Notes under the pieces: generated by a model
The model's input: the letters and a program-made list of their open reading frames with translations, nothing else
Databases searched by the model: none
What the model was told of the DNA's origin: nothing
Shown here: positions 1 to 39,320 of the stretch, in pieces
Position numbering within the stretch: position 1 is the stretch's first letter
Layout: each line of letters starts with the position of its first letter
IMG/VR virus record: IMGVR_UViG_3300032164_000030
Location: 1-39,320 of that record
DNA length: 39,320 nucleotides
Source: a virus
Strand: one strand, 5' to 3'
Position numbers and translations under genes: made by a program

Positions 1-2
1 GT

Positions 3-470
3 TTGACGGGTCCTACTGGTTTGACGGGAACAACCGGTCCTACAGGACCAATGGGATTGACGGGTCCACAAGGAGACTTAGGAGCTACAGGACCAACGGG
101 TCCTCAAGGAACATTAGGTGAAACTATATTTACTTTTGATGGTGGTGGAGATTTTATTACTATAAATTCAATAAGTTATAAACGGATACCTGTAAATAGT
201 ACAATTGTTGGATGGTCCATAGAAGCTAAAGGAACTAATCCTGCTATTACTATGGATATACTTAAAATATCTTCTGGAAGTATTCTCCCTACCGCATCGA
301 TAACCGCATCGGCAATTCCAGCATTAAGTGGTTCTAATAATGCTATTAAAAGTTCTACCCTCACATCGTGGACAACTTCCATGACGGCAAACGATATTGT
401 AGGTTGTAAAGTAACAGTACCAGGAGAGGCAACTTGGGCTCAATTAACCTTAAATTGGTCATTTAGCTAA
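3..470 (+). CDS. Collagen-like tail fibre/adhesin protein, C-terminal part
   Basis: The gene runs in from the left edge, so the true start is outside the window. The first ~40 codons are Gly-X-Y triplets rich in GPT and GPQ, which should form a collagen-like triple helix as in many phage fibres. A ~115-residue globular domain follows (starting near TIFTFDGGG) that is rich in Ser, Thr, Ile and Ala and has no Cys. It is probably the trimerising or receptor-binding tip. Collagen-like stalks with a C-terminal head are typical of phage fibres; the specific receptor is unknown. Confidence 0.75.
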
Positions 471-493
471 ATATAGTTAGAAATGATAAAAAT

Positions 494-586
494 ATGGCGA
501 ATACCATAATCATAGTAACGAGCAAAGCTGGGGCTAAAGTCGAAGTAACTGGGCCGACTTACACGCGGGGTAAGGAGATTATATGA
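494..586 (+). CDS. Possible 30-residue protein coupled to the next gene
   Basis: ATG GCG AAT opens a 30-codon frame whose TGA overlaps the ATG of the next gene (ATGA). The product (MANTIIIVTSKAG...) is short, with a beta-strand-like start. It carries the AAGGAG that serves as the ribosome site of gene 583. It could be a true small gene or a leader ORF that couples translation; no family was recognised. Confidence 0.4.
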   Translation: MANTIIIVTSKAGAKVEVTGPTYTRGKEII

Positions 587-930
587 GCGCACTACATATT
601 CTCGATCAAAGCAACGGGCAGTTTCGATGTGTCGCCCATCAAGCGGTTCCGGCGGGGAGTAACACCGCTGGCGTGACCTGGAAGAACGTGCTCCTCGGCG
701 CGGGTCTGAACGTCACTTCGATGACGGAAGGAATGTTGCCTGGTCAAATCTCCACCGCCGAGAAAGCGCAGATCGTCGCCGGGGATGTGGTTGAGGCCGC
801 GTTCACGATTCCGCTTCACTCGGGTGGAACGGACAACGCCAAGATCGACGCCTACGCATTATCGGAGTTCAACAACTGGGTTGCGAACGTGGCGGACAAG
901 TACGCTTACTTCGGCAAGGTGAGAGGATAA
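583..930 (+). CDS. Hypothetical virion-associated protein, 115 aa
   Basis: AAGGAG lies 7 bases before the ATG. The soluble 115-residue product is rich in Ala, Val and Gly, with no Zn motif or membrane segment. It begins a run of four genes that overlap or nearly abut, all much richer in G and C at third codon positions than the surrounding genes. Its place beside adhesin genes suggests a virion or tail-tip role. Family not recognised. Confidence 0.7.
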   Translation: MSALHILDQSNGQFRCVAHQAVPAGSNTAGVTWKNVLLGAGLNVTSMTEGMLPGQISTAEKAQIVAGDVVEAAFTIPLHSGGTDNAKIDAYALSEFNNWVANVADKYAYFGKVRG

Positions 931-931
931 C

Positions 932-1537
932 ATGGCGAGCATATCTAAGACGGCAGGGACGGCGGTTCTCGCGCAGCAAGCGGTGACGCATCCTGACACG
1001 GTGAAAGGTTCGGCGCAAGATGTCAGCACGAAGTTGGCGGCGACGATCCTGATGTTCCATGCTGGCGTCGAAGAGGCCGCGAATACAAACCCTGGCTCGT
1101 TCCACGTTCAGGTGTCGGGATCTGCTGCTGGCGACGAAGACTGGGCAACTGTCGCTCAATTCACGGCGAGCGTTTCCACGTTCGTTACCGACCCGCTGAC
1201 TGCTACGGAGCCGGTTGGTGAAACTGTTATCGCCATCGCCAACACTACTGGATTCGTTGCCGCTGGCCTCTGTTATGTCCAGGATGACGATACTCTCGCG
1301 CAATCCGAATGGCATCGAATCCAGGAAATCTCGACCAACGCCAGCGTTACGCTTGTTGACGGCTTGGTGCATCAAAAAACAAACTCCCACTGGATCTGGA
1401 ACTACGCCGAAGTGTTCGTCTGCTCGCTGGACCTGACCGCCATCTCCCGTCTCCGCGTGATCTTCCAACACGAAGGCGCGGCCGGCGCGAACGTCCACGT
1501 CAAGGCTCTGATGGTCACCGGAGATAGTATTGCATGA
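932..1537 (+). CDS. Hypothetical virion-associated protein, 201 aa
   Basis: Starts one base after the previous stop, with GAGAGG overlapping that stop as ribosome site. The 201-residue product is Ala/Thr/Val rich and looks like an all-beta protein (repeated VSTFVTDPLTATEPVGETV-like strands). No signal peptide. The last bases overlap the next start (ATGA), so it is translationally coupled. Probably structural, given the adhesin-like neighbour. Function not recognised. Confidence 0.7.
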   Translation: MASISKTAGTAVLAQQAVTHPDTVKGSAQDVSTKLAATILMFHAGVEEAANTNPGSFHVQVSGSAAGDEDWATVAQFTASVSTFVTDPLTATEPVGETVIAIANTTGFVAAGLCYVQDDDTLAQSEWHRIQEISTNASVTLVDGLVHQKTNSHWIWNYAEVFVCSLDLTAISRLRVIFQHEGAAGANVHVKALMVTGDSIA

Positions 1538-2337
1538 GTTATTCTCGCCATCGCGCGATCAGTAAGCCGTTGCCGGGGTGCTCCGTCGATTGGACGCATC
1601 CGCTTTCCCGATCCTTAAAGTATCACTGGCTGTTCAACGATGGTGCGGGGTCTGGAGTGACAAACATAGTGAGTGCGAATGGTCAAGGAACATGTGTGGC
1701 TGCACCACTTTGGATAGGATCTCCGCGTGGGAGTGCGTTGAGTTTCAACGGGACAACCCAATATGTGAATGTTCCATCGTTCTTCTGGCCTGGGGGATCT
1801 TCGGTAACTGTCATTCTATGGATATTATCCAAGCGCTACAGCGAAGGTAACCACGGATCGGCCTTTGGCACGAATGCTCCCGGTGCCGTTCGGTTTCAGG
1901 CCCATATAACCTATGACGATACGCTGATGTGGGATTACGGAACCACTGTAAATGGCAGGGTTCAAACTGCATTTGATTCCTACTACAATAAGTGGACCCA
2001 TGTAGCACTTCTGTCCGCTGGAAACGGAGGAAGCTATAAAGCAGTTTATCTCAATGGAATACTGATCGCAGAAAGTACGGGAAGCTCAGATGGTCCCAGC
2101 GATTCCAGAACCGGTATAACATTGGGAGCGTGGGTTCTTGATAATAATCTGTATCAGAAGTGTTTTATAGACGACTTCAGAATCTATAATAGGGTTTTGT
2201 CGAGGGGAGAAATCCAGCAACTCTACACCGACCCCTACCTCAACATCCTCTCCCCATCCTACCGCCGCTACTTCGCGGGCGGCCTCTCGATCCCGGTAGC
2301 GATGGCGAGTTACAGACGCATGGGAGGTAGACAGTGA
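1534..2337 (+). CDS. LamG/concanavalin A-like lectin-fold tail protein
   Basis: 267 residues. The stretch ~60-230 carries the signature of a LamG_3 jelly roll: SALSFNGTTQYVNVP, then KWTHVALLSAG, then YKAVYLNGILIAEST, then FIDDFRIYNRVLSRGEIQQLY. Such domains bind glycans or act as fibre heads in phage adhesins. The start overlaps the previous stop and the stop overlaps the GTG of the next gene, so the four genes form one coupled unit. Carbohydrate-binding adhesin is the likely role; the ligand is unknown. Confidence 0.8.
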   Translation: MSYSRHRAISKPLPGCSVDWTHPLSRSLKYHWLFNDGAGSGVTNIVSANGQGTCVAAPLWIGSPRGSALSFNGTTQYVNVPSFFWPGGSSVTVILWILSKRYSEGNHGSAFGTNAPGAVRFQAHITYDDTLMWDYGTTVNGRVQTAFDSYYNKWTHVALLSAGNGGSYKAVYLNGILIAESTGSSDGPSDSRTGITLGAWVLDNNLYQKCFIDDFRIYNRVLSRGEIQQLYTDPYLNILSPSYRRYFAGGLSIPVAMASYRRMGGRQ

Positions 2338-3026
2338 AGTTCCTAAAAAAAGACACGGCAGCGGTGATTTCGTTCGGCCCGTTCCTCGACAAGACCGACG
2401 GTGTATCGCTCGAAGTCGGCGCGGGCATCATCACCTCCATCGACCATGCGACTACTGGTATATTCCTCAGCAAGAACGGTGGGGCGGGAGCAATTCGGCA
2501 TCAGAATGTGACCGCTAGCGAACTCGACGCATACGGAATGTTTCGCGTTACGCTCGACACCACCGACACCAACACGGCCGGGCGCTTGCGCGTCATGATG
2601 GCCGAGGCGGCGACGTTCCTACCGGTGTGGGATGACTTCATGGTCCTTCCGACCAACGTCTACGACTCGTTGATGGGGACGGATCTGTTGGATGTCAACG
2701 CGGCCCAGTGGTTAGGGGCGGCGGTCACGTTGAGCACGGGCAACAAGCCGGATGTGAACATCGACGAAATCTCGGACGACACTACGGCTCCCGGCAATCT
2801 GGAGTTGATGTACGACGGAACCGGGTACGCCGGAGGGATAATTAAGCAGGGCGTGGACTTGGTCGCGATCCTCGGCACGGCACTGACGGAGACCACAGGA
2901 TTACTCGCGGGAGCGTTCAAGAAATTCTTCAACGTCGCGGCTCCCACCGGGACGGCCAACAGTTTGCCGGATGCGGTACCCGGCACAACCGGTGGATTAC
3001 CATTAAATCGTACCACATCATCTTAA
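2334..3026 (+). CDS. Phage structural protein of the KTDG-SKNGG type, 230 aa
   Basis: GTG start overlapping the previous TGA. Residues 1-100 carry a pattern I recognise from many environmental tailed phages (KKDTAAVISFGPFLDKTDG, then FLSKNGG, then TLDTTDTNTAGRLRV, then PVWDDFMVLPTNVYDSL). The family is uncharacterised but sits next to tail and adhesin genes, which points to a tail appendage. The C-terminal ~80 residues are Gly/Thr/Leu rich. It closes the GC-rich cassette. Confidence 0.7.
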   Translation: MKFLKKDTAAVISFGPFLDKTDGVSLEVGAGIITSIDHATTGIFLSKNGGAGAIRHQNVTASELDAYGMFRVTLDTTDTNTAGRLRVMMAEAATFLPVWDDFMVLPTNVYDSLMGTDLLDVNAAQWLGAAVTLSTGNKPDVNIDEISDDTTAPGNLELMYDGTGYAGGIIKQGVDLVAILGTALTETTGLLAGAFKKFFNVAAPTGTANSLPDAVPGTTGGLPLNRTTSS

Positions 3027-3046
3027 TATCTAATAGATTCGTTTAT

Positions 3047-3090
3047 CATAAATACCAATTGAACAAGTTTATAAATCTGGACAATATATG
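3047..3090 (+). promoter_or_regulatory. Late-type promoter and leader, copy 1
   Basis: CATAAATA (3047-3054) matches the T4 late-promoter box at 7 of 8 bases. The next ~36 bases to the ATG at 3088 include a 32-base block (3059-3090) that is identical at 4603-4634. The same box plus leader stands before two different genes, so promoter and leader move as one unit. Confidence 0.5.
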
Positions 3091-3210
3091 GCAAACTGGG
3101 CCATCTGGAGCCAATCAAATTATCCAAATACTTGGGTGGGCAACACACGCCAATCGGATATATTTTTATCCTCAATTAGTACAAGTAGAACACGTATAAC
3201 TAATGAATAG
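3088..3210 (+). CDS. Possible 40-residue protein
   Basis: The ATG lies at the end of the duplicated late-promoter leader, exactly where gene 4632 starts in the other copy. The 40-codon frame begins MANWAIWSQSNYPN and ends TRITNE, and its stop is 10 bases before the next ATG. Product is polar with three Trp. Function unknown. It could be a remnant of a larger fibre gene. Confidence 0.5.
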   Translation: MANWAIWSQSNYPNTWVGNTRQSDIFLSSISTSRTRITNE

Positions 3211-3220
3211 GAAATAACAT

Positions 3221-3628
3221 ATGCCCTACTTATATTCTACTACAGTTAAAACAGGAACCACGGCACCAACTTCAACATTTACACAAGAAATATTAGCTGG
3301 AGCCGTTGATGGCGTTGATATATCCGGTGTAGGAAGATACTTAAAAACACAATTTACTAGGCAACCAAGTGGTGTTATTAACCGAGAAGTAATAGCAAAT
3401 GCATCTGGAGTCCCAACTTCAACATTTACACAAGAAATATTAGCTGGAGCCGTTGATGGCGTTGATATAACGAGTTTTGGAACGCGGCGATATATTACAC
3501 TTACGAATGATTATACAATAGTTTCCAATATTAAATCAATTTCTTCGGCACTTTTAGCACAAATATCTAAATTAAATTTGATACCTATGGCTTCGGTGAA
3601 AACTGCTATTGGTGTTAATAATGTATAA
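3221..3628 (+). CDS. Hypothetical protein with an internal duplication, 135 aa
   Basis: AGGAAA precedes the ATG. Residues 16-34 and 65-83 are the same 19-residue string (PTSTFTQEILAGAVDGVDI), encoded by identical DNA. The rest is Ser/Thr/Ile rich without membrane or Zn motifs. It lies among tail-fibre genes and may be a repeat-containing fibre or head-decoration protein. Family not recognised. Confidence 0.65.
   Translation: MPYLYSTTVKTGTTAPTSTFTQEILAGAVDGVDISGVGRYLKTQFTRQPSGVINREVIANASGVPTSTFTQEILAGAVDGVDITSFGTRRYITLTNDYTIVSNIKSISSALLAQISKLNLIPMASVKTAIGVNNV
3266..3469 (+). repeat. 57-bp perfect direct repeat inside gene 3221
   Basis: The 57 bases at 3266-3322 recur unchanged at 3413-3469, 147 bases later and in frame (147 = 49 codons). 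Perfect identity at the DNA level, including silent positions, points to a recent duplication or gene conversion. Confidence 0.9.
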
Positions 3629-3647
3629 ATATTATAAGGAGTAATAC

Positions 3648-4547
3648 ATGTCAAGTATTCCATATTCAGGTGGAACGATCAATAATAGCACCTTCACCGG
3701 AACCAATCGGCAGTTAGTAGTTACCGGACTTCAAGACGCATTAATAAATGCAGGATGGGAAGTAATTAGTGGAGAGGATTCTGCCGATGTGTTGATGAAG
3801 TCGGCGGTAACTCCAACAAGTGCGTCGAATAGTATTCGAATGCGTTTGCTTGATCCCGGTTCAGGCAATTGCGCCCAAGTGACGATGAAGAACGACGCGG
3901 GGGATAGGACGTCACAGATTTTCTACTTACTTCCTGCCGCACTCAAAACCTTTCGTGTGATCGCCTGCAGGTATAACTTCTTCATTACAACGGCAGGGAC
4001 TTCGGCCTCACGGGAGTTTTTATGTGGCGGGACATTATATATCCCAACATTTCTAGAAGGAGTGATTAACGGGGATTTGGGATTCATTTGGGGCAATGCG
4101 GTAAGTGACACCGATACGGTCGTACAATCTTCTCCTAGGACGGTACTGTGTCAATCAACGAGTGCGGGAGCCAGTAATTTCCGTGCATCTGGTCTAGTAA
4201 ATGGAAGTCTATCGGACCAAACGAGTCGGGCCGGCGGCATCGCCGGGAATATGCAGTTTATTGCACGGCTCGCCACAAATACGTCCCAAATTGCTTACGG
4301 TTATCGGTGGCATGACGATAGCCTTCATACTTCAGAAGCAATGTTAGCGTGGGGACTAACTTCGGGTGCCGATGAATCGAAGGTACGCGGTATTGTTCAT
4401 AATTGTATGATTTTAAGCGAGACATGGGCAGGAGATGATACAACTATTAGCTCATACGATACTCATGCTTGGTACGCAATTACCAATAACAATTCCGGCT
4501 CTGCGGCGGCGTATGCCAAAGGCACTCTCCTTGCCGCTATTACGTAA
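3648..4547 (+). CDS. Hypothetical virion protein, 299 aa
   Basis: AAGGAG is 6 bases before the ATG. A TATAAATA box (3624-3631) overlaps the previous stop and may be a late promoter. The product begins MSSIPYSGGTINNSTFTG and has alternating beta-strand stretches plus a Trp/His-rich tail (YGYRWHDDSLHTSEAML, TWAGDDTTISSYDTHAWYA). No signal peptide or TM segment. Position and composition suggest a tail or fibre-associated protein. Family not recognised. Confidence 0.65.
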   Translation: MSSIPYSGGTINNSTFTGTNRQLVVTGLQDALINAGWEVISGEDSADVLMKSAVTPTSASNSIRMRLLDPGSGNCAQVTMKNDAGDRTSQIFYLLPAALKTFRVIACRYNFFITTAGTSASREFLCGGTLYIPTFLEGVINGDLGFIWGNAVSDTDTVVQSSPRTVLCQSTSAGASNFRASGLVNGSLSDQTSRAGGIAGNMQFIARLATNTSQIAYGYRWHDDSLHTSEAMLAWGLTSGADESKVRGIVHNCMILSETWAGDDTTISSYDTHAWYAITNNNSGSAAAYAKGTLLAAIT

Positions 4548-4591
4548 AAGATTTTCGTATATTTATGGTCATAAGTTGCTTCCAATAAACT

Positions 4592-4634
4592 CATAAATAT
4601 AGTTGAACAAGTTTATAAATCTGGACAATATATG
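4592..4634 (+). promoter_or_regulatory. Late-type promoter and leader, copy 2
   Basis: CATAAATA at 4592-4599 is followed by the 32-base block that also stands at 3059-3090, ending in the ATG of gene 4632. The box matches the T4 late consensus TATAAATA at 7 of 8 positions. GGA 8 bases before the ATG is the only Shine-Dalgarno-like sequence. Confidence 0.5.
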
Positions 4635-4982
4635 ACACCTTATTTAAATTTAAAAATGCGCCGCGGTGATACATTTTCTATCGTTGGTAACGTTACCGAT
4701 GAAGATGGTATAGCTATAGATCTTACTGGAAAATCTTTACTCTTTAATGCGAAACGAAATTTATCGGACGATTTCATTTATTTACAAAAAATAGATGATG
4801 AAATTTTACGGATTCATGAAGATGAAGGTATCATTGAGGTTGTTATTGAACAGGAAGATACGGAAAATTTACCATCTATTGGTGCTATTTTATTTTGGGA
4901 ATTACGTTTGGATGATAATGGAGTAACAACAACATTAGCTGAGGGTTCGTTAACTGTTAGTGCTGATTTATATTTCGGATAA
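4632..4982 (+). CDS. BppU-like baseplate/fibre N-terminal-domain protein, 116 aa
   Basis: The opening LKMRRGDTFSIVGNV, with DGIAIDLTGKSLLFNAKRN after it, matches the N-terminal beta-sandwich of BppU-type baseplate upper proteins and related fibre adaptors (RGDT... DLTG... pattern). At 116 residues it is essentially that domain alone. It sits directly before the neck gene gp13, so a role as a structural adaptor in the tail is likely. The exact attachment partner is not visible. Confidence 0.6.
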   Translation: MTPYLNLKMRRGDTFSIVGNVTDEDGIAIDLTGKSLLFNAKRNLSDDFIYLQKIDDEILRIHEDEGIIEVVIEQEDTENLPSIGAILFWELRLDDNGVTTTLAEGSLTVSADLYFG

Positions 4983-5001
4983 ATAATTACAGGAGTCTAT
5001 A

Positions 5002-5739
5002 ATGGCGGTTACCTCAAGAGAAGGACTTAAAAGATACGCTTTAACGAAACTTGGTCATCCAGTAATTCATATTGATGTTTCTGAAGATCAAATGGAGGAT
5101 AGGTTGGATGATGCTTTAGATTATTTTATGGAATTCCATTTCGATGGGGTTGAACGATATTATCTAAAGCACCAAGTAACGGCGGAAGATGTGACGAATA
5201 GGTATGTGGAAATTGGAGATCCTTTAATTATTGCGGTTAATAAAGTATTTCCTTTTTCAAATGCGAACATAAATTTTTTCTCGGTACAATATCAAGTCCG
5301 GTTACAGGACTTCTACAATTTTAATAATGTTTCGGTTATCCACTATTTTATTGCTCGATCACATTTAGCTTTATTAGATTACCTATTTAACGTAATTCCA
5401 AGATTATCATTTAATAGGAAACAAAATAAAATATATTTGGATGCTAATTGGTCGCAGGATATACATCCCGGTGATTTTCTAGTATTTGAATGTTTTAGGG
5501 CATTGGATCCAGAAGCATATACCACCGTATATAATGACCGTTGGCTCAAGAGTTTTACGGCAGCTCTATTTAAATTGCAATGGGGTAATAATTTGTCCAA
5601 ATTTAATGGTATAGTATTGCCTGGAAATGTGGCACTTGACGGACAAAGAATTTTGGCGGATGCTAAAACGGAAATCGAGGAATTAAAACGAGAATGTCTC
5701 CTAGTGTACCAAATGCCCATCGATATGGAAGTGGGCTAA
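5002..5739 (+). CDS. gp13: Neck (head-tail connector) protein, T4 gp13-like
   Basis: 245 residues, close to gp13 of T4-like and cyanophage myoviruses. The N-terminus (TSREGLKRYALTKLGHPVI, then SEDQMEDRLDDALDYFMEFH, then YYLKHQVTAEDVTNRYVEI) follows the family pattern. The region near residues 145-185, with GDFLVFECFRALDP, is also typical. In T4, gp13 and gp14 form the collar that closes the filled head. AGGAG precedes the ATG. The partner gp14 lies 4.4 kb downstream, after inserted genes. Confidence 0.85.
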   Translation: MAVTSREGLKRYALTKLGHPVIHIDVSEDQMEDRLDDALDYFMEFHFDGVERYYLKHQVTAEDVTNRYVEIGDPLIIAVNKVFPFSNANINFFSVQYQVRLQDFYNFNNVSVIHYFIARSHLALLDYLFNVIPRLSFNRKQNKIYLDANWSQDIHPGDFLVFECFRALDPEAYTTVYNDRWLKSFTAALFKLQWGNNLSKFNGIVLPGNVALDGQRILADAKTEIEELKRECLLVYQMPIDMEVG

Positions 5740-5753
5740 AAGACTTATAATAC

Positions 5754-5782
5754 TTGATAAATTGTTTTAAATATGTTATAAT
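5754..5782 (+). promoter_or_regulatory. Sigma70-like promoter for the homing endonuclease
   Basis: TTGATA (5754-5759) and TATAAT (5777-5782) are separated by exactly 17 bases. The expected transcript start (about 5789) is almost at the ATG (5791), so the message would be leaderless or nearly so. It gives the endonuclease host-type, probably early, expression inside a late structural region. Confidence 0.6.
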
Positions 5783-5790
5783 TAAATCAT

Positions 5791-6543
5791 ATGTTCATAT
5801 ACAAAATCACCAATAAAATTAACGGAAAGCAATATGTGGGTAAAACCGTAAAGCCCATATTAAAAAGATTTATAAGTCATTGTAATTCCGCAAAAGGTGG
5901 TTCGAATCAAATTATATGTAGGGCGATAAAAAAATATGGAAAAGATTCATTCCTAATAGAACAAATTGATACCGCTTCTACAGAAAAAGAATTATTCCAA
6001 AAAGAAATCGAATGGATAAAGAAACTCGATACGTATAATAATGGCTATAATATGACGCTTGGTGGTGAAGGCCAATCTGGCCGATTACATTCTATTGAAA
6101 CCAAATTAAAAATGAGTAAAGAAAGGCGTGGCCGGAAAGTTTCAGAAGAAACTAAAGCCAGACTTCGCTTACTTTCTATTGAATATTGGAATAAAAATAG
6201 AGGTAGAAAATCTTCAGAAGAAACTAAAGCCAAAATATCCAAAAATAGAACTGGTATCAATTTGGGTTTTAAGCATTCGGAAGAAGCAAAAATTAAGATG
6301 TCTGTTAATAGATCCGGTATAAAACCTTCTTCAGAAGTTCGCGCCAAAATGCGGGCCGCTAAATTAGGCAAAAAGAAAACTTTACAGGCAAATGGGACTT
6401 ATAAATATGAAATATGTCATTCGGTTGAACCAGAAAAACAAAAATATCCCAAAATGTCTGCCGCGCGTTTAGGTCGTAAAAAAACCCTCCAACCCGATGG
6501 TTCCTATAAAATGCAATATCCTCCATTAAGAGCCACTCCATGA
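5791..6543 (+). CDS. GIY-YIG homing endonuclease with NUMOD repeats
   Basis: Residues 1-95 form a GIY-YIG nuclease: FIYKITNKINGKQYVGKT at the start, an Arg in the LKRFISHC helix, and a Glu in KEIEWIKKLDTYNNGYN. Residues ~105-250 hold repeated NUMOD3-like DNA-binding units (HSIETKLKMSKERRG, SEETKARLRLL, SEETKAKISKN, HSEEAKIKMSVNRSG). These enzymes cut unoccupied sites and spread their own gene. It is free-standing, between gp13 and gene 6540, with its own promoter, and its stop overlaps the next ATG (ATGA). Confidence 0.9.
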   Translation: MFIYKITNKINGKQYVGKTVKPILKRFISHCNSAKGGSNQIICRAIKKYGKDSFLIEQIDTASTEKELFQKEIEWIKKLDTYNNGYNMTLGGEGQSGRLHSIETKLKMSKERRGRKVSEETKARLRLLSIEYWNKNRGRKSSEETKAKISKNRTGINLGFKHSEEAKIKMSVNRSGIKPSSEVRAKMRAAKLGKKKTLQANGTYKYEICHSVEPEKQKYPKMSAARLGRKKTLQPDGSYKMQYPPLRATP

Positions 6544-7496
6544 TTTATCGCTGGGCAAAACATCCAGAATCTAAAGAAGTATTCTTTTCTCCACATAAAC
6601 CACATCACCATACCCACCAAGATTTTATTGATGATCTAAAACATGAAGGTAAAATCGACCTAAATTATTCTACTCACCACATACACCGTGGGACAATTTC
6701 TACCAATCATCCTTCTAAAGAACTCCGAGTAAATTCCCACCCTACAATAGCTATTAAGTCCGGTCGTCTTATCAAATCCCAACAAGGCACACCTACCAAA
6801 GCGTTTGATCTTTTTCATCAACACACCAAAGGTAAATATAAAAATTATACAGTTACCGACAATTCCGAATACCCAGAACCTATGAAAGAACAATCCTATA
6901 TTTCAAGCATCATCCAAACTCTTCAGGAGCGGGGTTATAAAACTCCCGACAAAATGAAAAAGAAAATAAAAGTTCATGTTGATCCGGAAGAGATGACTGC
7001 AACCACCGTTAATTTAAATGAACCTAAAGATTCTATTAGTGAATCAGAAGATTATTCCTTCTGTAAAGATTGCGGTAAATCACTACCCAAAAATAATTTA
7101 ACTAAACATAAGGGTGATTTGTTGTGTCCAAAATGTGTACAACATTGGGAAGGGCCTATTAAACCTATAAATATTAAAGAAAGTAAAGGAAATATAGTAA
7201 GCAATAATCCATTTGTAATGGTTCCCTACCATATTGGTAAAGCTATAGGGTCTGCTGTAAAATTGATGCTTACTACTAAGACCAAAAAATTAAAGAAGAA
7301 GGTAATAAATACCAATAGTACAAATAATAAACCAAAGATTAAAAAAGAACCAATTCACGTAGGTTTTGGTGGAAAAACTACCATTACGCAAATAGGTAGA
7401 CAAAGAAAATTGCCGCCTGTTTCGGTGGCACCTTTTGGGCAATTAAATGTACACCATATATCACGAACGAGGAAAAAATCAAATGAAGAAATTTAA
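6540..7496 (+). CDS. His-rich protein with a zinc ribbon, 318 aa
   Basis: ATGA overlap with the homing endonuclease. The N-terminal ~110 residues are very His-rich (PHKPHHHTHQDF, STHHIHRG). A treble-clef/ribbon-like FCKDCGKSLP plus LLCPKCVQHW lies near residues 175-205. The C-terminal third is Lys-rich and basic. The gene lies in the gp13-gp14 interval among candidate packaged proteins, so a DNA-binding or head-associated role is possible. The family is not recognised. The endonuclease insertion may have altered its original start. Confidence 0.6.
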   Translation: MIYRWAKHPESKEVFFSPHKPHHHTHQDFIDDLKHEGKIDLNYSTHHIHRGTISTNHPSKELRVNSHPTIAIKSGRLIKSQQGTPTKAFDLFHQHTKGKYKNYTVTDNSEYPEPMKEQSYISSIIQTLQERGYKTPDKMKKKIKVHVDPEEMTATTVNLNEPKDSISESEDYSFCKDCGKSLPKNNLTKHKGDLLCPKCVQHWEGPIKPINIKESKGNIVSNNPFVMVPYHIGKAIGSAVKLMLTTKTKKLKKKVINTNSTNNKPKIKKEPIHVGFGGKTTITQIGRQRKLPPVSVAPFGQLNVHHISRTRKKSNEEI

Positions 7497-7980
7497 AGAA
7501 TTTATAGGTGAGGCTCTGTTAGTTAAACCAACTAGAGTACTTAATAAACCAAAACCGGTTAAAACTTTAGCTATTAAAAAGCCTGTAGTTGCTACACCTA
7601 CTGTAATAAAACCGGATGAATTTAAACATCGGCAAGCACAGGTGGGCGCTGTAAAGAAATTAAAGACTGCTTCACTATTAACCAAAAAGAAACCTGGTTT
7701 AAGTGAAGCGTTTGCCGATCCAAATACACATCCTATGTCTCCGTTAGCAGTACAACACGGGTTTGAACACCAACGATCACAAGGTATGTTAAATGCTCAA
7801 GTGCATGTATATAAAAATCCTAAATCGGGAGCAACATTGAATTTAAAAACGTCTAGTGGTATGGGTCTTGGCGGTCAACAACATAGTTTTTCCCATACGG
7901 ATGCTGGAGGAAACACAAAATCCGGAACAGACGAAAACCAATTGAGAGGTCATTTACTCACTCAAAATAAATATGTTTAG
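7483..7980 (+). CDS. Basic protein with T4-like capsid-targeting N-terminus, 165 aa
   Basis: The ATG at 7483 has GAGGA 8 bases upstream; an in-frame ATG at 7447 lacks a ribosome site. The N-terminus MKKFKEFIGEALL resembles the T4 internal-protein targeting peptide (MKTYQEFIAEA), and IGE followed by A fits the gp21 protease rule (L/I-x-E). After the peptide comes a Lys/Pro/Val-rich basic stretch, then a Gly/Ser/His/Gln-rich tail. Packaging into the head as an internal protein is an inference from this signal and the basic charge. Confidence 0.6.
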   Translation: MKKFKEFIGEALLVKPTRVLNKPKPVKTLAIKKPVVATPTVIKPDEFKHRQAQVGAVKKLKTASLLTKKKPGLSEAFADPNTHPMSPLAVQHGFEHQRSQGMLNAQVHVYKNPKSGATLNLKTSSGMGLGGQQHSFSHTDAGGNTKSGTDENQLRGHLLTQNKYV

Positions 7981-8176
7981 GAATTTAATTGATGCTAATG
8001 GGCGAAAAATACCATTTAATAGTTGCGGCCACCATGATTTTGATGAGTGTAAATGTGATTGCCATTGGGGTAATATAAATAGTCCTAGAACTATGCATGT
8101 TATAAGTTGTTGTGAGGTATGTCCATTTTGTGGGTTGCGAATACCCTTATATTATTATAGGACGAGATTCTTTTAA
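7973..8176 (+). CDS. Cys/His-rich small zinc-binding protein, 67 aa
   Basis: Overlaps the previous gene by 8 bases. Ten Cys/His residues fall in two clusters (SCGHHDFDECKCDCHWG and SCCEVCPFCGLRIP), consistent with one or two zinc sites. No strong Shine-Dalgarno, so coupling to the upstream gene is likely. Function unknown. Confidence 0.55.
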   Translation: MFRNLIDANGRKIPFNSCGHHDFDECKCDCHWGNINSPRTMHVISCCEVCPFCGLRIPLYYYRTRFF

Positions 8177-8185
8177 GGAAATAAT

Positions 8186-10135
8186 ATGAAAAATTTTAAT
8201 ACATTTTTAACCGAACTTTATTTAATAGAAGGTTTGCAGGATTTGAGAAATTTACTTGGTATAAAACACAAACCGGAACAACCCTATAAAGTTCGAGACT
8301 ACTCTGGTCGTCTTATAGATTCTCATTCTACCGAAGCTGGTGCTAAAGAAATAGCAAACAATGTCGTAAATAAAGGACAATTTAAAGTGGCGCGTGTCCA
8401 CGGACCTAATTTAAACGTCGTTCATGATACTAGTACTGGTAAATTCCTTTTACATAAAGGTGGAAAACCATCAGAACAAGATTCTTTAATTAGTGTACAT
8501 AATACGCCGGAAGAGGCGGTAAAAGCCACAAAGGACTTCAGATCGGCGGCCCGTTTACCGGAAAACCGAAAAGAATCTTTGTCCATACCTCATTTCCATG
8601 TACAAGATTCTAGTGGCAAAGTATTACACAGTACATTGGATGATATGCCGGCAAAAAGAGTACCTGATGAACCGTCATTAAAATCTACACAAAGGAAAGT
8701 ACCTATAGTAGCTCCAGAAAAGCCAGCAGTATATCCACGTAAAGAAGGTGGAGAGGTATATAAACTTCCGGTAACTTCGGATCAATCTAAAGGAAGAACC
8801 CATTCTGTTCATCCATTCGCACCAGGTACACCAGCACCCGAAACCGAACTATCGGCAGTAAAACATACCGGAGCAGTAACAAAGAAACCAGAAAAACAAT
8901 ATTTAAATGCTCCCGAATTGACCACAGGAAACAGACGAGCTATGGAGTTCGGTTCAAAAGATTTGGTAGGTGGTCCTAAGTTAGGCCAAGGTAGGCATAC
9001 ACCGGCCCAAAAAGAATTAATTAAAACTCAAGTTGCGAAAGATATAACCAAATTACCAACAGAAACGGTACATGTAAAAATTAAAAAAAACCCCGAAGAA
9101 ATAGAAGCGGAAAATAAAGCTAATGTTAAAGCTGGTAATAAAGTTGATGTAGACCCACATAAAATTGTATCTTCACAACAAAAAATACATACAACTGGTC
9201 CGGGCCCTATGTCCAAAGAACAAATGAAAAAAGTTGGTTATCCAATTCAAAGAATGGGCGGAGAAGATACTACTTGGTCTTTTAAAAATGAAAAAGGAGA
9301 AACCGTAGACACTGGATATAGAATGGCCACTGCCATACATCCGGAATATCAACACCTTTTCGGTGGGCACAATACACATAATTTTAAAACTGGACACTCG
9401 TGGACTAGAGAAATATCAGAAAAACCAGAAGGTATTACCTCTTGGATGAAAGATGATGGACCATATACATTACATCACCATGAAACCGGCGAACAAATAG
9501 GACAATCGATTGGACATATAGGATACGCTAGGCAACATGCTAAGGAAATAGCTGGAGGAAGCCACGAACACGCGAGAGTAACGAATCAAGAAAATTTGAT
9601 GAATAGGATAGTAAAGGTAAGTAAAGGCAGAGATCCTGGTCCAGCCGCCGAAAAGTTGAGTGGACATCATGTTGTTATAAAAAATAAAGAAGGAAAAGTT
9701 GTAGGTCATACTGATCCAGATAAACAACATCTTTTTTCAAAACCAGAACCATCTAAGACTATATTAAATGTGAATAAACAATTAAAAACGGATAAAAAAG
9801 GTATCATACGTGTAGGAGCTTTAAACCCCGAAAATGTTCAACGGCGAACTGGTTCGGAAACAGGAACTCCAGGAAAAAGTTGGAATCAAGGACTTGGACA
9901 CGATCCGGTTATTGCTGGAGCAAGAAGTTCGTCTTCTAAACCTATTAGATTTAGATCCGAAGAACCACCTAAAAAACCCGAAGAAAAGAAAATACCTAAA
10001 GGCAAACCATCACCTCATGCAGGCCGTGCCCAAAATCTTGAGGGCAGAGCACCACATACAGAATCACCCGAACCAGCAAAACAGACATTGGCACAAAGAG
10101 CAATAGATTATATGGTTAAAGCAAGGAAAAAATAA
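8186..10135 (+). CDS. Large basic repeat protein with capsid-targeting-like N-terminus, 649 aa
   Basis: AAGGAA precedes the ATG. The N-terminus MKNFNTFLTELYLIEGLQ again fits a T4-type targeting peptide with an L-T-E cleavage site. The body is Lys/His/Pro-rich and basic. It repeats a short strand-turn-strand motif, x-V-x-D/N-x-x-G-K-h-h: YKVRDYSGRLIDS (~35), FHVQDSSGKVLHS (~140), WSFKNEKGETVDT (~370), HVVIKNKEGKVVGH (~500). The tail is low-complexity Lys/Pro. It may be an internal head protein delivered with the DNA. No enzymatic motif seen. Confidence 0.6.
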   Translation: MKNFNTFLTELYLIEGLQDLRNLLGIKHKPEQPYKVRDYSGRLIDSHSTEAGAKEIANNVVNKGQFKVARVHGPNLNVVHDTSTGKFLLHKGGKPSEQDSLISVHNTPEEAVKATKDFRSAARLPENRKESLSIPHFHVQDSSGKVLHSTLDDMPAKRVPDEPSLKSTQRKVPIVAPEKPAVYPRKEGGEVYKLPVTSDQSKGRTHSVHPFAPGTPAPETELSAVKHTGAVTKKPEKQYLNAPELTTGNRRAMEFGSKDLVGGPKLGQGRHTPAQKELIKTQVAKDITKLPTETVHVKIKKNPEEIEAENKANVKAGNKVDVDPHKIVSSQQKIHTTGPGPMSKEQMKKVGYPIQRMGGEDTTWSFKNEKGETVDTGYRMATAIHPEYQHLFGGHNTHNFKTGHSWTREISEKPEGITSWMKDDGPYTLHHHETGEQIGQSIGHIGYARQHAKEIAGGSHEHARVTNQENLMNRIVKVSKGRDPGPAAEKLSGHHVVIKNKEGKVVGHTDPDKQHLFSKPEPSKTILNVNKQLKTDKKGIIRVGALNPENVQRRTGSETGTPGKSWNQGLGHDPVIAGARSSSSKPIRFRSEEPPKKPEEKKIPKGKPSPHAGRAQNLEGRAPHTESPEPAKQTLAQRAIDYMVKARKK

Positions 10136-10801
10136 GTGGCTGTTAATCCATATTTTTCGTTCAATCAACTTGGGAACCATAACGAACAATTCTTAATTGA
10201 GAACCTTTTAGAAGAATCAATCAAGATGTATGGTATGGATGTCAAGTATATCCAAAGAAATGCCGTCGACCTGGATACATTATTTGGTGAAGCTCCTTTA
10301 AGCATGTTTGAACGGGCTTTTGATATTGAAATGTATTTTGATAATCCTCAAGGATTTACAGGAGATAAAACCTTTATCAGTAAGTTTGTGGGTCTATCTG
10401 TTTCTCCTTCTGCCGTTTTCATGGTATCTAAACGAAGATTCTCCGAAGTTTTAAAACCAGATTCTCATTATCAAGATGTTCGGCCATTGGAAGGCGATCT
10501 TCTTTATGTTCCGATGACTAAAGATTTCTGGGAAATTAAGTTCGTCGACCACGAAACACCATTCTTTCAATTGATGCAAGTAGGTATGTGGAAATTATCT
10601 GTAGAGAAATTTGTTTATAGTTCGGAACGAATGTCTACAGGTATAAATGAATTAGATAGATTGGAAACCAATTATTCGCACGATGGTAGTATTCCAGAAA
10701 CTGATGGATTAGCTGATAACGAATTATTACAAACCGAAGCTAATATTAGTGGAAACTTTTCGGATGAAGATCCATTTTCTGAAGGTGAATATCATGATTA
10801 G
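10136..10801 (+). CDS. gp14: Neck protein, T4 gp14-like
   Basis: GTG start directly after the previous stop. The sequence follows the gp14 family: AVNPYFSFNQLG, then FLIENLLEESIKMYGMDVKY, then LDTLFGEAPLSMFERAFDIE, then RPLEGDLLYVPMTKDFWEIK, then ETPFFQLMQVGMWKLSVEKF. gp14 joins gp13 to seal the head and receive the tail. The length (221) is slightly below T4 gp14, and the C-terminal ~30 residues are very acidic (SDEDPFSEGEYHD). The next gene overlaps by 8 bases. Confidence 0.85.
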   Translation: MAVNPYFSFNQLGNHNEQFLIENLLEESIKMYGMDVKYIQRNAVDLDTLFGEAPLSMFERAFDIEMYFDNPQGFTGDKTFISKFVGLSVSPSAVFMVSKRRFSEVLKPDSHYQDVRPLEGDLLYVPMTKDFWEIKFVDHETPFFQLMQVGMWKLSVEKFVYSSERMSTGINELDRLETNYSHDGSIPETDGLADNELLQTEANISGNFSDEDPFSEGEYHD

Positions 10802-11312
10802 TACAAAAGAAACATTAGTCCAGGTGCAATGTAAATGTAATATCTTGGCAGTTTTAGAATATATTGGTTTCAAATATATTCCAAAGGTTATAGAATTGCG
10901 TAAAGATAGGATTTTTATTGACCACGATCCCGCCTTTATTTTTCGTGTAGAAAATTTGTTGGATAATCCTAGTTGTGAAGAATTACATTTCAAACAAGAA
11001 ATTCCGAATGATAAGTTACATCCTGGTGTTCTTCATTCTTGGAGAGAATTAGTAACCATTTGTGCTATGCAAGTATGCGAACACCAGGATAAGATTGAAT
11101 TGGATATTGATATTGGTGGTGCCTTAACCGATGCTGTTGGGCTATTTACACATTTAGGTGAAATATTAGCTCATAAATTTGGTGAAGGAAAAACTAATCC
11201 ATTCCGAATTCGAAAACTATTAAAGAGATTCCGAAAAATTGATGTCCCCGAAATCACAGCCAAAAATGTAGACTTTTATTTATCCCTCTACAGCGAACAC
11301 ACCGTTAGTTGA
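10794..11312 (+). CDS. Hypothetical protein coupled to gp14, 172 aa
   Basis: The ATG at 10794 overlaps the gp14 stop, with AAGGTGA upstream. The upstream in-frame GTG lies within gp14 and is less likely. The soluble product has an acidic N-terminal half and a basic patch (FRIRKLLKRFRKID) near the end. Three Cys early (VQCKCN, NPSCEEL) do not form a clear zinc site. It ends the rightward neck unit and overlaps the first leftward gene tail-to-tail by 33 bases. Confidence 0.65.
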   Translation: MISTKETLVQVQCKCNILAVLEYIGFKYIPKVIELRKDRIFIDHDPAFIFRVENLLDNPSCEELHFKQEIPNDKLHPGVLHSWRELVTICAMQVCEHQDKIELDIDIGGALTDAVGLFTHLGEILAHKFGEGKTNPFRIRKLLKRFRKIDVPEITAKNVDFYLSLYSEHTVS

Positions 11313-11462
11313 TATGTCCGTGTAGGATAAACGTTTTACAAACTTTTTATCCAATGGATAAAATTCGTGTTCTCCATCTGACCAAACAATTTCAACCGTT
11401 TTGGTTTCAAATGAGCTACCTAATTGAAACCGAATATCTACGATTTTTCTATTTTTGAGCAT
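11280..11462 (-). CDS. Small hypothetical protein, 60 aa
   Basis: Last gene of the leftward block. Starts 7 bases after the preceding membrane ORF and overlaps the convergent gene 10794 by 33 bases. The product is beta-rich (IVDIRFQLGSSFETKTVEIVW, then DGEHEFYPLDKKFVKRL), which looks like true coding sequence. No family recognised and no clear ribosome site. Confidence 0.45.
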   Translation of the reverse strand: MLKNRKIVDIRFQLGSSFETKTVEIVWSDGEHEFYPLDKKFVKRLSYTDISTNGVFAVEG

Positions 11463-11468
11463 AAGTTT

Positions 11469-11645
11469 TTATTTATTTCCCCAGGTTGAAGTATGATCCA
11501 TTCCATCTATCAACAATAGAAATCCGTAACATAATCCCCACATCATAAACGAATAAATAAGCATTATAATCGGTAATTTAATTGTAACGAAAAATAAGGC
11601 ACGAAAAATGTTTTGGGTTAAATCAGTTAATAGATTACTTAACAT
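11469..11645 (-). CDS. Small membrane protein, 58 aa
   Basis: Begins MLSNLLTDLTQNIFRAL. One long or two short hydrophobic segments span residues ~16-46 (FFVTIKLPIIMLIYSF, MMWGLCYGFLLLI), and the tail is polar. The promoter at 11652-11680 ends six bases before the ATG, so the message is probably leaderless. Function unknown; small phage membrane proteins of this kind often act in lysis timing or exclusion. Confidence 0.5.
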   Translation of the reverse strand: MLSNLLTDLTQNIFRALFFVTIKLPIIMLIYSFMMWGLCYGFLLLIDGMDHTSTWGNK

Positions 11646-11651
11646 AATATA

Positions 11652-11680
11652 ATTGTATCACAATTAACACACTATGTCAA
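11652..11680 (-). promoter_or_regulatory. Sigma70-like promoter, leaderless type
   Basis: On the minus strand TTGACA (11675-11680) and TACAAT (11652-11657) are separated by exactly 17 bases. TTGACA overlaps the stop of gene 11677. The predicted start falls on or next to the ATG at 11645. Confidence 0.6.
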
Positions 11681-11859
11681 TTCCCTTTCTTTAGTTTCAA
11701 CAACTTATAATCATCCAAATCCTTATCAAACCTACCTTCTTTGGCATGTTCGTATATTATTTCAACTTCTTCGGGTGTGTGTGCAGATAGAAACTGTATC
11801 TGCACACACCCTATTAAATACTCCGCGTATTCTATTCTAAGATTGTTCTTCCATCTCAA
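11677..11859 (-). CDS. Small hypothetical protein, about 60 aa
   Basis: Helical, charged product (AHTPEEVEIIYEHAKEGRFD, then DDYKLLKLKKGN). The only upstream start in frame is a TTG, overlapping the end of gene 11837 by 23 bases, so the start is uncertain. A perfect 13-bp inverted repeat lies inside the frame at 11777-11809. Family not recognised. Confidence 0.4.
   Translation of the reverse strand: MRWKNNLRIEYAEYLIGCVQIQFLSAHTPEEVEIIYEHAKEGRFDKDLDDYKLLKLKKGN
11777..11809. repeat. 13-bp perfect inverted repeat inside a gene
   Basis: GTGTGTGCAGATA (11777-11789) and its complement (11797-11809) are separated by 7 bases. No T-run follows on either strand. It could be an operator-like site or an RNA hairpin within gene 11677. 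Confidence 0.7.
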
Positions 11860-12172
11860 TTTGTATACTTACCAATTCATCTCTTCGTGCCGATTGACAC
11901 CAATCGAGTTGAAGAGGAGTATAATCTTCGAAATATTCTTTGTCTGTATCACCAGGCTGTAATATTAAAAAGCTAAGTAGGCAGGCGATGGTTGGCCTCG
12001 AATCATCCGCGTATGGGGGAGACCCACAAAAGTCTCCTCCGGAGAAAATTATACGCCGTCCATCTTTTAACTCATAGTCTAATCGAGTTTGACCACGATA
12101 ATCTTGGCTGTTAGTATCCCAAAGTCGTAGAGTGAATCCATTTTGGCGCCATATTTTGATTAAGTCTCTCAT
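11837..12172 (-). CDS. Hypothetical protein, 111 aa
   Basis: The ATG directly follows the stop of gene 12173 (TAAATG). Soluble product with an N-terminal basic helix (RDLIKIWRQNGFTLRLWDT) and a central loop FSGGDFCGSPPYADDS followed by a hydrophobic helix (ACLLSFLIL). No known motif recognised. Confidence 0.6.
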   Translation of the reverse strand: MRDLIKIWRQNGFTLRLWDTNSQDYRGQTRLDYELKDGRRIIFSGGDFCGSPPYADDSRPTIACLLSFLILQPGDTDKEYFEDYTPLQLDWCQSARRDELVSIQIEMEEQS

Positions 12173-12382
12173 TTAAGCACCATATCCTTTGCAGTGTTCG
12201 GATAATGTACACAAAAGATGGTTATAATCTCCAGATTTTGCCTCATTTAAAACAGCCGTAATTTCTTCCTGCGACCAACCTTCTTTTCGAGCTTGTGTTC
12301 TCCATGCTCCCATGAGAGAATATGCGTTACCATCTAACCCAACAAGCCTTAACTTAACTGGTTTTCTGTTTATTTTTTCCAT
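12173..12382 (-). CDS. Conserved small phage protein (VGLDGNAYSLMG type), 69 aa
   Basis: The pattern VKLRLVGLDGNAYSLMGAWR, then GWSQEEITAVLNEAKSGDYN, then HLLCTL matches a common, uncharacterised phage protein that I recognise from many genomes by its DGNAF/Y...SGDYxHLL signature. Small alpha/beta protein without known activity. It lies within the coupled leftward block. Confidence 0.7.
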   Translation of the reverse strand: MEKINRKPVKLRLVGLDGNAYSLMGAWRTQARKEGWSQEEITAVLNEAKSGDYNHLLCTLSEHCKGYGA

Positions 12383-12385
12383 GAT

Positions 12386-12760
12386 TTATATTTTCCTTTT
12401 GCCTAATCCTTTTAATACTTTAATCAAATTTTTCCTCGAATGCGGATATAAAAAGAATTGTATCGGATATTCTCCCGTACATTGTGGTACGAATATTACG
12501 GTTGCCCCCATATAAGATGTTTTGCTGGAATGTTCGATAATGATTAATTCCGAAGTAGAGTGTACCATATCATCGCACGTCACAATAAATACTTGTTTAG
12601 GATAATCAAGCGCCCATCTTTCAATGGCCGCCATAAGCGGATAACCATGTTTTTTAAATTTACCATCGGAGTCTTGAAACCGCTTACAAAATTTATGGTA
12701 AACCTCATGCACATTTAACCAGTTTTCGTCTTGGATTACTAGTCCTTTATTTTTAGCCAT
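12386..12760 (-). CDS. Hypothetical protein, 124 aa
   Basis: AAGGAG lies before the ATG, which overlaps the stop of the upstream membrane ORF (TAATG). The soluble product has strands KQVFIVTCDDMVHSTSELII and ATVIFVPQCTGEYPIQFFLY, so probably an alpha/beta fold. No signature recognised. Confidence 0.6.
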   Translation of the reverse strand: MAKNKGLVIQDENWLNVHEVYHKFCKRFQDSDGKFKKHGYPLMAAIERWALDYPKQVFIVTCDDMVHSTSELIIIEHSSKTSYMGATVIFVPQCTGEYPIQFFLYPHSRKNLIKVLKGLGKRKI

Positions 12761-12885
12761 TAAGTTCTCCTTAAAAACTTAGATACGACATTACCCAATA
12801 TGAATTGACCGAAAAGCATCCCAACTAATAAACTTTTTGGATCTAAATGTTTAATCCATTCAAAGATATCGGATGCTATTTTCAT
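12760..12885 (-). CDS. Small membrane protein, 41 aa
   Basis: An amphipathic N-terminus (MKIASDIFEWIKHLD) precedes one TM helix (LLVGMLFGQFILGNVV) and a basic end (KFLRRT). The start overlaps the upstream stop (ATGA) and the stop overlaps the downstream ATG (TAATG), which supports real translation in a chain of coupled genes. Confidence 0.6.
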   Translation of the reverse strand: MKIASDIFEWIKHLDPKSLLVGMLFGQFILGNVVSKFLRRT

Positions 12886-13133
12886 AATTGAGTCCAACTA
12901 CAGGGTTTTTCTAATTCGATGTATAAGGAATCTAAATAAGATTTTTCCGCGCGAAATGGATCGGAAATATCTCCTTCCTCTGATTGTACGAGATACACCT
13001 TTCGATTATACGTGCAATAAAACGGGCAGAAATTACCCAAAGGGATACATTTAATAACCCGTTCAATTACTATACCTAAAGATTTTATAGCGATTTTGTA
13101 TTTCTTAGGTTTTCGTTTCTGATAACTTCTCAT
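12882..13133 (-). CDS. Hypothetical basic protein, about 83 aa
   Basis: The ATG at 13133 has GAGTGAG upstream; a TTG at 13199 would add 22 residues but has no ribosome site. The product opens MRSYQKRKPKKYKIAIK and has a Cys pair (NFCPFYCTYN) mid-protein. The stop overlaps the next gene. No family recognised. Confidence 0.55.
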   Translation of the reverse strand: MRSYQKRKPKKYKIAIKSLGIVIERVIKCIPLGNFCPFYCTYNRKVYLVQSEEGDISDPFRAEKSYLDSLYIELEKPCSWTQL

Positions 13134-13203
13134 AGTCTCACTCTTTCCGATGCATTCTAGCATCGTTTGCCCGCAAATGCCTGTATAGGCAATCTTCAAT
13201 TAC

Positions 13204-13446
13204 TCAACGAAACAGTAAGTTTTTATCGTGTCCTAGATGCCAAAGATTGCACCAAATGCAACGGTACGAATGTAAGTCGCGTCCACTTTTCATTCGGCTT
13301 CTAGCATATTTGGCGCGTTCTTCTGAAACGAAGCCGTATTTCATACCACAAGATCGAATTTTTGTTGGTTTTCCATTACTTTCAACTTCAGGTCTACCAA
13401 AACAATGCTTTACAAACTCACCATTGGTTATTTTTGGTATTCTCAT
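13204..13446 (-). CDS. Small zinc-ribbon-like phage protein, 80 aa
   Basis: C-terminal HSYRCIWCNLWHLGHDK has CxxC plus two His, a half-ribbon seen in many small phage proteins. The N-terminus (RIPKITNGEFVKHCFGRPE) holds further Cys residues. It probably binds one zinc; the role is unknown. Confidence 0.6.
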   Translation of the reverse strand: MRIPKITNGEFVKHCFGRPEVESNGKPTKIRSCGMKYGFVSEERAKYARSRMKSGRDLHSYRCIWCNLWHLGHDKNLLFR

Positions 13447-13449
13447 ATT

Positions 13450-13644
13450 TTACCTGCTATATGGGCTTAAAGAAGATCCTAAAGATATGGGTGGACCATA
13501 CCAAGCGTTCAAAAACTTGGTTGATTCTATCAAAGGTTTTTCCTCTTCTTTTCGTTTTTTCAACCTCTCCCTATAGTTAAACGTCTTTAGCTTACCTTTG
13601 CAGAATTTACAACTACCGCAATTACAACGGCTTTTTCGTGGCAT
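13450..13644 (-). CDS. Small Cys-rich phage protein (CNCGSCKFC type), 64 aa
   Basis: RCNCGSCKFCKGKLKTFNYR at residues 6-25 is a compact zinc-binding cluster common in phage and metagenomic ORFs. A basic coiled stretch (RLKKRKEEEKP) follows. GGGAGAT precedes the ATG. Confidence 0.6.
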   Translation of the reverse strand: MPRKSRCNCGSCKFCKGKLKTFNYRERLKKRKEEEKPLIESTKFLNAWYGPPISLGSSLSPYSR

Positions 13645-13649
13645 AACTT

Positions 13650-13787
13650 TTATCTCCCTTCATAACAACTTAAAGCTACAGCCTCACCATCAATATCAAT
13701 TTCATTAGGTAAAGGCTGAATTGTTACATAGACTTGTTTACCACACCAAATACAATGAGATACATAACCTCTATATAATCCATCCAT
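13650..13787 (-). CDS. Possible 45-residue zinc-ribbon ORF overlapping the SWIM gene
   Basis: Out of frame with gene 13724 and overlapping it by 64 bases. Reads MDGLYRGYVSHCIWCGKQVY and ends ALSCYEGR, with an acidic central strand; HCIWCGK looks like half a zinc knuckle. There is no ribosome site, so it may be a coupled gene or the shifted C-terminus of the SWIM protein. Confidence 0.4.
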   Translation of the reverse strand: MDGLYRGYVSHCIWCGKQVYVTIQPLPNEIDIDGEAVALSCYEGR

Positions 13788-14032
13788 TCTGGTACGGGTC
13801 GACCGGCTTTAATCCAATCGGCTACCATACCTAAGTGTTTACAATTACCTTTCGATCTATATGCTCCGGGGCAATTGCAACTCATTGGTTTGCCATCTTT
13901 TTTTCTTACTTTGATGGTATAAATTTGAGAGGGTTTTTTATTACCTTCGAACTTCGTTACTTCCACTTTATCGAAATTACCAAATTTTTCTATGGTATCC
14001 TTAAAGTAATATTCAAGAAAATGGTCTTTCAT
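13724..14032 (-). CDS. SWIM-type zinc finger protein, 102 aa
   Basis: SCNCPGAYRSKGNCKHLGMV (~residues 51-70) gives the CxCx(n)CxH SWIM signature, used for DNA or protein binding in recombination and chromatin proteins. The N-terminal half is a small beta-rich region (KVEVTKFEGNKKPSQIYTI). The C-terminal ~20 residues after DYIEVMY are overlapped by another frame. A role in replication or recombination is possible by family, but not shown here. Confidence 0.65.
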   Translation of the reverse strand: MKDHFLEYYFKDTIEKFGNFDKVEVTKFEGNKKPSQIYTIKVRKKDGKPMSCNCPGAYRSKGNCKHLGMVADWIKAGRPVPEWMDYIEVMYLIVFGVVNKSM

Positions 14033-14033
14033 A

Positions 14034-14369
14034 TTATCCTATTTCTTTAAATAATGAACCGTGGCTATCGTGCCACGCTTCAATTGAATCAAAATGGTCT
14101 TCCACTGCCGTGATGAATCTTTCTGGTTCGGAGGTATATTTTCGTCTTTCATAAATCCAACTTTCGAAAGCTTCTCTCCAATCCTCTATTACCTCGGAAT
14201 GTGTCCTGCCATCGGCTCCATCCATAGCCGCTTCCGCAACCCGGCGCGCCCTATCCGGTTCGTTAATAAAATCCACATCTTTTTCGGAGGACCACACCGC
14301 AACATATCCACTACGGATAAAACCGTCAACAAATCGTTTTATCCGTTTTTCAGATGATGGTGTTAACAT
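14034..14369 (-). CDS. Hypothetical acidic protein, 111 aa
   Basis: AAAGGG precedes the ATG, which overlaps the upstream gene by 20 bases. The product is helical and charged (RARRVAEAAMDGADGRTHSE, then DWREAFESWIYERRKY), with no Cys. Family not recognised. Confidence 0.6.
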   Translation of the reverse strand: MLTPSSEKRIKRFVDGFIRSGYVAVWSSEKDVDFINEPDRARRVAEAAMDGADGRTHSEVIEDWREAFESWIYERRKYTSEPERFITAVEDHFDSIEAWHDSHGSLFKEIG

Positions 14370-14589
14370 GTGCCCTTTCTAAATCGGCAATTAATCTCAA
14401 TGCGGTATCTTTCATCATGGTGACAAAAAGATCATGTATGTGTTTGGCAATATCTACCTCACCTAAAGAAATTAAATTGGTATCTATTACTTTGGCCGCA
14501 TAACTAAGAGTCTTTAAATCCATTAACATTATTCGGTCGTTGGTTCTTTTATATGCTTTTTGAGCATTTTTTCTGCGGTTGGACGACAC
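14350..14589 (-). CDS. Hypothetical helical protein, 79 aa
   Basis: GTG start with GAAAGGA upstream, two bases after the previous stop. Basic N-terminus (SSNRRKNAQKAYKRTNDR) followed by amphipathic helices (YAAKVIDTNLISLG, HIHDLFVTMMKDTALRLI). No motif recognised. Confidence 0.55.
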   Translation of the reverse strand: MSSNRRKNAQKAYKRTNDRIMLMDLKTLSYAAKVIDTNLISLGEVDIAKHIHDLFVTMMKDTALRLIADLERAHVNTII

Positions 14590-14591
14590 AC

Positions 14592-14885
14592 TTACATCCT
14601 TTCACGTTTAGCTCCACAGGCGCAAGGTCCTAATGCTTGTAATACGCCGCCTATATATCCATCGCCGCGTTCAATCTCACAACCAAAAACAGGATGATGA
14701 TATCGCTTTTCGTGTCCACACAAACAACATTTTTGGTGTGAGATTATATACTCAGTTTCTATGGCATTTGCTCTAGCCTCTCGGATCTCTTCCTCCAAAC
14801 ATTCGAAGTGGAATGATTCTCCACCATAATGTTTGGGCGCAATAGAACTTTCAATTTCCTTTTGACATATAGCGCATAGTATCAT
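14592..14885 (-). CDS. Zinc-binding protein with several Cys/His clusters, 97 aa
   Basis: First site LCAICQK with HFECLEEE, as in a LIM- or treble-clef-like fold. Second cluster CCLCGHEKRYHHPVFGCE with CACGAK. First gene of the 11.3-14.9 kb block, divergent from gp15 across a 46-base gap that must hold both promoters. Function unknown. Confidence 0.6.
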   Translation of the reverse strand: MILCAICQKEIESSIAPKHYGGESFHFECLEEEIREARANAIETEYIISHQKCCLCGHEKRYHHPVFGCEIERGDGYIGGVLQALGPCACGAKRERM

Positions 14886-14919
14886 AATCTATTATACTAC
14901 ATCTCCTTTCAAATGACAA

Positions 14920-14931
14920 CTAAATACTATT
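14920..14931 (+). promoter_or_regulatory. Late-type promoter of gp15
   Basis: CTAAATACTATT ends exactly at the ATG of gp15. CTAAATA is a near match to the T4 late box. Any start site would lie at or just past the ATG, and there is no Shine-Dalgarno in the gap, so the message may be leaderless. Confidence 0.5.
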
Positions 14932-15792
14932 ATGCTGGTTAATACCCCATTTTATCATTCTACAATTCGCCGAGTGGTTACCGCATTTGGTACGCTCTTT
15001 AATAATATTCAAATAGAGCGGCATGATGCTGCTAACGGTAATGTCGTTCAAACGATAAAGGTTCCTGTATCGTATGGTCCGAAAGAAAAATGGTATATTC
15101 GCCTAGCTCAAGATCCAAATGCTGGTAACATATCCCAAAATGATGGAAAGTCAACTCAAACTCCCATACAATCGGTAATACCCAGAATTGCTTTTGAATT
15201 GGTTGCTCTCAACTACGACCTTAGAAGAAAAGGTGTTTCGGTAGTGAAAGACGTTCAAATAATGCCTCCAATAGCTTATACTGGTCCAACTGGTGCTGGT
15301 GTAACCGGCCCTACGGGTCCAACTTACGATAACACCCGGTTATTAAGAAGTTTTAAGCCGGTTCCGATTCAACTTCAATTCCAATTGTATGTAATTACTA
15401 AGACCTTGAGCGATTCTTTACAAATCATAGAACAGATTGTTCCGTGGTTTGTTCCCGATTTTACAATCAGTGTTTCCATAAACGACGAAATCGATTTATC
15501 GTATGATATCCCCATAGTTTTAAGATACCCGATAGTACCTCAGGACAATTATACCGGCGACTTCAACGAACGTCGAGATATAACATGGACGTTGGTCTTT
15601 ACCGCCGACGCAACATTATATGGTCCGGTAAAAGCTCAGAAGATAGTTTTGGATTCTACTACTCGTTTCTTAGCTTCCGATTGGCCGGATACGGATGTAC
15701 CTCACGATGAAGTTTCCGTAGAACCATATCCACCGGATGTTATGCCTGATGATCCATTTACTTTTGAAGTAACCAGAGAATTTGTACCTTAA
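14932..15792 (+). CDS. gp15: Tail sheath terminator/stabiliser, T4 gp15-like
   Basis: 286 residues. The N-terminus FYHSTIRRVVTAFGTLFNNI with IKVPVSYGPKEKWYIRL matches gp15 (T4: FRR...GDLFSNIQIKR...VPITYASKE). The central PVPIQLQFQLYVITKTLSD with SLQIIEQIVPWFVPDF and the late ERRDITWTLVFTADATLYGP also fit. gp15 caps the contractile tail and joins it to gp14 on the head. Unusually, residues ~117-131 hold a collagen-like stretch (TGPTGAGVTGPTGP) between the two halves of the fold. Confidence 0.85.
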   Translation: MLVNTPFYHSTIRRVVTAFGTLFNNIQIERHDAANGNVVQTIKVPVSYGPKEKWYIRLAQDPNAGNISQNDGKSTQTPIQSVIPRIAFELVALNYDLRRKGVSVVKDVQIMPPIAYTGPTGAGVTGPTGPTYDNTRLLRSFKPVPIQLQFQLYVITKTLSDSLQIIEQIVPWFVPDFTISVSINDEIDLSYDIPIVLRYPIVPQDNYTGDFNERRDITWTLVFTADATLYGPVKAQKIVLDSTTRFLASDWPDTDVPHDEVSVEPYPPDVMPDDPFTFEVTREFVP

Positions 15793-15831
15793 GAATTGAG
15801 CCTCAGAGAGGCCCGATTCCTAAAACACAAA

Positions 15832-16026
15832 CTATGATGTTATTACCTGTTCGACTTCGGAACCATCCGCGCGTTCACATAAATAAACGGTTACTAGATG
15901 CTCTTTCTTAGGATGTACATTCCACTCTTCACAAGCCCTTAAGTGTGCTTGATAAGAAGTATCCGCATAAATTTCTATCCGTTTCTTTCCGTAAGTTACA
16001 ATGTATCCATTACACCCTTTTTTCAT
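15832..16026 (-). CDS. Conserved small phage protein, 64 aa
   Basis: GYIVTYGKKRIEIYADTSYQ, AHLRACEEW and HLVTVYLCERADG follow a small uncharacterised family found across phages (Y-x-V-x-Y...YADTSYxAQ...VxVxLxE). Likely an alpha-beta miniprotein. Start overlaps the upstream stop by one base. gp15 converges on it, with a short GCCTC/GAGGC hairpin at about 15800 between the two genes. Confidence 0.65.
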   Translation of the reverse strand: MKKGCNGYIVTYGKKRIEIYADTSYQAHLRACEEWNVHPKKEHLVTVYLCERADGSEVEQVITS

Positions 16027-16223
16027 TAGATCTCCTCATCTTTAGGATTTATTTCCCTTAACCACTTATCCCGTTTGTCTAGGGTGTGTTTTCCAGTCTT
16101 CAGTTGCACATAGACCCGCTTTCCGCATTCGGGGCAAAAATTGGGTAGCCTGGAGTTCACCCAGCAGAGTAGAGTACCGCAACAGGGCATTTCAAAAAGA
16201 CTAAAATGGACTAATGAATTCAT
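16026..16223 (-). CDS. Small zinc-ribbon protein, 65 aa
   Basis: The start at 16223 (TAATG overlap, AAGGGATGG upstream) is preferred over an in-frame ATG 126 bases earlier inside the preceding gene. Two Cys pairs (MPCCGTLLCW and NFCPECGKRVYV) suggest one zinc site; the tail is charged. It belongs to the widespread class of small phage zinc ribbons. Confidence 0.6.
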   Translation of the reverse strand: MNSLVHFSLFEMPCCGTLLCWVNSRLPNFCPECGKRVYVQLKTGKHTLDKRDKWLREINPKDEEI

Positions 16224-16480
16224 TATTGAACCATCCCTTCTTTCACCCGGTTTACTTCCTCCACATAAAATAGAAGATTGTTTTTCTCCTGAATGATACC
16301 GAGATTTTTCAATTCGGAAATCATTCGGTTGTAAGATGCTAAATTGCATCCCATAGTCTGGAGAGCGGCGTATACAACTCCACTGGGTGCACCCATTTTA
16401 CCCATTTCTCGGATAGTTTCTACCACGATTTGCATGATCCGAATTACAGCCATAATCTCATCATTTGTAGGTTGTGGCAT
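16223..16480 (-). CDS. Winged-helix-like small protein, 85 aa
   Basis: The ATG at 16480 has AAAGAGAG upstream; an upstream TTG in frame is less likely. APSGVVYAALQTMG, then LASYNRMISELKNLGIIQE and NLLFYVEE follow the helix-helix-wing pattern of small DNA-binding or regulatory phage proteins. The gap upstream (16481-16634) holds only a weak promoter-like TTGAAT-17-TATTTT on the minus strand. Confidence 0.5.
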   Translation of the reverse strand: MPQPTNDEIMAVIRIMQIVVETIREMGKMGAPSGVVYAALQTMGCNLASYNRMISELKNLGIIQEKNNLLFYVEEVNRVKEGMVQ

Positions 16481-16634
16481 ATCTCTCTTTCTTGTCACTA
16501 ACGTTAATTTTCCTGAAAAACCACGTTTGTAAGCTATTGAAAACAAACGAGATAAAATATCGGATTTGATGATTTAATTCAAAAACGTATCTTACCCCGT
16601 TTACACTCTTAACCCATCAAAATCCTACATATTC

Positions 16635-16826
16635 CTAAATATCGCCGTCGTCTATTTCTTGTTGGAGAATATCTATTTCTTTTTGGAGTTTATTCATTAC
16701 AAGGTTGATAATGTTTTTAGCATCTTGTAAGGACCTTTTATCTCCAATTAAAAGAAGTTGTCTAACCTCCGAAAGTTCTCTTTTTTTGTTTCTTAAGTAA
16801 TTTCTCAGTCCGAAAGTAGTAAACAT
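16635..16826 (-). CDS. Coiled-coil small protein, 63 aa
   Basis: Start overlaps the upstream stop (TAATG). Basic N-terminus, then an almost continuous helix with heptad spacing (ELSEVRQLLLIGDKRSLQ, NLVMNKLQKEIDILQQEIDD). Likely a dimeric accessory protein of the DUF2786-like gene it follows. Function unknown. Confidence 0.55.
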   Translation of the reverse strand: MFTTFGLRNYLRNKKRELSEVRQLLLIGDKRSLQDAKNIINLVMNKLQKEIDILQQEIDDGDI

Positions 16827-17560
16827 TAATTTCCTCCTGCCGCCTTTATCTTTTTATTTGCAGATAAATCAACCAAACTACCATCAGTATAACCTTTAGA
16901 AAAAGCAACGCCACTACTATACTTCATACGAACATATTTTCCTTTTCCAAAATCCATTTTCTTAACTTCTTTATCAACCATAGGTTTAACCATAAGAACT
17001 AAAGCTTGACAACCTTCCATGTTGCCCAACATTTCTTGCTTCAATTTCTTCGCACCAGCAAAGATGGCACTACCCGCACCTTTTCGATATGAATTGGCTT
17101 GGCTAGCTCCACTAATAGATCTTTCGGCTTTACGCTTTTTCAGGAGCGTTTCGATTACATTTTTTAAATAGGTCAATGTCCGGCGCGCCGCCTCTACATC
17201 ATCCGCTAAACCAATGCCTCGATATACCTTTTTAGTAACATTGGTACCTTTAATTCCACAAACCGAACATTCGGTATATTTGCTACTGTACACAAATACA
17301 TCAAACAATTCGGCAATAGTACCACGTAAATATAAAAAGTGTGCCGGTTCGCTACCGGCAAATGGTTCGCATAGATCGGCATGCACCACAACAAATGGTG
17401 AAGTGGTACCTATTTTAGTTAATTTTGAAAGGTCGATGTTGTACTTTTTGACTAACTCCGCGGCTTTTGCCGCAGCTAAAGCCGCTTCTGCTTCCGTCGT
17501 AGTCGTATCTCCGGCAAGAGCTAAAAGGGCTCGTATTTTCCGATCTAAATTAATATCCAT
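16826..17560 (-). CDS. DUF2786-type protein, 244 aa
   Basis: The N-terminal 45 residues (DRKIRALLALAGDTTTTEAE, then AALAAAKAAELVKKYNIDL) match DUF2786, followed by a longer C-terminal domain of the type usually paired with it (GSAIFAGAKKLKQEM, then SSGVAFSKGYTDGSLV). A Cys pair (ECSVCGI) lies mid-protein. DUF2786 proteins are frequent in phages and mobile elements, but their activity is not established. Overlaps the upstream gene by 11 bases. Confidence 0.8.
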   Translation of the reverse strand: MDINLDRKIRALLALAGDTTTTEAEAALAAAKAAELVKKYNIDLSKLTKIGTTSPFVVVHADLCEPFAGSEPAHFLYLRGTIAELFDVFVYSSKYTECSVCGIKGTNVTKKVYRGIGLADDVEAARRTLTYLKNVIETLLKKRKAERSISGASQANSYRKGAGSAIFAGAKKLKQEMLGNMEGCQALVLMVKPMVDKEVKKMDFGKGKYVRMKYSSGVAFSKGYTDGSLVDLSANKKIKAAGGN

Positions 17561-18020
17561 AATCTTGATTCTCCATGTATTCTACATACCTTTCGTCCTC
17601 ATTATGATGCTCGTAAGCTCGCATCATTCGGGCACCAAGGCGTGCCAACATTTCTTCGATGATTTCTAACCGAAGGTTTCGATTTTCCCTTTCATTTTCT
17701 CTTTCTTTAATGATGCGTAGGTCGCGTCCGGTACCATTACACACCTCACATTTTTGTGTTGAGGTATCATCATCTTTATCCTCAATATTGTCAGTGTTGT
17801 AAATGTATCCGTCTCCATCACATTCCGAACATTCAGTTCCATCATATCGATCATCACCATCTTCAAAAGCCAATTGACGACGTAGGTTTTCTTCTTCTCT
17901 GGCGAGATAGATATTAGACCATTCCAATGCTAAAGCATTTAGCCTCGGTGTTGCTTCCTCAATTTGTTCTTCTGTTTGGTACAAATTACAATTATCAAAA
18001 AATGTCCAATTTCTACTCAT
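17550..18020 (-). CDS. DnaJ-type zinc-finger protein, 156 aa
   Basis: Two CxxCxGxG-like motifs, CSECDGDGYIY and CEVCNGTGRDL, 28 residues apart, form a rubredoxin-like zinc site as in the DnaJ Cys-rich domain. They are flanked by long charged helices (REEENLRRQLAFEDGDD, KERENERENRNLRLEIIEEM). No J-domain is present. Such truncated DnaJ-finger proteins occur in phages; the binding partner is unknown. Confidence 0.7.
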   Translation of the reverse strand: MSRNWTFFDNCNLYQTEEQIEEATPRLNALALEWSNIYLAREEENLRRQLAFEDGDDRYDGTECSECDGDGYIYNTDNIEDKDDDTSTQKCEVCNGTGRDLRIIKERENERENRNLRLEIIEEMLARLGARMMRAYEHHNEDERYVEYMENQDYGY

Positions 18021-18270
18021 TTTCCCTCCCTAATAGGAATTTGATCAATTCATCATCGGTGAGTATGAGTTTGCCTGTTTTGGTGCTACGTATGGTAAAC
18101 CCACAATTAGAACACCGAAAACGAGTTCTAATACCATCATAAACATAGATTTCACCATATTTAATATCTAGAGGTGACAAATAAATTTGAGTTACAGTTG
18201 TAACACCAATTTTAACCTCTTCAATATGGTGATTACCGCATTTATGGCACGTAAAATATGGAAAAGACAT
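18013..18270 (-). CDS. Zinc-ribbon protein, 85 aa
   Basis: CHKCGNHHIEEVKIG at the N-terminus and RCSNCGFTIRSTKTG ~45 residues later make a classic two-knuckle ribbon with beta strands between. AAAGGAT before the ATG comes 8 bases after repeat copy 18287-18345, so its translation is preceded by a stable hairpin. Confidence 0.65.
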   Translation of the reverse strand: MSFPYFTCHKCGNHHIEEVKIGVTTVTQIYLSPLDIKYGEIYVYDGIRTRFRCSNCGFTIRSTKTGKLILTDDELIKFLLGRENE

Positions 18271-18286
18271 TACAATTATCCTTTGT

Positions 18287-18345
18287 GAGCTTTAAGGGCT
18301 CATTCATCCCATATTGCTATAGGATCAATGAGGCCCTAAGGCCTC
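18287..18345 (-). repeat. Intergenic long hairpin, family A copy 1
   Basis: On the minus strand GAGGCCTTAGGGCCTC is followed by a central GATCC...GGATG-like pair and then GAGCCCTTAAAGCTC. The two halves can also pair with each other as one long imperfect hairpin. Located between a stop and the next Shine-Dalgarno, with no T-run. Near-identical copies occur at 20124, 20935, 22708 and 24426. Confidence 0.85.
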
Positions 18346-18388
18346 ATATTCTTATTGTGGAGAAAAATCGTCTTCCTCATCAAACGGA

Positions 18389-18739
18389 TCATCTTCCTCT
18401 TTTAAACAAATCACCCGTGAAATCCACAACTACCGCGAGAACTCTTTCGCCCCAAGAACCGGTATTTTTTACCAAAGCATACACAGAATAATATCCATCA
18501 CCATAACCTGTAGCTACAGCGCAACCCAAACCGTCTTTGCCATTTTCTTCATAACCAAAACTTTTTAATGTGGGAGAATCACCCAATACTTTATCACAAA
18601 ATTCATCCCACGTTTTACCTAAGGAGTTGGGTAAACCATTCTCCTTGTGTAGGATATAACATGGGTCTCCAATCCAACAAAGACCAGAATCAACTCCGAT
18701 ATGTCCAACTAATTTCCAATCCGATTTGTTGAGTTTCAT
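18389..18739 (-). CDS. Conserved phage protein (SGLCWIGDPCYI type), probably frameshifted at the end
   Basis: HIGVDSGLCWIGDPCYI and GCAVATGYGDGYYSVYALV match a phage family of unknown function related to DUF4241-like beta proteins. The frame ends LFKRGR, but after TTTAAAAGAGG the alternative frame continues with an acidic tail (EEDDPFDEEDDFSPQ) to 18352, as expected for this family. One A too many at 18400-18403 would explain it. The functional gene is then 18352-18739. Confidence 0.65.
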   Translation of the reverse strand: MKLNKSDWKLVGHIGVDSGLCWIGDPCYILHKENGLPNSLGKTWDEFCDKVLGDSPTLKSFGYEENGKDGLGCAVATGYGDGYYSVYALVKNTGSWGERVLAVVVDFTGDLFKRGR

Positions 18740-18996
18740 ATGCTTAAACCTGCTTCTCTCAATCTGGTACCCAAATCACCATGGGTAAAATGCATATATG
18801 CATCAACCAATTCAGGAAATCCTTTCTTCAATTTATTAAGATTCCATAAATCCGCATGTGAAATGGTTGACATCAACCGACCCTTAAAACTACCAGGATC
18901 AATCATATCGAATCGCCATTCGATGATAGTCTTTTCACCTTCTGTCCAATCGGGACTAGTTAAGAAGGGAATGATATCTTTCAGTTCCGCTGCCAT
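18736..18996 (-). CDS. Conserved small phage protein, 86 aa
   Basis: ATGA overlap with the gene below. STISHADLWNLNKLKKGFPE and LVDAYMHFTHGDLG follow a helical pattern common in phage accessory regions (A-D-x-x-N...L...GFP). No enzymatic motif. AAAGGAG precedes the ATG. Confidence 0.65.
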   Translation of the reverse strand: MAAELKDIIPFLTSPDWTEGEKTIIEWRFDMIDPGSFKGRLMSTISHADLWNLNKLKKGFPELVDAYMHFTHGDLGTRLREAGLSI

Positions 18997-19005
18997 GTTT
19001 CTCCT

Positions 19006-19383
19006 TTAATAGCGCCTAGCCACACCCGTTTGTGCTTTTCCTTTTCTTGCCGCGTGCAATATATCACCAATTTGTTGGGCGTCGAATTTACACACCCTTA
19101 AAGCGAGACCAACAGCCTTACCTGTTTTGGTACCGTTCCATCTTTGTGCTCCGCAATCCATATCAATGTTGTATCGACCATCACCAGCGTAATTACCAAC
19201 AAAAAATGGTACATACTGCATTGGTCTCAGTGACGGAATATCACTAATAGGAATTACTTCAGTGGTTGTACCCTCGGCGGTATATGTTGTTTTACTTAAC
19301 ATCATTTCCGCTAGTCGATAAATATAAAATTCTCCATTCATTAACTGGTCGCATCTGTGAGTTTTTGACTCAAATTTTGGCAT
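19006..19383 (-). CDS. Hypothetical protein, 125 aa
   Basis: GGGAGAT before the ATG; overlaps the zinc-knuckle ORF above by 14 bases. The middle is Gly-rich with a loop FFVGNYAGDGRYNIDMDCGA and the C-terminus is basic. Soluble. No family recognised. Confidence 0.6.
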   Translation of the reverse strand: MPKFESKTHRCDQLMNGEFYIYRLAEMMLSKTTYTAEGTTTEVIPISDIPSLRPMQYVPFFVGNYAGDGRYNIDMDCGAQRWNGTKTGKAVGLALRVCKFDAQQIGDILHAARKGKAQTGVARRY

Positions 19384-19537
19384 AATTTATCTCCCAAAAG
19401 TGATTTCGTTCCGGATCCATACAAACATCTGATGGATGGTTACCTCCACAATAAAAACAACCATCAACATGGAAACCATTTTCATCACTTTCTTCCATGT
19501 GTTTACGGAAAATCTCTTCTTTAGTGTGATAAGGCAC
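19370..19537 (-). CDS. Small zinc-knuckle protein, 55 aa
   Basis: GTG start with AGGA that overlaps the upstream stop. GCFYCGGNHPSDVCMDPERN is a CxxC-x3-H-x4-C knuckle of the CCHC kind, seen in nucleic-acid-binding proteins. Charged N-terminal helix (TKEEIFRKHMEESDE). Shorter than usual gene-finder cut-offs, but coupled on both sides. Confidence 0.6.
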   Translation of the reverse strand: MPYHTKEEIFRKHMEESDENGFHVDGCFYCGGNHPSDVCMDPERNHFWEINYAKI

Positions 19538-19545
19538 GAGTTATC

Positions 19546-19776
19546 CTATTCGGTTAATTCTTCTACAACCAACCATCCACCCCAACACAATTTCTTTCGG
19601 ATACTATTTTCCAAAGATTGGGCATCATTATCCGATTCTACCAATATTTGCCAACCAGTTGAACCATCTGTATATCCTCCTCCTAAAACGGATATACCAC
19701 GTATTTCATGAAGGGCTTGAAGAAGTCTAAGCCTCATCCCCTCTAACATTGTTACCTTATAAATCTTTCGAGTCAT
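19546..19776 (-). CDS. Hypothetical protein, 76 aa
   Basis: GAAAGGA precedes the ATG. Pattern KIYKVTMLEGMRLRLLQALH, then GYTDGSTGWQILVESDNDAQ suggests a ferredoxin-like small fold. The 120-base spacer upstream (19777-19895) has no gene but holds hairpins, including TTGCC/GGCAA at 19822-19837. Family not recognised. Confidence 0.6.
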   Translation of the reverse strand: MTRKIYKVTMLEGMRLRLLQALHEIRGISVLGGGYTDGSTGWQILVESDNDAQSLENSIRKKLCWGGWLVVEELTE

Positions 19777-19895
19777 TATAGTTCCTTTCTTTTTGCTAGA
19801 TTTTAGCGTTTAATACATCATTTGCCTTGACTGGCAATTGCGTTTAGACGCGATTTAAGCTTGATCCGAATGCGCTTTGATACTCTAGCATCAAG

Positions 19896-20111
19896 TTAAT
19901 TCATGTCCGAAATGTTCTCACCAATAGCAACCAAATCTTCTAAAGAGGTGAGTAAATCAATTAAATCGGATTCCTCAAAATTAATATCCTTTTCTATGAA
20001 CACCGTACCGTGTGCCATAGCATTATGGAATCCGATTGCTATTTCCTTAAAGCTTTCACCATCCATTATTAATGAGGAGATAAAAGCCTTCACCACATCA
20101 CGTAGTCTCAT
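19896..20111 (-). CDS. Hypothetical protein, 71 aa
   Basis: The start at 20111 follows AAAGGAAACCA; the upstream in-frame ATG belongs to the repeat hairpin. Helical acidic product (RLRDVVKAFISSLIMDGESF, then EESDLIDLLTSLEDLVAIG). Its leader is repeat copy 20124-20180. No family recognised. Confidence 0.6.
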   Translation of the reverse strand: MRLRDVVKAFISSLIMDGESFKEIAIGFHNAMAHGTVFIEKDINFEESDLIDLLTSLEDLVAIGENISDMN

Positions 20112-20123
20112 TGGTTTCCTTTC

Positions 20124-20180
20124 GAGCTTTAAGGGCTCATTCATCCCATTAACATGGGATCAATGAGGCCCTAAGGCCTC
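20124..20180 (-). repeat. Intergenic long hairpin, family A copy 2
   Basis: Same element as 18287-18345, with the centre ATCCCAT/ATGGGAT pairing around a 4-base loop. Lies between the stop of gene 20187 and the Shine-Dalgarno of gene 20111. Nearly identical to the copy at 20935, including the following AAAGGAAACCA. Confidence 0.9.
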
Positions 20181-20186
20181 AATTAT

Positions 20187-20495
20187 TCACATACCGTATC
20201 GAGAATGTAGAAACACTTCCTTTTTCAAATACCTTTCGAGAATTGGACTATTTTCATAGTTATCGACAAAGGCTTTGACTTTTGGTGAAAGTTTTGGGTT
20301 ATTGGTTTCGATGTAGTTGGCATCCATAACAATCTCTACCACATGACTCTTAGGTAAATCTTTACCATCATTCGCCTGGATGCACTCATAACCGATATAA
20401 TCCCAAGCATGTTGGGCTGCATGACCCAATTCGCGTAGTTCTTCCTGTGTTAGACCAGTTAATGTTAACCAATCAATAATCTTTTTCTTTCTCAT
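20187..20495 (-). CDS. Hypothetical protein, 102 aa
   Basis: AAGGAG before the ATG, 9 bases after the upstream stop. Helical N-terminus (KKIIDWLTLTGLTQEELREL) like a small DNA-binding helical bundle, acidic middle, basic end (LERYLKKEVFLHSRYGM). No signature recognised. Confidence 0.6.
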   Translation of the reverse strand: MRKKKIIDWLTLTGLTQEELRELGHAAQHAWDYIGYECIQANDGKDLPKSHVVEIVMDANYIETNNPKLSPKVKAFVDNYENSPILERYLKKEVFLHSRYGM

Positions 20496-20503
20496 GGTTC
20501 TCC

Positions 20504-20803
20504 TTAATAGTACGGCAAGGTCTGCCTGTCTTTTACGAAAGTCATCAAGGCTATCTCACGGGCCAATTCCACAGCCGCTTTATTCCGTAAATCGAATTCG
20601 CAATGAGAATACCCTATTTGAGCAACCAACATAGCAGCCCAAAATGATTGTTGGATTGTCCTATGTTCTCGTTGGACTCTTTCAAGAATCGCGTTACCTA
20701 TAAATTCTCGATTACCACCATTGAGTTCATCCATAATGATGGAAATAGCATTCGTTACGCGACCTTTAACTTTCTCTTGATATTCGGTCTTGAGCACGGT
20801 CAT
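20504..20803 (-). CDS. Hypothetical protein, 99 aa
   Basis: AAAGGAGT before the ATG. Two or three helices (SIIMDELNGGNREFIGNAIL, SFWAAMLVAQIGY, AAVELAREIALMTFVKDRQ). Overlaps the 51-residue ORF upstream by 38 bases. Family not recognised. Confidence 0.6.
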   Translation of the reverse strand: MTVLKTEYQEKVKGRVTNAISIIMDELNGGNREFIGNAILERVQREHRTIQQSFWAAMLVAQIGYSHCEFDLRNKAAVELAREIALMTFVKDRQTLPYY

Positions 20804-20921
20804 ACTCCTTTATAGATTGAGGTAGGAACCAAAAACCGGTTAAAGGAATACATCTCCAACTAATCCAAAATTCAACCCGATATTTTAGGGTTTCAGGATT
20901 GTAAAGTTTTCGAAATCTCAT
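20766..20921 (-). CDS. Small hydrophobic-core protein, 51 aa
   Basis: AAAGGAAACCAA before the ATG is the same leader as for gene 20111, right after repeat copy 20935-20991. Product MRFRKLYNPETLKYRVEFW with a Trp/Phe-rich centre (ISWRCIPLTGFWFLP) and a charged tail. May be membrane-associated. Function unknown. Confidence 0.55.
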   Translation of the reverse strand: MRFRKLYNPETLKYRVEFWISWRCIPLTGFWFLPQSIKEYDRAQDRISRES

Positions 20922-20934
20922 TTGGTTTCCTTTC

Positions 20935-20991
20935 GAGCTTTAAGGGCTCATTCATCCCATTAACATGGGATCAATGAGGCCCTAAGGCCTC
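20935..20991 (-). repeat. Intergenic long hairpin, family A copy 3
   Basis: Almost identical to 20124-20180. Located between the stop of gene 21007 and the Shine-Dalgarno of gene 20921. No T-run follows, so it is not a standard terminator. Confidence 0.9.
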
Positions 20992-21006
20992 ATACCGTTA
21001 TTCACA

Positions 21007-21351
21007 TTAGATAATTTTTATTCTGTATTTCAATGCTCGGATATTATCATCATATTCCTTTGTAGCATCGGCTAATTCCATTTCGATGGCTTGTATAGCC
21101 TTATTTCGATCTAAGATCAACTTATCCAATTCCAATTTAAGTAATTTTACAGACCTTATATTGGCTAAACCCTCCTCCATGGCCACTCGTATTGATGTAC
21201 CACGGTTCTCCGAAAACATCGTACCCCTAAATTCGGCACAATCCAATATTGTGGACAAGTAAAGCTTTTCCACCAACATGTTAATAAAATGTGCCTCAAA
21301 TTCGGTCAAGGCGACCACTACATCGCGACGTTCATTATCTAATTTCCCCAT
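21007..21351 (-). CDS. Coiled-coil protein, 114 aa
   Basis: AAGGAGAATC before the ATG. Globular N-terminal half (LTEFEAHFINMLVEKLYL) and a C-terminal heptad coiled coil (LLKLELDKLILDRNKAIQ, then AIEMELADATKEYDDNIR). Probably oligomeric. No family recognised. Confidence 0.6.
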   Translation of the reverse strand: MGKLDNERRDVVVALTEFEAHFINMLVEKLYLSTILDCAEFRGTMFSENRGTSIRVAMEEGLANIRSVKLLKLELDKLILDRNKAIQAIEMELADATKEYDDNIRALKYRIKII

Positions 21352-21361
21352 GATTCTCCTT

Positions 21362-21598
21362 TTATTTTACCGCCCGACATTCACTCCAATATTCACACTC
21401 ACATTCCGAAGTCGCATCACACAATGGACACGTATCATCAGGAATACCTTCTCTACGTTGTTCCTCATGTATATCTCCAAAGAACTGGTCCATCAGATCA
21501 AAAAATTCTTCAGGATACATAGGAGGAAAGTTCGTAATACCTTCCTCATCAAAAGCCAAAACTCGGAATCCCTCATATTCTTCAGATTCACAACCCAT
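21362..21598 (-). CDS. Acidic protein with C-terminal Cys cluster, 78 aa
   Basis: Acidic N-terminal two-thirds (GCESEEYEGFRVLAFDEEG, then PEEFFDLMDQFFGDIHEEQ) and a C-terminal zinc-like cluster DTCPLCDATSECECEYWSEC. Starts 2 bases after the upstream stop, so it is coupled. Function unknown. Confidence 0.6.
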   Translation of the reverse strand: MGCESEEYEGFRVLAFDEEGITNFPPMYPEEFFDLMDQFFGDIHEEQRREGIPDDTCPLCDATSECECEYWSECRAVK

Positions 21599-21600
21599 GG

Positions 21601-22008
21601 TTAAAATGGTACCTCACTGTTGTCTCCATCCATATTATTATTAGGGAAGCATTTGTATTGGTGCTTTATTGAGGCGACGATGTCTTCCAATTTTTGGATC
21701 ATATCCTTTACTAAGAAACCTTCTCGCTTCGAATCATGGATAACCCTCCATATGGATTTTTGGAATTTAAATCTAATATCTTCTTCCCTCAGAAATTCTA
21801 ATATATCCTTAGCTGGCTTTAGACCGATTTCAAAAACGGCTCGGATATATTTAAGACTCTGAATCATCTCGGTTATATCCATCCGATTCAATAGTTCATT
21901 CTTATTGAATCGGATTTTAACTAAATCGGAACCCGGAACACCGGTACAAATCACCCATATATCCGGATTACTTGCGATTTTTAATTTATCTTCTGCGGTT
22001 GGGAACAT
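21601..22008 (-). CDS. Hypothetical protein, 135 aa
   Basis: The start at 22008 follows AAGGAGATGT; the longer frame begins inside the hairpin element. Mostly helical (MIQSLKYIRAVFEIGLKPAK, DMIQKLEDIVASIKHQYK), no Cys cluster. The hairpin at 22028-22067 lies directly upstream. Family not recognised. Confidence 0.6.
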   Translation of the reverse strand: MFPTAEDKLKIASNPDIWVICTGVPGSDLVKIRFNKNELLNRMDITEMIQSLKYIRAVFEIGLKPAKDILEFLREEDIRFKFQKSIWRVIHDSKREGFLVKDMIQKLEDIVASIKHQYKCFPNNNMDGDNSEVPF

Positions 22009-22027
22009 ACATCTCCTTGTGAGCAAA

Positions 22028-22067
22028 GGCTCCTTGGATGCTTAAGTGGTTAAGCATCCGAGGAGCC
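22028..22067 (-). repeat. Intergenic 18-bp hairpin before gene 22008
   Basis: GGCTCCT plus GGATGCTTAA pair with TTAAGCATCC plus AGGAGCC around a 4-base loop, with one G-T-type mismatch. A second GGAGCC/GGGCTCC hairpin adjoins it (to 22081). Same position between stop and Shine-Dalgarno as the family A elements, but a different sequence. Confidence 0.8.
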
Positions 22068-22086
22068 CTTCTCTGGGCTCCTCTGT

Positions 22087-22209
22087 TTACAAATTATCCC
22101 ATCGATTGAATCCACACAAAAAACAAATTGTAGATAACCGGCTTTTTTTGGCTCCACAATCAACACATCTACCTATAATCCAATACCAAATTGTTTTAAA
22201 TATATTCAT
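22087..22209 (-). CDS. Small zinc-ribbon protein, 40 aa
   Basis: AGGAAAG 6 bases before the ATG (another ATG two codons earlier is possible). Product MNIFKTIWYWIIGRCVDCGA with ICFLCGFNRWDNL: two CxxC knuckles after a hydrophobic N-terminus. Short but typical of the zinc ribbons in this block. Confidence 0.55.
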   Translation of the reverse strand: MNIFKTIWYWIIGRCVDCGAKKSRLSTICFLCGFNRWDNL

Positions 22210-22243
22210 CGGCATCTTTCCTAGTTAATTTCGTTAAATCTCC

Positions 22244-22402
22244 TCATTCATACTCCGTATCATCAAATGGTTCTCCGCAATTCGATTCTCGGTCGAAGGC
22301 GTCCAAGGCATCAGAGGCTATCTCTATCATTTCCGTGGATGTTAAATTCTCACCATCTCGAATGGATTCCAAAGCATCGATAAGGTGTTGAACGGCTTCC
22401 AT
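22244..22402 (-). CDS. Acidic small protein, 52 aa
   Basis: Helical acidic product (EAVQHLIDALESIRDGENLT, then MIEIASDALDAFDRESN) with a final acidic tail. Starts 5 bases after the broken gene upstream. Could be an antirestriction- or DNA-mimic-like miniprotein by charge alone, but there is no direct evidence. Confidence 0.5.
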   Translation of the reverse strand: MEAVQHLIDALESIRDGENLTSTEMIEIASDALDAFDRESNCGEPFDDTEYE

Positions 22403-22406
22403 TATT

Positions 22407-22695
22407 TTACCCTCTTTCTATTGTGGATTCTCCGCCTTTTGAGGCAATTTCCTCTTGAAGGACTATTGCATCCTTCTTATAATATATCTTACGAGGAAAG
22501 AAATCTTTTGGGAAAGTATCTACCACAGGTTTCTTTGTCAATTACTGCGGTAAATTGCGGATTTACACAAAAGTAGTAGGTTTGTATTACCTCACCTTCA
22601 CCTTAATATAGGAGGTTTAAAGCGTTTTCCGGAGACTCCGCTTCAATCTCAGTAAACACCTCATATATTTCCTGGTGTTTTGTAACATACTTCAT
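22407..22695 (-). pseudogene. Broken small gene (in-frame stop plus frameshift)
   Basis: AGGAGGAT before ATG 22695 opens MKYVTKHQEIYEVFTEIEAE, then SPENALNLLY and an in-frame TAA (22603-22605). The same frame continues convincingly (GEGEVIQTYYFCVNPQF, TAVIDKETCGRYFPK) until a TTTT/AAAA run at 22506-22509. After that the next frame carries DFFPRKIYYKKDAIVLQEEI to 22407. One point change and one extra A would restore a ~95-residue protein. Sequencing error or true decay cannot be told apart here. Confidence 0.5.
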
Positions 22696-22707
22696 AGATC
22701 CTCCTAT

Positions 22708-22766
22708 GAGCTTTAAGGGCTCATTCATCCTATATTGATATAGGATCAATGAGGCCCTAAGGCCTC
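22708..22766 (-). repeat. Intergenic long hairpin, family A copy 4
   Basis: Same arms as 18287 with a TATATTGATATA-like centre. It precedes the strong AGGAGGAT of the broken gene 22695 and follows the stop of gene 22774. Confidence 0.85.
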
Positions 22767-22773
22767 ATAACCT

Positions 22774-23187
22774 TCAACTTCCGTGGAAACGCCTATAATC
22801 TATTTCCAAAAAGATTCTCCATAGCAACCTTTTTGATAATTTACTCATCAGTTTCCATATGTACCACGGAAACATAACCAAAAGGGTTTCTTGAACACGC
22901 CGTTTGACTTCAAACCAATCTTCTGATACGAGTTGGATATGAATTGGCGCGAAGTACGCTTTAAAAACCGCTATGATCGATGGATCCGAATCCATGTAGT
23001 TCTCGTTAACTACCGTTTCGTATCCATTAGCTCCTAACCACGTGAAATCGTTACCTTGATTTTTAACGACCACATCCAAATCGTTGGGATCATCACTTCC
23101 CCAAGCCACGCTCCCCGTGATAAACATGTCCGGAAACTTTCCCCTTAAGGACAACAAGGTTTCCAATTCAGTTTTCCCGATTATCAT
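22774..23187 (-). CDS. Nucleotidyltransferase-fold protein, 137 aa
   Basis: FITGSVAWGSDDPNDLDVVV carries the GS...D-x-D signature of the pol-beta nucleotidyltransferase superfamily. A later strand (PIHIQLVSEDWFEVKRRVQ) would hold the third acidic position. The enzyme class transfers NMP to proteins or small molecules, or acts in toxin-antitoxin pairs; the substrate is unknown. The C-terminal ~30 residues are basic. A paralogue is at 28934-29368. Confidence 0.7.
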   Translation of the reverse strand: MIIGKTELETLLSLRGKFPDMFITGSVAWGSDDPNDLDVVVKNQGNDFTWLGANGYETVVNENYMDSDPSIIAVFKAYFAPIHIQLVSEDWFEVKRRVQETLLVMFPWYIWKLMSKLSKRLLWRIFLEIDYRRFHGS

Positions 23188-23209
23188 AAGTCTCCTTTGT
23201 GAGCCTGGA

Positions 23210-23270
23210 AGCTCCTAAATGCCTCCCTCTAGGAAGGCATTTAGGAGCTTCAGAGTTTCCTCTGAAGCTC
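23210..23270 (-). repeat. Two mutually exclusive hairpins before gene 23187
   Basis: A 15-bp perfect stem (arms 23210-23224 and 23235-23249) and an 11-bp perfect stem (23245-23255 with 23260-23270, loop of 4) share 5 bases of arm, so only one can form fully. It lies between the stop of gene 23278 and AAAGGAG of gene 23187. Confidence 0.8.
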
Positions 23271-23277
23271 CCCTCTT

Positions 23278-23424
23278 TTAGTAACCGAGACCGCGATAGA
23301 TCGCGTAAATCCAACCGCACAATCCATGCCATATCATCCAAAGAATGCTATGGTTTCTATCGAAAGATAGGATCATCGCAATTACTACGCCGAAGCCGAT
23401 AGAAGTTTTAGAGCTTTGTAACAT
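23278..23424 (-). CDS. Small conserved membrane protein, 48 aa
   Basis: AAAGGAAACCAC before the ATG. Product TSIGFGVVIAMILSFDRNHS followed by ILWMIWHGLCGWIYAIYRG: two hydrophobic segments linked by a conserved-looking SFDRNHSILW turn, a pattern I recognise from large phages. The upstream spacer (23425-23588) holds a CACAC-UUCG-type hairpin near 23495 but no gene. Function unknown. Confidence 0.6.
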   Translation of the reverse strand: MLQSSKTSIGFGVVIAMILSFDRNHSILWMIWHGLCGWIYAIYRGLGY

Positions 23425-23588
23425 GTGGTTTCCTTTTTGTTATTTAGTTTAAGATCCAATTAGTTCACACGGAACCAAAAATGCTTAATCACACTTCGGT
23501 GTGAAGTGTTCGCACCAATTACATAATATTTCGCATATATCCTCCTAAAGCCAGACGGCTTTTTAATTATCCTTAATAAAGACAATTA

Positions 23589-23622
23589 AAAAGCCGGAGA
23601 GACTTGCGCCTCTCCGACTTTT
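23589..23622 (-). terminator. Rho-independent terminator (minus strand)
   Basis: On the minus strand AAAAG-T-CGGAGAG pairs with CTCTCCG-G-CTTTT around an 8-base loop and runs into GCTTTTTAATT. It begins about 12 bases after the stop of gene 23635. This is one of the few canonical terminators in the block. Confidence 0.75.
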
Positions 23623-23634
23623 AAGGGATGTTTC

Positions 23635-23934
23635 CTACTTGGCGCCGGCCGCTAGGACCAACTTACGTCCTTCGGTGTATGACCTGTTCGAACACTTCGC
23701 CGCATTCTTCATCAGCCAATCGATTCGGCTGAGCCAGTGGTCGATGATTGTGGTGCACCCCTTAGGATCCACGGCGTGCAATTCGCAGAGGTGGTCACGG
23801 CCTCCCGCTTCACAGTAGAACAGGGCGATTGCCGTTTCGATCTCACGGCCCTGGGTCACGTTCGGATGCTTTCGCATCTCATCCATCATATTACTCATCT
23901 TACACAACGGACATTTCATCCTTGATTTCGCCAC
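23635..23934 (-). CDS. Hypothetical protein with one CxxC, 99 aa
   Basis: GTG start with AGGAGA 7 bases upstream; the longer frame lacks a site. MKCPLCKMSNMMDEMRKHPN at the N-terminus, then FYCEAGGRDHLCELHAVDPK and a helical C-terminus. His/Cys spacing suggests a zinc-bound fold. Higher G+C than the genes to the left. Terminator follows. Family not recognised. Confidence 0.6.
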   Translation of the reverse strand: MAKSRMKCPLCKMSNMMDEMRKHPNVTQGREIETAIALFYCEAGGRDHLCELHAVDPKGCTTIIDHWLSRIDWLMKNAAKCSNRSYTEGRKLVLAAGAK

Positions 23935-23967
23935 GGTATTTCTCCTATGTTGAATTTGTACCATTTT

Positions 23968-24028
23968 GAGTTCTCAGGAACTCATTCATCCCATATTGTT
24001 ATGGGATGAATGAGGCCCTGAGGACCTC
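23968..24028 (-). repeat. Intergenic long hairpin, family A variant
   Basis: CTCATTCATCCCATA and its perfect 15-base complement enclose a 4-base loop; outer parts CCTCAGG/CCTGAG also pair. It keeps the TTCATCCCAT core of family A with different outer arms, which suggests compensatory change of a conserved structure. Confidence 0.8.
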
Positions 24029-24053
24029 TGGTGAGTTTTAATTCACCTTCACA

Positions 24054-24413
24054 TTAGCTAGCGCCGGCGACGAAATTGATCTCAGCAATATCTAGGAGAT
24101 TCCGCGGAAAATCGTCGTCGATGATGATGGTCTCCGCTAGCTGATCTTCTGAATATCCGATCGGCATGATTCTTCCCATCACCAAACTTCTGACAGTTCG
24201 GCCGAATACCACATATTCCGGCCATTTGCTGACTACGTATTCCAGCGCATCTTCCGGAGTCGGCATCTTACTTAGCCTGCCAACCAAATTCGACCCCCTC
24301 GCACACCGGATTCCACCAAGGCGACATGGCATGGATTGATACTCGAAATACCATGCCAATTCACCCTTATATGGACGGATGCGAAGAAATTCCATCAGTC
24401 TCTTACCTTCCAT
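24054..24413 (-). CDS. Hypothetical protein, 119 aa
   Basis: AAGGAGAATGAT before ATG 24413; the longer in-frame start lies in the repeat. Mixed alpha/beta product (FLRIRPYKGELAWYFEYQSM, then MPTPEDALEYVVSKWPEYVV, then MGRIMPIGYSEDQLAETIII). No known motif recognised. G+C-rich. Confidence 0.6.
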   Translation of the reverse strand: MEGKRLMEFLRIRPYKGELAWYFEYQSMPCRLGGIRCARGSNLVGRLSKMPTPEDALEYVVSKWPEYVVFGRTVRSLVMGRIMPIGYSEDQLAETIIIDDDFPRNLLDIAEINFVAGAS

Positions 24414-24425
24414 ATCATTCTCCTT

Positions 24426-24481
24426 GAGCTTTAAGGGCTCATTCATCCCACTCTGTGGGATCAATGAGGCCCTAAGGCCTC
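24426..24481 (-). repeat. Intergenic long hairpin, family A copy 5
   Basis: Same outer arms as the other copies, with a shorter centre (ATCCCAC/GTGGGAT). Between the stop of gene 24488 and AAGGAG of gene 24413. Confidence 0.9.
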
Positions 24482-24487
24482 ATTTAA

Positions 24488-24685
24488 TTATCGGTGAATA
24501 CCGGCTTCCAATTCTTCCTCAAAAGATGCCGAGTTATACTCATCAATCTCGCTCGGCGATTCAGGACCCGATATACATATCGGGTCAATCAGTTCGATGT
24601 GGTTAGTTTTAGCCACACCTTTCACCATCAATGCCAGAAATTCAGCATTTTCCAGATCATCTGTCACCACTTCAAACGTGTACAT
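24488..24685 (-). CDS. Acidic small protein, 65 aa
   Basis: GAAAGGAAATCCA before the ATG. Starts YTFEVVTDDLENAEFLALM and ends in an acidic helix (EYNSASFEEELEAGIHR), resembling small alpha/beta phage proteins. Lies directly downstream of the tRNA group, so it may share their transcript. Function unknown. Confidence 0.6.
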   Translation of the reverse strand: MYTFEVVTDDLENAEFLALMVKGVAKTNHIELIDPICISGPESPSEIDEYNSASFEEELEAGIHR

Positions 24686-24702
24686 TGGATTTCCTTTCGA
24701 GT

Positions 24703-24789
24703 TGGTGGGCGAGGAGAGACTTGAACTCTCACGGGATTACTCCCAACGGATTTTAAGTCCGGTGCGGCTGCCAATTACGCCACTCGCCC
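24703..24789 (-). tRNA. tRNA-Leu (UAA)
   Basis: Acceptor GGGCGAG pairs with CTCGCCC, followed by ACCA encoded in the DNA. The anticodon loop CTTAAAA gives UAA. A long variable arm (GGGAGTAATCCC type) marks a class II tRNA, and the T-loop is GTTCAAGTC. 87 bases including CCA. First of three tandem tRNAs. Confidence 0.9.
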
Positions 24790-24793
24790 GATT

Positions 24794-24868
24794 TGGTAGG
24801 CTCGGTGGAACTCGAATCCACAACACCCGCCTTAAAAGGGCGGTGCTCTACCATTGAGCTACGAGCCT
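24794..24868 (-). tRNA. tRNA-Lys (UUU)
   Basis: Acceptor AGGCTCG with CGAGCCT and encoded ACCA. D-arm TAGCTCAATGGTAGAGC, anticodon stem CCGCC/GGCGG around CTTTTAA (UUU), T-loop GTTCGAG-like GATTCGAGTTC. Canonical cloverleaf, 75 bases. Confidence 0.92.
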
Positions 24869-24875
24869 GTTGGAT

Positions 24876-24952
24876 TGGTGGGCCCTATAGGATTCGAACC
24901 TATGACCATCAAATTATGAGTTTGCCGCTCTCACCAACTGAGCTAAGGGCCC
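24876..24952 (-). tRNA. tRNA-Met (CAU)
   Basis: Acceptor GGGCCCT with AGGGCCC and encoded ACCA. D-arm TTAGCTCAGTTGGTGAGAGC, anticodon loop CTCATAA (CAU), T-arm ATAGGTTCGAATCCTAT. Acceptor pairing from the first base suggests the elongator, not the initiator. An Ile-CAU (lysidine) type is also possible. 77 bases. Confidence 0.88.
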
Positions 24953-25027
24953 TAAAATGAGGGTTTGGTTTTAATAGGTACTAGGATTTTCCCATACTCA
25001 CCTAGATTTTTACACCACCTGTAACGA

Positions 25028-25305
25028 TCACTGGAACATATCTAAAAGCGCCTGCACGCCTTTAGCTTCAACAAATTTGAAGCAATCTTCCTTCGAACCC
25101 TCAACAACTACCACTATCCAACCCAGTGATGTCCAAAATCCGACTCTTCCTGGTTTGAGGGTTACTATCCAGAAATTTCGTGAACCAGTAAGGCCGATAT
25201 ATCGAGAATTACATCTCTGGATAGTTGGTACTCCAACTTCTTCGGTTCCAATATCGTCCGTTCTTCGTTGAACGATATAACATAATCTCCTCCAAATCGT
25301 GCCAT
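25028..25305 (-). pseudogene. Frameshifted small gene, about 92 aa if restored
   Basis: AAAGGAG before ATG 25305 opens MARFGGDYVISFNEE. That frame stops at 25165, but the -1 frame carries DDIGTEEVGVPTIQRCNSRY, then GSRNFWIVTLKPGRVGFW and VEAKGVQALLDMFQ to the stop at 25028, with no start of its own. One missing A in GAAGAACGG (25261-25262 on the plus strand) would join them. The length (278 = 3n+2) fits a one-base loss. Real decay or read error is open. Confidence 0.55.
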
Positions 25306-25315
25306 GTTCTCCTTT

Positions 25316-25400
25316 CTGTGAGACTAGGAAATCATCAAGAATCTTGGTAATTTCCTAGGTTCACAGAAAGGAGATGGAGTTAATAACTCCATCTCCTTTC
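25316..25400 (-). repeat. Two long hairpins before gene 25305
   Basis: First, a perfect 16-bp stem with a 3-base loop (arms 25366-25381 and 25385-25400) that contains AAAGGAG. Second, CTGTGA and CTAGGAAAT pair with ATTTCCTAG and TCACAG (25316-25366), ending next to the real AAAGGAG of gene 25305. The first hairpin begins 12 bases after the stop of gene 25413. Confidence 0.8.
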
Positions 25401-25412
25401 ATGGAGGCGACT

Positions 25413-25784
25413 CTACACCGACGCCTTTTTCGCCCGCGGCTTGCGCGTTTTCTTCACCAGCACTTCCACCGGCACAAAGGCCAGTTCCGGAACCGTAACG
25501 GTGATTTCCTGTTCGTCGGAGTCGGTGATAGATGCACCCGGCCACCGGTCTCCGATGCCGTACGCCGGCGGCAATTCGTGTGTCGCCTGATCCGTTTCGA
25601 ATCCGAGACGGAGTCCGCCGGTTTCGGTGCATCTGCCGAACACGAACCCCTCTCCGACCCGGATCAAGAAACTCCGGTTGTCGGTGAGATTCATCTGTTG
25701 CTCGGCGTAATTGCTGAGTGTCCGGATCTCAGATGTGGACACACCCATCTGATACAACCGATCCTTCAACAAATTCATTTTCAT
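25413..25784 (-). CDS. Hypothetical protein, 123 aa
   Basis: ATG at 25784 lies 7 bases after AAAGGAG; an ATG two codons earlier is too close to the site. Product with N-terminal helix (MNLLKDRLYQMGVSTSEI), Gly-rich middle (VGEGFVFGRCTETGGLRLG), beta strands and a basic Lys/Arg tail (VKKTRKPRAKKASV). G+C-rich compared with 11-22 kb genes. The tail may bind nucleic acid. Family not recognised. Confidence 0.65.
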   Translation of the reverse strand: MKMNLLKDRLYQMGVSTSEIRTLSNYAEQQMNLTDNRSFLIRVGEGFVFGRCTETGGLRLGFETDQATHELPPAYGIGDRWPGASITDSDEQEITVTVPELAFVPVEVLVKKTRKPRAKKASV

Positions 25785-25806
25785 ACCCATTCTCCTTTGA
25801 GCCGTA

Positions 25807-25846
25807 GGCTCTTACAATCCTCAATTGCTTGAGGATTTTAAGAGCC
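25807..25846 (-). repeat. 17-bp hairpin before gene 25784
   Basis: GGCTCTTA and AATCCTCAA pair with TTGAGGATT and TAAGAGCC around a 4-base loop with a single mismatch. Followed on the minus strand by AAAGGAG of gene 25784. Same placement as the other pre-gene hairpins. Confidence 0.85.
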
Positions 25847-25887
25847 GGAAGAATCAAATTCTTCCGCGCCCCTACCACACTAACGAA

Positions 25888-26073
25888 CTAGTACGAGGTT
25901 TTCCTCGTTTCTGCGAGAAATTCGTCTTTGTCTCGCCGGATGGTCTCAGCCATCAATAGCGCCAACTCTCTATCTACCATGTCCATGGTAAGCTTTTGAT
26001 GACTGGTATCCGGGCTGTTGGAAGTTGCCACAACGTGGCTTTCCACCATAATTAACCGTTCTTTCATTGTCAT
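25888..26073 (-). CDS. Small helical protein, 61 aa
   Basis: AGGAGGG 5 bases before the ATG. Product MTMKERLIMVESHVVATSNS, then MDMVDRELALLMAETIRRD, mostly helical. Follows tRNA-Glu. Function unknown. Confidence 0.6.
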   Translation of the reverse strand: MTMKERLIMVESHVVATSNSPDTSHQKLTMDMVDRELALLMAETIRRDKDEFLAETRKTSY

Positions 26074-26100
26074 CGAACCCTCCTACTTATTTTAAGAAAT

Positions 26101-26177
26101 TGGTAAGGATGGTGGGATTCGAACCCACGATAACCGGCTTGAAGGGCCGGCGACTTAAGCCACTTGTCAACATCCTC
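26101..26177 (-). tRNA. tRNA-Glu (UUC)
   Basis: Acceptor GAGGATG with CATCCTT (first pair G-U) and encoded ACCA. Anticodon stem CCGGC/GCCGG around CCTTCAA gives UUC. T-arm GTGGGTTCGAATCCCAC. The D-arm (GAC...GTC around AAGTGGCTTAA) is longer than usual but keeps GG. 77 bases. Confidence 0.88.
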
Positions 26178-26191
26178 ACAAGAAAACGATA

Positions 26192-26217
26192 TGAGGCGGG
26201 CCTTCCAACCCGCCTCA
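26192..26217 (-). repeat. GAGGCGGG hairpin after a stop codon, copy 1
   Basis: TGAGGCGGG and CCCGCCTCA form a perfect 9-bp GC-rich stem with an 8-base loop, 4 bases after the stop of gene 26222. Copies with the same stem are at 27115-27140, 28893-28918 and 29441-29466, always just after a gene. No T-run follows. Confidence 0.85.
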
Positions 26218-26221
26218 CTTG

Positions 26222-26452
26222 TTAAAATTCGGTGTCGCCTGCCAGTTCCGGATGCGAATCCACCAATGCGTCTAACAAAACCCAGACTACATCTGGTGTA
26301 CGATCCAATTCCGTAAAAAGTTCTTTGGCTTCTGTGCCCGATAGTTGCTTTAACCAGTGAAGTAAAGGCGTTAGGCCTGAACCCTTACGAATGGTGGTAT
26401 TATCCACAATCGGGATTGGTTGCCCGGGTGTTGGGCGTTCTGTATATTGCAT
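26222..26452 (-). CDS. Small protein with QYxERPxPGQPxP N-terminus, 76 aa
   Basis: AAAGGAAACT before the ATG. The first 14 residues (MQYTERPTPGQPIP) are shared with gene 26757; the rest is different and helical (LTPLLHWLKQLSGTEAKELF). The shared module suggests a common docking or localisation peptide. Function unknown. Confidence 0.6.
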   Translation of the reverse strand: MQYTERPTPGQPIPIVDNTTIRKGSGLTPLLHWLKQLSGTEAKELFTELDRTPDVVWVLLDALVDSHPELAGDTEF

Positions 26453-26475
26453 AGTTTCCTTTCACGAGCCGAACA

Positions 26476-26598
26476 TCACAAATCAACGCCGGGTTCCAGA
26501 GACCACATTTCGGGTGCCCTCGGCGACCGGACCGAAACAATGCGGTCCGATTGAATCCTTGCAAATCCCGGATTGATATCCCGGGATGGAAAATCCAC
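26476..26598 (-). CDS. Possible 40-residue protein
   Basis: GTG with AAAGG 7 bases upstream. Product VDFPSRDINPGFARIQSDRI, then SVRSPRAPEMWSLEPGVDL. The frame looks better than the overlapping one starting two bases earlier (MWIFHPGISI...), which would run into gene 26222. Low-confidence small gene. Confidence 0.4.
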   Translation of the reverse strand: MDFPSRDINPGFARIQSDRIVSVRSPRAPEMWSLEPGVDL

Positions 26599-26613
26599 AT
26601 ACCAACCTTTCTG

Positions 26614-26769
26614 TTATCGGAGTTGAGAAACGAGAATCACCGCTTCCCAACATAGGCAAAAAAGTATGGCATACCGAAGTTTTCCGGTTGATCCCCATAC
26701 GATGATGGTGCAAATGAACTGGAAGGTCATTAAGACCGCTCTTACTTCTTCCTGAGTCAGAATAGCCAC
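26614..26769 (-). CDS. Small membrane protein, 51 aa
   Basis: GTG start overlapping the end of gene 26757 by 13 bases. N-terminal amphipathic part (AILTQEEVRAVLMTFQF), then hydrophobic stretches ICTIIVW and YAILFCLCWEAVILV. May be a single-pass or hairpin membrane protein. No family recognised. Confidence 0.5.
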   Translation of the reverse strand: MAILTQEEVRAVLMTFQFICTIIVWGSTGKLRYAILFCLCWEAVILVSQLR

Positions 26770-27041
26770 TTGCTTTCTGAGCCATCACCGCATGGTTCAA
26801 CAACTTCTCCGAGTTCGAACCCGCGGAGGTCATAATTCCCATAATCGGTATGGAAAGACGCCGGTCCATCAGCATATTCCCAACCTTGCCAGCGGTCCTT
26901 GATGTACAGGCCCGCAGATGTGAGTGTGAGGAATGACCGAGTAACTTTTGGTCCTTTACCTTCTTCTCGGAAAGTAATCTTATACCTCATACCGTTGAGT
27001 GGTACCGGTTGTCCCGGCCTTGGTCTTTCGGAATACTGCAC
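26757..27041 (-). CDS. Hypothetical protein with QYxERPxPGQPxP N-terminus, 94 aa
   Basis: GTG at 27041 follows AAAGGAGAATAC. It opens VQYSERPRPGQPVPLNG, sharing its first 14 residues with gene 26222, then has a beta-rich domain (MRYKITFREEGKGPKVTRSF, then LYIKDRWQGWEYADGPAS). The upstream ATG in the longer frame lies in the duplicated leader. Family not recognised. Confidence 0.65.
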   Translation of the reverse strand: MQYSERPRPGQPVPLNGMRYKITFREEGKGPKVTRSFLTLTSAGLYIKDRWQGWEYADGPASFHTDYGNYDLRGFELGEVVEPCGDGSESKWLF

Positions 27042-27043
27042 GT

Positions 27044-27157
27044 ATTCTCCTTTCCAATACTTCTTAAAGGACTCCAAAACATCTCAGAGTCCTTTAAGAA
27101 ACACTGGAAGAACATGAGGCGGGCCTCCTAACCCGCCTCACGTCAAACTCTAAGGTT
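27044..27157 (-). repeat. Duplicated ~113-bp leader, copy 1
   Basis: Contains the TGAGGCGGG hairpin (27115-27140) and a ~22-bp hairpin (TTCTTAAAGGACTC pairing with GAGTCCTTTAAGAA) that ends beside AAAGGAG. About 95 percent identical to 29372-29483, though the genes on both sides differ. Confidence 0.9.
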
Positions 27158-27864
27158 TACATGCGACTTACCAAAAACTTAATGGCTTGGTCATATTCGG
27201 ACCAAGGCAAACATTCCGGATGATTCTTTAATTCTTCCGGTTCTCCTTGTAACCAATATTCAACCGGATGTTCTATGCATCCGACGCTGATGTATCTCGG
27301 TCTACCGGAATAAACCAAGTACGGATGGCATTGAATTTGAATTGGTGAGGTTTTGAGTGTAACTCCGTCACCGAGTTTAACTCCGTTACCGAGTTTAACT
27401 TCGTTACCGAGTGTAACTCCGTCACCGAGTTTAACTCCGTCACCGAGTTTAACCCGGTTACCGAGTGTAACCCGGTGACCGAGTATAACTCCGTTACCGA
27501 GTTTAACTTCGTTACCGAGTGTAACTCCGTCACCGAGTTTAACTCCGTCACCGAGTATAACCCAGTCACCGAGTTTAACTCCGTCACCGAGTGTAACCCG
27601 GTGACCGAGTGTAACTTCGTTACCGAGTTTAACTCCGTCACCGAGTGTAACTCCGTTACCGAGTGTAACCCGGTTACCGAGTTTAACTCCGTTACCGAGT
27701 TTAACTTCGTTACCGAGTGTAACCCAGTGACCGAGTGTAACCCAGTGACCGAGTGTAACCCGGTTACCGAGTGTAACTCTGTTACCGAGTATAACTCCGT
27801 TACCGAGTATAACTCCGTTACCGAGTTTAACTTCGTTGATGTCGTAAATCTCCTCCACTGTCAT
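27157..27864 (-). CDS. Hexapeptide-repeat left-handed beta-helix protein, 235 aa
   Basis: ATG at 27864 follows AAGGAGAATAG. Residues ~12-172 are about 27 near-perfect six-residue repeats of the form V-K/T/I-L-G-N/D/H-x, the rule of left-handed beta-helices of the hexapeptide acyltransferase type. The C-terminal ~60 residues (HPYLVYSGRPRYISVGCIEH, then PVEYWLQGEPEELK) resemble the cap of phage proteins of this class. Acyltransferase activity is not assured: the catalytic His is not evident in the repeats, and the role may be structural. Confidence 0.7.
   Translation of the reverse strand: MTVEEIYDINEVKLGNGVILGNGVILGNRVTLGNRVTLGHWVTLGHWVTLGNEVKLGNGVKLGNRVTLGNGVTLGDGVKLGNEVTLGHRVTLGDGVKLGDWVILGDGVKLGDGVTLGNEVKLGNGVILGHRVTLGNRVKLGDGVKLGDGVTLGNEVKLGNGVKLGDGVTLKTSPIQIQCHPYLVYSGRPRYISVGCIEHPVEYWLQGEPEELKNHPECLPWSEYDQAIKFLVSRM
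27355..27838 (-). repeat. 18-bp minisatellite array within gene 27157
   Basis: About 27 tandem units of the type GTAACTCCGTTACCGAGT (plus strand), varying mostly at three or four positions. The array keeps all six frames almost free of stops. Copy number is likely to change by slippage or recombination, always by whole codons (18 = 6 codons). Confidence 0.95.
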
Positions 27865-27892
27865 GCTATTCTCCTTATTCCTTTCAAAAGAT

Positions 27893-28144
27893 TCAATAAA
27901 GGGTGATATGCCACCCATCTCCACAGCGTGTGCAGTTCGCTCCCATAGATCCCGAATCAGGTCCGGCATGACCGGTATCCACCCATCGATGTCCTTTCCA
28001 TCGACATACGATACGGAGAATTCCGTAGCCGATGCGCCCCCAAATGCATTCCGTGTACACGCGGATAATTTTGATCCGCGAGTTTGGACCGCAGGATAAT
28101 TCGTATCCGGCGTCCATACGAATGGACTCCCAAATCTTCATCAT
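27893..28144 (-). CDS. Small protein with C-terminal zinc site, 83 aa
   Basis: ATG at 28144 is 9 bases after GGAGGG; nearer in-frame ATGs are possible. The C-terminus CRWKGHRWVDTGHAGPDSGS, then NCTRCGDGWH is a pattern common in phage proteins (C...GH...GPDG...CxxCG), probably one zinc. N-terminal half is variable and basic. Confidence 0.6.
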   Translation of the reverse strand: MMKIWESIRMDAGYELSCGPNSRIKIIRVYTECIWGRIGYGILRIVCRWKGHRWVDTGHAGPDSGSMGANCTRCGDGWHITLY

Positions 28145-28170
28145 CTTCAGCATCCCTCCTTTCATGGTTC

Positions 28171-28278
28171 ATTTAAGGACTTAATGGGCTTGCCGTTTGA
28201 TGGCCGCATAAATCCTTAAATCAACATTGAAGGGATGGACCTCCAAAGCCTCATGCTAAGGAGGCCCATATGAGCCAA
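28171..28278 (-). repeat. Structured spacer with post-stop element copy 1
   Basis: 28232-28278 (47 bases, GGCCTCC/GGAGGTCC hairpin) is repeated at 29952-29998 with two mismatches. Next to it ATTTAAGGA (28171-28179) pairs with TCCTTAAAT (28213-28221). Order on the minus strand: stop of gene 28279, element, long hairpin, AAAGGAGGG of gene 28144. Confidence 0.8.
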
Positions 28279-28530
28279 TTACAAATACCAACAAGAATCG
28301 CACCGGCGCTTGATGTGCAGGCCGTCGGCTAAAACGTTTACGGACACTCGGTCATGTTCGTCAGAACTGAGAACAAATCCGCATCCCGTGCAGGTGATTT
28401 TCAGTCCTTCGCCGTTCTCGGCCTGAATGAGTTCGGTATTGAACCGAATCGCACAGGATACATGCATATTCCGGTAGACCAAAGATAGGAGAACCGGGCT
28501 TAAACTATCTCCACAGATTAAACAGGTCAT
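28279..28530 (-). CDS. Zinc-binding protein with three Cys pairs, 83 aa
   Basis: AGGAGAAAAC before the ATG. MTCLICGDSLSPVLL, then ITCTGCGFVLSSDEHDR, then RRCDSCWYL give three CxxC knuckles, enough for one or two zinc sites. Typical of the many ribbon-like small genes of this block. Confidence 0.65.
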   Translation of the reverse strand: MTCLICGDSLSPVLLSLVYRNMHVSCAIRFNTELIQAENGEGLKITCTGCGFVLSSDEHDRVSVNVLADGLHIKRRCDSCWYL

Positions 28531-28600
28531 TGTTTTCTCCTAAACAAATGCCCAAGTTCCATAGTGAAGCAGTGTATACTGGAACCATTGGGTCGCGCAT
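28505..28600 (-). CDS. Possible 31-residue ORF
   Basis: GGAGGCGAA before the ATG; overlaps the next gene by 26 bases. Product begins MRDPMVPVYTASLWNLG. It covers the hairpin whose loop ATAGTGAAGCAGTGTATAC (28560-28578) recurs at 30021-30039, so the sequence may be kept for RNA structure and not for protein. Confidence 0.3.
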   Translation of the reverse strand: MRDPMVPVYTASLWNLGICLGENNDLFNLWR

Positions 28601-28608
28601 TTCGCCTC

Positions 28609-28830
28609 CTACACCGTATCGTACGCCTTCCAGAAATCTCCATTACGATCCTTGATCCGGTAATAAGGTCTTCCCTCTATTACCAGGATATTCCAGTTGT
28701 TGACGATCCGAAGAGCGTCGGACATTGTTGGAAGGCGCGAAACGCGGCCTATCCACCAGGTGGTGGGAAATCGGTCCCACGTCACACACCACCAACGTAT
28801 GCCGTTGCGAGTAGATATCTGCAAATACAT
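28609..28830 (-). CDS. Trp-rich small protein, 73 aa
   Basis: AAAGGAGACCCA before the ATG. Product rich in Trp/Arg (RWWCVTWDRFPTTWWIGR), then a small alpha/beta end (VIEGRPYYRIKDRNGDFWKA). No signature recognised. Directly follows the GAGGCGGG hairpin and a loose stem. Confidence 0.55.
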   Translation of the reverse strand: MYLQISTRNGIRWWCVTWDRFPTTWWIGRVSRLPTMSDALRIVNNWNILVIEGRPYYRIKDRNGDFWKAYDTV

Positions 28831-28892
28831 TTGGGTCTCCTTTGTTCAATTCAGGACTCAATTGTTAAATCCCGATTTCAGCAAAGGAAACA

Positions 28893-28918
28893 TGAGGCGG
28901 GCCTCCTAACCCGCCTCA
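28893..28918 (-). repeat. GAGGCGGG hairpin after a stop codon, copy 3
   Basis: TGAGGCGGG/CCCGCCTCA, extended by CA/TG to an 11-bp stem, 16 bases after the stop of gene 28934. Same loop (CCTCCTAA on the plus strand) as the copies at 27115 and 29441. Confidence 0.85.
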
Positions 28919-28933
28919 TGTCGAGGTTTCTCA

Positions 28934-29368
28934 CTAAAACCAGAGTGGCCCGTGGCCCGCGGCGTTCGCCGCGGCGGCCGATAGGAAGTGCGACCAAATC
29001 TTACTTCGTGTTCGCTTGCTCAGGCATTCCCATTCCGAGCCGGGAAAAAGGAGGATCAACTCCTCCTGAACCTGCCTCTTGAGGTCGAACCAGCCTTCAG
29101 ACACCACCTGTACATGAATCTTATACAGGTCGTGTGTGAAAATTGCCGAGATTGATGGATCGGAATACGATAGTTCCGAGCCACCGTGCTGGTTCAATGT
29201 GAACCCCAGGCGAATAAGACACCCATGGAGGGCGGGTTCGGCCGCGATGAATAAATCCAAATCATTTGGTTCCGAATGCCCCCACGCCGCACTCCCGGTG
29301 ATTTGGATTTTTTGACATTGCCTGCCCAATGCCAATAAAATTTCTAATTCTTCCATATTCAGGGTCAT
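28934..29368 (-). CDS. Nucleotidyltransferase-fold protein, paralogue 2, 144 aa
   Basis: ATG at 29368 follows AAAGGAGAATAGC. QITGSAAWGHSEPNDLDLFI gives the GS...D-x-D core, and SYSDPSISAIF with KIHVQVVSEGWFDLKRQVQ matches the paralogue at 22774 along its length. Substrate unknown. The C-terminus is Ala-rich (SAAAANAAGHGPLWF). Much richer in G+C than its paralogue, so the two have separate histories. Confidence 0.7.
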   Translation of the reverse strand: MTLNMEELEILLALGRQCQKIQITGSAAWGHSEPNDLDLFIAAEPALHGCLIRLGFTLNQHGGSELSYSDPSISAIFTHDLYKIHVQVVSEGWFDLKRQVQEELILLFPGSEWECLSKRTRSKIWSHFLSAAAANAAGHGPLWF

Positions 29369-29371
29369 GCT

Positions 29372-29483
29372 ATTCTCCTTTCCAATACTTCTTAAAGGAC
29401 TCCAAAACATCTCAGAGTCCTTAAAGAAACACTGGAAACATGAGGCGGGCCTCCTAACCCGCCTCATCTCAAACTCTAAGGTT
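29372..29483 (-). repeat. Duplicated ~113-bp leader, copy 2
   Basis: Near-identical to 27044-27157: post-stop TGAGGCGGG hairpin (29441-29466) plus the AAGGACTC/GAGTCCTT long hairpin, then GGAAAGGAGAATAGC and ATG. It even includes the last bases of the upstream gene. Confidence 0.9.
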
Positions 29484-29808
29484 GGACCTCTCTGTAAACG
29501 ACTTCCAGCTTGCTGTTGCCGATCTCAGCAACCCAAGCCACCGAGCACGGCGTCCAATCATCGGCCGCCGAATACGAATCCACGGAAACATCCGTTACCC
29601 ACGTTTCCGGATCTTCCAAGGCTTTCTTGATTGCCGAAATGTCTTCGGCAATCTCTCGTATCAAAGCCCGGAGACATAACAGCTTCTCGGAAGTATATTC
29701 CAAACCTGTCGGATTCAGAATCACAACAACGGCCGACAAATCTGAATGGATTTCTTCCATCCGCTCCCGAACTCCACCTCGCAATACTTCACTTCTCCAT
29801 TTTTCCAC
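29476..29808 (-). CDS. Hypothetical protein, 110 aa
   Basis: GTG at 29808 follows AAGGAGATCC; an upstream ATG has no site. Helical N-terminus (EEIHSDLSAVVVILN, LRALIREIAEDISAIKKAL) and a C-terminal beta part (DDWTPCSVAWVAEIGNSKLE). No family recognised. Confidence 0.6.
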   Translation of the reverse strand: MEKWRSEVLRGGVRERMEEIHSDLSAVVVILNPTGLEYTSEKLLCLRALIREIAEDISAIKKALEDPETWVTDVSVDSYSAADDWTPCSVAWVAEIGNSKLEVVYREVQP

Positions 29809-29835
29809 GGATCTCCTTTTGCAATTCAAACCACT

Positions 29836-29998
29836 CATTGAATTCCTAAATTCGTCCAGTTTTCCCGCTACCGCGCTATTTCACCGCGGCCCACAGTAAT
29901 TCTCCAGACTCAAATTTAGGAATTCAATGCGGGGCTCGAACCGACAACATGGGGATGGACCTCCAAAGCCTCACGCCAAGGAGGCCCATATGAGCCAA
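29836..29998 (-). repeat. 17-bp long-range inverted repeat with post-stop element copy 2
   Basis: CATTGAATTCCTAAATT (29836-29852) and its perfect complement (29913-29929) enclose 60 bases rich in GCGC pairs. 29952-29998 is the second copy of the 47-base element at 28232. A T-loop-like CGGTTCGAGCC (minus strand, about 29934-29944) lies between, without a full tRNA. No gene seen in 29839-29999. Confidence 0.8.
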
Positions 29999-29999
29999 A

Positions 30000-30245
30000 T
30001 CATAAAGCAGCGCCGAGTTCTATAGTGAAGCAGTGTATACGGGCGCCGGGCGGGCGCGGCGACCACCTATGCAACACGCGGTCCATTCTTACCTCCCCAT
30101 ATCGCCGGTCGTAATCGAAAGAGAGGAAATCCATATACCACTGGATTAGCCTCACCGGCAGCCGCGGCCCGAAAACATCGTAATAGCGGTAGAAATATTC
30201 CGGTCTTATTCTCTTCTCATTTCTGTAGTAGAGACGGTTTTCCAT
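30000..30245 (-). CDS. Arg/Tyr-rich protein, 81 aa
   Basis: ATG at 30245 follows AAAGGAGAATC. Product MENRLYYRNEKRIRPEYFYR, then LIQWYMDFLSFDYDRRYG, strongly basic. The last codons overlap the hairpin whose loop is shared with 28560-28578. Family not recognised. Confidence 0.55.
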   Translation of the reverse strand: MENRLYYRNEKRIRPEYFYRYYDVFGPRLPVRLIQWYMDFLSFDYDRRYGEVRMDRVLHRWSPRPPGARIHCFTIELGAAL

Positions 30246-30274
30246 GATTCTCCTTTCTCCGACGGATTCAACAT

Positions 30275-30381
30275 CCACAGGATTTCAGAGGGATCGAAGC
30301 ATTAGGAGAGTCCGATAGCGTCACGCGACCGCGACCGCGTGAACTTTCTCCAGCATTTCCGATCCCTCTGAGAACCTGTGG
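30275..30381 (-). repeat. Large structured leader of gene 30245 (22-bp stem)
   Basis: 30275-30296 pairs with 30360-30381 over 22 positions with one mismatch. The 63-base interior has its own CACGCG/CGCGTG-type stem. Lies between the stop of gene 30398 and AAAGGAG of gene 30245. Size and branching resemble a regulatory leader RNA. Confidence 0.75.
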
Positions 30382-30397
30382 AGGTTCCCACCGACTT

Positions 30398-30610
30398 TTA
30401 CGCCGGTTCTTCAAAACACCGGTCACACAACTGAAGCAGAGGTGGATTCTCCTCACCGTACATCATCGCAACGATTTCGTCCCATTCTGCTTTCGTCAGT
30501 ACCCCGTTACATTGGGTGCAACGGTGCTCCTCGGTTTGACCCATGACTTCACGAACAACCGCCGCGAATTCGGGATCATAGTCGGACAACATAAAACCAG
30601 GTCCAATCAT
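30398..30610 (-). CDS. Small zinc-ribbon protein, 70 aa
   Basis: ATG at 30610 follows GGAGTAGTAAC. GPGFMLSDYDPEFAAVVREV, then HRCTQCNGVLTKAEWDEIV and LLQLCDRCFEEPA give a two-knuckle zinc ribbon spaced by a helix. AATCCTT/AAGGATT hairpin directly upstream (30635-30675 region). Confidence 0.6.
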   Translation of the reverse strand: MIGPGFMLSDYDPEFAAVVREVMGQTEEHRCTQCNGVLTKAEWDEIVAMMYGEENPPLLQLCDRCFEEPA

Positions 30611-31060
30611 GTTACTACTCCTTCCATTGTTGAGTTGATACAATCCTTTGTAGAAAGGAAGGATTCTATCAATCCAACAACCGTAAGGACTATTTCAATG
30701 TTTATCGGATTAGATAAAAAGAAGATATTTGGAGAGGAGGAGCGTTCAGAGGAACGCTCCGCGGAAGTGAGGGGTTATAGGGGGCGCCGAGTTCCAAGAG
30801 CCATCCACCGGCGTGAAATGGCCGGTAGGAGTACATGGAAGTGCAGCGGAGCATCAGGTGCCGGGTGATTCCGGAACCTATGTAACGTATATCTGGTTCT
30901 CATTCCATTCACCGAGGTGATAGGTTTATTCATTCCGAGGGATCTTCAATGTCTCCAAGGACTTAGAGGACCGCAAATAAAATTCGGGCAGGGGACGGTT
31001 TCCGTTTCCTGCCGTGTTTTATTCATTATCCGCTCAATCCATGAATAATTATTCATCCTA

Positions 31061-31141
31061 AGGTTCTCAGAGGACTCGGTAGCGTCCGGCTACGCGGTTG
31101 TGATATCCGGGTATGTGGTAGTTCGAGTCCTCTGAGAACCT
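31061..31141 (+). repeat. 18-bp inverted repeat enclosing a tRNA-like fold
   Basis: Perfect 18-bp arms, extendable to 22 with one mismatch. Read on the plus strand the interior has a GTAGC-GTCCG-GCTAC arm, a CGG...CCG arm and a GTTCGAGTC sequence like a T-loop. No standard anticodon arm, so it is not called a tRNA. Confidence 0.65.
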
Positions 31142-31151
31142 CAGGAGTCTT

Positions 31152-31292
31152 CGATTCCTAAAGGACTCTGAGTAGGTTAGAGAATGAGGCGCTGGAGACT
31201 GTGGTGGAGCCCAATGAACATATGAAATGGTTTAGCCCATGGTTACTCCAGGCGCGCTGGCATCCCAGTTGTTCAGAGTCCTTTAGGAATCG
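31152..31292. repeat. 20-bp perfect inverted repeat with 101-base loop
   Basis: Arms 31152-31171 and 31273-31292 contain CCTAAAGGACTCTGA and complement, sharing the AAGGACTC string with the hairpins at 27044 and 29372. The loop holds a GCGCTGGAG/CTCCAGGCGC stem. Confidence 0.85.
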
Positions 31293-31596
31293 GACGGAGA
31301 GGACTTGAGTCCTCGAAGGATCGGTTAAGGTTTCCTTGATCTTAGAACAATGAGGAAGCCTCTCCGTCAAACTCCAAAGGAGAAGAAATAGGATTATTCT
31401 TAGCCGAGTACATCTCAGGATTGCTAGTCCCGCTCACGGCAACGGACTTCAAATGTCCGCTTTCGAATAGGTTCGGTTGTACGGAGGGGTAGTCCATAAT
31501 ACTCCAGAGGGGTAGTCTATAATACTACTAGAGTATTACTCTCCGTGAGCTTTCCAGACTCGTCCATCTTCAATGCACGGACAAGGACTTTCTGAA

Positions 31597-31670
31597 GTCC
31601 GGGAGCTTTTTAAGGACTCGGATTTCCGAATCATTAAAAAGCTCCCGGACCCCCTCAGAGAGGGTCCGGG
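31597..31670 (-). terminator. Terminator hairpin with competing anti-structure
   Basis: On the minus strand CCCGGACCC/GGGTCCGGG (31644-31670) is followed by AGCTTTTT, like an intrinsic terminator, 8 bases after the stop of gene 31679. The T-run and half of that stem also belong to a 17-bp perfect hairpin (31597-31613 with 31634-31650). Only one can form. Confidence 0.65.
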
Positions 31671-31678
31671 ATCAGATG

Positions 31679-32266
31679 TTACTCGGCGGCGGTGAGGACT
31701 TCGAAATCCTCTTTCGAATTGGGGACGGGGACGCCGTCGTTGTCGGCGGCGTCGGAGACTTCGCTAACACTCTCATTGATAGGAGCGGACTTCACTGGCT
31801 TCTTCACCGGCTTGGGCTTGGTAGCCGGAGCGGACTTCTCCGGCTTGATGTCCGGCTTGGGAGCGGACTTCGCTTCGGCTTTCGCCTTGGCAATCATCTC
31901 CTTCTTCGCGGACATTACCGCTTTCACGATGTCCTTGGGGAGGACGTGGAGAGGAATTCGGAATAGCCCTCTAGCGGTCGTGCGATTCTCTTGCACCCGT
32001 TTGATGGGGCGAAGGACGCCGGCGCCGGTCAGGAGGACGGAGATCGCGATCCACTGCTTCGCCGTAATGAACTCCGTGCCGATAAACTGCAGGACCGCCG
32101 ACATGCGAGCGATCTCCTTCTCCGAGTACTTCTGTGCCGTCTCGACTTTGTACGTCGCCTGTTCGCCGAATTCGGCCGGCTTCAACAGGTGGACCCCCTC
32201 GGGGAGGGTCAGGACACGCGGTCCAATCGTGTCTTCCAAATCTTCAAACTTCACTTTATTCGACAT
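31679..32266 (-). CDS. Hypothetical protein with Lys/Pro/Ala-rich tail, 195 aa
   Basis: AGGATAT before the ATG. The N-terminal ~120 residues look globular (VLTLPEGVHLLKPAEFGEQA, then AVLQFIGTEFITAKQW, then FRIPLHVLPKDIVKAVMS). The rest is a KPxKxAP-type linker (APKPDIKPEKSAPATKPKP) and an acidic end. First gene downstream of the leftward promoter-operator at 32.5 kb, so possibly strongly or early expressed. Family not recognised. Confidence 0.65.
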   Translation of the reverse strand: MSNKVKFEDLEDTIGPRVLTLPEGVHLLKPAEFGEQATYKVETAQKYSEKEIARMSAVLQFIGTEFITAKQWIAISVLLTGAGVLRPIKRVQENRTTARGLFRIPLHVLPKDIVKAVMSAKKEMIAKAKAEAKSAPKPDIKPEKSAPATKPKPVKKPVKSAPINESVSEVSDAADNDGVPVPNSKEDFEVLTAAE

Positions 32267-32476
32267 GATATATCCTAGTCACCGAGTCTTTCGGACTCCG
32301 CTTCTGTTGATACTCATGCACGCGAGCGAACGTGCATGAAAACAGCAATTTGGACTATGTAAAAACACACTACTTCTTACACGTTAAAAGCTGACTATAC
32401 ACACGCCCACTGTCAAGTGAAAGTGTTAGCGAATTGTCAGAGATCGTTTGAGCGAACGTATAGCTTTCGTTCGCAT

Positions 32477-32498
32477 TTGACGATAACGCTATCGTCAA
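32477..32498. promoter_or_regulatory. Palindromic operator-like site
   Basis: TTGACGATA and TATCGTCAA are perfect 9-bp arms around a 4-base centre. The site covers the predicted start of the leftward promoter (about 32496), where a bound repressor would block initiation. Confidence 0.6.
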
Positions 32499-32502
32499 TT
32501 AC

Positions 32503-32531
32503 ATAGTAACATGACTGAAAGTTTTTGTCAA
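32503..32531 (-). promoter_or_regulatory. Leftward sigma70-like promoter
   Basis: On the minus strand TTGACA (32526-32531) is 17 bases from TACTAT (32503-32508). It faces gene 31679 with a leader of about 230 bases and is the best candidate to drive the 15.8-32.3 kb block. Confidence 0.6.
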
Positions 32532-32714
32532 GCGAAATATATTAAGTTTTAAAAGATTAAATCGTTTAGAATCAACGACTTACAGACAGATATTCAGATA
32601 TTAAACTCTTTTATTCAAACATATGTTCTCGTACTGATTGAATCTTGACTATTCTGTAACTCGTTGAAAACACAGTGTTTACAAGATACTATAGAGTTCA
32701 GAGCGAAGTGTAGT

Positions 32715-32940
32715 GGGTCTCTATGGACGTTAAGGCGCATCCAAAAAATTTTTGTGGGGCCTTGGGTCTCTATGGACTTGAAGGAACCGGACTTGAAGGA
32801 ACCGGACTTGAAGGAACCGGACGTTAAGGCGCATCCAAAAAATTTTTGTGGGGCCTTGGGTCTCTATGGACTTGAAGGAACCGGACTGAAGGAACCGGAC
32901 TGAAGGAACCGGACGTTAAGGCGCATCCAAAAAATTTTTT
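32715..32940 (+). repeat. Tandem A-tract/stem repeats with nested 15-bp units
   Basis: GGACGTTAAGGCGCATCC followed by AAAAAATTTTT occurs at 32725, 32819 and 32911. In two copies AAGGC later pairs with GCCTT. Between copies lie three 15-base units GGACTTGAAGGAACC, then one such unit and two 14-base versions lacking one T. Spacing of the long units is 94 and 92 bases. Confidence 0.9.
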
Positions 32941-32990
32941 GGAATTTTTCTTGTCAATATGTTGTCGGGATGGAACTATATTGACATCCT

Positions 32991-32998
32991 TATAAATA
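32991..32998 (+). promoter_or_regulatory. T4-type late promoter box
   Basis: A perfect TATAAATA, followed by CTAATA, lies 13 bases before the ATG of gene 33012. A sigma70-like TTGACA-16-TATAAT (32981-33008) overlaps it, but its start would fall inside the ATG, so the late box is the better reading. Confidence 0.6.
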
Positions 32999-33011
32999 CT
33001 AATATAATTTT

Positions 33012-33392
33012 ATGTTAAATGAAGCCAAAGTATTTCGGAATGGTCCATTCAGTCTTATAAGGCCAAATGGGCAACACATTTCCCATCCCGATGCGGATAC
33101 ACATAATGATCTATCTAAGATGGTAGGACATAAAGATAGTTCGGAATCTTTAAAGAAGGGATTTGCGCGGCACTACACCGCTTACGAAGAAGGTAAGAAG
33201 GTTGTTGGATATGATTATGAGCGACCTGAAATGGAACACCACATCTATAAGGATATACAAAGACATCATTCCGACGCACACGAAGTGGTATTGAATGATC
33301 GGTTTGCATATCGTCAATTTATAAGCACACCCGGGAAACCATCGGCTTATCACCAAGCTTTGGCACACATCAGATCTAATTTAGGACTTTAA
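33012..33392 (+). CDS. Hypothetical protein, 126 aa
   Basis: No Shine-Dalgarno; the leader from the late box would be only a few bases. Polar, His-rich product (IRPNGQHISHPDADTHNDL, then EMEHHIYKDIQRHHSDAHEV). Its stop lies in the stem that hides the ribosome site of the next gene, so its translation may open that gene. Family not recognised. Confidence 0.6.
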   Translation: MLNEAKVFRNGPFSLIRPNGQHISHPDADTHNDLSKMVGHKDSSESLKKGFARHYTAYEEGKKVVGYDYERPEMEHHIYKDIQRHHSDAHEVVLNDRFAYRQFISTPGKPSAYHQALAHIRSNLGL

Positions 33393-33430
33393 TATCCTCC
33401 CTATATACAACCGTATCTAGGAGGATATTA
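33390..33430 (+). promoter_or_regulatory. Hairpin hiding the ribosome site of gene 33434
   Basis: TAATATCCTCC (33390-33400), which begins with the stop codon of gene 33012, is perfectly complementary to GGAGGATATTA (33420-33430), which holds the GGAGG of gene 33434. An 11-bp stem with a 19-base loop should block initiation unless it is opened. Confidence 0.75.
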
Positions 33431-33433
33431 AAA

Positions 33434-33757
33434 ATGAAAAAATTCCTTGTTTCGTTTTTTCTTATTGTGGTTATTGGTTTTACTGGTACCCAATCTTGGG
33501 TGGATCGGTTGGCTAAATTTGAATCTCAAAATACTCCTATAATAAAAAAATTGGATAAGAATGGTAAATATTCATATGGATGTCTACAATTTCAAAAAAG
33601 GACATTCGATAGTGTAAGTAAACGATATAAACTGGAAGGAAATATTTACGATTGCGAATTTCAAAGGAAATTGGCAACTAAAATGATTGAAGAAGATCCT
33701 AATAATTGTAAGCATTGGAAAGCTGCGGTTAGAGCAATAGGGAAACCAGATAAATAA
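33434..33757 (+). CDS. Secreted lysozyme-like (transglycosylase-like) protein, 107 aa
   Basis: Signal peptide or signal anchor at residues 1-20 (KKFLVSFFLIVVIGFTGTQS), then LAKFESQNTP with a likely catalytic Glu, then KNGKYSYGCLQFQKRTFDSV, the SYGxLQF motif of lysozyme-like SLT folds, and CEFQRKLATKMIEEDPNN. Presumed to cut peptidoglycan, either at lysis or at entry. The signal sequence would let it pass the membrane without a classic holin channel. Strong GGAGG, but sequestered. Confidence 0.75.
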   Translation: MKKFLVSFFLIVVIGFTGTQSWVDRLAKFESQNTPIIKKLDKNGKYSYGCLQFQKRTFDSVSKRYKLEGNIYDCEFQRKLATKMIEEDPNNCKHWKAAVRAIGKPDK

Positions 33758-33761
33758 TTAT

Positions 33762-33980
33762 ATGGAACATCTAATCCAATTTATTAAAGATAATCAACTG
33801 TTATGTGGGTTGATCTTAACGGCTATAGCTGCAACAATGCCAGTATACCTACCATATTCTTTTAAGGCGTTTCCGCAATGGACATGGACTTGGATTCGAG
33901 ATGCGATAAAGACGTTTTCCAACTTACGAAATTCCGCGTCGGCGGTTGTAGAAAAGAAAAAAGATGAAACACCTAAGTGA
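33762..33980 (+). CDS. Holin-like small membrane protein, 72 aa
   Basis: Short N-terminal helix, one TM segment (LLCGLILTAIAATMPVYLPY), an aromatic stretch (FPQWTWTWIRDAIKTF) and a Lys-rich cytoplasmic-type tail. Position directly after a lysozyme-like gene fits a holin or spanin-like accessory. Family not recognised by signature; weak ribosome site. Confidence 0.5.
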   Translation: MEHLIQFIKDNQLLCGLILTAIAATMPVYLPYSFKAFPQWTWTWIRDAIKTFSNLRNSASAVVEKKKDETPK

Positions 33981-34143
33981 ATTTACTAATCGACCCGAAA
34001 TAGAATCTTTCCAGGAAGAATCTCCCCCAGGATGGAGTAAAACGGTTGAAGCCATGAAAAATACGGGTATGTCGGCTAAAAAGGCATTTTCACTTGCTTG
34101 GTATATGTTTAAGAAGGGGAAGAAGCCTCGTTATAAGGAATAA
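33964..34143 (+). CDS. Conserved small protein (PPGWxxTVxAMK...LAWYM type), 59 aa
   Basis: Overlaps the previous gene by 17 bases. ESPPGWSKTVEAMKNTGMSA with FSLAWYMFKKGKKPRYKE matches a short motif common in phages and environmental sequences (GWxxTVKAMKK...NPxALAWYMKxKG). In other phages it is often a domain near virion or DNA-binding proteins; activity unknown. Confidence 0.7.
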   Translation: MKHLSEFTNRPEIESFQEESPPGWSKTVEAMKNTGMSAKKAFSLAWYMFKKGKKPRYKE

Positions 34144-34277
34144 CATATGCGGTTCGCGAATTTGATAACGGTTTACAATAAGTGCACTTCACCGTTCGTT
34201 TACCTTTTTTAATCAGAACTTCCGTACAATCCAAGTATTCTTCAACATACTCACCAGTATCATTCGGAATCTACAAT
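34109..34277 (-). pseudogene. Possible gene fragment without a start
   Basis: A frame with good coding character (NDTGEYVEEYLDCTEVLIKK, then RTVKCTYCKPLSNSRTAYVI) runs from an upstream TAG to 34109 but has no ATG or GTG near its beginning, and it overlaps gene 33964 antisense by 35 bases. It may be a decayed or frameshifted small zinc gene. The rest of 34144-34486 holds no ORF, only a perfect 12-bp hairpin (TTTGCGAGAATT, 34409-34441) with no T-run. Confidence 0.3.
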
Positions 34278-34486
34278 TTAAAAACCTATTAAGAGTGCCA
34301 TCACTCAAGAAGTAAACGCCATTAATAACCATGCAGTGTCCTTAATCGAAGATTGTAGAGCGACTTCCTCTATCAATTCTATAATATTTCCAAAACTCAC
34401 TACAATACTTTGCGAGAATTAGCAAACCCAATTCTCGCAAAATCCACTCTTGACTGGATATTAATTTAAATTTTCGGAATATCATT

Positions 34487-35263
34487 TTATTCCACTAATT
34501 TAATTGTCCAAAAATCGGATGATAAATTAGAATTACTTAAATATGTGGCTGGCATAAAACAATACCCACTTCTACCCCAACCAGACCCCCACGAATTACG
34601 AACAATGAAATAATTAGAAGGACAACCTAAAATAGTATATTCGGTATTATTGTAACCTACAACCATAACCGCATGTCCACCTAGTAGTTTTTCTTTTGTG
34701 TTGGGCATCTTTACGATTCCATTATTACCAACTTTCATGAAACTATCATAAACGGCGAATCCAAATACAAATGGAAAACCCTCACTCAAACAGAGTTTCA
34801 TATCTTCTTCAGCTTCAATCCTGAAATATGATACTGCGGGATGAGCTTTAGCGTGATCGTATGCTTTTTGTGGTGGAGCTTTTTTAAATCTCGAAATCAC
34901 ATAAGGCCAATCGCCATTTGGACAAACACCAGATTGGTTAACAGTTTTAATTCCATCTCGCAGATATGCCCCAGCATCAACATTAACCGTACCTTCTAAT
35001 ACTCTTTCATTATAATATATGAATAGTTGGGATGGAGTAAATTGTTCTGCCAATTTTTGTTTCGTTTGATCGAATTGTATTACTCCAGCAATTGCTTGTG
35101 CTGTACATGATCCAAGATTGCCTTGGTTATATACTGGAGGACACACAGATCTTAAGTCTACATTAGGTTTAGGTGGTGCCACAACACCGAACAACCTTGT
35201 TATTGGGAAATCTCGTTGGTCGGGAATATCTGGAATCCAACCAAACTTACGTTGAATAGTCAT
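34487..35263 (-). CDS. Papain-like (C1A) cysteine protease, 258 aa
   Basis: ATG at 35263 with AAAGGA upstream; a longer start at 35332 lacks a site. VDLRSVCPPVYNQGNLGSC carries the oxyanion Gln and catalytic Cys (NQGNLGSCTAQA), KLLGGHAVMVVGYN the His, and FIVRNSWGSGWGRSGYCFMP the Asn. No long propeptide and no signal peptide, but a short N-terminal region FGWIPDIPDQRDFPITRLFG as in bacterial and giant-virus C1A enzymes. Substrate unknown. Confidence 0.85.
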   Translation of the reverse strand: MTIQRKFGWIPDIPDQRDFPITRLFGVVAPPKPNVDLRSVCPPVYNQGNLGSCTAQAIAGVIQFDQTKQKLAEQFTPSQLFIYYNERVLEGTVNVDAGAYLRDGIKTVNQSGVCPNGDWPYVISRFKKAPPQKAYDHAKAHPAVSYFRIEAEEDMKLCLSEGFPFVFGFAVYDSFMKVGNNGIVKMPNTKEKLLGGHAVMVVGYNNTEYTILGCPSNYFIVRNSWGSGWGRSGYCFMPATYLSNSNLSSDFWTIKLVE

Positions 35264-35347
35264 CTTTTTAAATCCTTTCGGTGATTTTTCTTGTGATCGA
35301 ATCGTATCAATCCGGCAATTATTCATGGACATCTGGGATGATTAATT

Positions 35348-35572
35348 TCATTGCTCCAACTTCACCCAAGGATGTAATATTTTACTAAAGAACTGCACAT
35401 TTCGAAGAGTAGCAAGTTTACCATACAAATCTATTATCTTCCTCAAATCTGAAAGATGGTCGGATTCACTCTCACCGCGATAATAACCTTCGGAGTTTTT
35501 GGTTTGATAATACCCAAAATTGTCCACATCGGTGTTGATTTCAAAAATTACACGATACCTCATTTTTCTCAT
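35348..35572 (-). CDS. Hypothetical protein, 74 aa
   Basis: Beta-strand opening (MRYRVIFEINTDVDNFGYY), then an acidic/helical part (SESDHLSDLRKIIDLYGKL). A second ATG three codons in is also possible. Between the protease and gene 35601; function unknown. Confidence 0.55.
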   Translation of the reverse strand: MRKMRYRVIFEINTDVDNFGYYQTKNSEGYYRGESESDHLSDLRKIIDLYGKLATLRNVQFFSKILHPWVKLEQ

Positions 35573-35600
35573 TTGGCATTATTCCTATTCATATTCATAT

Positions 35601-35936
35601 TTAAAATTCTCTAATAATCTTATTGGATCTTGTTCGGTCTTTTACTGGTTTATTTTCTTTTAAATATATTTTAAGAGCATCTAAACACCAAGCATATTTA
35701 AACGAATCTTGAGCATTATGCCATCCACTTTCGGTTAGTATTTGTTTAGGTGAATCGAAATATCCTTTGCCATTCATCTCACGGGCCATTAGTCGAGCTT
35801 TATTTTCTATTTCTAAAAATAATTCTTTATGGCTTTGTTTTATGTGTTTGTATGCCCAATCCATAACATCAAATTTATTATCAAATTCTTTCCGTTTATC
35901 GCAACACTCAACAACTATAACTGTTTTAATTTGCAT
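35601..35936 (-). CDS. Hypothetical protein, 111 aa
   Basis: GGAGG precedes ATG 35936, just past the stop of the phosphatase gene. MQIKTVIVVECCDKRKEFDN, then helical charged parts (ELFLEIENKARLMAREMNGK, ALKIYLKENKPVKDRTRS). No signature recognised. Confidence 0.6.
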   Translation of the reverse strand: MQIKTVIVVECCDKRKEFDNKFDVMDWAYKHIKQSHKELFLEIENKARLMAREMNGKGYFDSPKQILTESGWHNAQDSFKYAWCLDALKIYLKENKPVKDRTRSNKIIREF

Positions 35937-35938
35937 TG

Positions 35939-36679
35939 TCAAACCTCCAAAACTTCATAAGTTCCATCATCGGTAGGTATTTCACTCTTATGGAATAGTA
36001 TAACATTTTTCAATCGTGTATCCAAATTGATATTAAAAGATTCAACTTCATCAAATTCATTATTTAATATATTAGTCTTTACGGAATCCGAAATCGTATG
36101 ACCTACTATTTGATTTGTACCTCTGATTGGTTCAAATTCGCGGTTCCAATCTAACCACGTAATTCCTCCATACCTTTGAAATCCACCACGAGCATGACCG
36201 GTTCTAAGAATTGCTGGACATATTCCAGCATGGAGATCATTTCTCCATTCATTATTTTTTTCTGGGTCTTTTAAGTATTCAATACCGGTTACAGCGTTCA
36301 AAAAATAAGGATGAATACCAGCATGAGTACATACCCACGTATCGTTAATCCAATGAATGAACTTCATTTTATCCCAATCTTCTTTTTTGAGAGTACTTAA
36401 TATTTGAGATTCAGAGCTAAAATTAAAACCACTACACTTCAACGCAGTATTTTCTGGAAATGCGTATTGTAGATCGTGGTTTCCAAATAACACCGTATTT
36501 TTAGGATCATGAAGAATGGACGTTTTTAATAAAATAGCTATTTCTTTAGTATTTCTAGGACCAAATTTATCGAAATAATCTCCTAGAAAGATTTTAGGAT
36601 ATTTTTTAAAATCATCTAAAATTTTGGCAAGTTTATCAACTTGTTCGTGGACATCGGGAATTATTAATATATCTTTCAT
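35939..36679 (-). CDS. Metallophosphoesterase (Ser/Thr phosphatase-like), 246 aa
   Basis: All core motifs are present: LIIPDVHEQ (DxH), FLGDYFDKFGPR (GDxxD), VLFGNHDLQ (GNHD), CTHAGIHP and IVGHTISD (GH). These bind two metal ions in the lambda-phosphatase-like family. The real start is ATG 36679: the upstream GTG in frame is part of the promoter. In phages such enzymes remove phosphate from proteins or nucleotides; the target is unknown. Confidence 0.85.
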   Translation of the reverse strand: MKDILIIPDVHEQVDKLAKILDDFKKYPKIFLGDYFDKFGPRNTKEIAILLKTSILHDPKNTVLFGNHDLQYAFPENTALKCSGFNFSSESQILSTLKKEDWDKMKFIHWINDTWVCTHAGIHPYFLNAVTGIEYLKDPEKNNEWRNDLHAGICPAILRTGHARGGFQRYGGITWLDWNREFEPIRGTNQIVGHTISDSVKTNILNNEFDEVESFNINLDTRLKNVILFHKSEIPTDDGTYEVLEV

Positions 36680-36685
36680 ACTACT

Positions 36686-36714
36686 ATTATAACACACAAC
36701 ATATCATTATGCAA
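36686..36714 (-). promoter_or_regulatory. Sigma70-like promoter, leaderless type
   Basis: On the minus strand TTGCAT (36709-36714), 17 bases, TATAAT (36686-36691) with an extended TGT-TATAAT. Its start would be at the ATG of the phosphatase (36679). It shares GTTGTGTGTTAT with the promoter at 36988-37016. Confidence 0.65.
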
Positions 36715-36721
36715 ATGAAAA

Positions 36722-36755
36722 GAGAGGGTCCTCAAAAAATCTTGAGGGCCCTCTC
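36722..36755 (-). terminator. Rho-independent terminator
   Basis: GAGAGGG and CCTCAA pair with TTGAGG and CCCTCTC, 13 bp with one mismatch and a 6-base loop, followed on the minus strand by TTTTC. It ends the 36787 transcript before the phosphatase promoter. Confidence 0.75.
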
Positions 36756-36786
36756 AATTCATCGACTAGGAAGATCGATTTAATAT

Positions 36787-36936
36787 CTACTCAACAAAAC
36801 AGGGGCAATCACAATTCTCTACCAAACAGTTTGGAGTATCTGAAGTATACTCATGATACGATGCTGGATGACCACACATAGAACACTCGGCATTCGGGTT
36901 GTCGATAATATAATCACTTACGCTTTTAATAGGCAT
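36787..36936 (-). CDS. Small Cys/His-rich phage protein, 49 aa
   Basis: CSMCGHPASYHEYTSDTPNC then LVENCDCPCFVE: CxxCGH...H...C...CxCxxF is a recurring pattern of small phage zinc proteins. It has its own promoter (36988-37016) and terminator, so it is a monocistronic unit. Confidence 0.65.
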   Translation of the reverse strand: MPIKSVSDYIIDNPNAECSMCGHPASYHEYTSDTPNCLVENCDCPCFVE

Positions 36937-36987
36937 GTTCTAAAATTCTCTTTTCTTGTTACGAGTAATATTTGACTTCATATGTAT

Positions 36988-37016
36988 ATGATAACACACA
37001 ACTTACAGGGTAGCAA
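36988..37016 (-). promoter_or_regulatory. Sigma70-like promoter for gene 36787
   Basis: TTGCTA (37011-37016), 17 bases, TATCAT (36988-36993). The sequence between shares GTTGTGTGTTAT with the next promoter downstream. Leader of about 45 bases. Confidence 0.55.
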
Positions 37017-37033
37017 GCGGGTCTCAAATTATT

Positions 37034-37387
37034 TTAAACCGAAATAAGATCAGTTTTTCCTAATTTTTTATATTTCTTGATAGTATCTTCGGTACCACCA
37101 GTTCTATCCGAAGCAACGCAGGCAATTAACGTATCAGCAGCTTCAGCTATAAGCCCGTTACGTTTAAATCCCGCTGCTTTACCATATTTTTTCCATTCGG
37201 CTGGAAATAATAAAATTGGTACATTTAAACCATAAGCAATGTGTTCAGCAAAAAGATCTCCGCCTTCTGGACAATGTCCAGATACTATAGTGTCACCTTC
37301 TTTATACACTTTTAAAAATGCTGCCAATATTTTATCATAATCTTCAATGGTAGTTCTGCGCCTTGATCCAATTATTCCTATAGTCAT
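37034..37387 (-). CDS. SLOG/YspA-type nucleotide-binding Rossmann protein, 117 aa
   Basis: ATG at 37387 has AAAGGAT upstream; the longer frame reads back through the tRNA-like elements and is not real. TIGIIGSRRRTTIEDYDKI, TIVSGHCPEGGDLFAEHIAY, then GKAAGFKRNGLIAEAADTLI and TGGTEDTIKKYKKLG match the SLOG superfamily (DUF2493/YspA). These bind nucleotides or NAD-like ligands, and phage members may sense or alter signalling nucleotides. The ligand here is unknown. Confidence 0.75.
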   Translation of the reverse strand: MTIGIIGSRRRTTIEDYDKILAAFLKVYKEGDTIVSGHCPEGGDLFAEHIAYGLNVPILLFPAEWKKYGKAAGFKRNGLIAEAADTLIACVASDRTGGTEDTIKKYKKLGKTDLISV

Positions 37388-37399
37388 TATATCCTTTCT

Positions 37400-37483
37400 T
37401 GGTGGAGGATGGGAGGATTTGAACCTCCTTCTGCCCCTATTAGGACCGATGTCGGGCTGAATACCGATCTTCTCTTCATCCCC
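37400..37483 (-). ncRNA. tRNA-like element 1
   Basis: GGGGATG and CATCCTC pair like an acceptor stem, with C-ACCA following. The T-arm is perfect (GGAGG-TTCAAAT-CCTCC). A weak D-arm (GAG...TTC around a GG loop) is possible. But the anticodon region (GCCC...GGGC) has a 17-base loop, not 7. A degenerate tRNA or a tRNA mimic. Confidence 0.5.
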
Positions 37484-37489
37484 ATATAT

Positions 37490-37590
37490 AAGCATGACAT
37501 TATCTGGAATCGAACCAGCTTCTTTAGCCTTGGTGGTAATCACTCACCATTTAGCTATTAAGGAATCCACTCCTACCTAATGTCATGCTT
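37490..37590 (-). ncRNA. tRNA-like element 2 with 13-bp terminal stem
   Basis: AAGCATGACATTA pairs perfectly with TAATGTCATGCTT. Inside are an AGGA...TCCT arm with GG in its loop, a TAGC...GCTA / TGGTG...CACCA arm, and a T-like arm CTGG-TTCGATT-CCAG. No CCA and no seven-base anticodon loop. Confidence 0.5.
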
Positions 37591-37596
37591 AACTTT

Positions 37597-37687
37597 AGCG
37601 CGTCGGTGGGATTCCCAAGTCCCAATCAGGAATGTTTCTTTTCCCAGCATTATTTTCTGGTAAATTCCGATATTTAATTCACGCGCT
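37597..37687 (-). ncRNA. tRNA-like element 3
   Basis: AGCGCGT and ACGCGCT form a 7-bp terminal stem. An AATT...AATT arm with GG in its loop, a CCAG...CTGG arm with a 9-base loop, and a GGGA...TCCC arm follow in tRNA order. It starts 6 bases after the stop of the DUF932 gene. No CCA. Confidence 0.4.
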
Positions 37688-37692
37688 TCAAT

Positions 37693-38826
37693 TTACATTA
37701 CTGCCAAACGTTGAGTATATTCCACAGCGAGTTCTAAAGCTCCCGCTTTCATTTTAACACCATTACCATACATCGCATTTTCTAACCCATTATCCGAAGT
37801 TCGTCCCCGTTGATGGTCAACATAATACGTAACTGCGTTATATGTGTTCCATGCTGTACCTTCGGCCATATCAGCACCGGGTTGATTTGTGATACTATGC
37901 AAAACTTGGCGAGAAGGTAGACTCAAATCTTCCATTTTAATCTTGTACTTTTCCTCATTGAGAATAAAGTCCAACATCAATTTACCTTTTTGTAAAGTAT
38001 TCTCTTGGTCATTACCTTTCTTAAAGCGACGACCATGTTCAAATACCGCTTCCGAATGTTCAAGAACATCTGTCAAAAGATTCGGTTGAAGAAGTTCAAC
38101 CACAAATGCTCGGTTGACCTCATCACTAAAATTCGAACCGCGAAGAATTTCCGCTTTTTGTTTGTATTTCTCAAAGGCATATTTAGCCCGTTCAATAAAT
38201 TCTACAACCTTAGCTCGATCTCCTTCGGTTAATTCTCTCTTATGAACAAACCTCAATCGACCAGCTTCGGCAGTAATAACTGCACCATTCGTACAAATTT
38301 GGCGTTCTGCAATAACATCAAATGTTAGAGGGATACCAGAACAATGCCCCGAACCCATCAAAATTTTCAAATGCGTACTGTCGTCCATTTCTACCTTACC
38401 AGGACCACCATGATCGATACGCTTACGATCTGAAACACCGGGAAAATGAAATTCTCCATCGAGTTTCGCGATAGCAAAAATTCTTTCACCACCGTGAATA
38501 GTACCAGCGGTTTGTAGCTTCATATTACCGATATGAGCTACTTCCCGAAAGATATCCATAATTTCATCATTCTGGATAACTTGATAACCCTTAGTTACAA
38601 TGTCTAAAACCCTAATACCATCCGGTGCAGACTTATCGTGGCGCACCAAAGCTTTCCATTCTTTAGCTATATGATTTGAACTACCCGATTCACGTTTAAT
38701 TGGAATTTCAGGAGCAATCTCTTGAACTTTCCAAGTTAATCCGGAACGTTTAATTGCCTCACCAAGAGATGTGGCATCTGAAATATCATTGCCTAAACCT
38801 CTATATTGTCGATGTTGGTTAAACAT
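37693..38826 (-). CDS. DUF932 (phage/plasmid-like TIGR03299) protein, 377 aa
   Basis: GLGNDISDATSLGEAIKRSG with LTWKVQEIAPEI at the N-terminus, GIRVLDIVTKGYQVIQNDE, then MGSGHCSGIPLTFDVIAERQ and TNGAVITAE follow the family along its usual length. DUF932 proteins are widespread on plasmids and phages, sometimes near DNA repair or anti-restriction genes, but their activity is not settled. Own promoter at 38847-38875, GTGAG ribosome site; tRNA-like elements follow. Confidence 0.85.
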   Translation of the reverse strand: MFNQHRQYRGLGNDISDATSLGEAIKRSGLTWKVQEIAPEIPIKRESGSSNHIAKEWKALVRHDKSAPDGIRVLDIVTKGYQVIQNDEIMDIFREVAHIGNMKLQTAGTIHGGERIFAIAKLDGEFHFPGVSDRKRIDHGGPGKVEMDDSTHLKILMGSGHCSGIPLTFDVIAERQICTNGAVITAEAGRLRFVHKRELTEGDRAKVVEFIERAKYAFEKYKQKAEILRGSNFSDEVNRAFVVELLQPNLLTDVLEHSEAVFEHGRRFKKGNDQENTLQKGKLMLDFILNEEKYKIKMEDLSLPSRQVLHSITNQPGADMAEGTAWNTYNAVTYYVDHQRGRTSDNGLENAMYGNGVKMKAGALELAVEYTQRLAVM

Positions 38827-38846
38827 AAATTTTTCTCACTATCATT

Positions 38847-38875
38847 ATTATACACTATACAAATCAAAAACGCAA
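38847..38875 (-). promoter_or_regulatory. Sigma70-like promoter of the DUF932 gene
   Basis: TTGCGT (38870-38875), 17 bases, TATAAT (38847-38852) on the minus strand, about 20 bases before the ATG. Third promoter of the TTGC-17-TAT group in 2 kb. Confidence 0.65.
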
Positions 38876-38894
38876 CTATTTATTTGGTCCACTT

Positions 38895-39320
38895 TTAATG
38901 TGTAAAATCCCAAATCTTAAATTCCCGTTCTGGGCTCCAAATGCCCCAATCACTATAGACAAACTTTGGAGTCATATCTAAATCTTGTGGTACACAACAC
39001 GGTAAAGCTATAACAGCTTTAATATCACCACCATTGCTAACAATAGTATTCCACGCAAAATTTAAATTGGCGTGTGAGTGAACCGCTACGAGCACAACTT
39101 TTTTACCTTTTAGATCCAAATTAAATTCTTCAATACGTATTGGATGAAAATGTAACCGGTCAATAGATTTCCATTTAGGTATGTCCTTTAATAAAGGATC
39201 AACACTATGACATTCGAACCTAGATCGATATGCAAATGTGGCCGCAGTTCTCGGAGTTCGCCCATCACCTACCGATATTAAAATAGTATCTTTATCGTGA
39301 AGTGGTAAAGAACGATCAAA
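38895..39320 (-). CDS. Rossmann-like protein, C-terminal part (cut by window edge)
   Basis: The frame is open to the right edge, so the N-terminus lies outside; an internal TTG at 39119 is not the real start. TILISVGDGRTPRTAATFAY with ECHSVDPLL, then KKVVLVAVHSHANLNFAWNT resembles a class I methyltransferase-like Rossmann fold in which GDGRTP replaces the usual glycine loop and SVDP is the acidic strand end. The pattern is seen in large phages. Activity unproven. Confidence 0.6.
   Translation of the reverse strand, partial: FDRSLPLHDKDTILISVGDGRTPRTAATFAYRSRFECHSVDPLLKDIPKWKSIDRLHFHPIRIEEFNLDLKGKKVVLVAVHSHANLNFAWNTIVSNGGDIKAVIALPCCVPQDLDMTPKFVYSDWGIWSPEREFKIWDFTH

Follow-up and report, generated by a model that had tools for sequence, protein, structure and literature searches.

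The window analysed is a 39,320-base fragment from an IMG/VR virus record, in which the plus strand carries structural-type genes up to ~11.3 kb and the stretch from ~11.7 to ~32.3 kb is filled with small genes, mainly on the minus strand and mostly without an assigned function. The neck protein encoded at 10136-10801 shares ~40% identity with the gp14 protein of T4-like phages, and a homing endonuclease is encoded at 5791-6543; by sequence, the phage is a distant T4-like one. Four tRNAs are the sole features of the window that reach the Rfam threshold. No close relatives of the window were found among viral contigs, and the proteins encoded at 16826-17557, 31682-32266 and 37696-38826, used as queries, retrieved no relatives from viral contigs either; the genes of the hairpin-bearing block that were tested are nearly orphans. 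The base composition is mosaic, with shifts at ~3.5, ~23 and ~32.5 kb, which leaves a small chance that the assembly is chimeric, and all findings on the elements described below rest on this one contig.

In the minus-strand block, gaps between genes harbor a family of hairpin elements, here designated HP, with five main copies of 57-60 nt and one variant. An earlier note on this DNA had listed six such hairpins, and all of them were found at their positions on the minus strand: 18287-18346, preceding the gene at 18013-18270; 20124-20181; 20935-20992, preceding a small ORF that starts at 20921; 22708-22767; 24426-24482; and the variant at ~23967-24029. Read on the minus strand, the main copies consist of GAGGCC-UUAG-GGCCUC, followed by AUUGAUCC..GGAUGAAU and then by GAGC..GCUC. 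The shared arms that the note had described are present, and the arm pattern has seven matches against 0.20 expected, a number reached in 0 of 100 shuffles. In terms of arms, the order is arm1 (GAGGCC), arm2 (GGCCUCAUU), a middle hairpin (AUCC..GGAU), arm3 (AAUGAGCC) and arm4 (GCUC), and then the Shine-Dalgarno (SD) sequence; in the variant the outer arms are altered to GAGGUCC/GGGCCUC and GAGUUC/GAACUC. These arms are interchangeable, and the element can fold either as one long hairpin (1:4 plus 2:3) of ~-30 kcal/mol or as three hairpins of ~-25 kcal/mol. The placement between one gene's stop codon and the next SD holds for all six; the shared strand holds as well, but it carries little meaning since every gene in the block is on the minus strand. 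The distance of 8-12 bases between hairpin and SD had to be corrected, since the last arm is separated by 0-2 nt from the SD, and by 12-17 nt from the start codon, in the five main copies, and by 22 nt from the SD in the variant.

Some changes among the HP copies affect both sides of a pair. Within the middle helix, one position pairs as C-G, U-G or U-A depending on the copy (that at 22708-22767 has U-A where others have C-G). Alignment by hand gives a second such pair, which is C-G in the copy at 24426-24482, where the middle loop is also shorter, and U-A in others. In the variant both sides of the outer arms have changed together. In the long fold, three pairs are altered on both sides, which was equalled in 7 of 500 shuffles, a comparison that involves five distinct rows only; because the MAFFT alignment displaces the variant's first arm by one base, the counts for the variant in the covariation tests are approximate. 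Covariation among the HP copies is real but thin.

At least ten further gap elements, missed by the earlier note, have sequences unrelated to HP and a comparable structure; all are on the minus strand. Those at 22021-22083 and 23201-23272 are four-arm elements of type I, each with an arm4 GCUC located 3 nt before the SD. In a third type I element, at 23547-23622, hairpin 1:2 is followed by UUUUU, as in a terminator, and arm4 GGCUUU abuts AGGAGG. The element at 25799-25866 is type I-like: its GAGCC-UAC-GGCUC hairpin abuts AAAGGAG, its arm1:arm2 pairing barely overlaps the long stem, and the strict detector described below does not call it. A further four-arm element, at 31585-31671, begins with a terminator-like hairpin and has no SD directly downstream. 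The type II elements have no arm4, and their SD lies within the 3' strand of the long stem or directly next to it. In the element at 25306-25400, the SD sequence GAAAGGAG is present twice, in arm1 and as the real SD, and arm2 (CUCCUUUC) can pair with either; at 27052-27143, where the repeat families D5 and D12 meet, a GC hairpin is followed by a 26-pair stem that ends at the SD, an arrangement found again in a near copy, also D5 plus D12, at 29379-29467; at 28153-28269 (family D13) a hairpin, and at 28835-28921 a D5 hairpin, is followed by a stem that includes the SD, the stem being long in the former.

A single plan is thus common to unrelated sequences, namely stop codon, arm1:arm2, middle hairpin, arm3:arm4 and SD, with arm2 complementary to arm3, so that the pairings 1:2, 2:3 and 3:4 are mutually exclusive. 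This four-arm plan fits the HP family as well as the elements at 22021-22083, 23201-23272, 23547-23622, 25799-25866 and 31585-31671. Most elements have an arm1 that begins 3-15 nt past the upstream stop, and in 9 of the 11 type I elements arm4 ends 0-3 nt before the SD, the exceptions being the HP variant and 31585-31671. The SD regions read AAAGGA, AGGAGG or AAGGAG, and the long stems span 17-33 positions, some with internal mismatches.

Two of the HP copies are identical over 71 nt (20111-20181 and 20922-20992), SD included, which indicates that the family spread by copying and that the HP sequence was copied recently. Duplication of a hairpin together with its gene was rejected, as the genes adjoining the HP copies have no similarity to one another. 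The tRNA-Leu gene (24703-24789) is followed by CTCGAAAGGAAA, which also follows HP20124 and HP20935; this is a hint that a processed tRNA and an HP element might stand in for each other. These observations could also be accommodated if the repeats of hairpin plus SD were mainly recombination cassettes of the PeSL kind, either helping small genes to be shuffled within a hyperplastic region or left behind by such shuffling, with RNA structure secondary. The 71-nt identity, the SD sequence shared with the tRNA-Leu, the further gap repeat families (D5, D12 and D13) and the mosaic base composition are all consistent with such cassettes, but the recurrence of one plan in unrelated sequences would be left unexplained, the HP copies have no U-run, and promoter-like sites show no excess (19 against 26.6 in shuffles), so that this explanation is regarded as improbable.

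The structure is concentrated where these elements lie. When gaps of 40-420 nt were folded, most of those at 18-32 kb gave z values of ~-3 to -10, and little structure was found in the gaps of the plus-strand block; per 10 kb, strong hairpins number 8.57 in 18-32 kb and 0 in 1-17.9 kb, against 0.00-0.26 in phiM12, pf16, CC31, T7, T4, Cr30, Melnitz-3, BUCT-ZZ01 and 80 T4-like contigs. A strict four-arm detector made 11 calls in the window, all on the minus strand: nine are in gaps, another lies partly within the end of a gene, and the last falls in a tandem repeat of coding sequence. In 100 block shuffles of the minus strand, the mean was 0.07 calls and the maximum one. The same detector made 0-1.9 calls per 100 kb in eight reference phages and a single call in ~0.97 Mb of T4-like contigs, phage Pixie having been left out since the detector is unsuited to high-GC genomes and makes many chance calls there. 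In seven elements, the mean binding energy of arm2 is -15.0 kcal/mol with its own arm3 and -7.5 with the arm3 of other elements, and the own assignment ranks first of 5040. Thresholds and arms were picked after inspection, and the detector and assignment numbers are accordingly measures of specificity and not of formal significance.

The two strands of the gaps fold almost equally well, which, along with the repetition of the HP family, would be expected if these were DNA palindromes with no function at the RNA level, be they mobile repeats or by-products left by template switching. Such palindromes would not, however, be expected to sit exactly between stop codon and SD, nor to have the order of a strong hairpin first and a weak hairpin last on the coding strand only, as is the case here. 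They also leave aside a strand bias: in gap stems with a score of at least 12, G-U pairs outnumber A-C mismatches on the coding strand by 47:18 (p ~0.001), and by 38:14 after removal of copies (p ~0.002). The bias appears only at that stem score, so that some choice of threshold is involved, and a looser count that took in all weak stems (68:52) gave p=0.17, which is not significant. The G-U excess favours selection on the coding-strand RNA, and the palindrome explanation is considered very improbable. It was previously suggested that the RNA structure of the HP hairpins is under selection, and this is now supported mostly by the recurrence of the same architecture in unrelated sequences together with the G-U excess; RNA structure in the gap elements can be regarded as well supported by these comparisons.

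Hairpins between genes may also act as single-gene transcription terminators or attenuators. The feature of an intrinsic terminator, a GC stem followed by a U-run on the coding strand, is present at 23589-23622 and 31643-31671, and terminator-like sites are in excess in the window (28 against 14.4 in shuffles, both strands counted). The sense strand is, however, devoid of a U-run at all six HP sites, in agreement with the lack of a T-run remarked upon before; the type II elements likewise have none after the GC stem on the coding strand, and in both groups the SD follows at once. For attenuation there is the further difficulty that arm3 is made after the termination decision, and pairing 2:3 therefore cannot be a classical antiterminator. 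The plain terminators that had been named as the alternative are thus disfavoured at the HP copies, although the hairpins at 23589-23622 and 31643-31671 do look like terminators, and for the elements as a whole termination or attenuation has a low probability.

The arrangement of mutually exclusive pairings is also what a coupling switch would use. According to this model, the ribosome that ends the upstream gene covers arm1, which allows 2:3 to pair and alters the folding of the region beside the SD (arm4 or, in type II, the SD itself), so that the downstream start senses upstream translation. Arm1 is mostly 3-15 nt past the stop, within reach of a terminating ribosome, and the duplication of the SD sequence in arm1 at 25306-25400 is suggestive in the same sense. 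Nevertheless, the sign of the effect would be opposite in the two types, as pairing 2:3 frees arm4 in type I and hides the SD in type II; the modelled exposure of the SD follows no consistent pattern; and three elements (HP18287, the HP variant and 25799-25866) begin 43, 25 and 21 nt past the stop, respectively. Such coupling is viewed as unlikely, though less so than the cassettes or the terminators.

No relative with the HP family turned up among viral contigs, genome contigs or phage records. Two of three search patterns had no match in viral contigs and the third returned seven unrelated palindromes; no match was obtained in genome contigs, and in phage records the matches covered the arm1:arm2 hairpin only. 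The architecture was not carried by gp14 relatives (10 plus 80 contigs), and no Rfam family scored above its gathering threshold for the elements, the sub-threshold matches (microRNAs and others) being dismissed as generic hairpin matches.

Repeated hairpins at phage gene starts are already known, from the ESAS, the PeSLs and the intercistronic hairpins of T4-type phages, with their role mostly unsettled. The ESAS of cluster K mycobacteriophages are inverted repeats immediately upstream of gene starts, for which a role in expression has been proposed and the function is not established (PMC3203893, PMC12699233). The elements described here resemble them as a family of inverted repeats that runs through one phage genome immediately upstream of the start sites of many genes. 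They differ in that ESAS are single imperfect 17-bp repeats with a conserved SAS motif, whereas unrelated sequences here follow a four-arm plan, and the SAS motif GGGATAGGAGCCC, which ESAS have at the start codon, is absent from the SD regions. PeSLs were reportedly described by Arbiol in 2010 and by Comeau in 2014. They are repeated hairpin cassettes that lie between genes in the variable regions of T4-type phages and are linked to gene shuffling (PMC4503421), and the likeness lies in hairpin cassettes repeated between the genes of a T4-type phage. A PeSL combines a terminator with an early promoter (PMC4503421), in contrast to the HP copies, which lack the U-run; no sigma-70-type site was found between HP hairpin and SD, where 12-17 nt leaves no room for one, though the phage's own promoters may differ. 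The simple intercistronic hairpins of Straboviridae (GAGGCC-UUCG-GGCCUC between genes 45/44 of ZZ1, and in CC31) have nearly the same sequence and the same placement as hairpin 1:2 of HP, but they are single and do not have the middle hairpin, arm3/arm4 and exclusive pairings of the present elements. With the PeSL U-run and the ESAS SAS motif absent and no Rfam family matching, the elements are rated as a kind of phage intercistronic RNA hairpin. In this one genome, elements that are unrelated in sequence share a single architecture with mutually exclusive pairings. One architecture in unrelated sequences means that fold and position are kept and not the sequence, which narrows the function to message processing, end protection or coupling.

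Processing is the function favoured here, if tentatively. The elements may constitute intercistronic RNA punctuation in which a long helix undergoes an RNase III-type cut and the halves refold, the HP version having spread by copying. In a long minus-strand message, the spacer between stop and SD would form either one long helix (2:3 plus 1:4) or three hairpins (1:2, middle and 3:4). A host RNase III-type endonuclease that acts on double strands would cut the long helix, after which arm2 would re-pair with arm1 and so give the upstream message a strong 3'-terminal hairpin that could block 3'-5' exonucleases; in type I, arm3 could re-pair with arm4, which would give the downstream message a small 5'-terminal hairpin beside its SD. 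The hairpin and SD of HP would have been copied together through the block. RNase III substrates are long double-stranded RNAs of about two helical turns, a length that the stems of 17-33 positions attain. With a cut modelled in the middle loop, the stop-side half kept a hairpin of -12 to -36 kcal/mol in 15 of 15 elements, while hairpin 3:4, which is small and weak, was lost in 4 of 10 downstream halves. Exposure of the SD after the modelled cut changed in both directions, and release of the SD by cleavage was rejected as a general rule.

Cleavage followed by refolding is favoured because it would explain three features: the two alternative partners of every arm, the strength of the hairpin on the stop side and the way in which structure takes up the whole stop-to-SD spacer. 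On this proposal, an arm would need two partners so that both halves remain folded once the helix is cut. The position, the strand bias and the disregard for sequence all fit an intercistronic function in the message. Of the roles offered by the earlier note, RNase processing or protection of mRNA 5' ends seems the most plausible. A precedent for the proposed mode of action is provided by phage T7, where 10 RNase III processing sites in intergenic hairpins cut the polycistronic message into smaller units (PMC9135205); in the present phage the cleavage is predicted, and the four-arm detector, which finds elements here, has no match in the T7 genome. If the processing model is true, it would offer a compact route from one message to single-gene messages with protected ends, and the elements suggest a phage that punctuates its long messages with RNA structures. 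A bolder version is possible though doubtful: a new organisation of phage gene expression, based on RNA punctuation by numerous four-arm elements that evolved independently, that re-pair their arms once cut and so protect both new ends, and that can be swapped in place with tRNA genes. One D5 hairpin stands alone, at 26192-26217 on the minus strand, where it precedes tRNA-Glu.

Four minus-strand stems of the hairpin block (29822-29943, 30270-30386, 31056-31146 and 31152-31292) are long, spanning 23-33 positions and enclosing 45-95 nt of additional structure; they possibly represent separate non-coding RNAs, and none of the four was matched in Rfam. Downstream of the tRNA-Leu, the Shine-Dalgarno region (24683-24703, minus strand) reads CTCGAAAGGAAA, which matches the sequence following two copies of the HP intercistronic hairpin, those at 20124-20181 and 20935-20992. 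A 46-nt sequence that includes ATAGTGAAGCAGTGTATAC and is distinct from the hairpin families occurs in two copies (28552-28597 and 30013-30058), and two long direct repeats containing short tandem units (GGACTTGAAGGAACCGGACT), at 32715-32939, adjoin the end of the hairpin block.

Structured gap elements adjoin each of two paralogous minus-strand genes (22774-23187 and 28934-29368; 39% identity), both of which encode a GS-AWG-DLD motif resembling that of nucleotidyltransferases. The minus-strand gene at 27157-27969, matching phrog_5353 (function unknown), carries approximately 25 tandem 18-nt repeats encoding LGxxVx hexapeptides, and its repeat product looks like a left-handed beta-helix. Base composition across the window is mosaic, with a GC content of ~52% in 1-3.5 kb, ~48% in 23-32.5 kb and 33-41% elsewhere, which may be read as recombination or as a chimeric contig.

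Follow-up and report, generated by a model that had tools for sequence, protein, structure and literature searches.

Organization of the locus

The window, the whole 39,320-nt stretch of DNA analyzed here (IMG/VR record IMGVR_UViG_3300032164_000030), belongs to a T4-related virus that infects bacteria. About 17 of its small genes lie in series, all on the minus strand, each with a long RNA hairpin directly 5′ of its ribosome site, and a shorter hairpin is usually present 3′ of the preceding gene (Table 1). The spacers follow the order stop codon, short hairpin (H1), long hairpin (H2), Shine-Dalgarno sequence (SD) and start codon, in which H1 (7-16 bp) and H2 (17-48 bp) form separate length classes. 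H2 adjoins the SD at nearly all sites, and the start codon usually lies 8-22 nt past the end of H2. In nine spacers, comprising six independent elements, one strand is common to H1 and H2; a test of this strand sharing was significant for some spacers only.

A first-pass annotation had described this modular order as running through 10 kb. The order is real, but it belongs to the minus strand, spans approximately 18.27-31.68 kb and covers only about half of the SD-led starts; the remainder closely trail the previous gene, in short clusters. All eight pre-gene hairpins listed there (22028, 23210, 25316, 25807, 27044, 28171, 29836 and 30275) exist, and they share their slot with a repeat family, as had been claimed. 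Four post-stop hairpins of the TGAGGCGGG class (26192, 27115, 28893 and 29441) and both copies of a 47-base element (28232 and 29952), which folds as a 13-bp post-stop hairpin, were likewise found in the slot assigned to them, with the qualification that the TGAGGCGGG copy at 26192 precedes tRNA-Glu and is without H2. Two genes directly 3′ of tRNAs also lack H2, as if tRNA processing might do the job of H2 at tRNA-adjacent genes.

Relatives were sought by megablast and distant blastn among phages, by tblastn with the window proteins, by protein and pattern scans of IMG/VR and by one scan of genome contigs. The phage, IMG/VR and genome-contig searches gave no close relative, only distant relatives of gp3 and gp14 (roughly 28-42% identical, with one short 59% segment) without hairpins. 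The lone match to the TGAGGCGGG pattern in IMG/VR (L005, 60% GC) showed no sign of kinship.

Table 1. Features of the hairpin series from 32.5 to 18 kb, in minus-strand order (z, folding score of the spacer).
Feature	Position	Strand	Context	z
Sigma70-like promoter TTGACA-17-TACTAT, extended TG	32503-32531	-	Upstream of minus-strand cluster; top minus-strand match in 15-33 kb	
Terminator-like H1 31671-31643 with U-tract; H2 31651-31596, 25 bp	31596-31671	-	3′ of gene 31679-32266; 3′ arm and U-tract of H1 double as 5′ arm of H2	
Apparently non-coding, densely structured, 1.07 kb	30611-31678	-	Long stems 31151-31293, 31055-31147	
H2, 26 bp	30620-30706	-	5′ of gene 30398-30610	
H2, 45 bp including apical hairpin	30260-30394	-	5′ of gene 30000-30245	-5.2
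47-nt post-stop element, copy 2	29952-29998	-	Holds H1 29989-29955, 13 bp	
H2, 48 bp total, 11 G-U	29817-29943	-	5′ of gene 29476-29808	-6.7
H1, TGAGGCGGG class, 14 bp	29437-29470	-		
H2, 25 bp	29380-29437	-	5′ of gene 28934-29368; near-identical to 27052-27109	-8.3
H1, TGAGGCGGG class, 15 bp	28889-28922	-		
H2, 24 bp	28835-28891	-	5′ of gene 28609-28830; pairs with SD	-8.5
47-nt post-stop element, copy 1	28232-28278	-	Holds H1 28269-28235, 13 bp	
H2, 31 bp, bulged	28153-28239	-	5′ of gene 27893-28144	-4.8
H1, TGAGGCGGG class, 15 bp	27111-27144	-		
H2, 26 bp, uninterrupted	27052-27109	-	5′ of gene 26757-27041	-10.2
H1, TGAGGCGGG class, 12 bp	26191-26218	-	5′ of tRNA-Glu; no H2	
tRNA-Glu	26101-26177	-	Next gene 25888-26073, no H2	
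H1, 9 bp	25842-25866	-	3′ of gene 25888-26073	
H2, 17 bp	25807-25846	-	5′ of gene 25413-25784	-4.7
H1, 16 bp, perfect	25366-25400	-	3′ arm common to next H2	
H2, 29 bp	25304-25377	-	Encloses SD of ORF 25165-25305	-8.9
tRNA-Met, tRNA-Lys, tRNA-Leu	24703-24952	-	Next gene 24488-24685, no H2	
Repeat-family cassette, H1 24484-24463, H2 24478-24428	24428-24484	-	5′ of gene 24054-24413	
Repeat-family variant, H2 22 bp	23970-24028	-	5′ of gene 23635-23934	-7.4
H1 23622-23589 (terminator, U-tract) overlapping H2 23598-23553 (19 bp)	23553-23622	-	5′ of five-codon ORF with strong SD	
H1 23272-23243 (13 bp) overlapping H2 23251-23208 (20 bp)	23208-23272	-	5′ of gene 22774-23187	-5.4
Repeat-family cassette	22711-22768	-	5′ of ORF 22603-22695	
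H1 22083-22060 (9 bp) overlapping H2 22073-22021 (23 bp)	22021-22083	-	5′ of gene 21601-22008	-5.6
Repeat-family cassette	20937-20993	-	5′ of ORF 20766-20921	
Repeat-family cassette	20126-20182	-	5′ of gene 19896-20111; within 71-nt stretch identical to 20922-20992	
Repeat-family cassette, last in series	18286-18347	-	5′ of gene 18013-18270	

Stability and sequence of the hairpins

Eighteen of the 21 intergenic spacers of 40-420 nt between 18.3 and 31.7 kb have z ≤ -3.7 and are more stable than all of their dinucleotide shuffles (200/200). Over the cluster, z against 200 such shuffles ranges from -3.0 to -10.2, apart from two weak exceptions at 19777-19895 (z -2.4) and 24953-25164 (z -1.8), whereas the corresponding ranges are -0.7 to -2.2 for the 11-18 kb control spacers and +0.2 to -1.3 for spacers of plus-strand genes. 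In the stability check that had been suggested, against shuffled sequences and the 11-18 kb spacers, the cluster spacers thus proved far more stable than both. Structure before the SD (z<-4) is found at 14 of 34 starts here, compared with 5 of 185 in seven reference phages and 4 of 234 in 28 related IMG/VR loci.

The sequence of a hairpin is uncoupled from the identity of the gene. The spacers 27043-27157 and 29371-29483 (115-nt) are 95.7% identical, yet they flank unrelated genes, whereas 22774-23187 and 28934-29368 are paralogues (39% identity) whose H2s are unrelated. The pre-gene hairpins had been described as unrelated in sequence, which is mostly so, except that the one at 27044 recurs at 29371-29437. 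Among the duplicated elements, one family occurs six times, the TGAGGCGGG element four times and the 47-nt element twice, and a 71-nt identity links 20111 and 20922; many H2s are single-copy and unrelated in sequence but equal in slot and length. The best candidate for a common H2 motif, AGGACT, was rejected, as its occurrence in 7 of 16 elements was matched or beaten in 17 of 300 random draws. The lack of a motif above chance is what would be expected of a nuclease that reads the shape of double-stranded RNA.

Promoters and terminators

Spacers of T4 score a mean z of +1.39 in a promoter scan, with strong sites in 11 of 17, against a mean of -0.65 and 2 of 17 for the window spacers. The top minus-strand match in 15-33 kb is at 32531, and transcription could begin anew at 21033, where there is another promoter-like match. 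Terminator-like sites number 26, compared with 14.1 ± 4.5 in shuffles. Two H1s, at 31.64 and 23.6 kb, resemble real intrinsic terminators with U-tracts, which most H1s lack.

Comparison with known systems

The same hairpin scan 5′ of 11 T7 genes that follow RNase III sites gave stems of 16-31 bp lying 1-61 nt before the start. Folding energies (dG) are -22 to -66 for the window H2s and -12 to -34 for T7; the window stems are equal in length or longer, and more stable on average. In both systems a long intergenic hairpin, with a stem of about two helical turns (17-48 bp here, 16-31 bp in T7), stands just 5′ of the next ribosome site, as at the T7 sites R0.3 to R18.5, which lie in a polycistronic transcript; T7 early RNA yields mono- and dicistronic mRNAs when it is processed at sites of this kind (PMC4858673). 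Unlike in T7, about 17 genes in 13 kb are involved, hairpin sequences are mostly unrelated, stems are generally more stable, and a separate post-stop hairpin usually lies ahead of H2, sharing a strand with it in nine spacers. The window virus also comes from an unrelated phage group, and cleavage is here a prediction.

Promoter early stem-loop (PeSL) cassettes of T4-type phages (Arbiol 2010, Comeau 2014, cited in PMC4503421) are similarly intergenic hairpin cassettes among small unknown genes of T4-superfamily phages, duplicated between unrelated genes. Unlike those, the window cassettes carry no early promoter, and consist of two hairpins instead of a promoter and a stem-loop. Mycobacteriophages of cluster K have SAS/ESAS elements, repeats with inverted repeats just 5′ of the starts of some small non-structural genes (PMC3203893). 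The placement before a subset of small genes is alike, but the window hairpins are mostly unrelated in sequence, and this assignment was rejected: the start-proximal 13-bp SAS (GGGATAGGAGCCC at the translation start) is absent, with partial matches only in the apex of H1. An integron attC array was also rejected, as paired RYYYAAC/GTTRRRY boxes in hairpins amount to 1 pair, with 0.4-0.5 expected. Above the curated gathering thresholds, Rfam recognized four tRNAs only and no family for the hairpins; matches to microRNA precursors are below threshold and reflect the long-hairpin shape only. The series is best explained as a variation on the known RNase III-type intercistronic punctuation.

Proposed mechanism

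The first-pass annotation had suggested a system that makes each small gene its own RNA unit. The reading with most support is that the genes are split into separate RNA units, because the spacers are promoterless, where those of T4 have promoters, and because slot and stem length match those of T7; many units would nevertheless hold two or three genes. The suggestion is partly supported, and the predicted processing may proceed as follows. A single long polycistronic RNA of the minus-strand cluster would start at the promoter near 32.5 kb and be punctuated post-transcriptionally, each mark being a promoterless two-hairpin cassette that fills the gap from a stop codon to the SD that follows. 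A nuclease specific for double strands, for example RNase III of the host, would cleave H2, and the downstream mRNA would then begin just 5′ of its own SD. H1, presumably too short for a good substrate, would protect the upstream mRNA from exonucleases by capping its 3′ end. Since H1 and H2 share a strand in nine spacers, cutting H2 could free that strand and allow H1 to re-form.

The hairpins, their slot and lengths, the absence of promoters and the gene-independent duplication of cassettes are observed directly, and we judge that such nuclease punctuation by shuffled promoterless cassettes has about an even chance of being correct. Several observations count against it: the two terminator-like H1s, which fit poorly with full read-through; the SD-led starts without H2; the promoter-like match at 21033; the partly significant strand-sharing test; and covariation in the repeat family, which is not above control, the variation being too small. 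A stronger version, in which the region gave up per-gene promoters for sequence-independent, swappable RNA punctuation and the cut in H2 frees the strand that becomes the upstream 3′ cap, is more doubtful.

If punctuation of this kind operates, a gene behind a cassette would gain its own 5′ end and the preceding gene a protected 3′ end, so that a large phage could continue to acquire and reshuffle small unknown genes with no need for individual promoters. The model of messages cut by RNase III, known from T7, would extend to T4-like phages at far higher density, and the cassettes would supply insulator parts that are natural and diverse in sequence. With its shared strand, the H1/H2 design lends itself to a direct test of the cut-then-refold mechanism.

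Alternative explanations

The hairpins might act without cleavage as translational insulators or mRNA stabilizers, H2 keeping upstream sequence and ribosomes away from the ribosome site, both hairpins shielding RNA ends and the message staying polycistronic. H2 indeed adjoins the SD almost everywhere, and with H2 intact the SD is in most cases predicted to be about half accessible (0.38-0.91), so that cutting is unnecessary to expose it; as cutting gives no consistent rise, a general gating of the SD by H2 was rejected. However, insulation requires neither stems of 17-48 bp nor a second, post-stop hairpin, and the SD is predicted to be locked by H2 at g28609 (0.08 unpaired) and lies inside the H2 stem at g25165. 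We regard this reading as unlikely.

Mobile or shuffled palindromic cassettes, resembling T4 PeSLs or REP/MITE elements and kept mainly because similar spacers recombine and so swap small genes, would make the structure a by-product. The spacers duplicated between unrelated genes are what such cassettes would leave, but the many unrelated single-copy H2s in equal slots, the paralogous genes that keep an H2 of different sequence, the lack of a PeSL-like promoter, and IMG/VR pattern scans in which no copy appeared beyond this record make this account quite improbable. There is little likelihood that the H1s are intrinsic terminators or attenuators giving each gene its own transcription unit: the excess of terminator-like sites and the two U-tracts agree with this, but most H1s have no U-tract and no promoter follows them, where the T4 control shows that the scan would detect one. 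A role confined to DNA, as protein-binding sites or cruciforms, is very improbable: a number of stems, such as those at 23188 and 25306, pair perfectly on either strand, but the hairpins are placed by the stop and SD of one strand, and stem mismatches favor G-U on the transcript (in minus-strand RNA, G-U 41 versus A-C 20, p=0.005).

Organization of the Hairpin Region

The virus, a T4-superfamily myovirus represented by a 39.3-kb IMG/VR fragment, has no near DNA relative in phage nucleotide searches; its tail sheath stabilizer is ~35% identical to cyanophage, Methylophilales phage and Pelagibacter phage counterparts. Minus-strand genes run from ~32.3 kb down to 15.8 kb, most with strong Shine-Dalgarno (SD) sequences and with four tRNA genes among them; in the hairpin region, most of the genes are short and match no family. 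All of the hairpins named in the first-pass annotation were found, every one on the minus strand. Along this strand a stop codon is followed by a short hairpin (H1) and a long one (H2), and then by the SD sequence and the start codon. H1 (7–16 bp) usually starts 3–13 nt past the stop, and H2 (17–48 bp) usually ends 8–22 nt ahead of the start codon. H2 precedes 17 genes or small ORFs and one five-codon ORF, possibly a leader peptide or a gene remnant. It had been proposed that this order makes each small gene its own RNA unit; the order and the hairpins hold, but one to three genes lie between punctuation marks and "each small gene" is therefore too strong.

In nine spacers, which we count as six independent elements, a single strand is both the 3′ arm of H1 and the 5′ arm of H2, with an overlap of 9–16 nt, plus the elements of terminator type at 23.6 and 31.6 kb. 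Because one strand serves both, H1 and H2 are mutually exclusive. An upstream segment pairs with the common strand beyond the level of shuffles, clearly in the spacers starting at 25306, 23935, 22009 and 24414 and not in all spacers.

Features of the window
Feature	Position	Strand	Remarks
GIY-YIG homing endonuclease	5791-6543	+	flanked by structural genes
Head closure Hc2	10136-10801	+	
Tail sheath stabilizer	14932-15792	+	
Five-codon ORF MRNIM	23519-23536	-	strong SD, directly after terminator/H2 element
Hexapeptide-repeat protein (PF00132)	27157-27864	-	18-nt tandem repeats, ~24 copies, almost identical
Structured stretch without convincing gene	30611-31678	-	1.07 kb, folding to -414 kcal/mol
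Long stem adjoining the next	31055-31147	-	23 bp, 45-nt loop
Long stem	31151-31293	-	20 bp, perfect, 101-nt loop
~94-nt unit	32715-32939		three tandem copies, with CCAAAAAATTTTTG

Stability and Rarity of the Hairpins

Twenty-one spacers of 40–420 nt, from 18,271 to 30,397, were folded against 200 dinucleotide shuffles. Eighteen had z of −3.7 to −10.2, under all 200 shuffles, and 13 of the 21 were at or below −5; the weaker spacers were 22403-22602 (−3.0), 19777-19895 (−2.4) and 24953-25164 (−1.8). The 11–18 kb spacers, the comparison set proposed at first pass, gave −0.7 to −2.2. Control spacers of plus-strand genes gave +0.2 to −1.3. As a caution, good folding was also seen in a small number of 100-nt windows of coding sequence within the cluster (lowest −6.9), with a coding median near −1.

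When the 76 nt ahead of each SD-led start were scanned in one uniform way, z<−4 was found at 14/34 starts in 18–32.3 kb and 0/20 in the remainder of the window. The same cut-off was passed at 5/185 starts in segments of T7, T4, TM4, HTVC008M, Melnitz, S-SSM7 and KVP40 and at 4/234 in 28 IMG/VR loci with related gp3 or gp14. Annotated spacers reached z≤−3.5 in 3/18 (T7), 2/17 (T4), 4/15 (TM4) and 0/8 (HTVC008M) cases. Some of the comparator matches are coding repeats or promoter-bearing hairpins.

Constant Shape, Free Sequence

The hairpins are exchangeable: slot and shape are constant and sequence is free. Spacers 27043-27157 and 29371-29483 are 95.7% identical over 115 nt between unrelated flanking gene pairs, and a 71-nt stretch at 20111 is identical to that at 20922. 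Conversely, the H2s are unrelated between the paralogues 22774-23187 and 28934-29368 (39% amino acid identity, 131 residues) and between 24054-24413 and 28609-28830, which have a 29-residue match in common. No 6-mer was common among H2s above the random-segment level.

Do the hairpins act as RNA or as DNA? Among mismatches in the stems, read on the transcript strand, 41 are G-U and 20 are A-C (p=0.005, with about half expected from base composition); the counts are 20 vs 9 (p=0.03) with best stems counted once. This excess is modest evidence for an RNA role, since related stems are not independent. In the six-copy cassette family, pairing holds in 99% of cells, with a change on both sides at one position, a covariation too small to judge.

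Transcription and Proposed Processing

With a sigma70 matrix of approximate frequencies, the hairpin spacers had a mean promoter z of −0.65 (strong in 2/17) and T4 spacers one of +1.39 (strong in 11/17). The top minus-strand matches in the window (14919, 11680, 35942) lie at plausible gene-run heads. The best minus-strand match within 15–33 kb (32531-32503) is upstream of the cluster; one weaker match (21033) is inside. On these matches, the cluster is likely to be transcribed as a long RNA that would start at 32.5 kb.

Upstream of 11 T7 genes that follow RNase III sites, hairpins of 16–31 bp (dG −12 to −34) lie 1–61 nt before the start. The H2s occupy the same slot, and their stems are at least as long and, for the most part, more stable. 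On this likeness of slot and stem length, H2 is read as a predicted cleavage site and H1 as a 3′ cap that would remain on the upstream message after the cut; in common-strand spacers, cutting H2 would release the strand required by H1. The working principle would thus be like that of T7 RNase III sites, with cleavage proposed by analogy. A small natural test agrees with cleavage: tRNA-Glu is preceded by H1 alone, and H2 is absent ahead of two genes that immediately follow tRNAs, as if tRNA maturation supplied their 5′ ends. The main rival is that the hairpins insulate or stabilise messages without cutting. A general SD lock by H2 is ruled out by predicted SD accessibility of mostly 0.4–0.9 with H2 intact, gene 28609-28830 (0.08) being the clear exception.

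Among known systems, T4 PeSLs are set apart by a promoter; it is missing from the hairpin spacers, so the cassettes are not PeSLs. Nor do they fit the definitions of cluster K SAS/ESAS or integron attC, and no Rfam family fits the hairpins. In the part of the literature covered, no phage has to our knowledge been described whose hairpins are paired, promoterless, diverse in sequence and this dense.

Other Features

The two long stems of the 1.07-kb stretch, itself without an Rfam match, resemble processing stalks around small RNAs. G+C is 45–52% at 23000-32300 vs 33–41% over most other window DNA, except the first 3 kb (48–56%); the part rich in hairpins may differ in origin. The near-identity of the tandem repeats in the hexapeptide-repeat gene makes a change in repeat number likely. 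Minus-strand genes 26222-26452 and 26757-27041 are similar solely in their first 15 residues (MQYxERPxPGQPxP), which would be a sign of 5′-end shuffling. The 32531-32503 promoter match faces a strong plus-strand match at 32981, and the tandem ~94-nt units lie between the minus-strand cluster and the latter.
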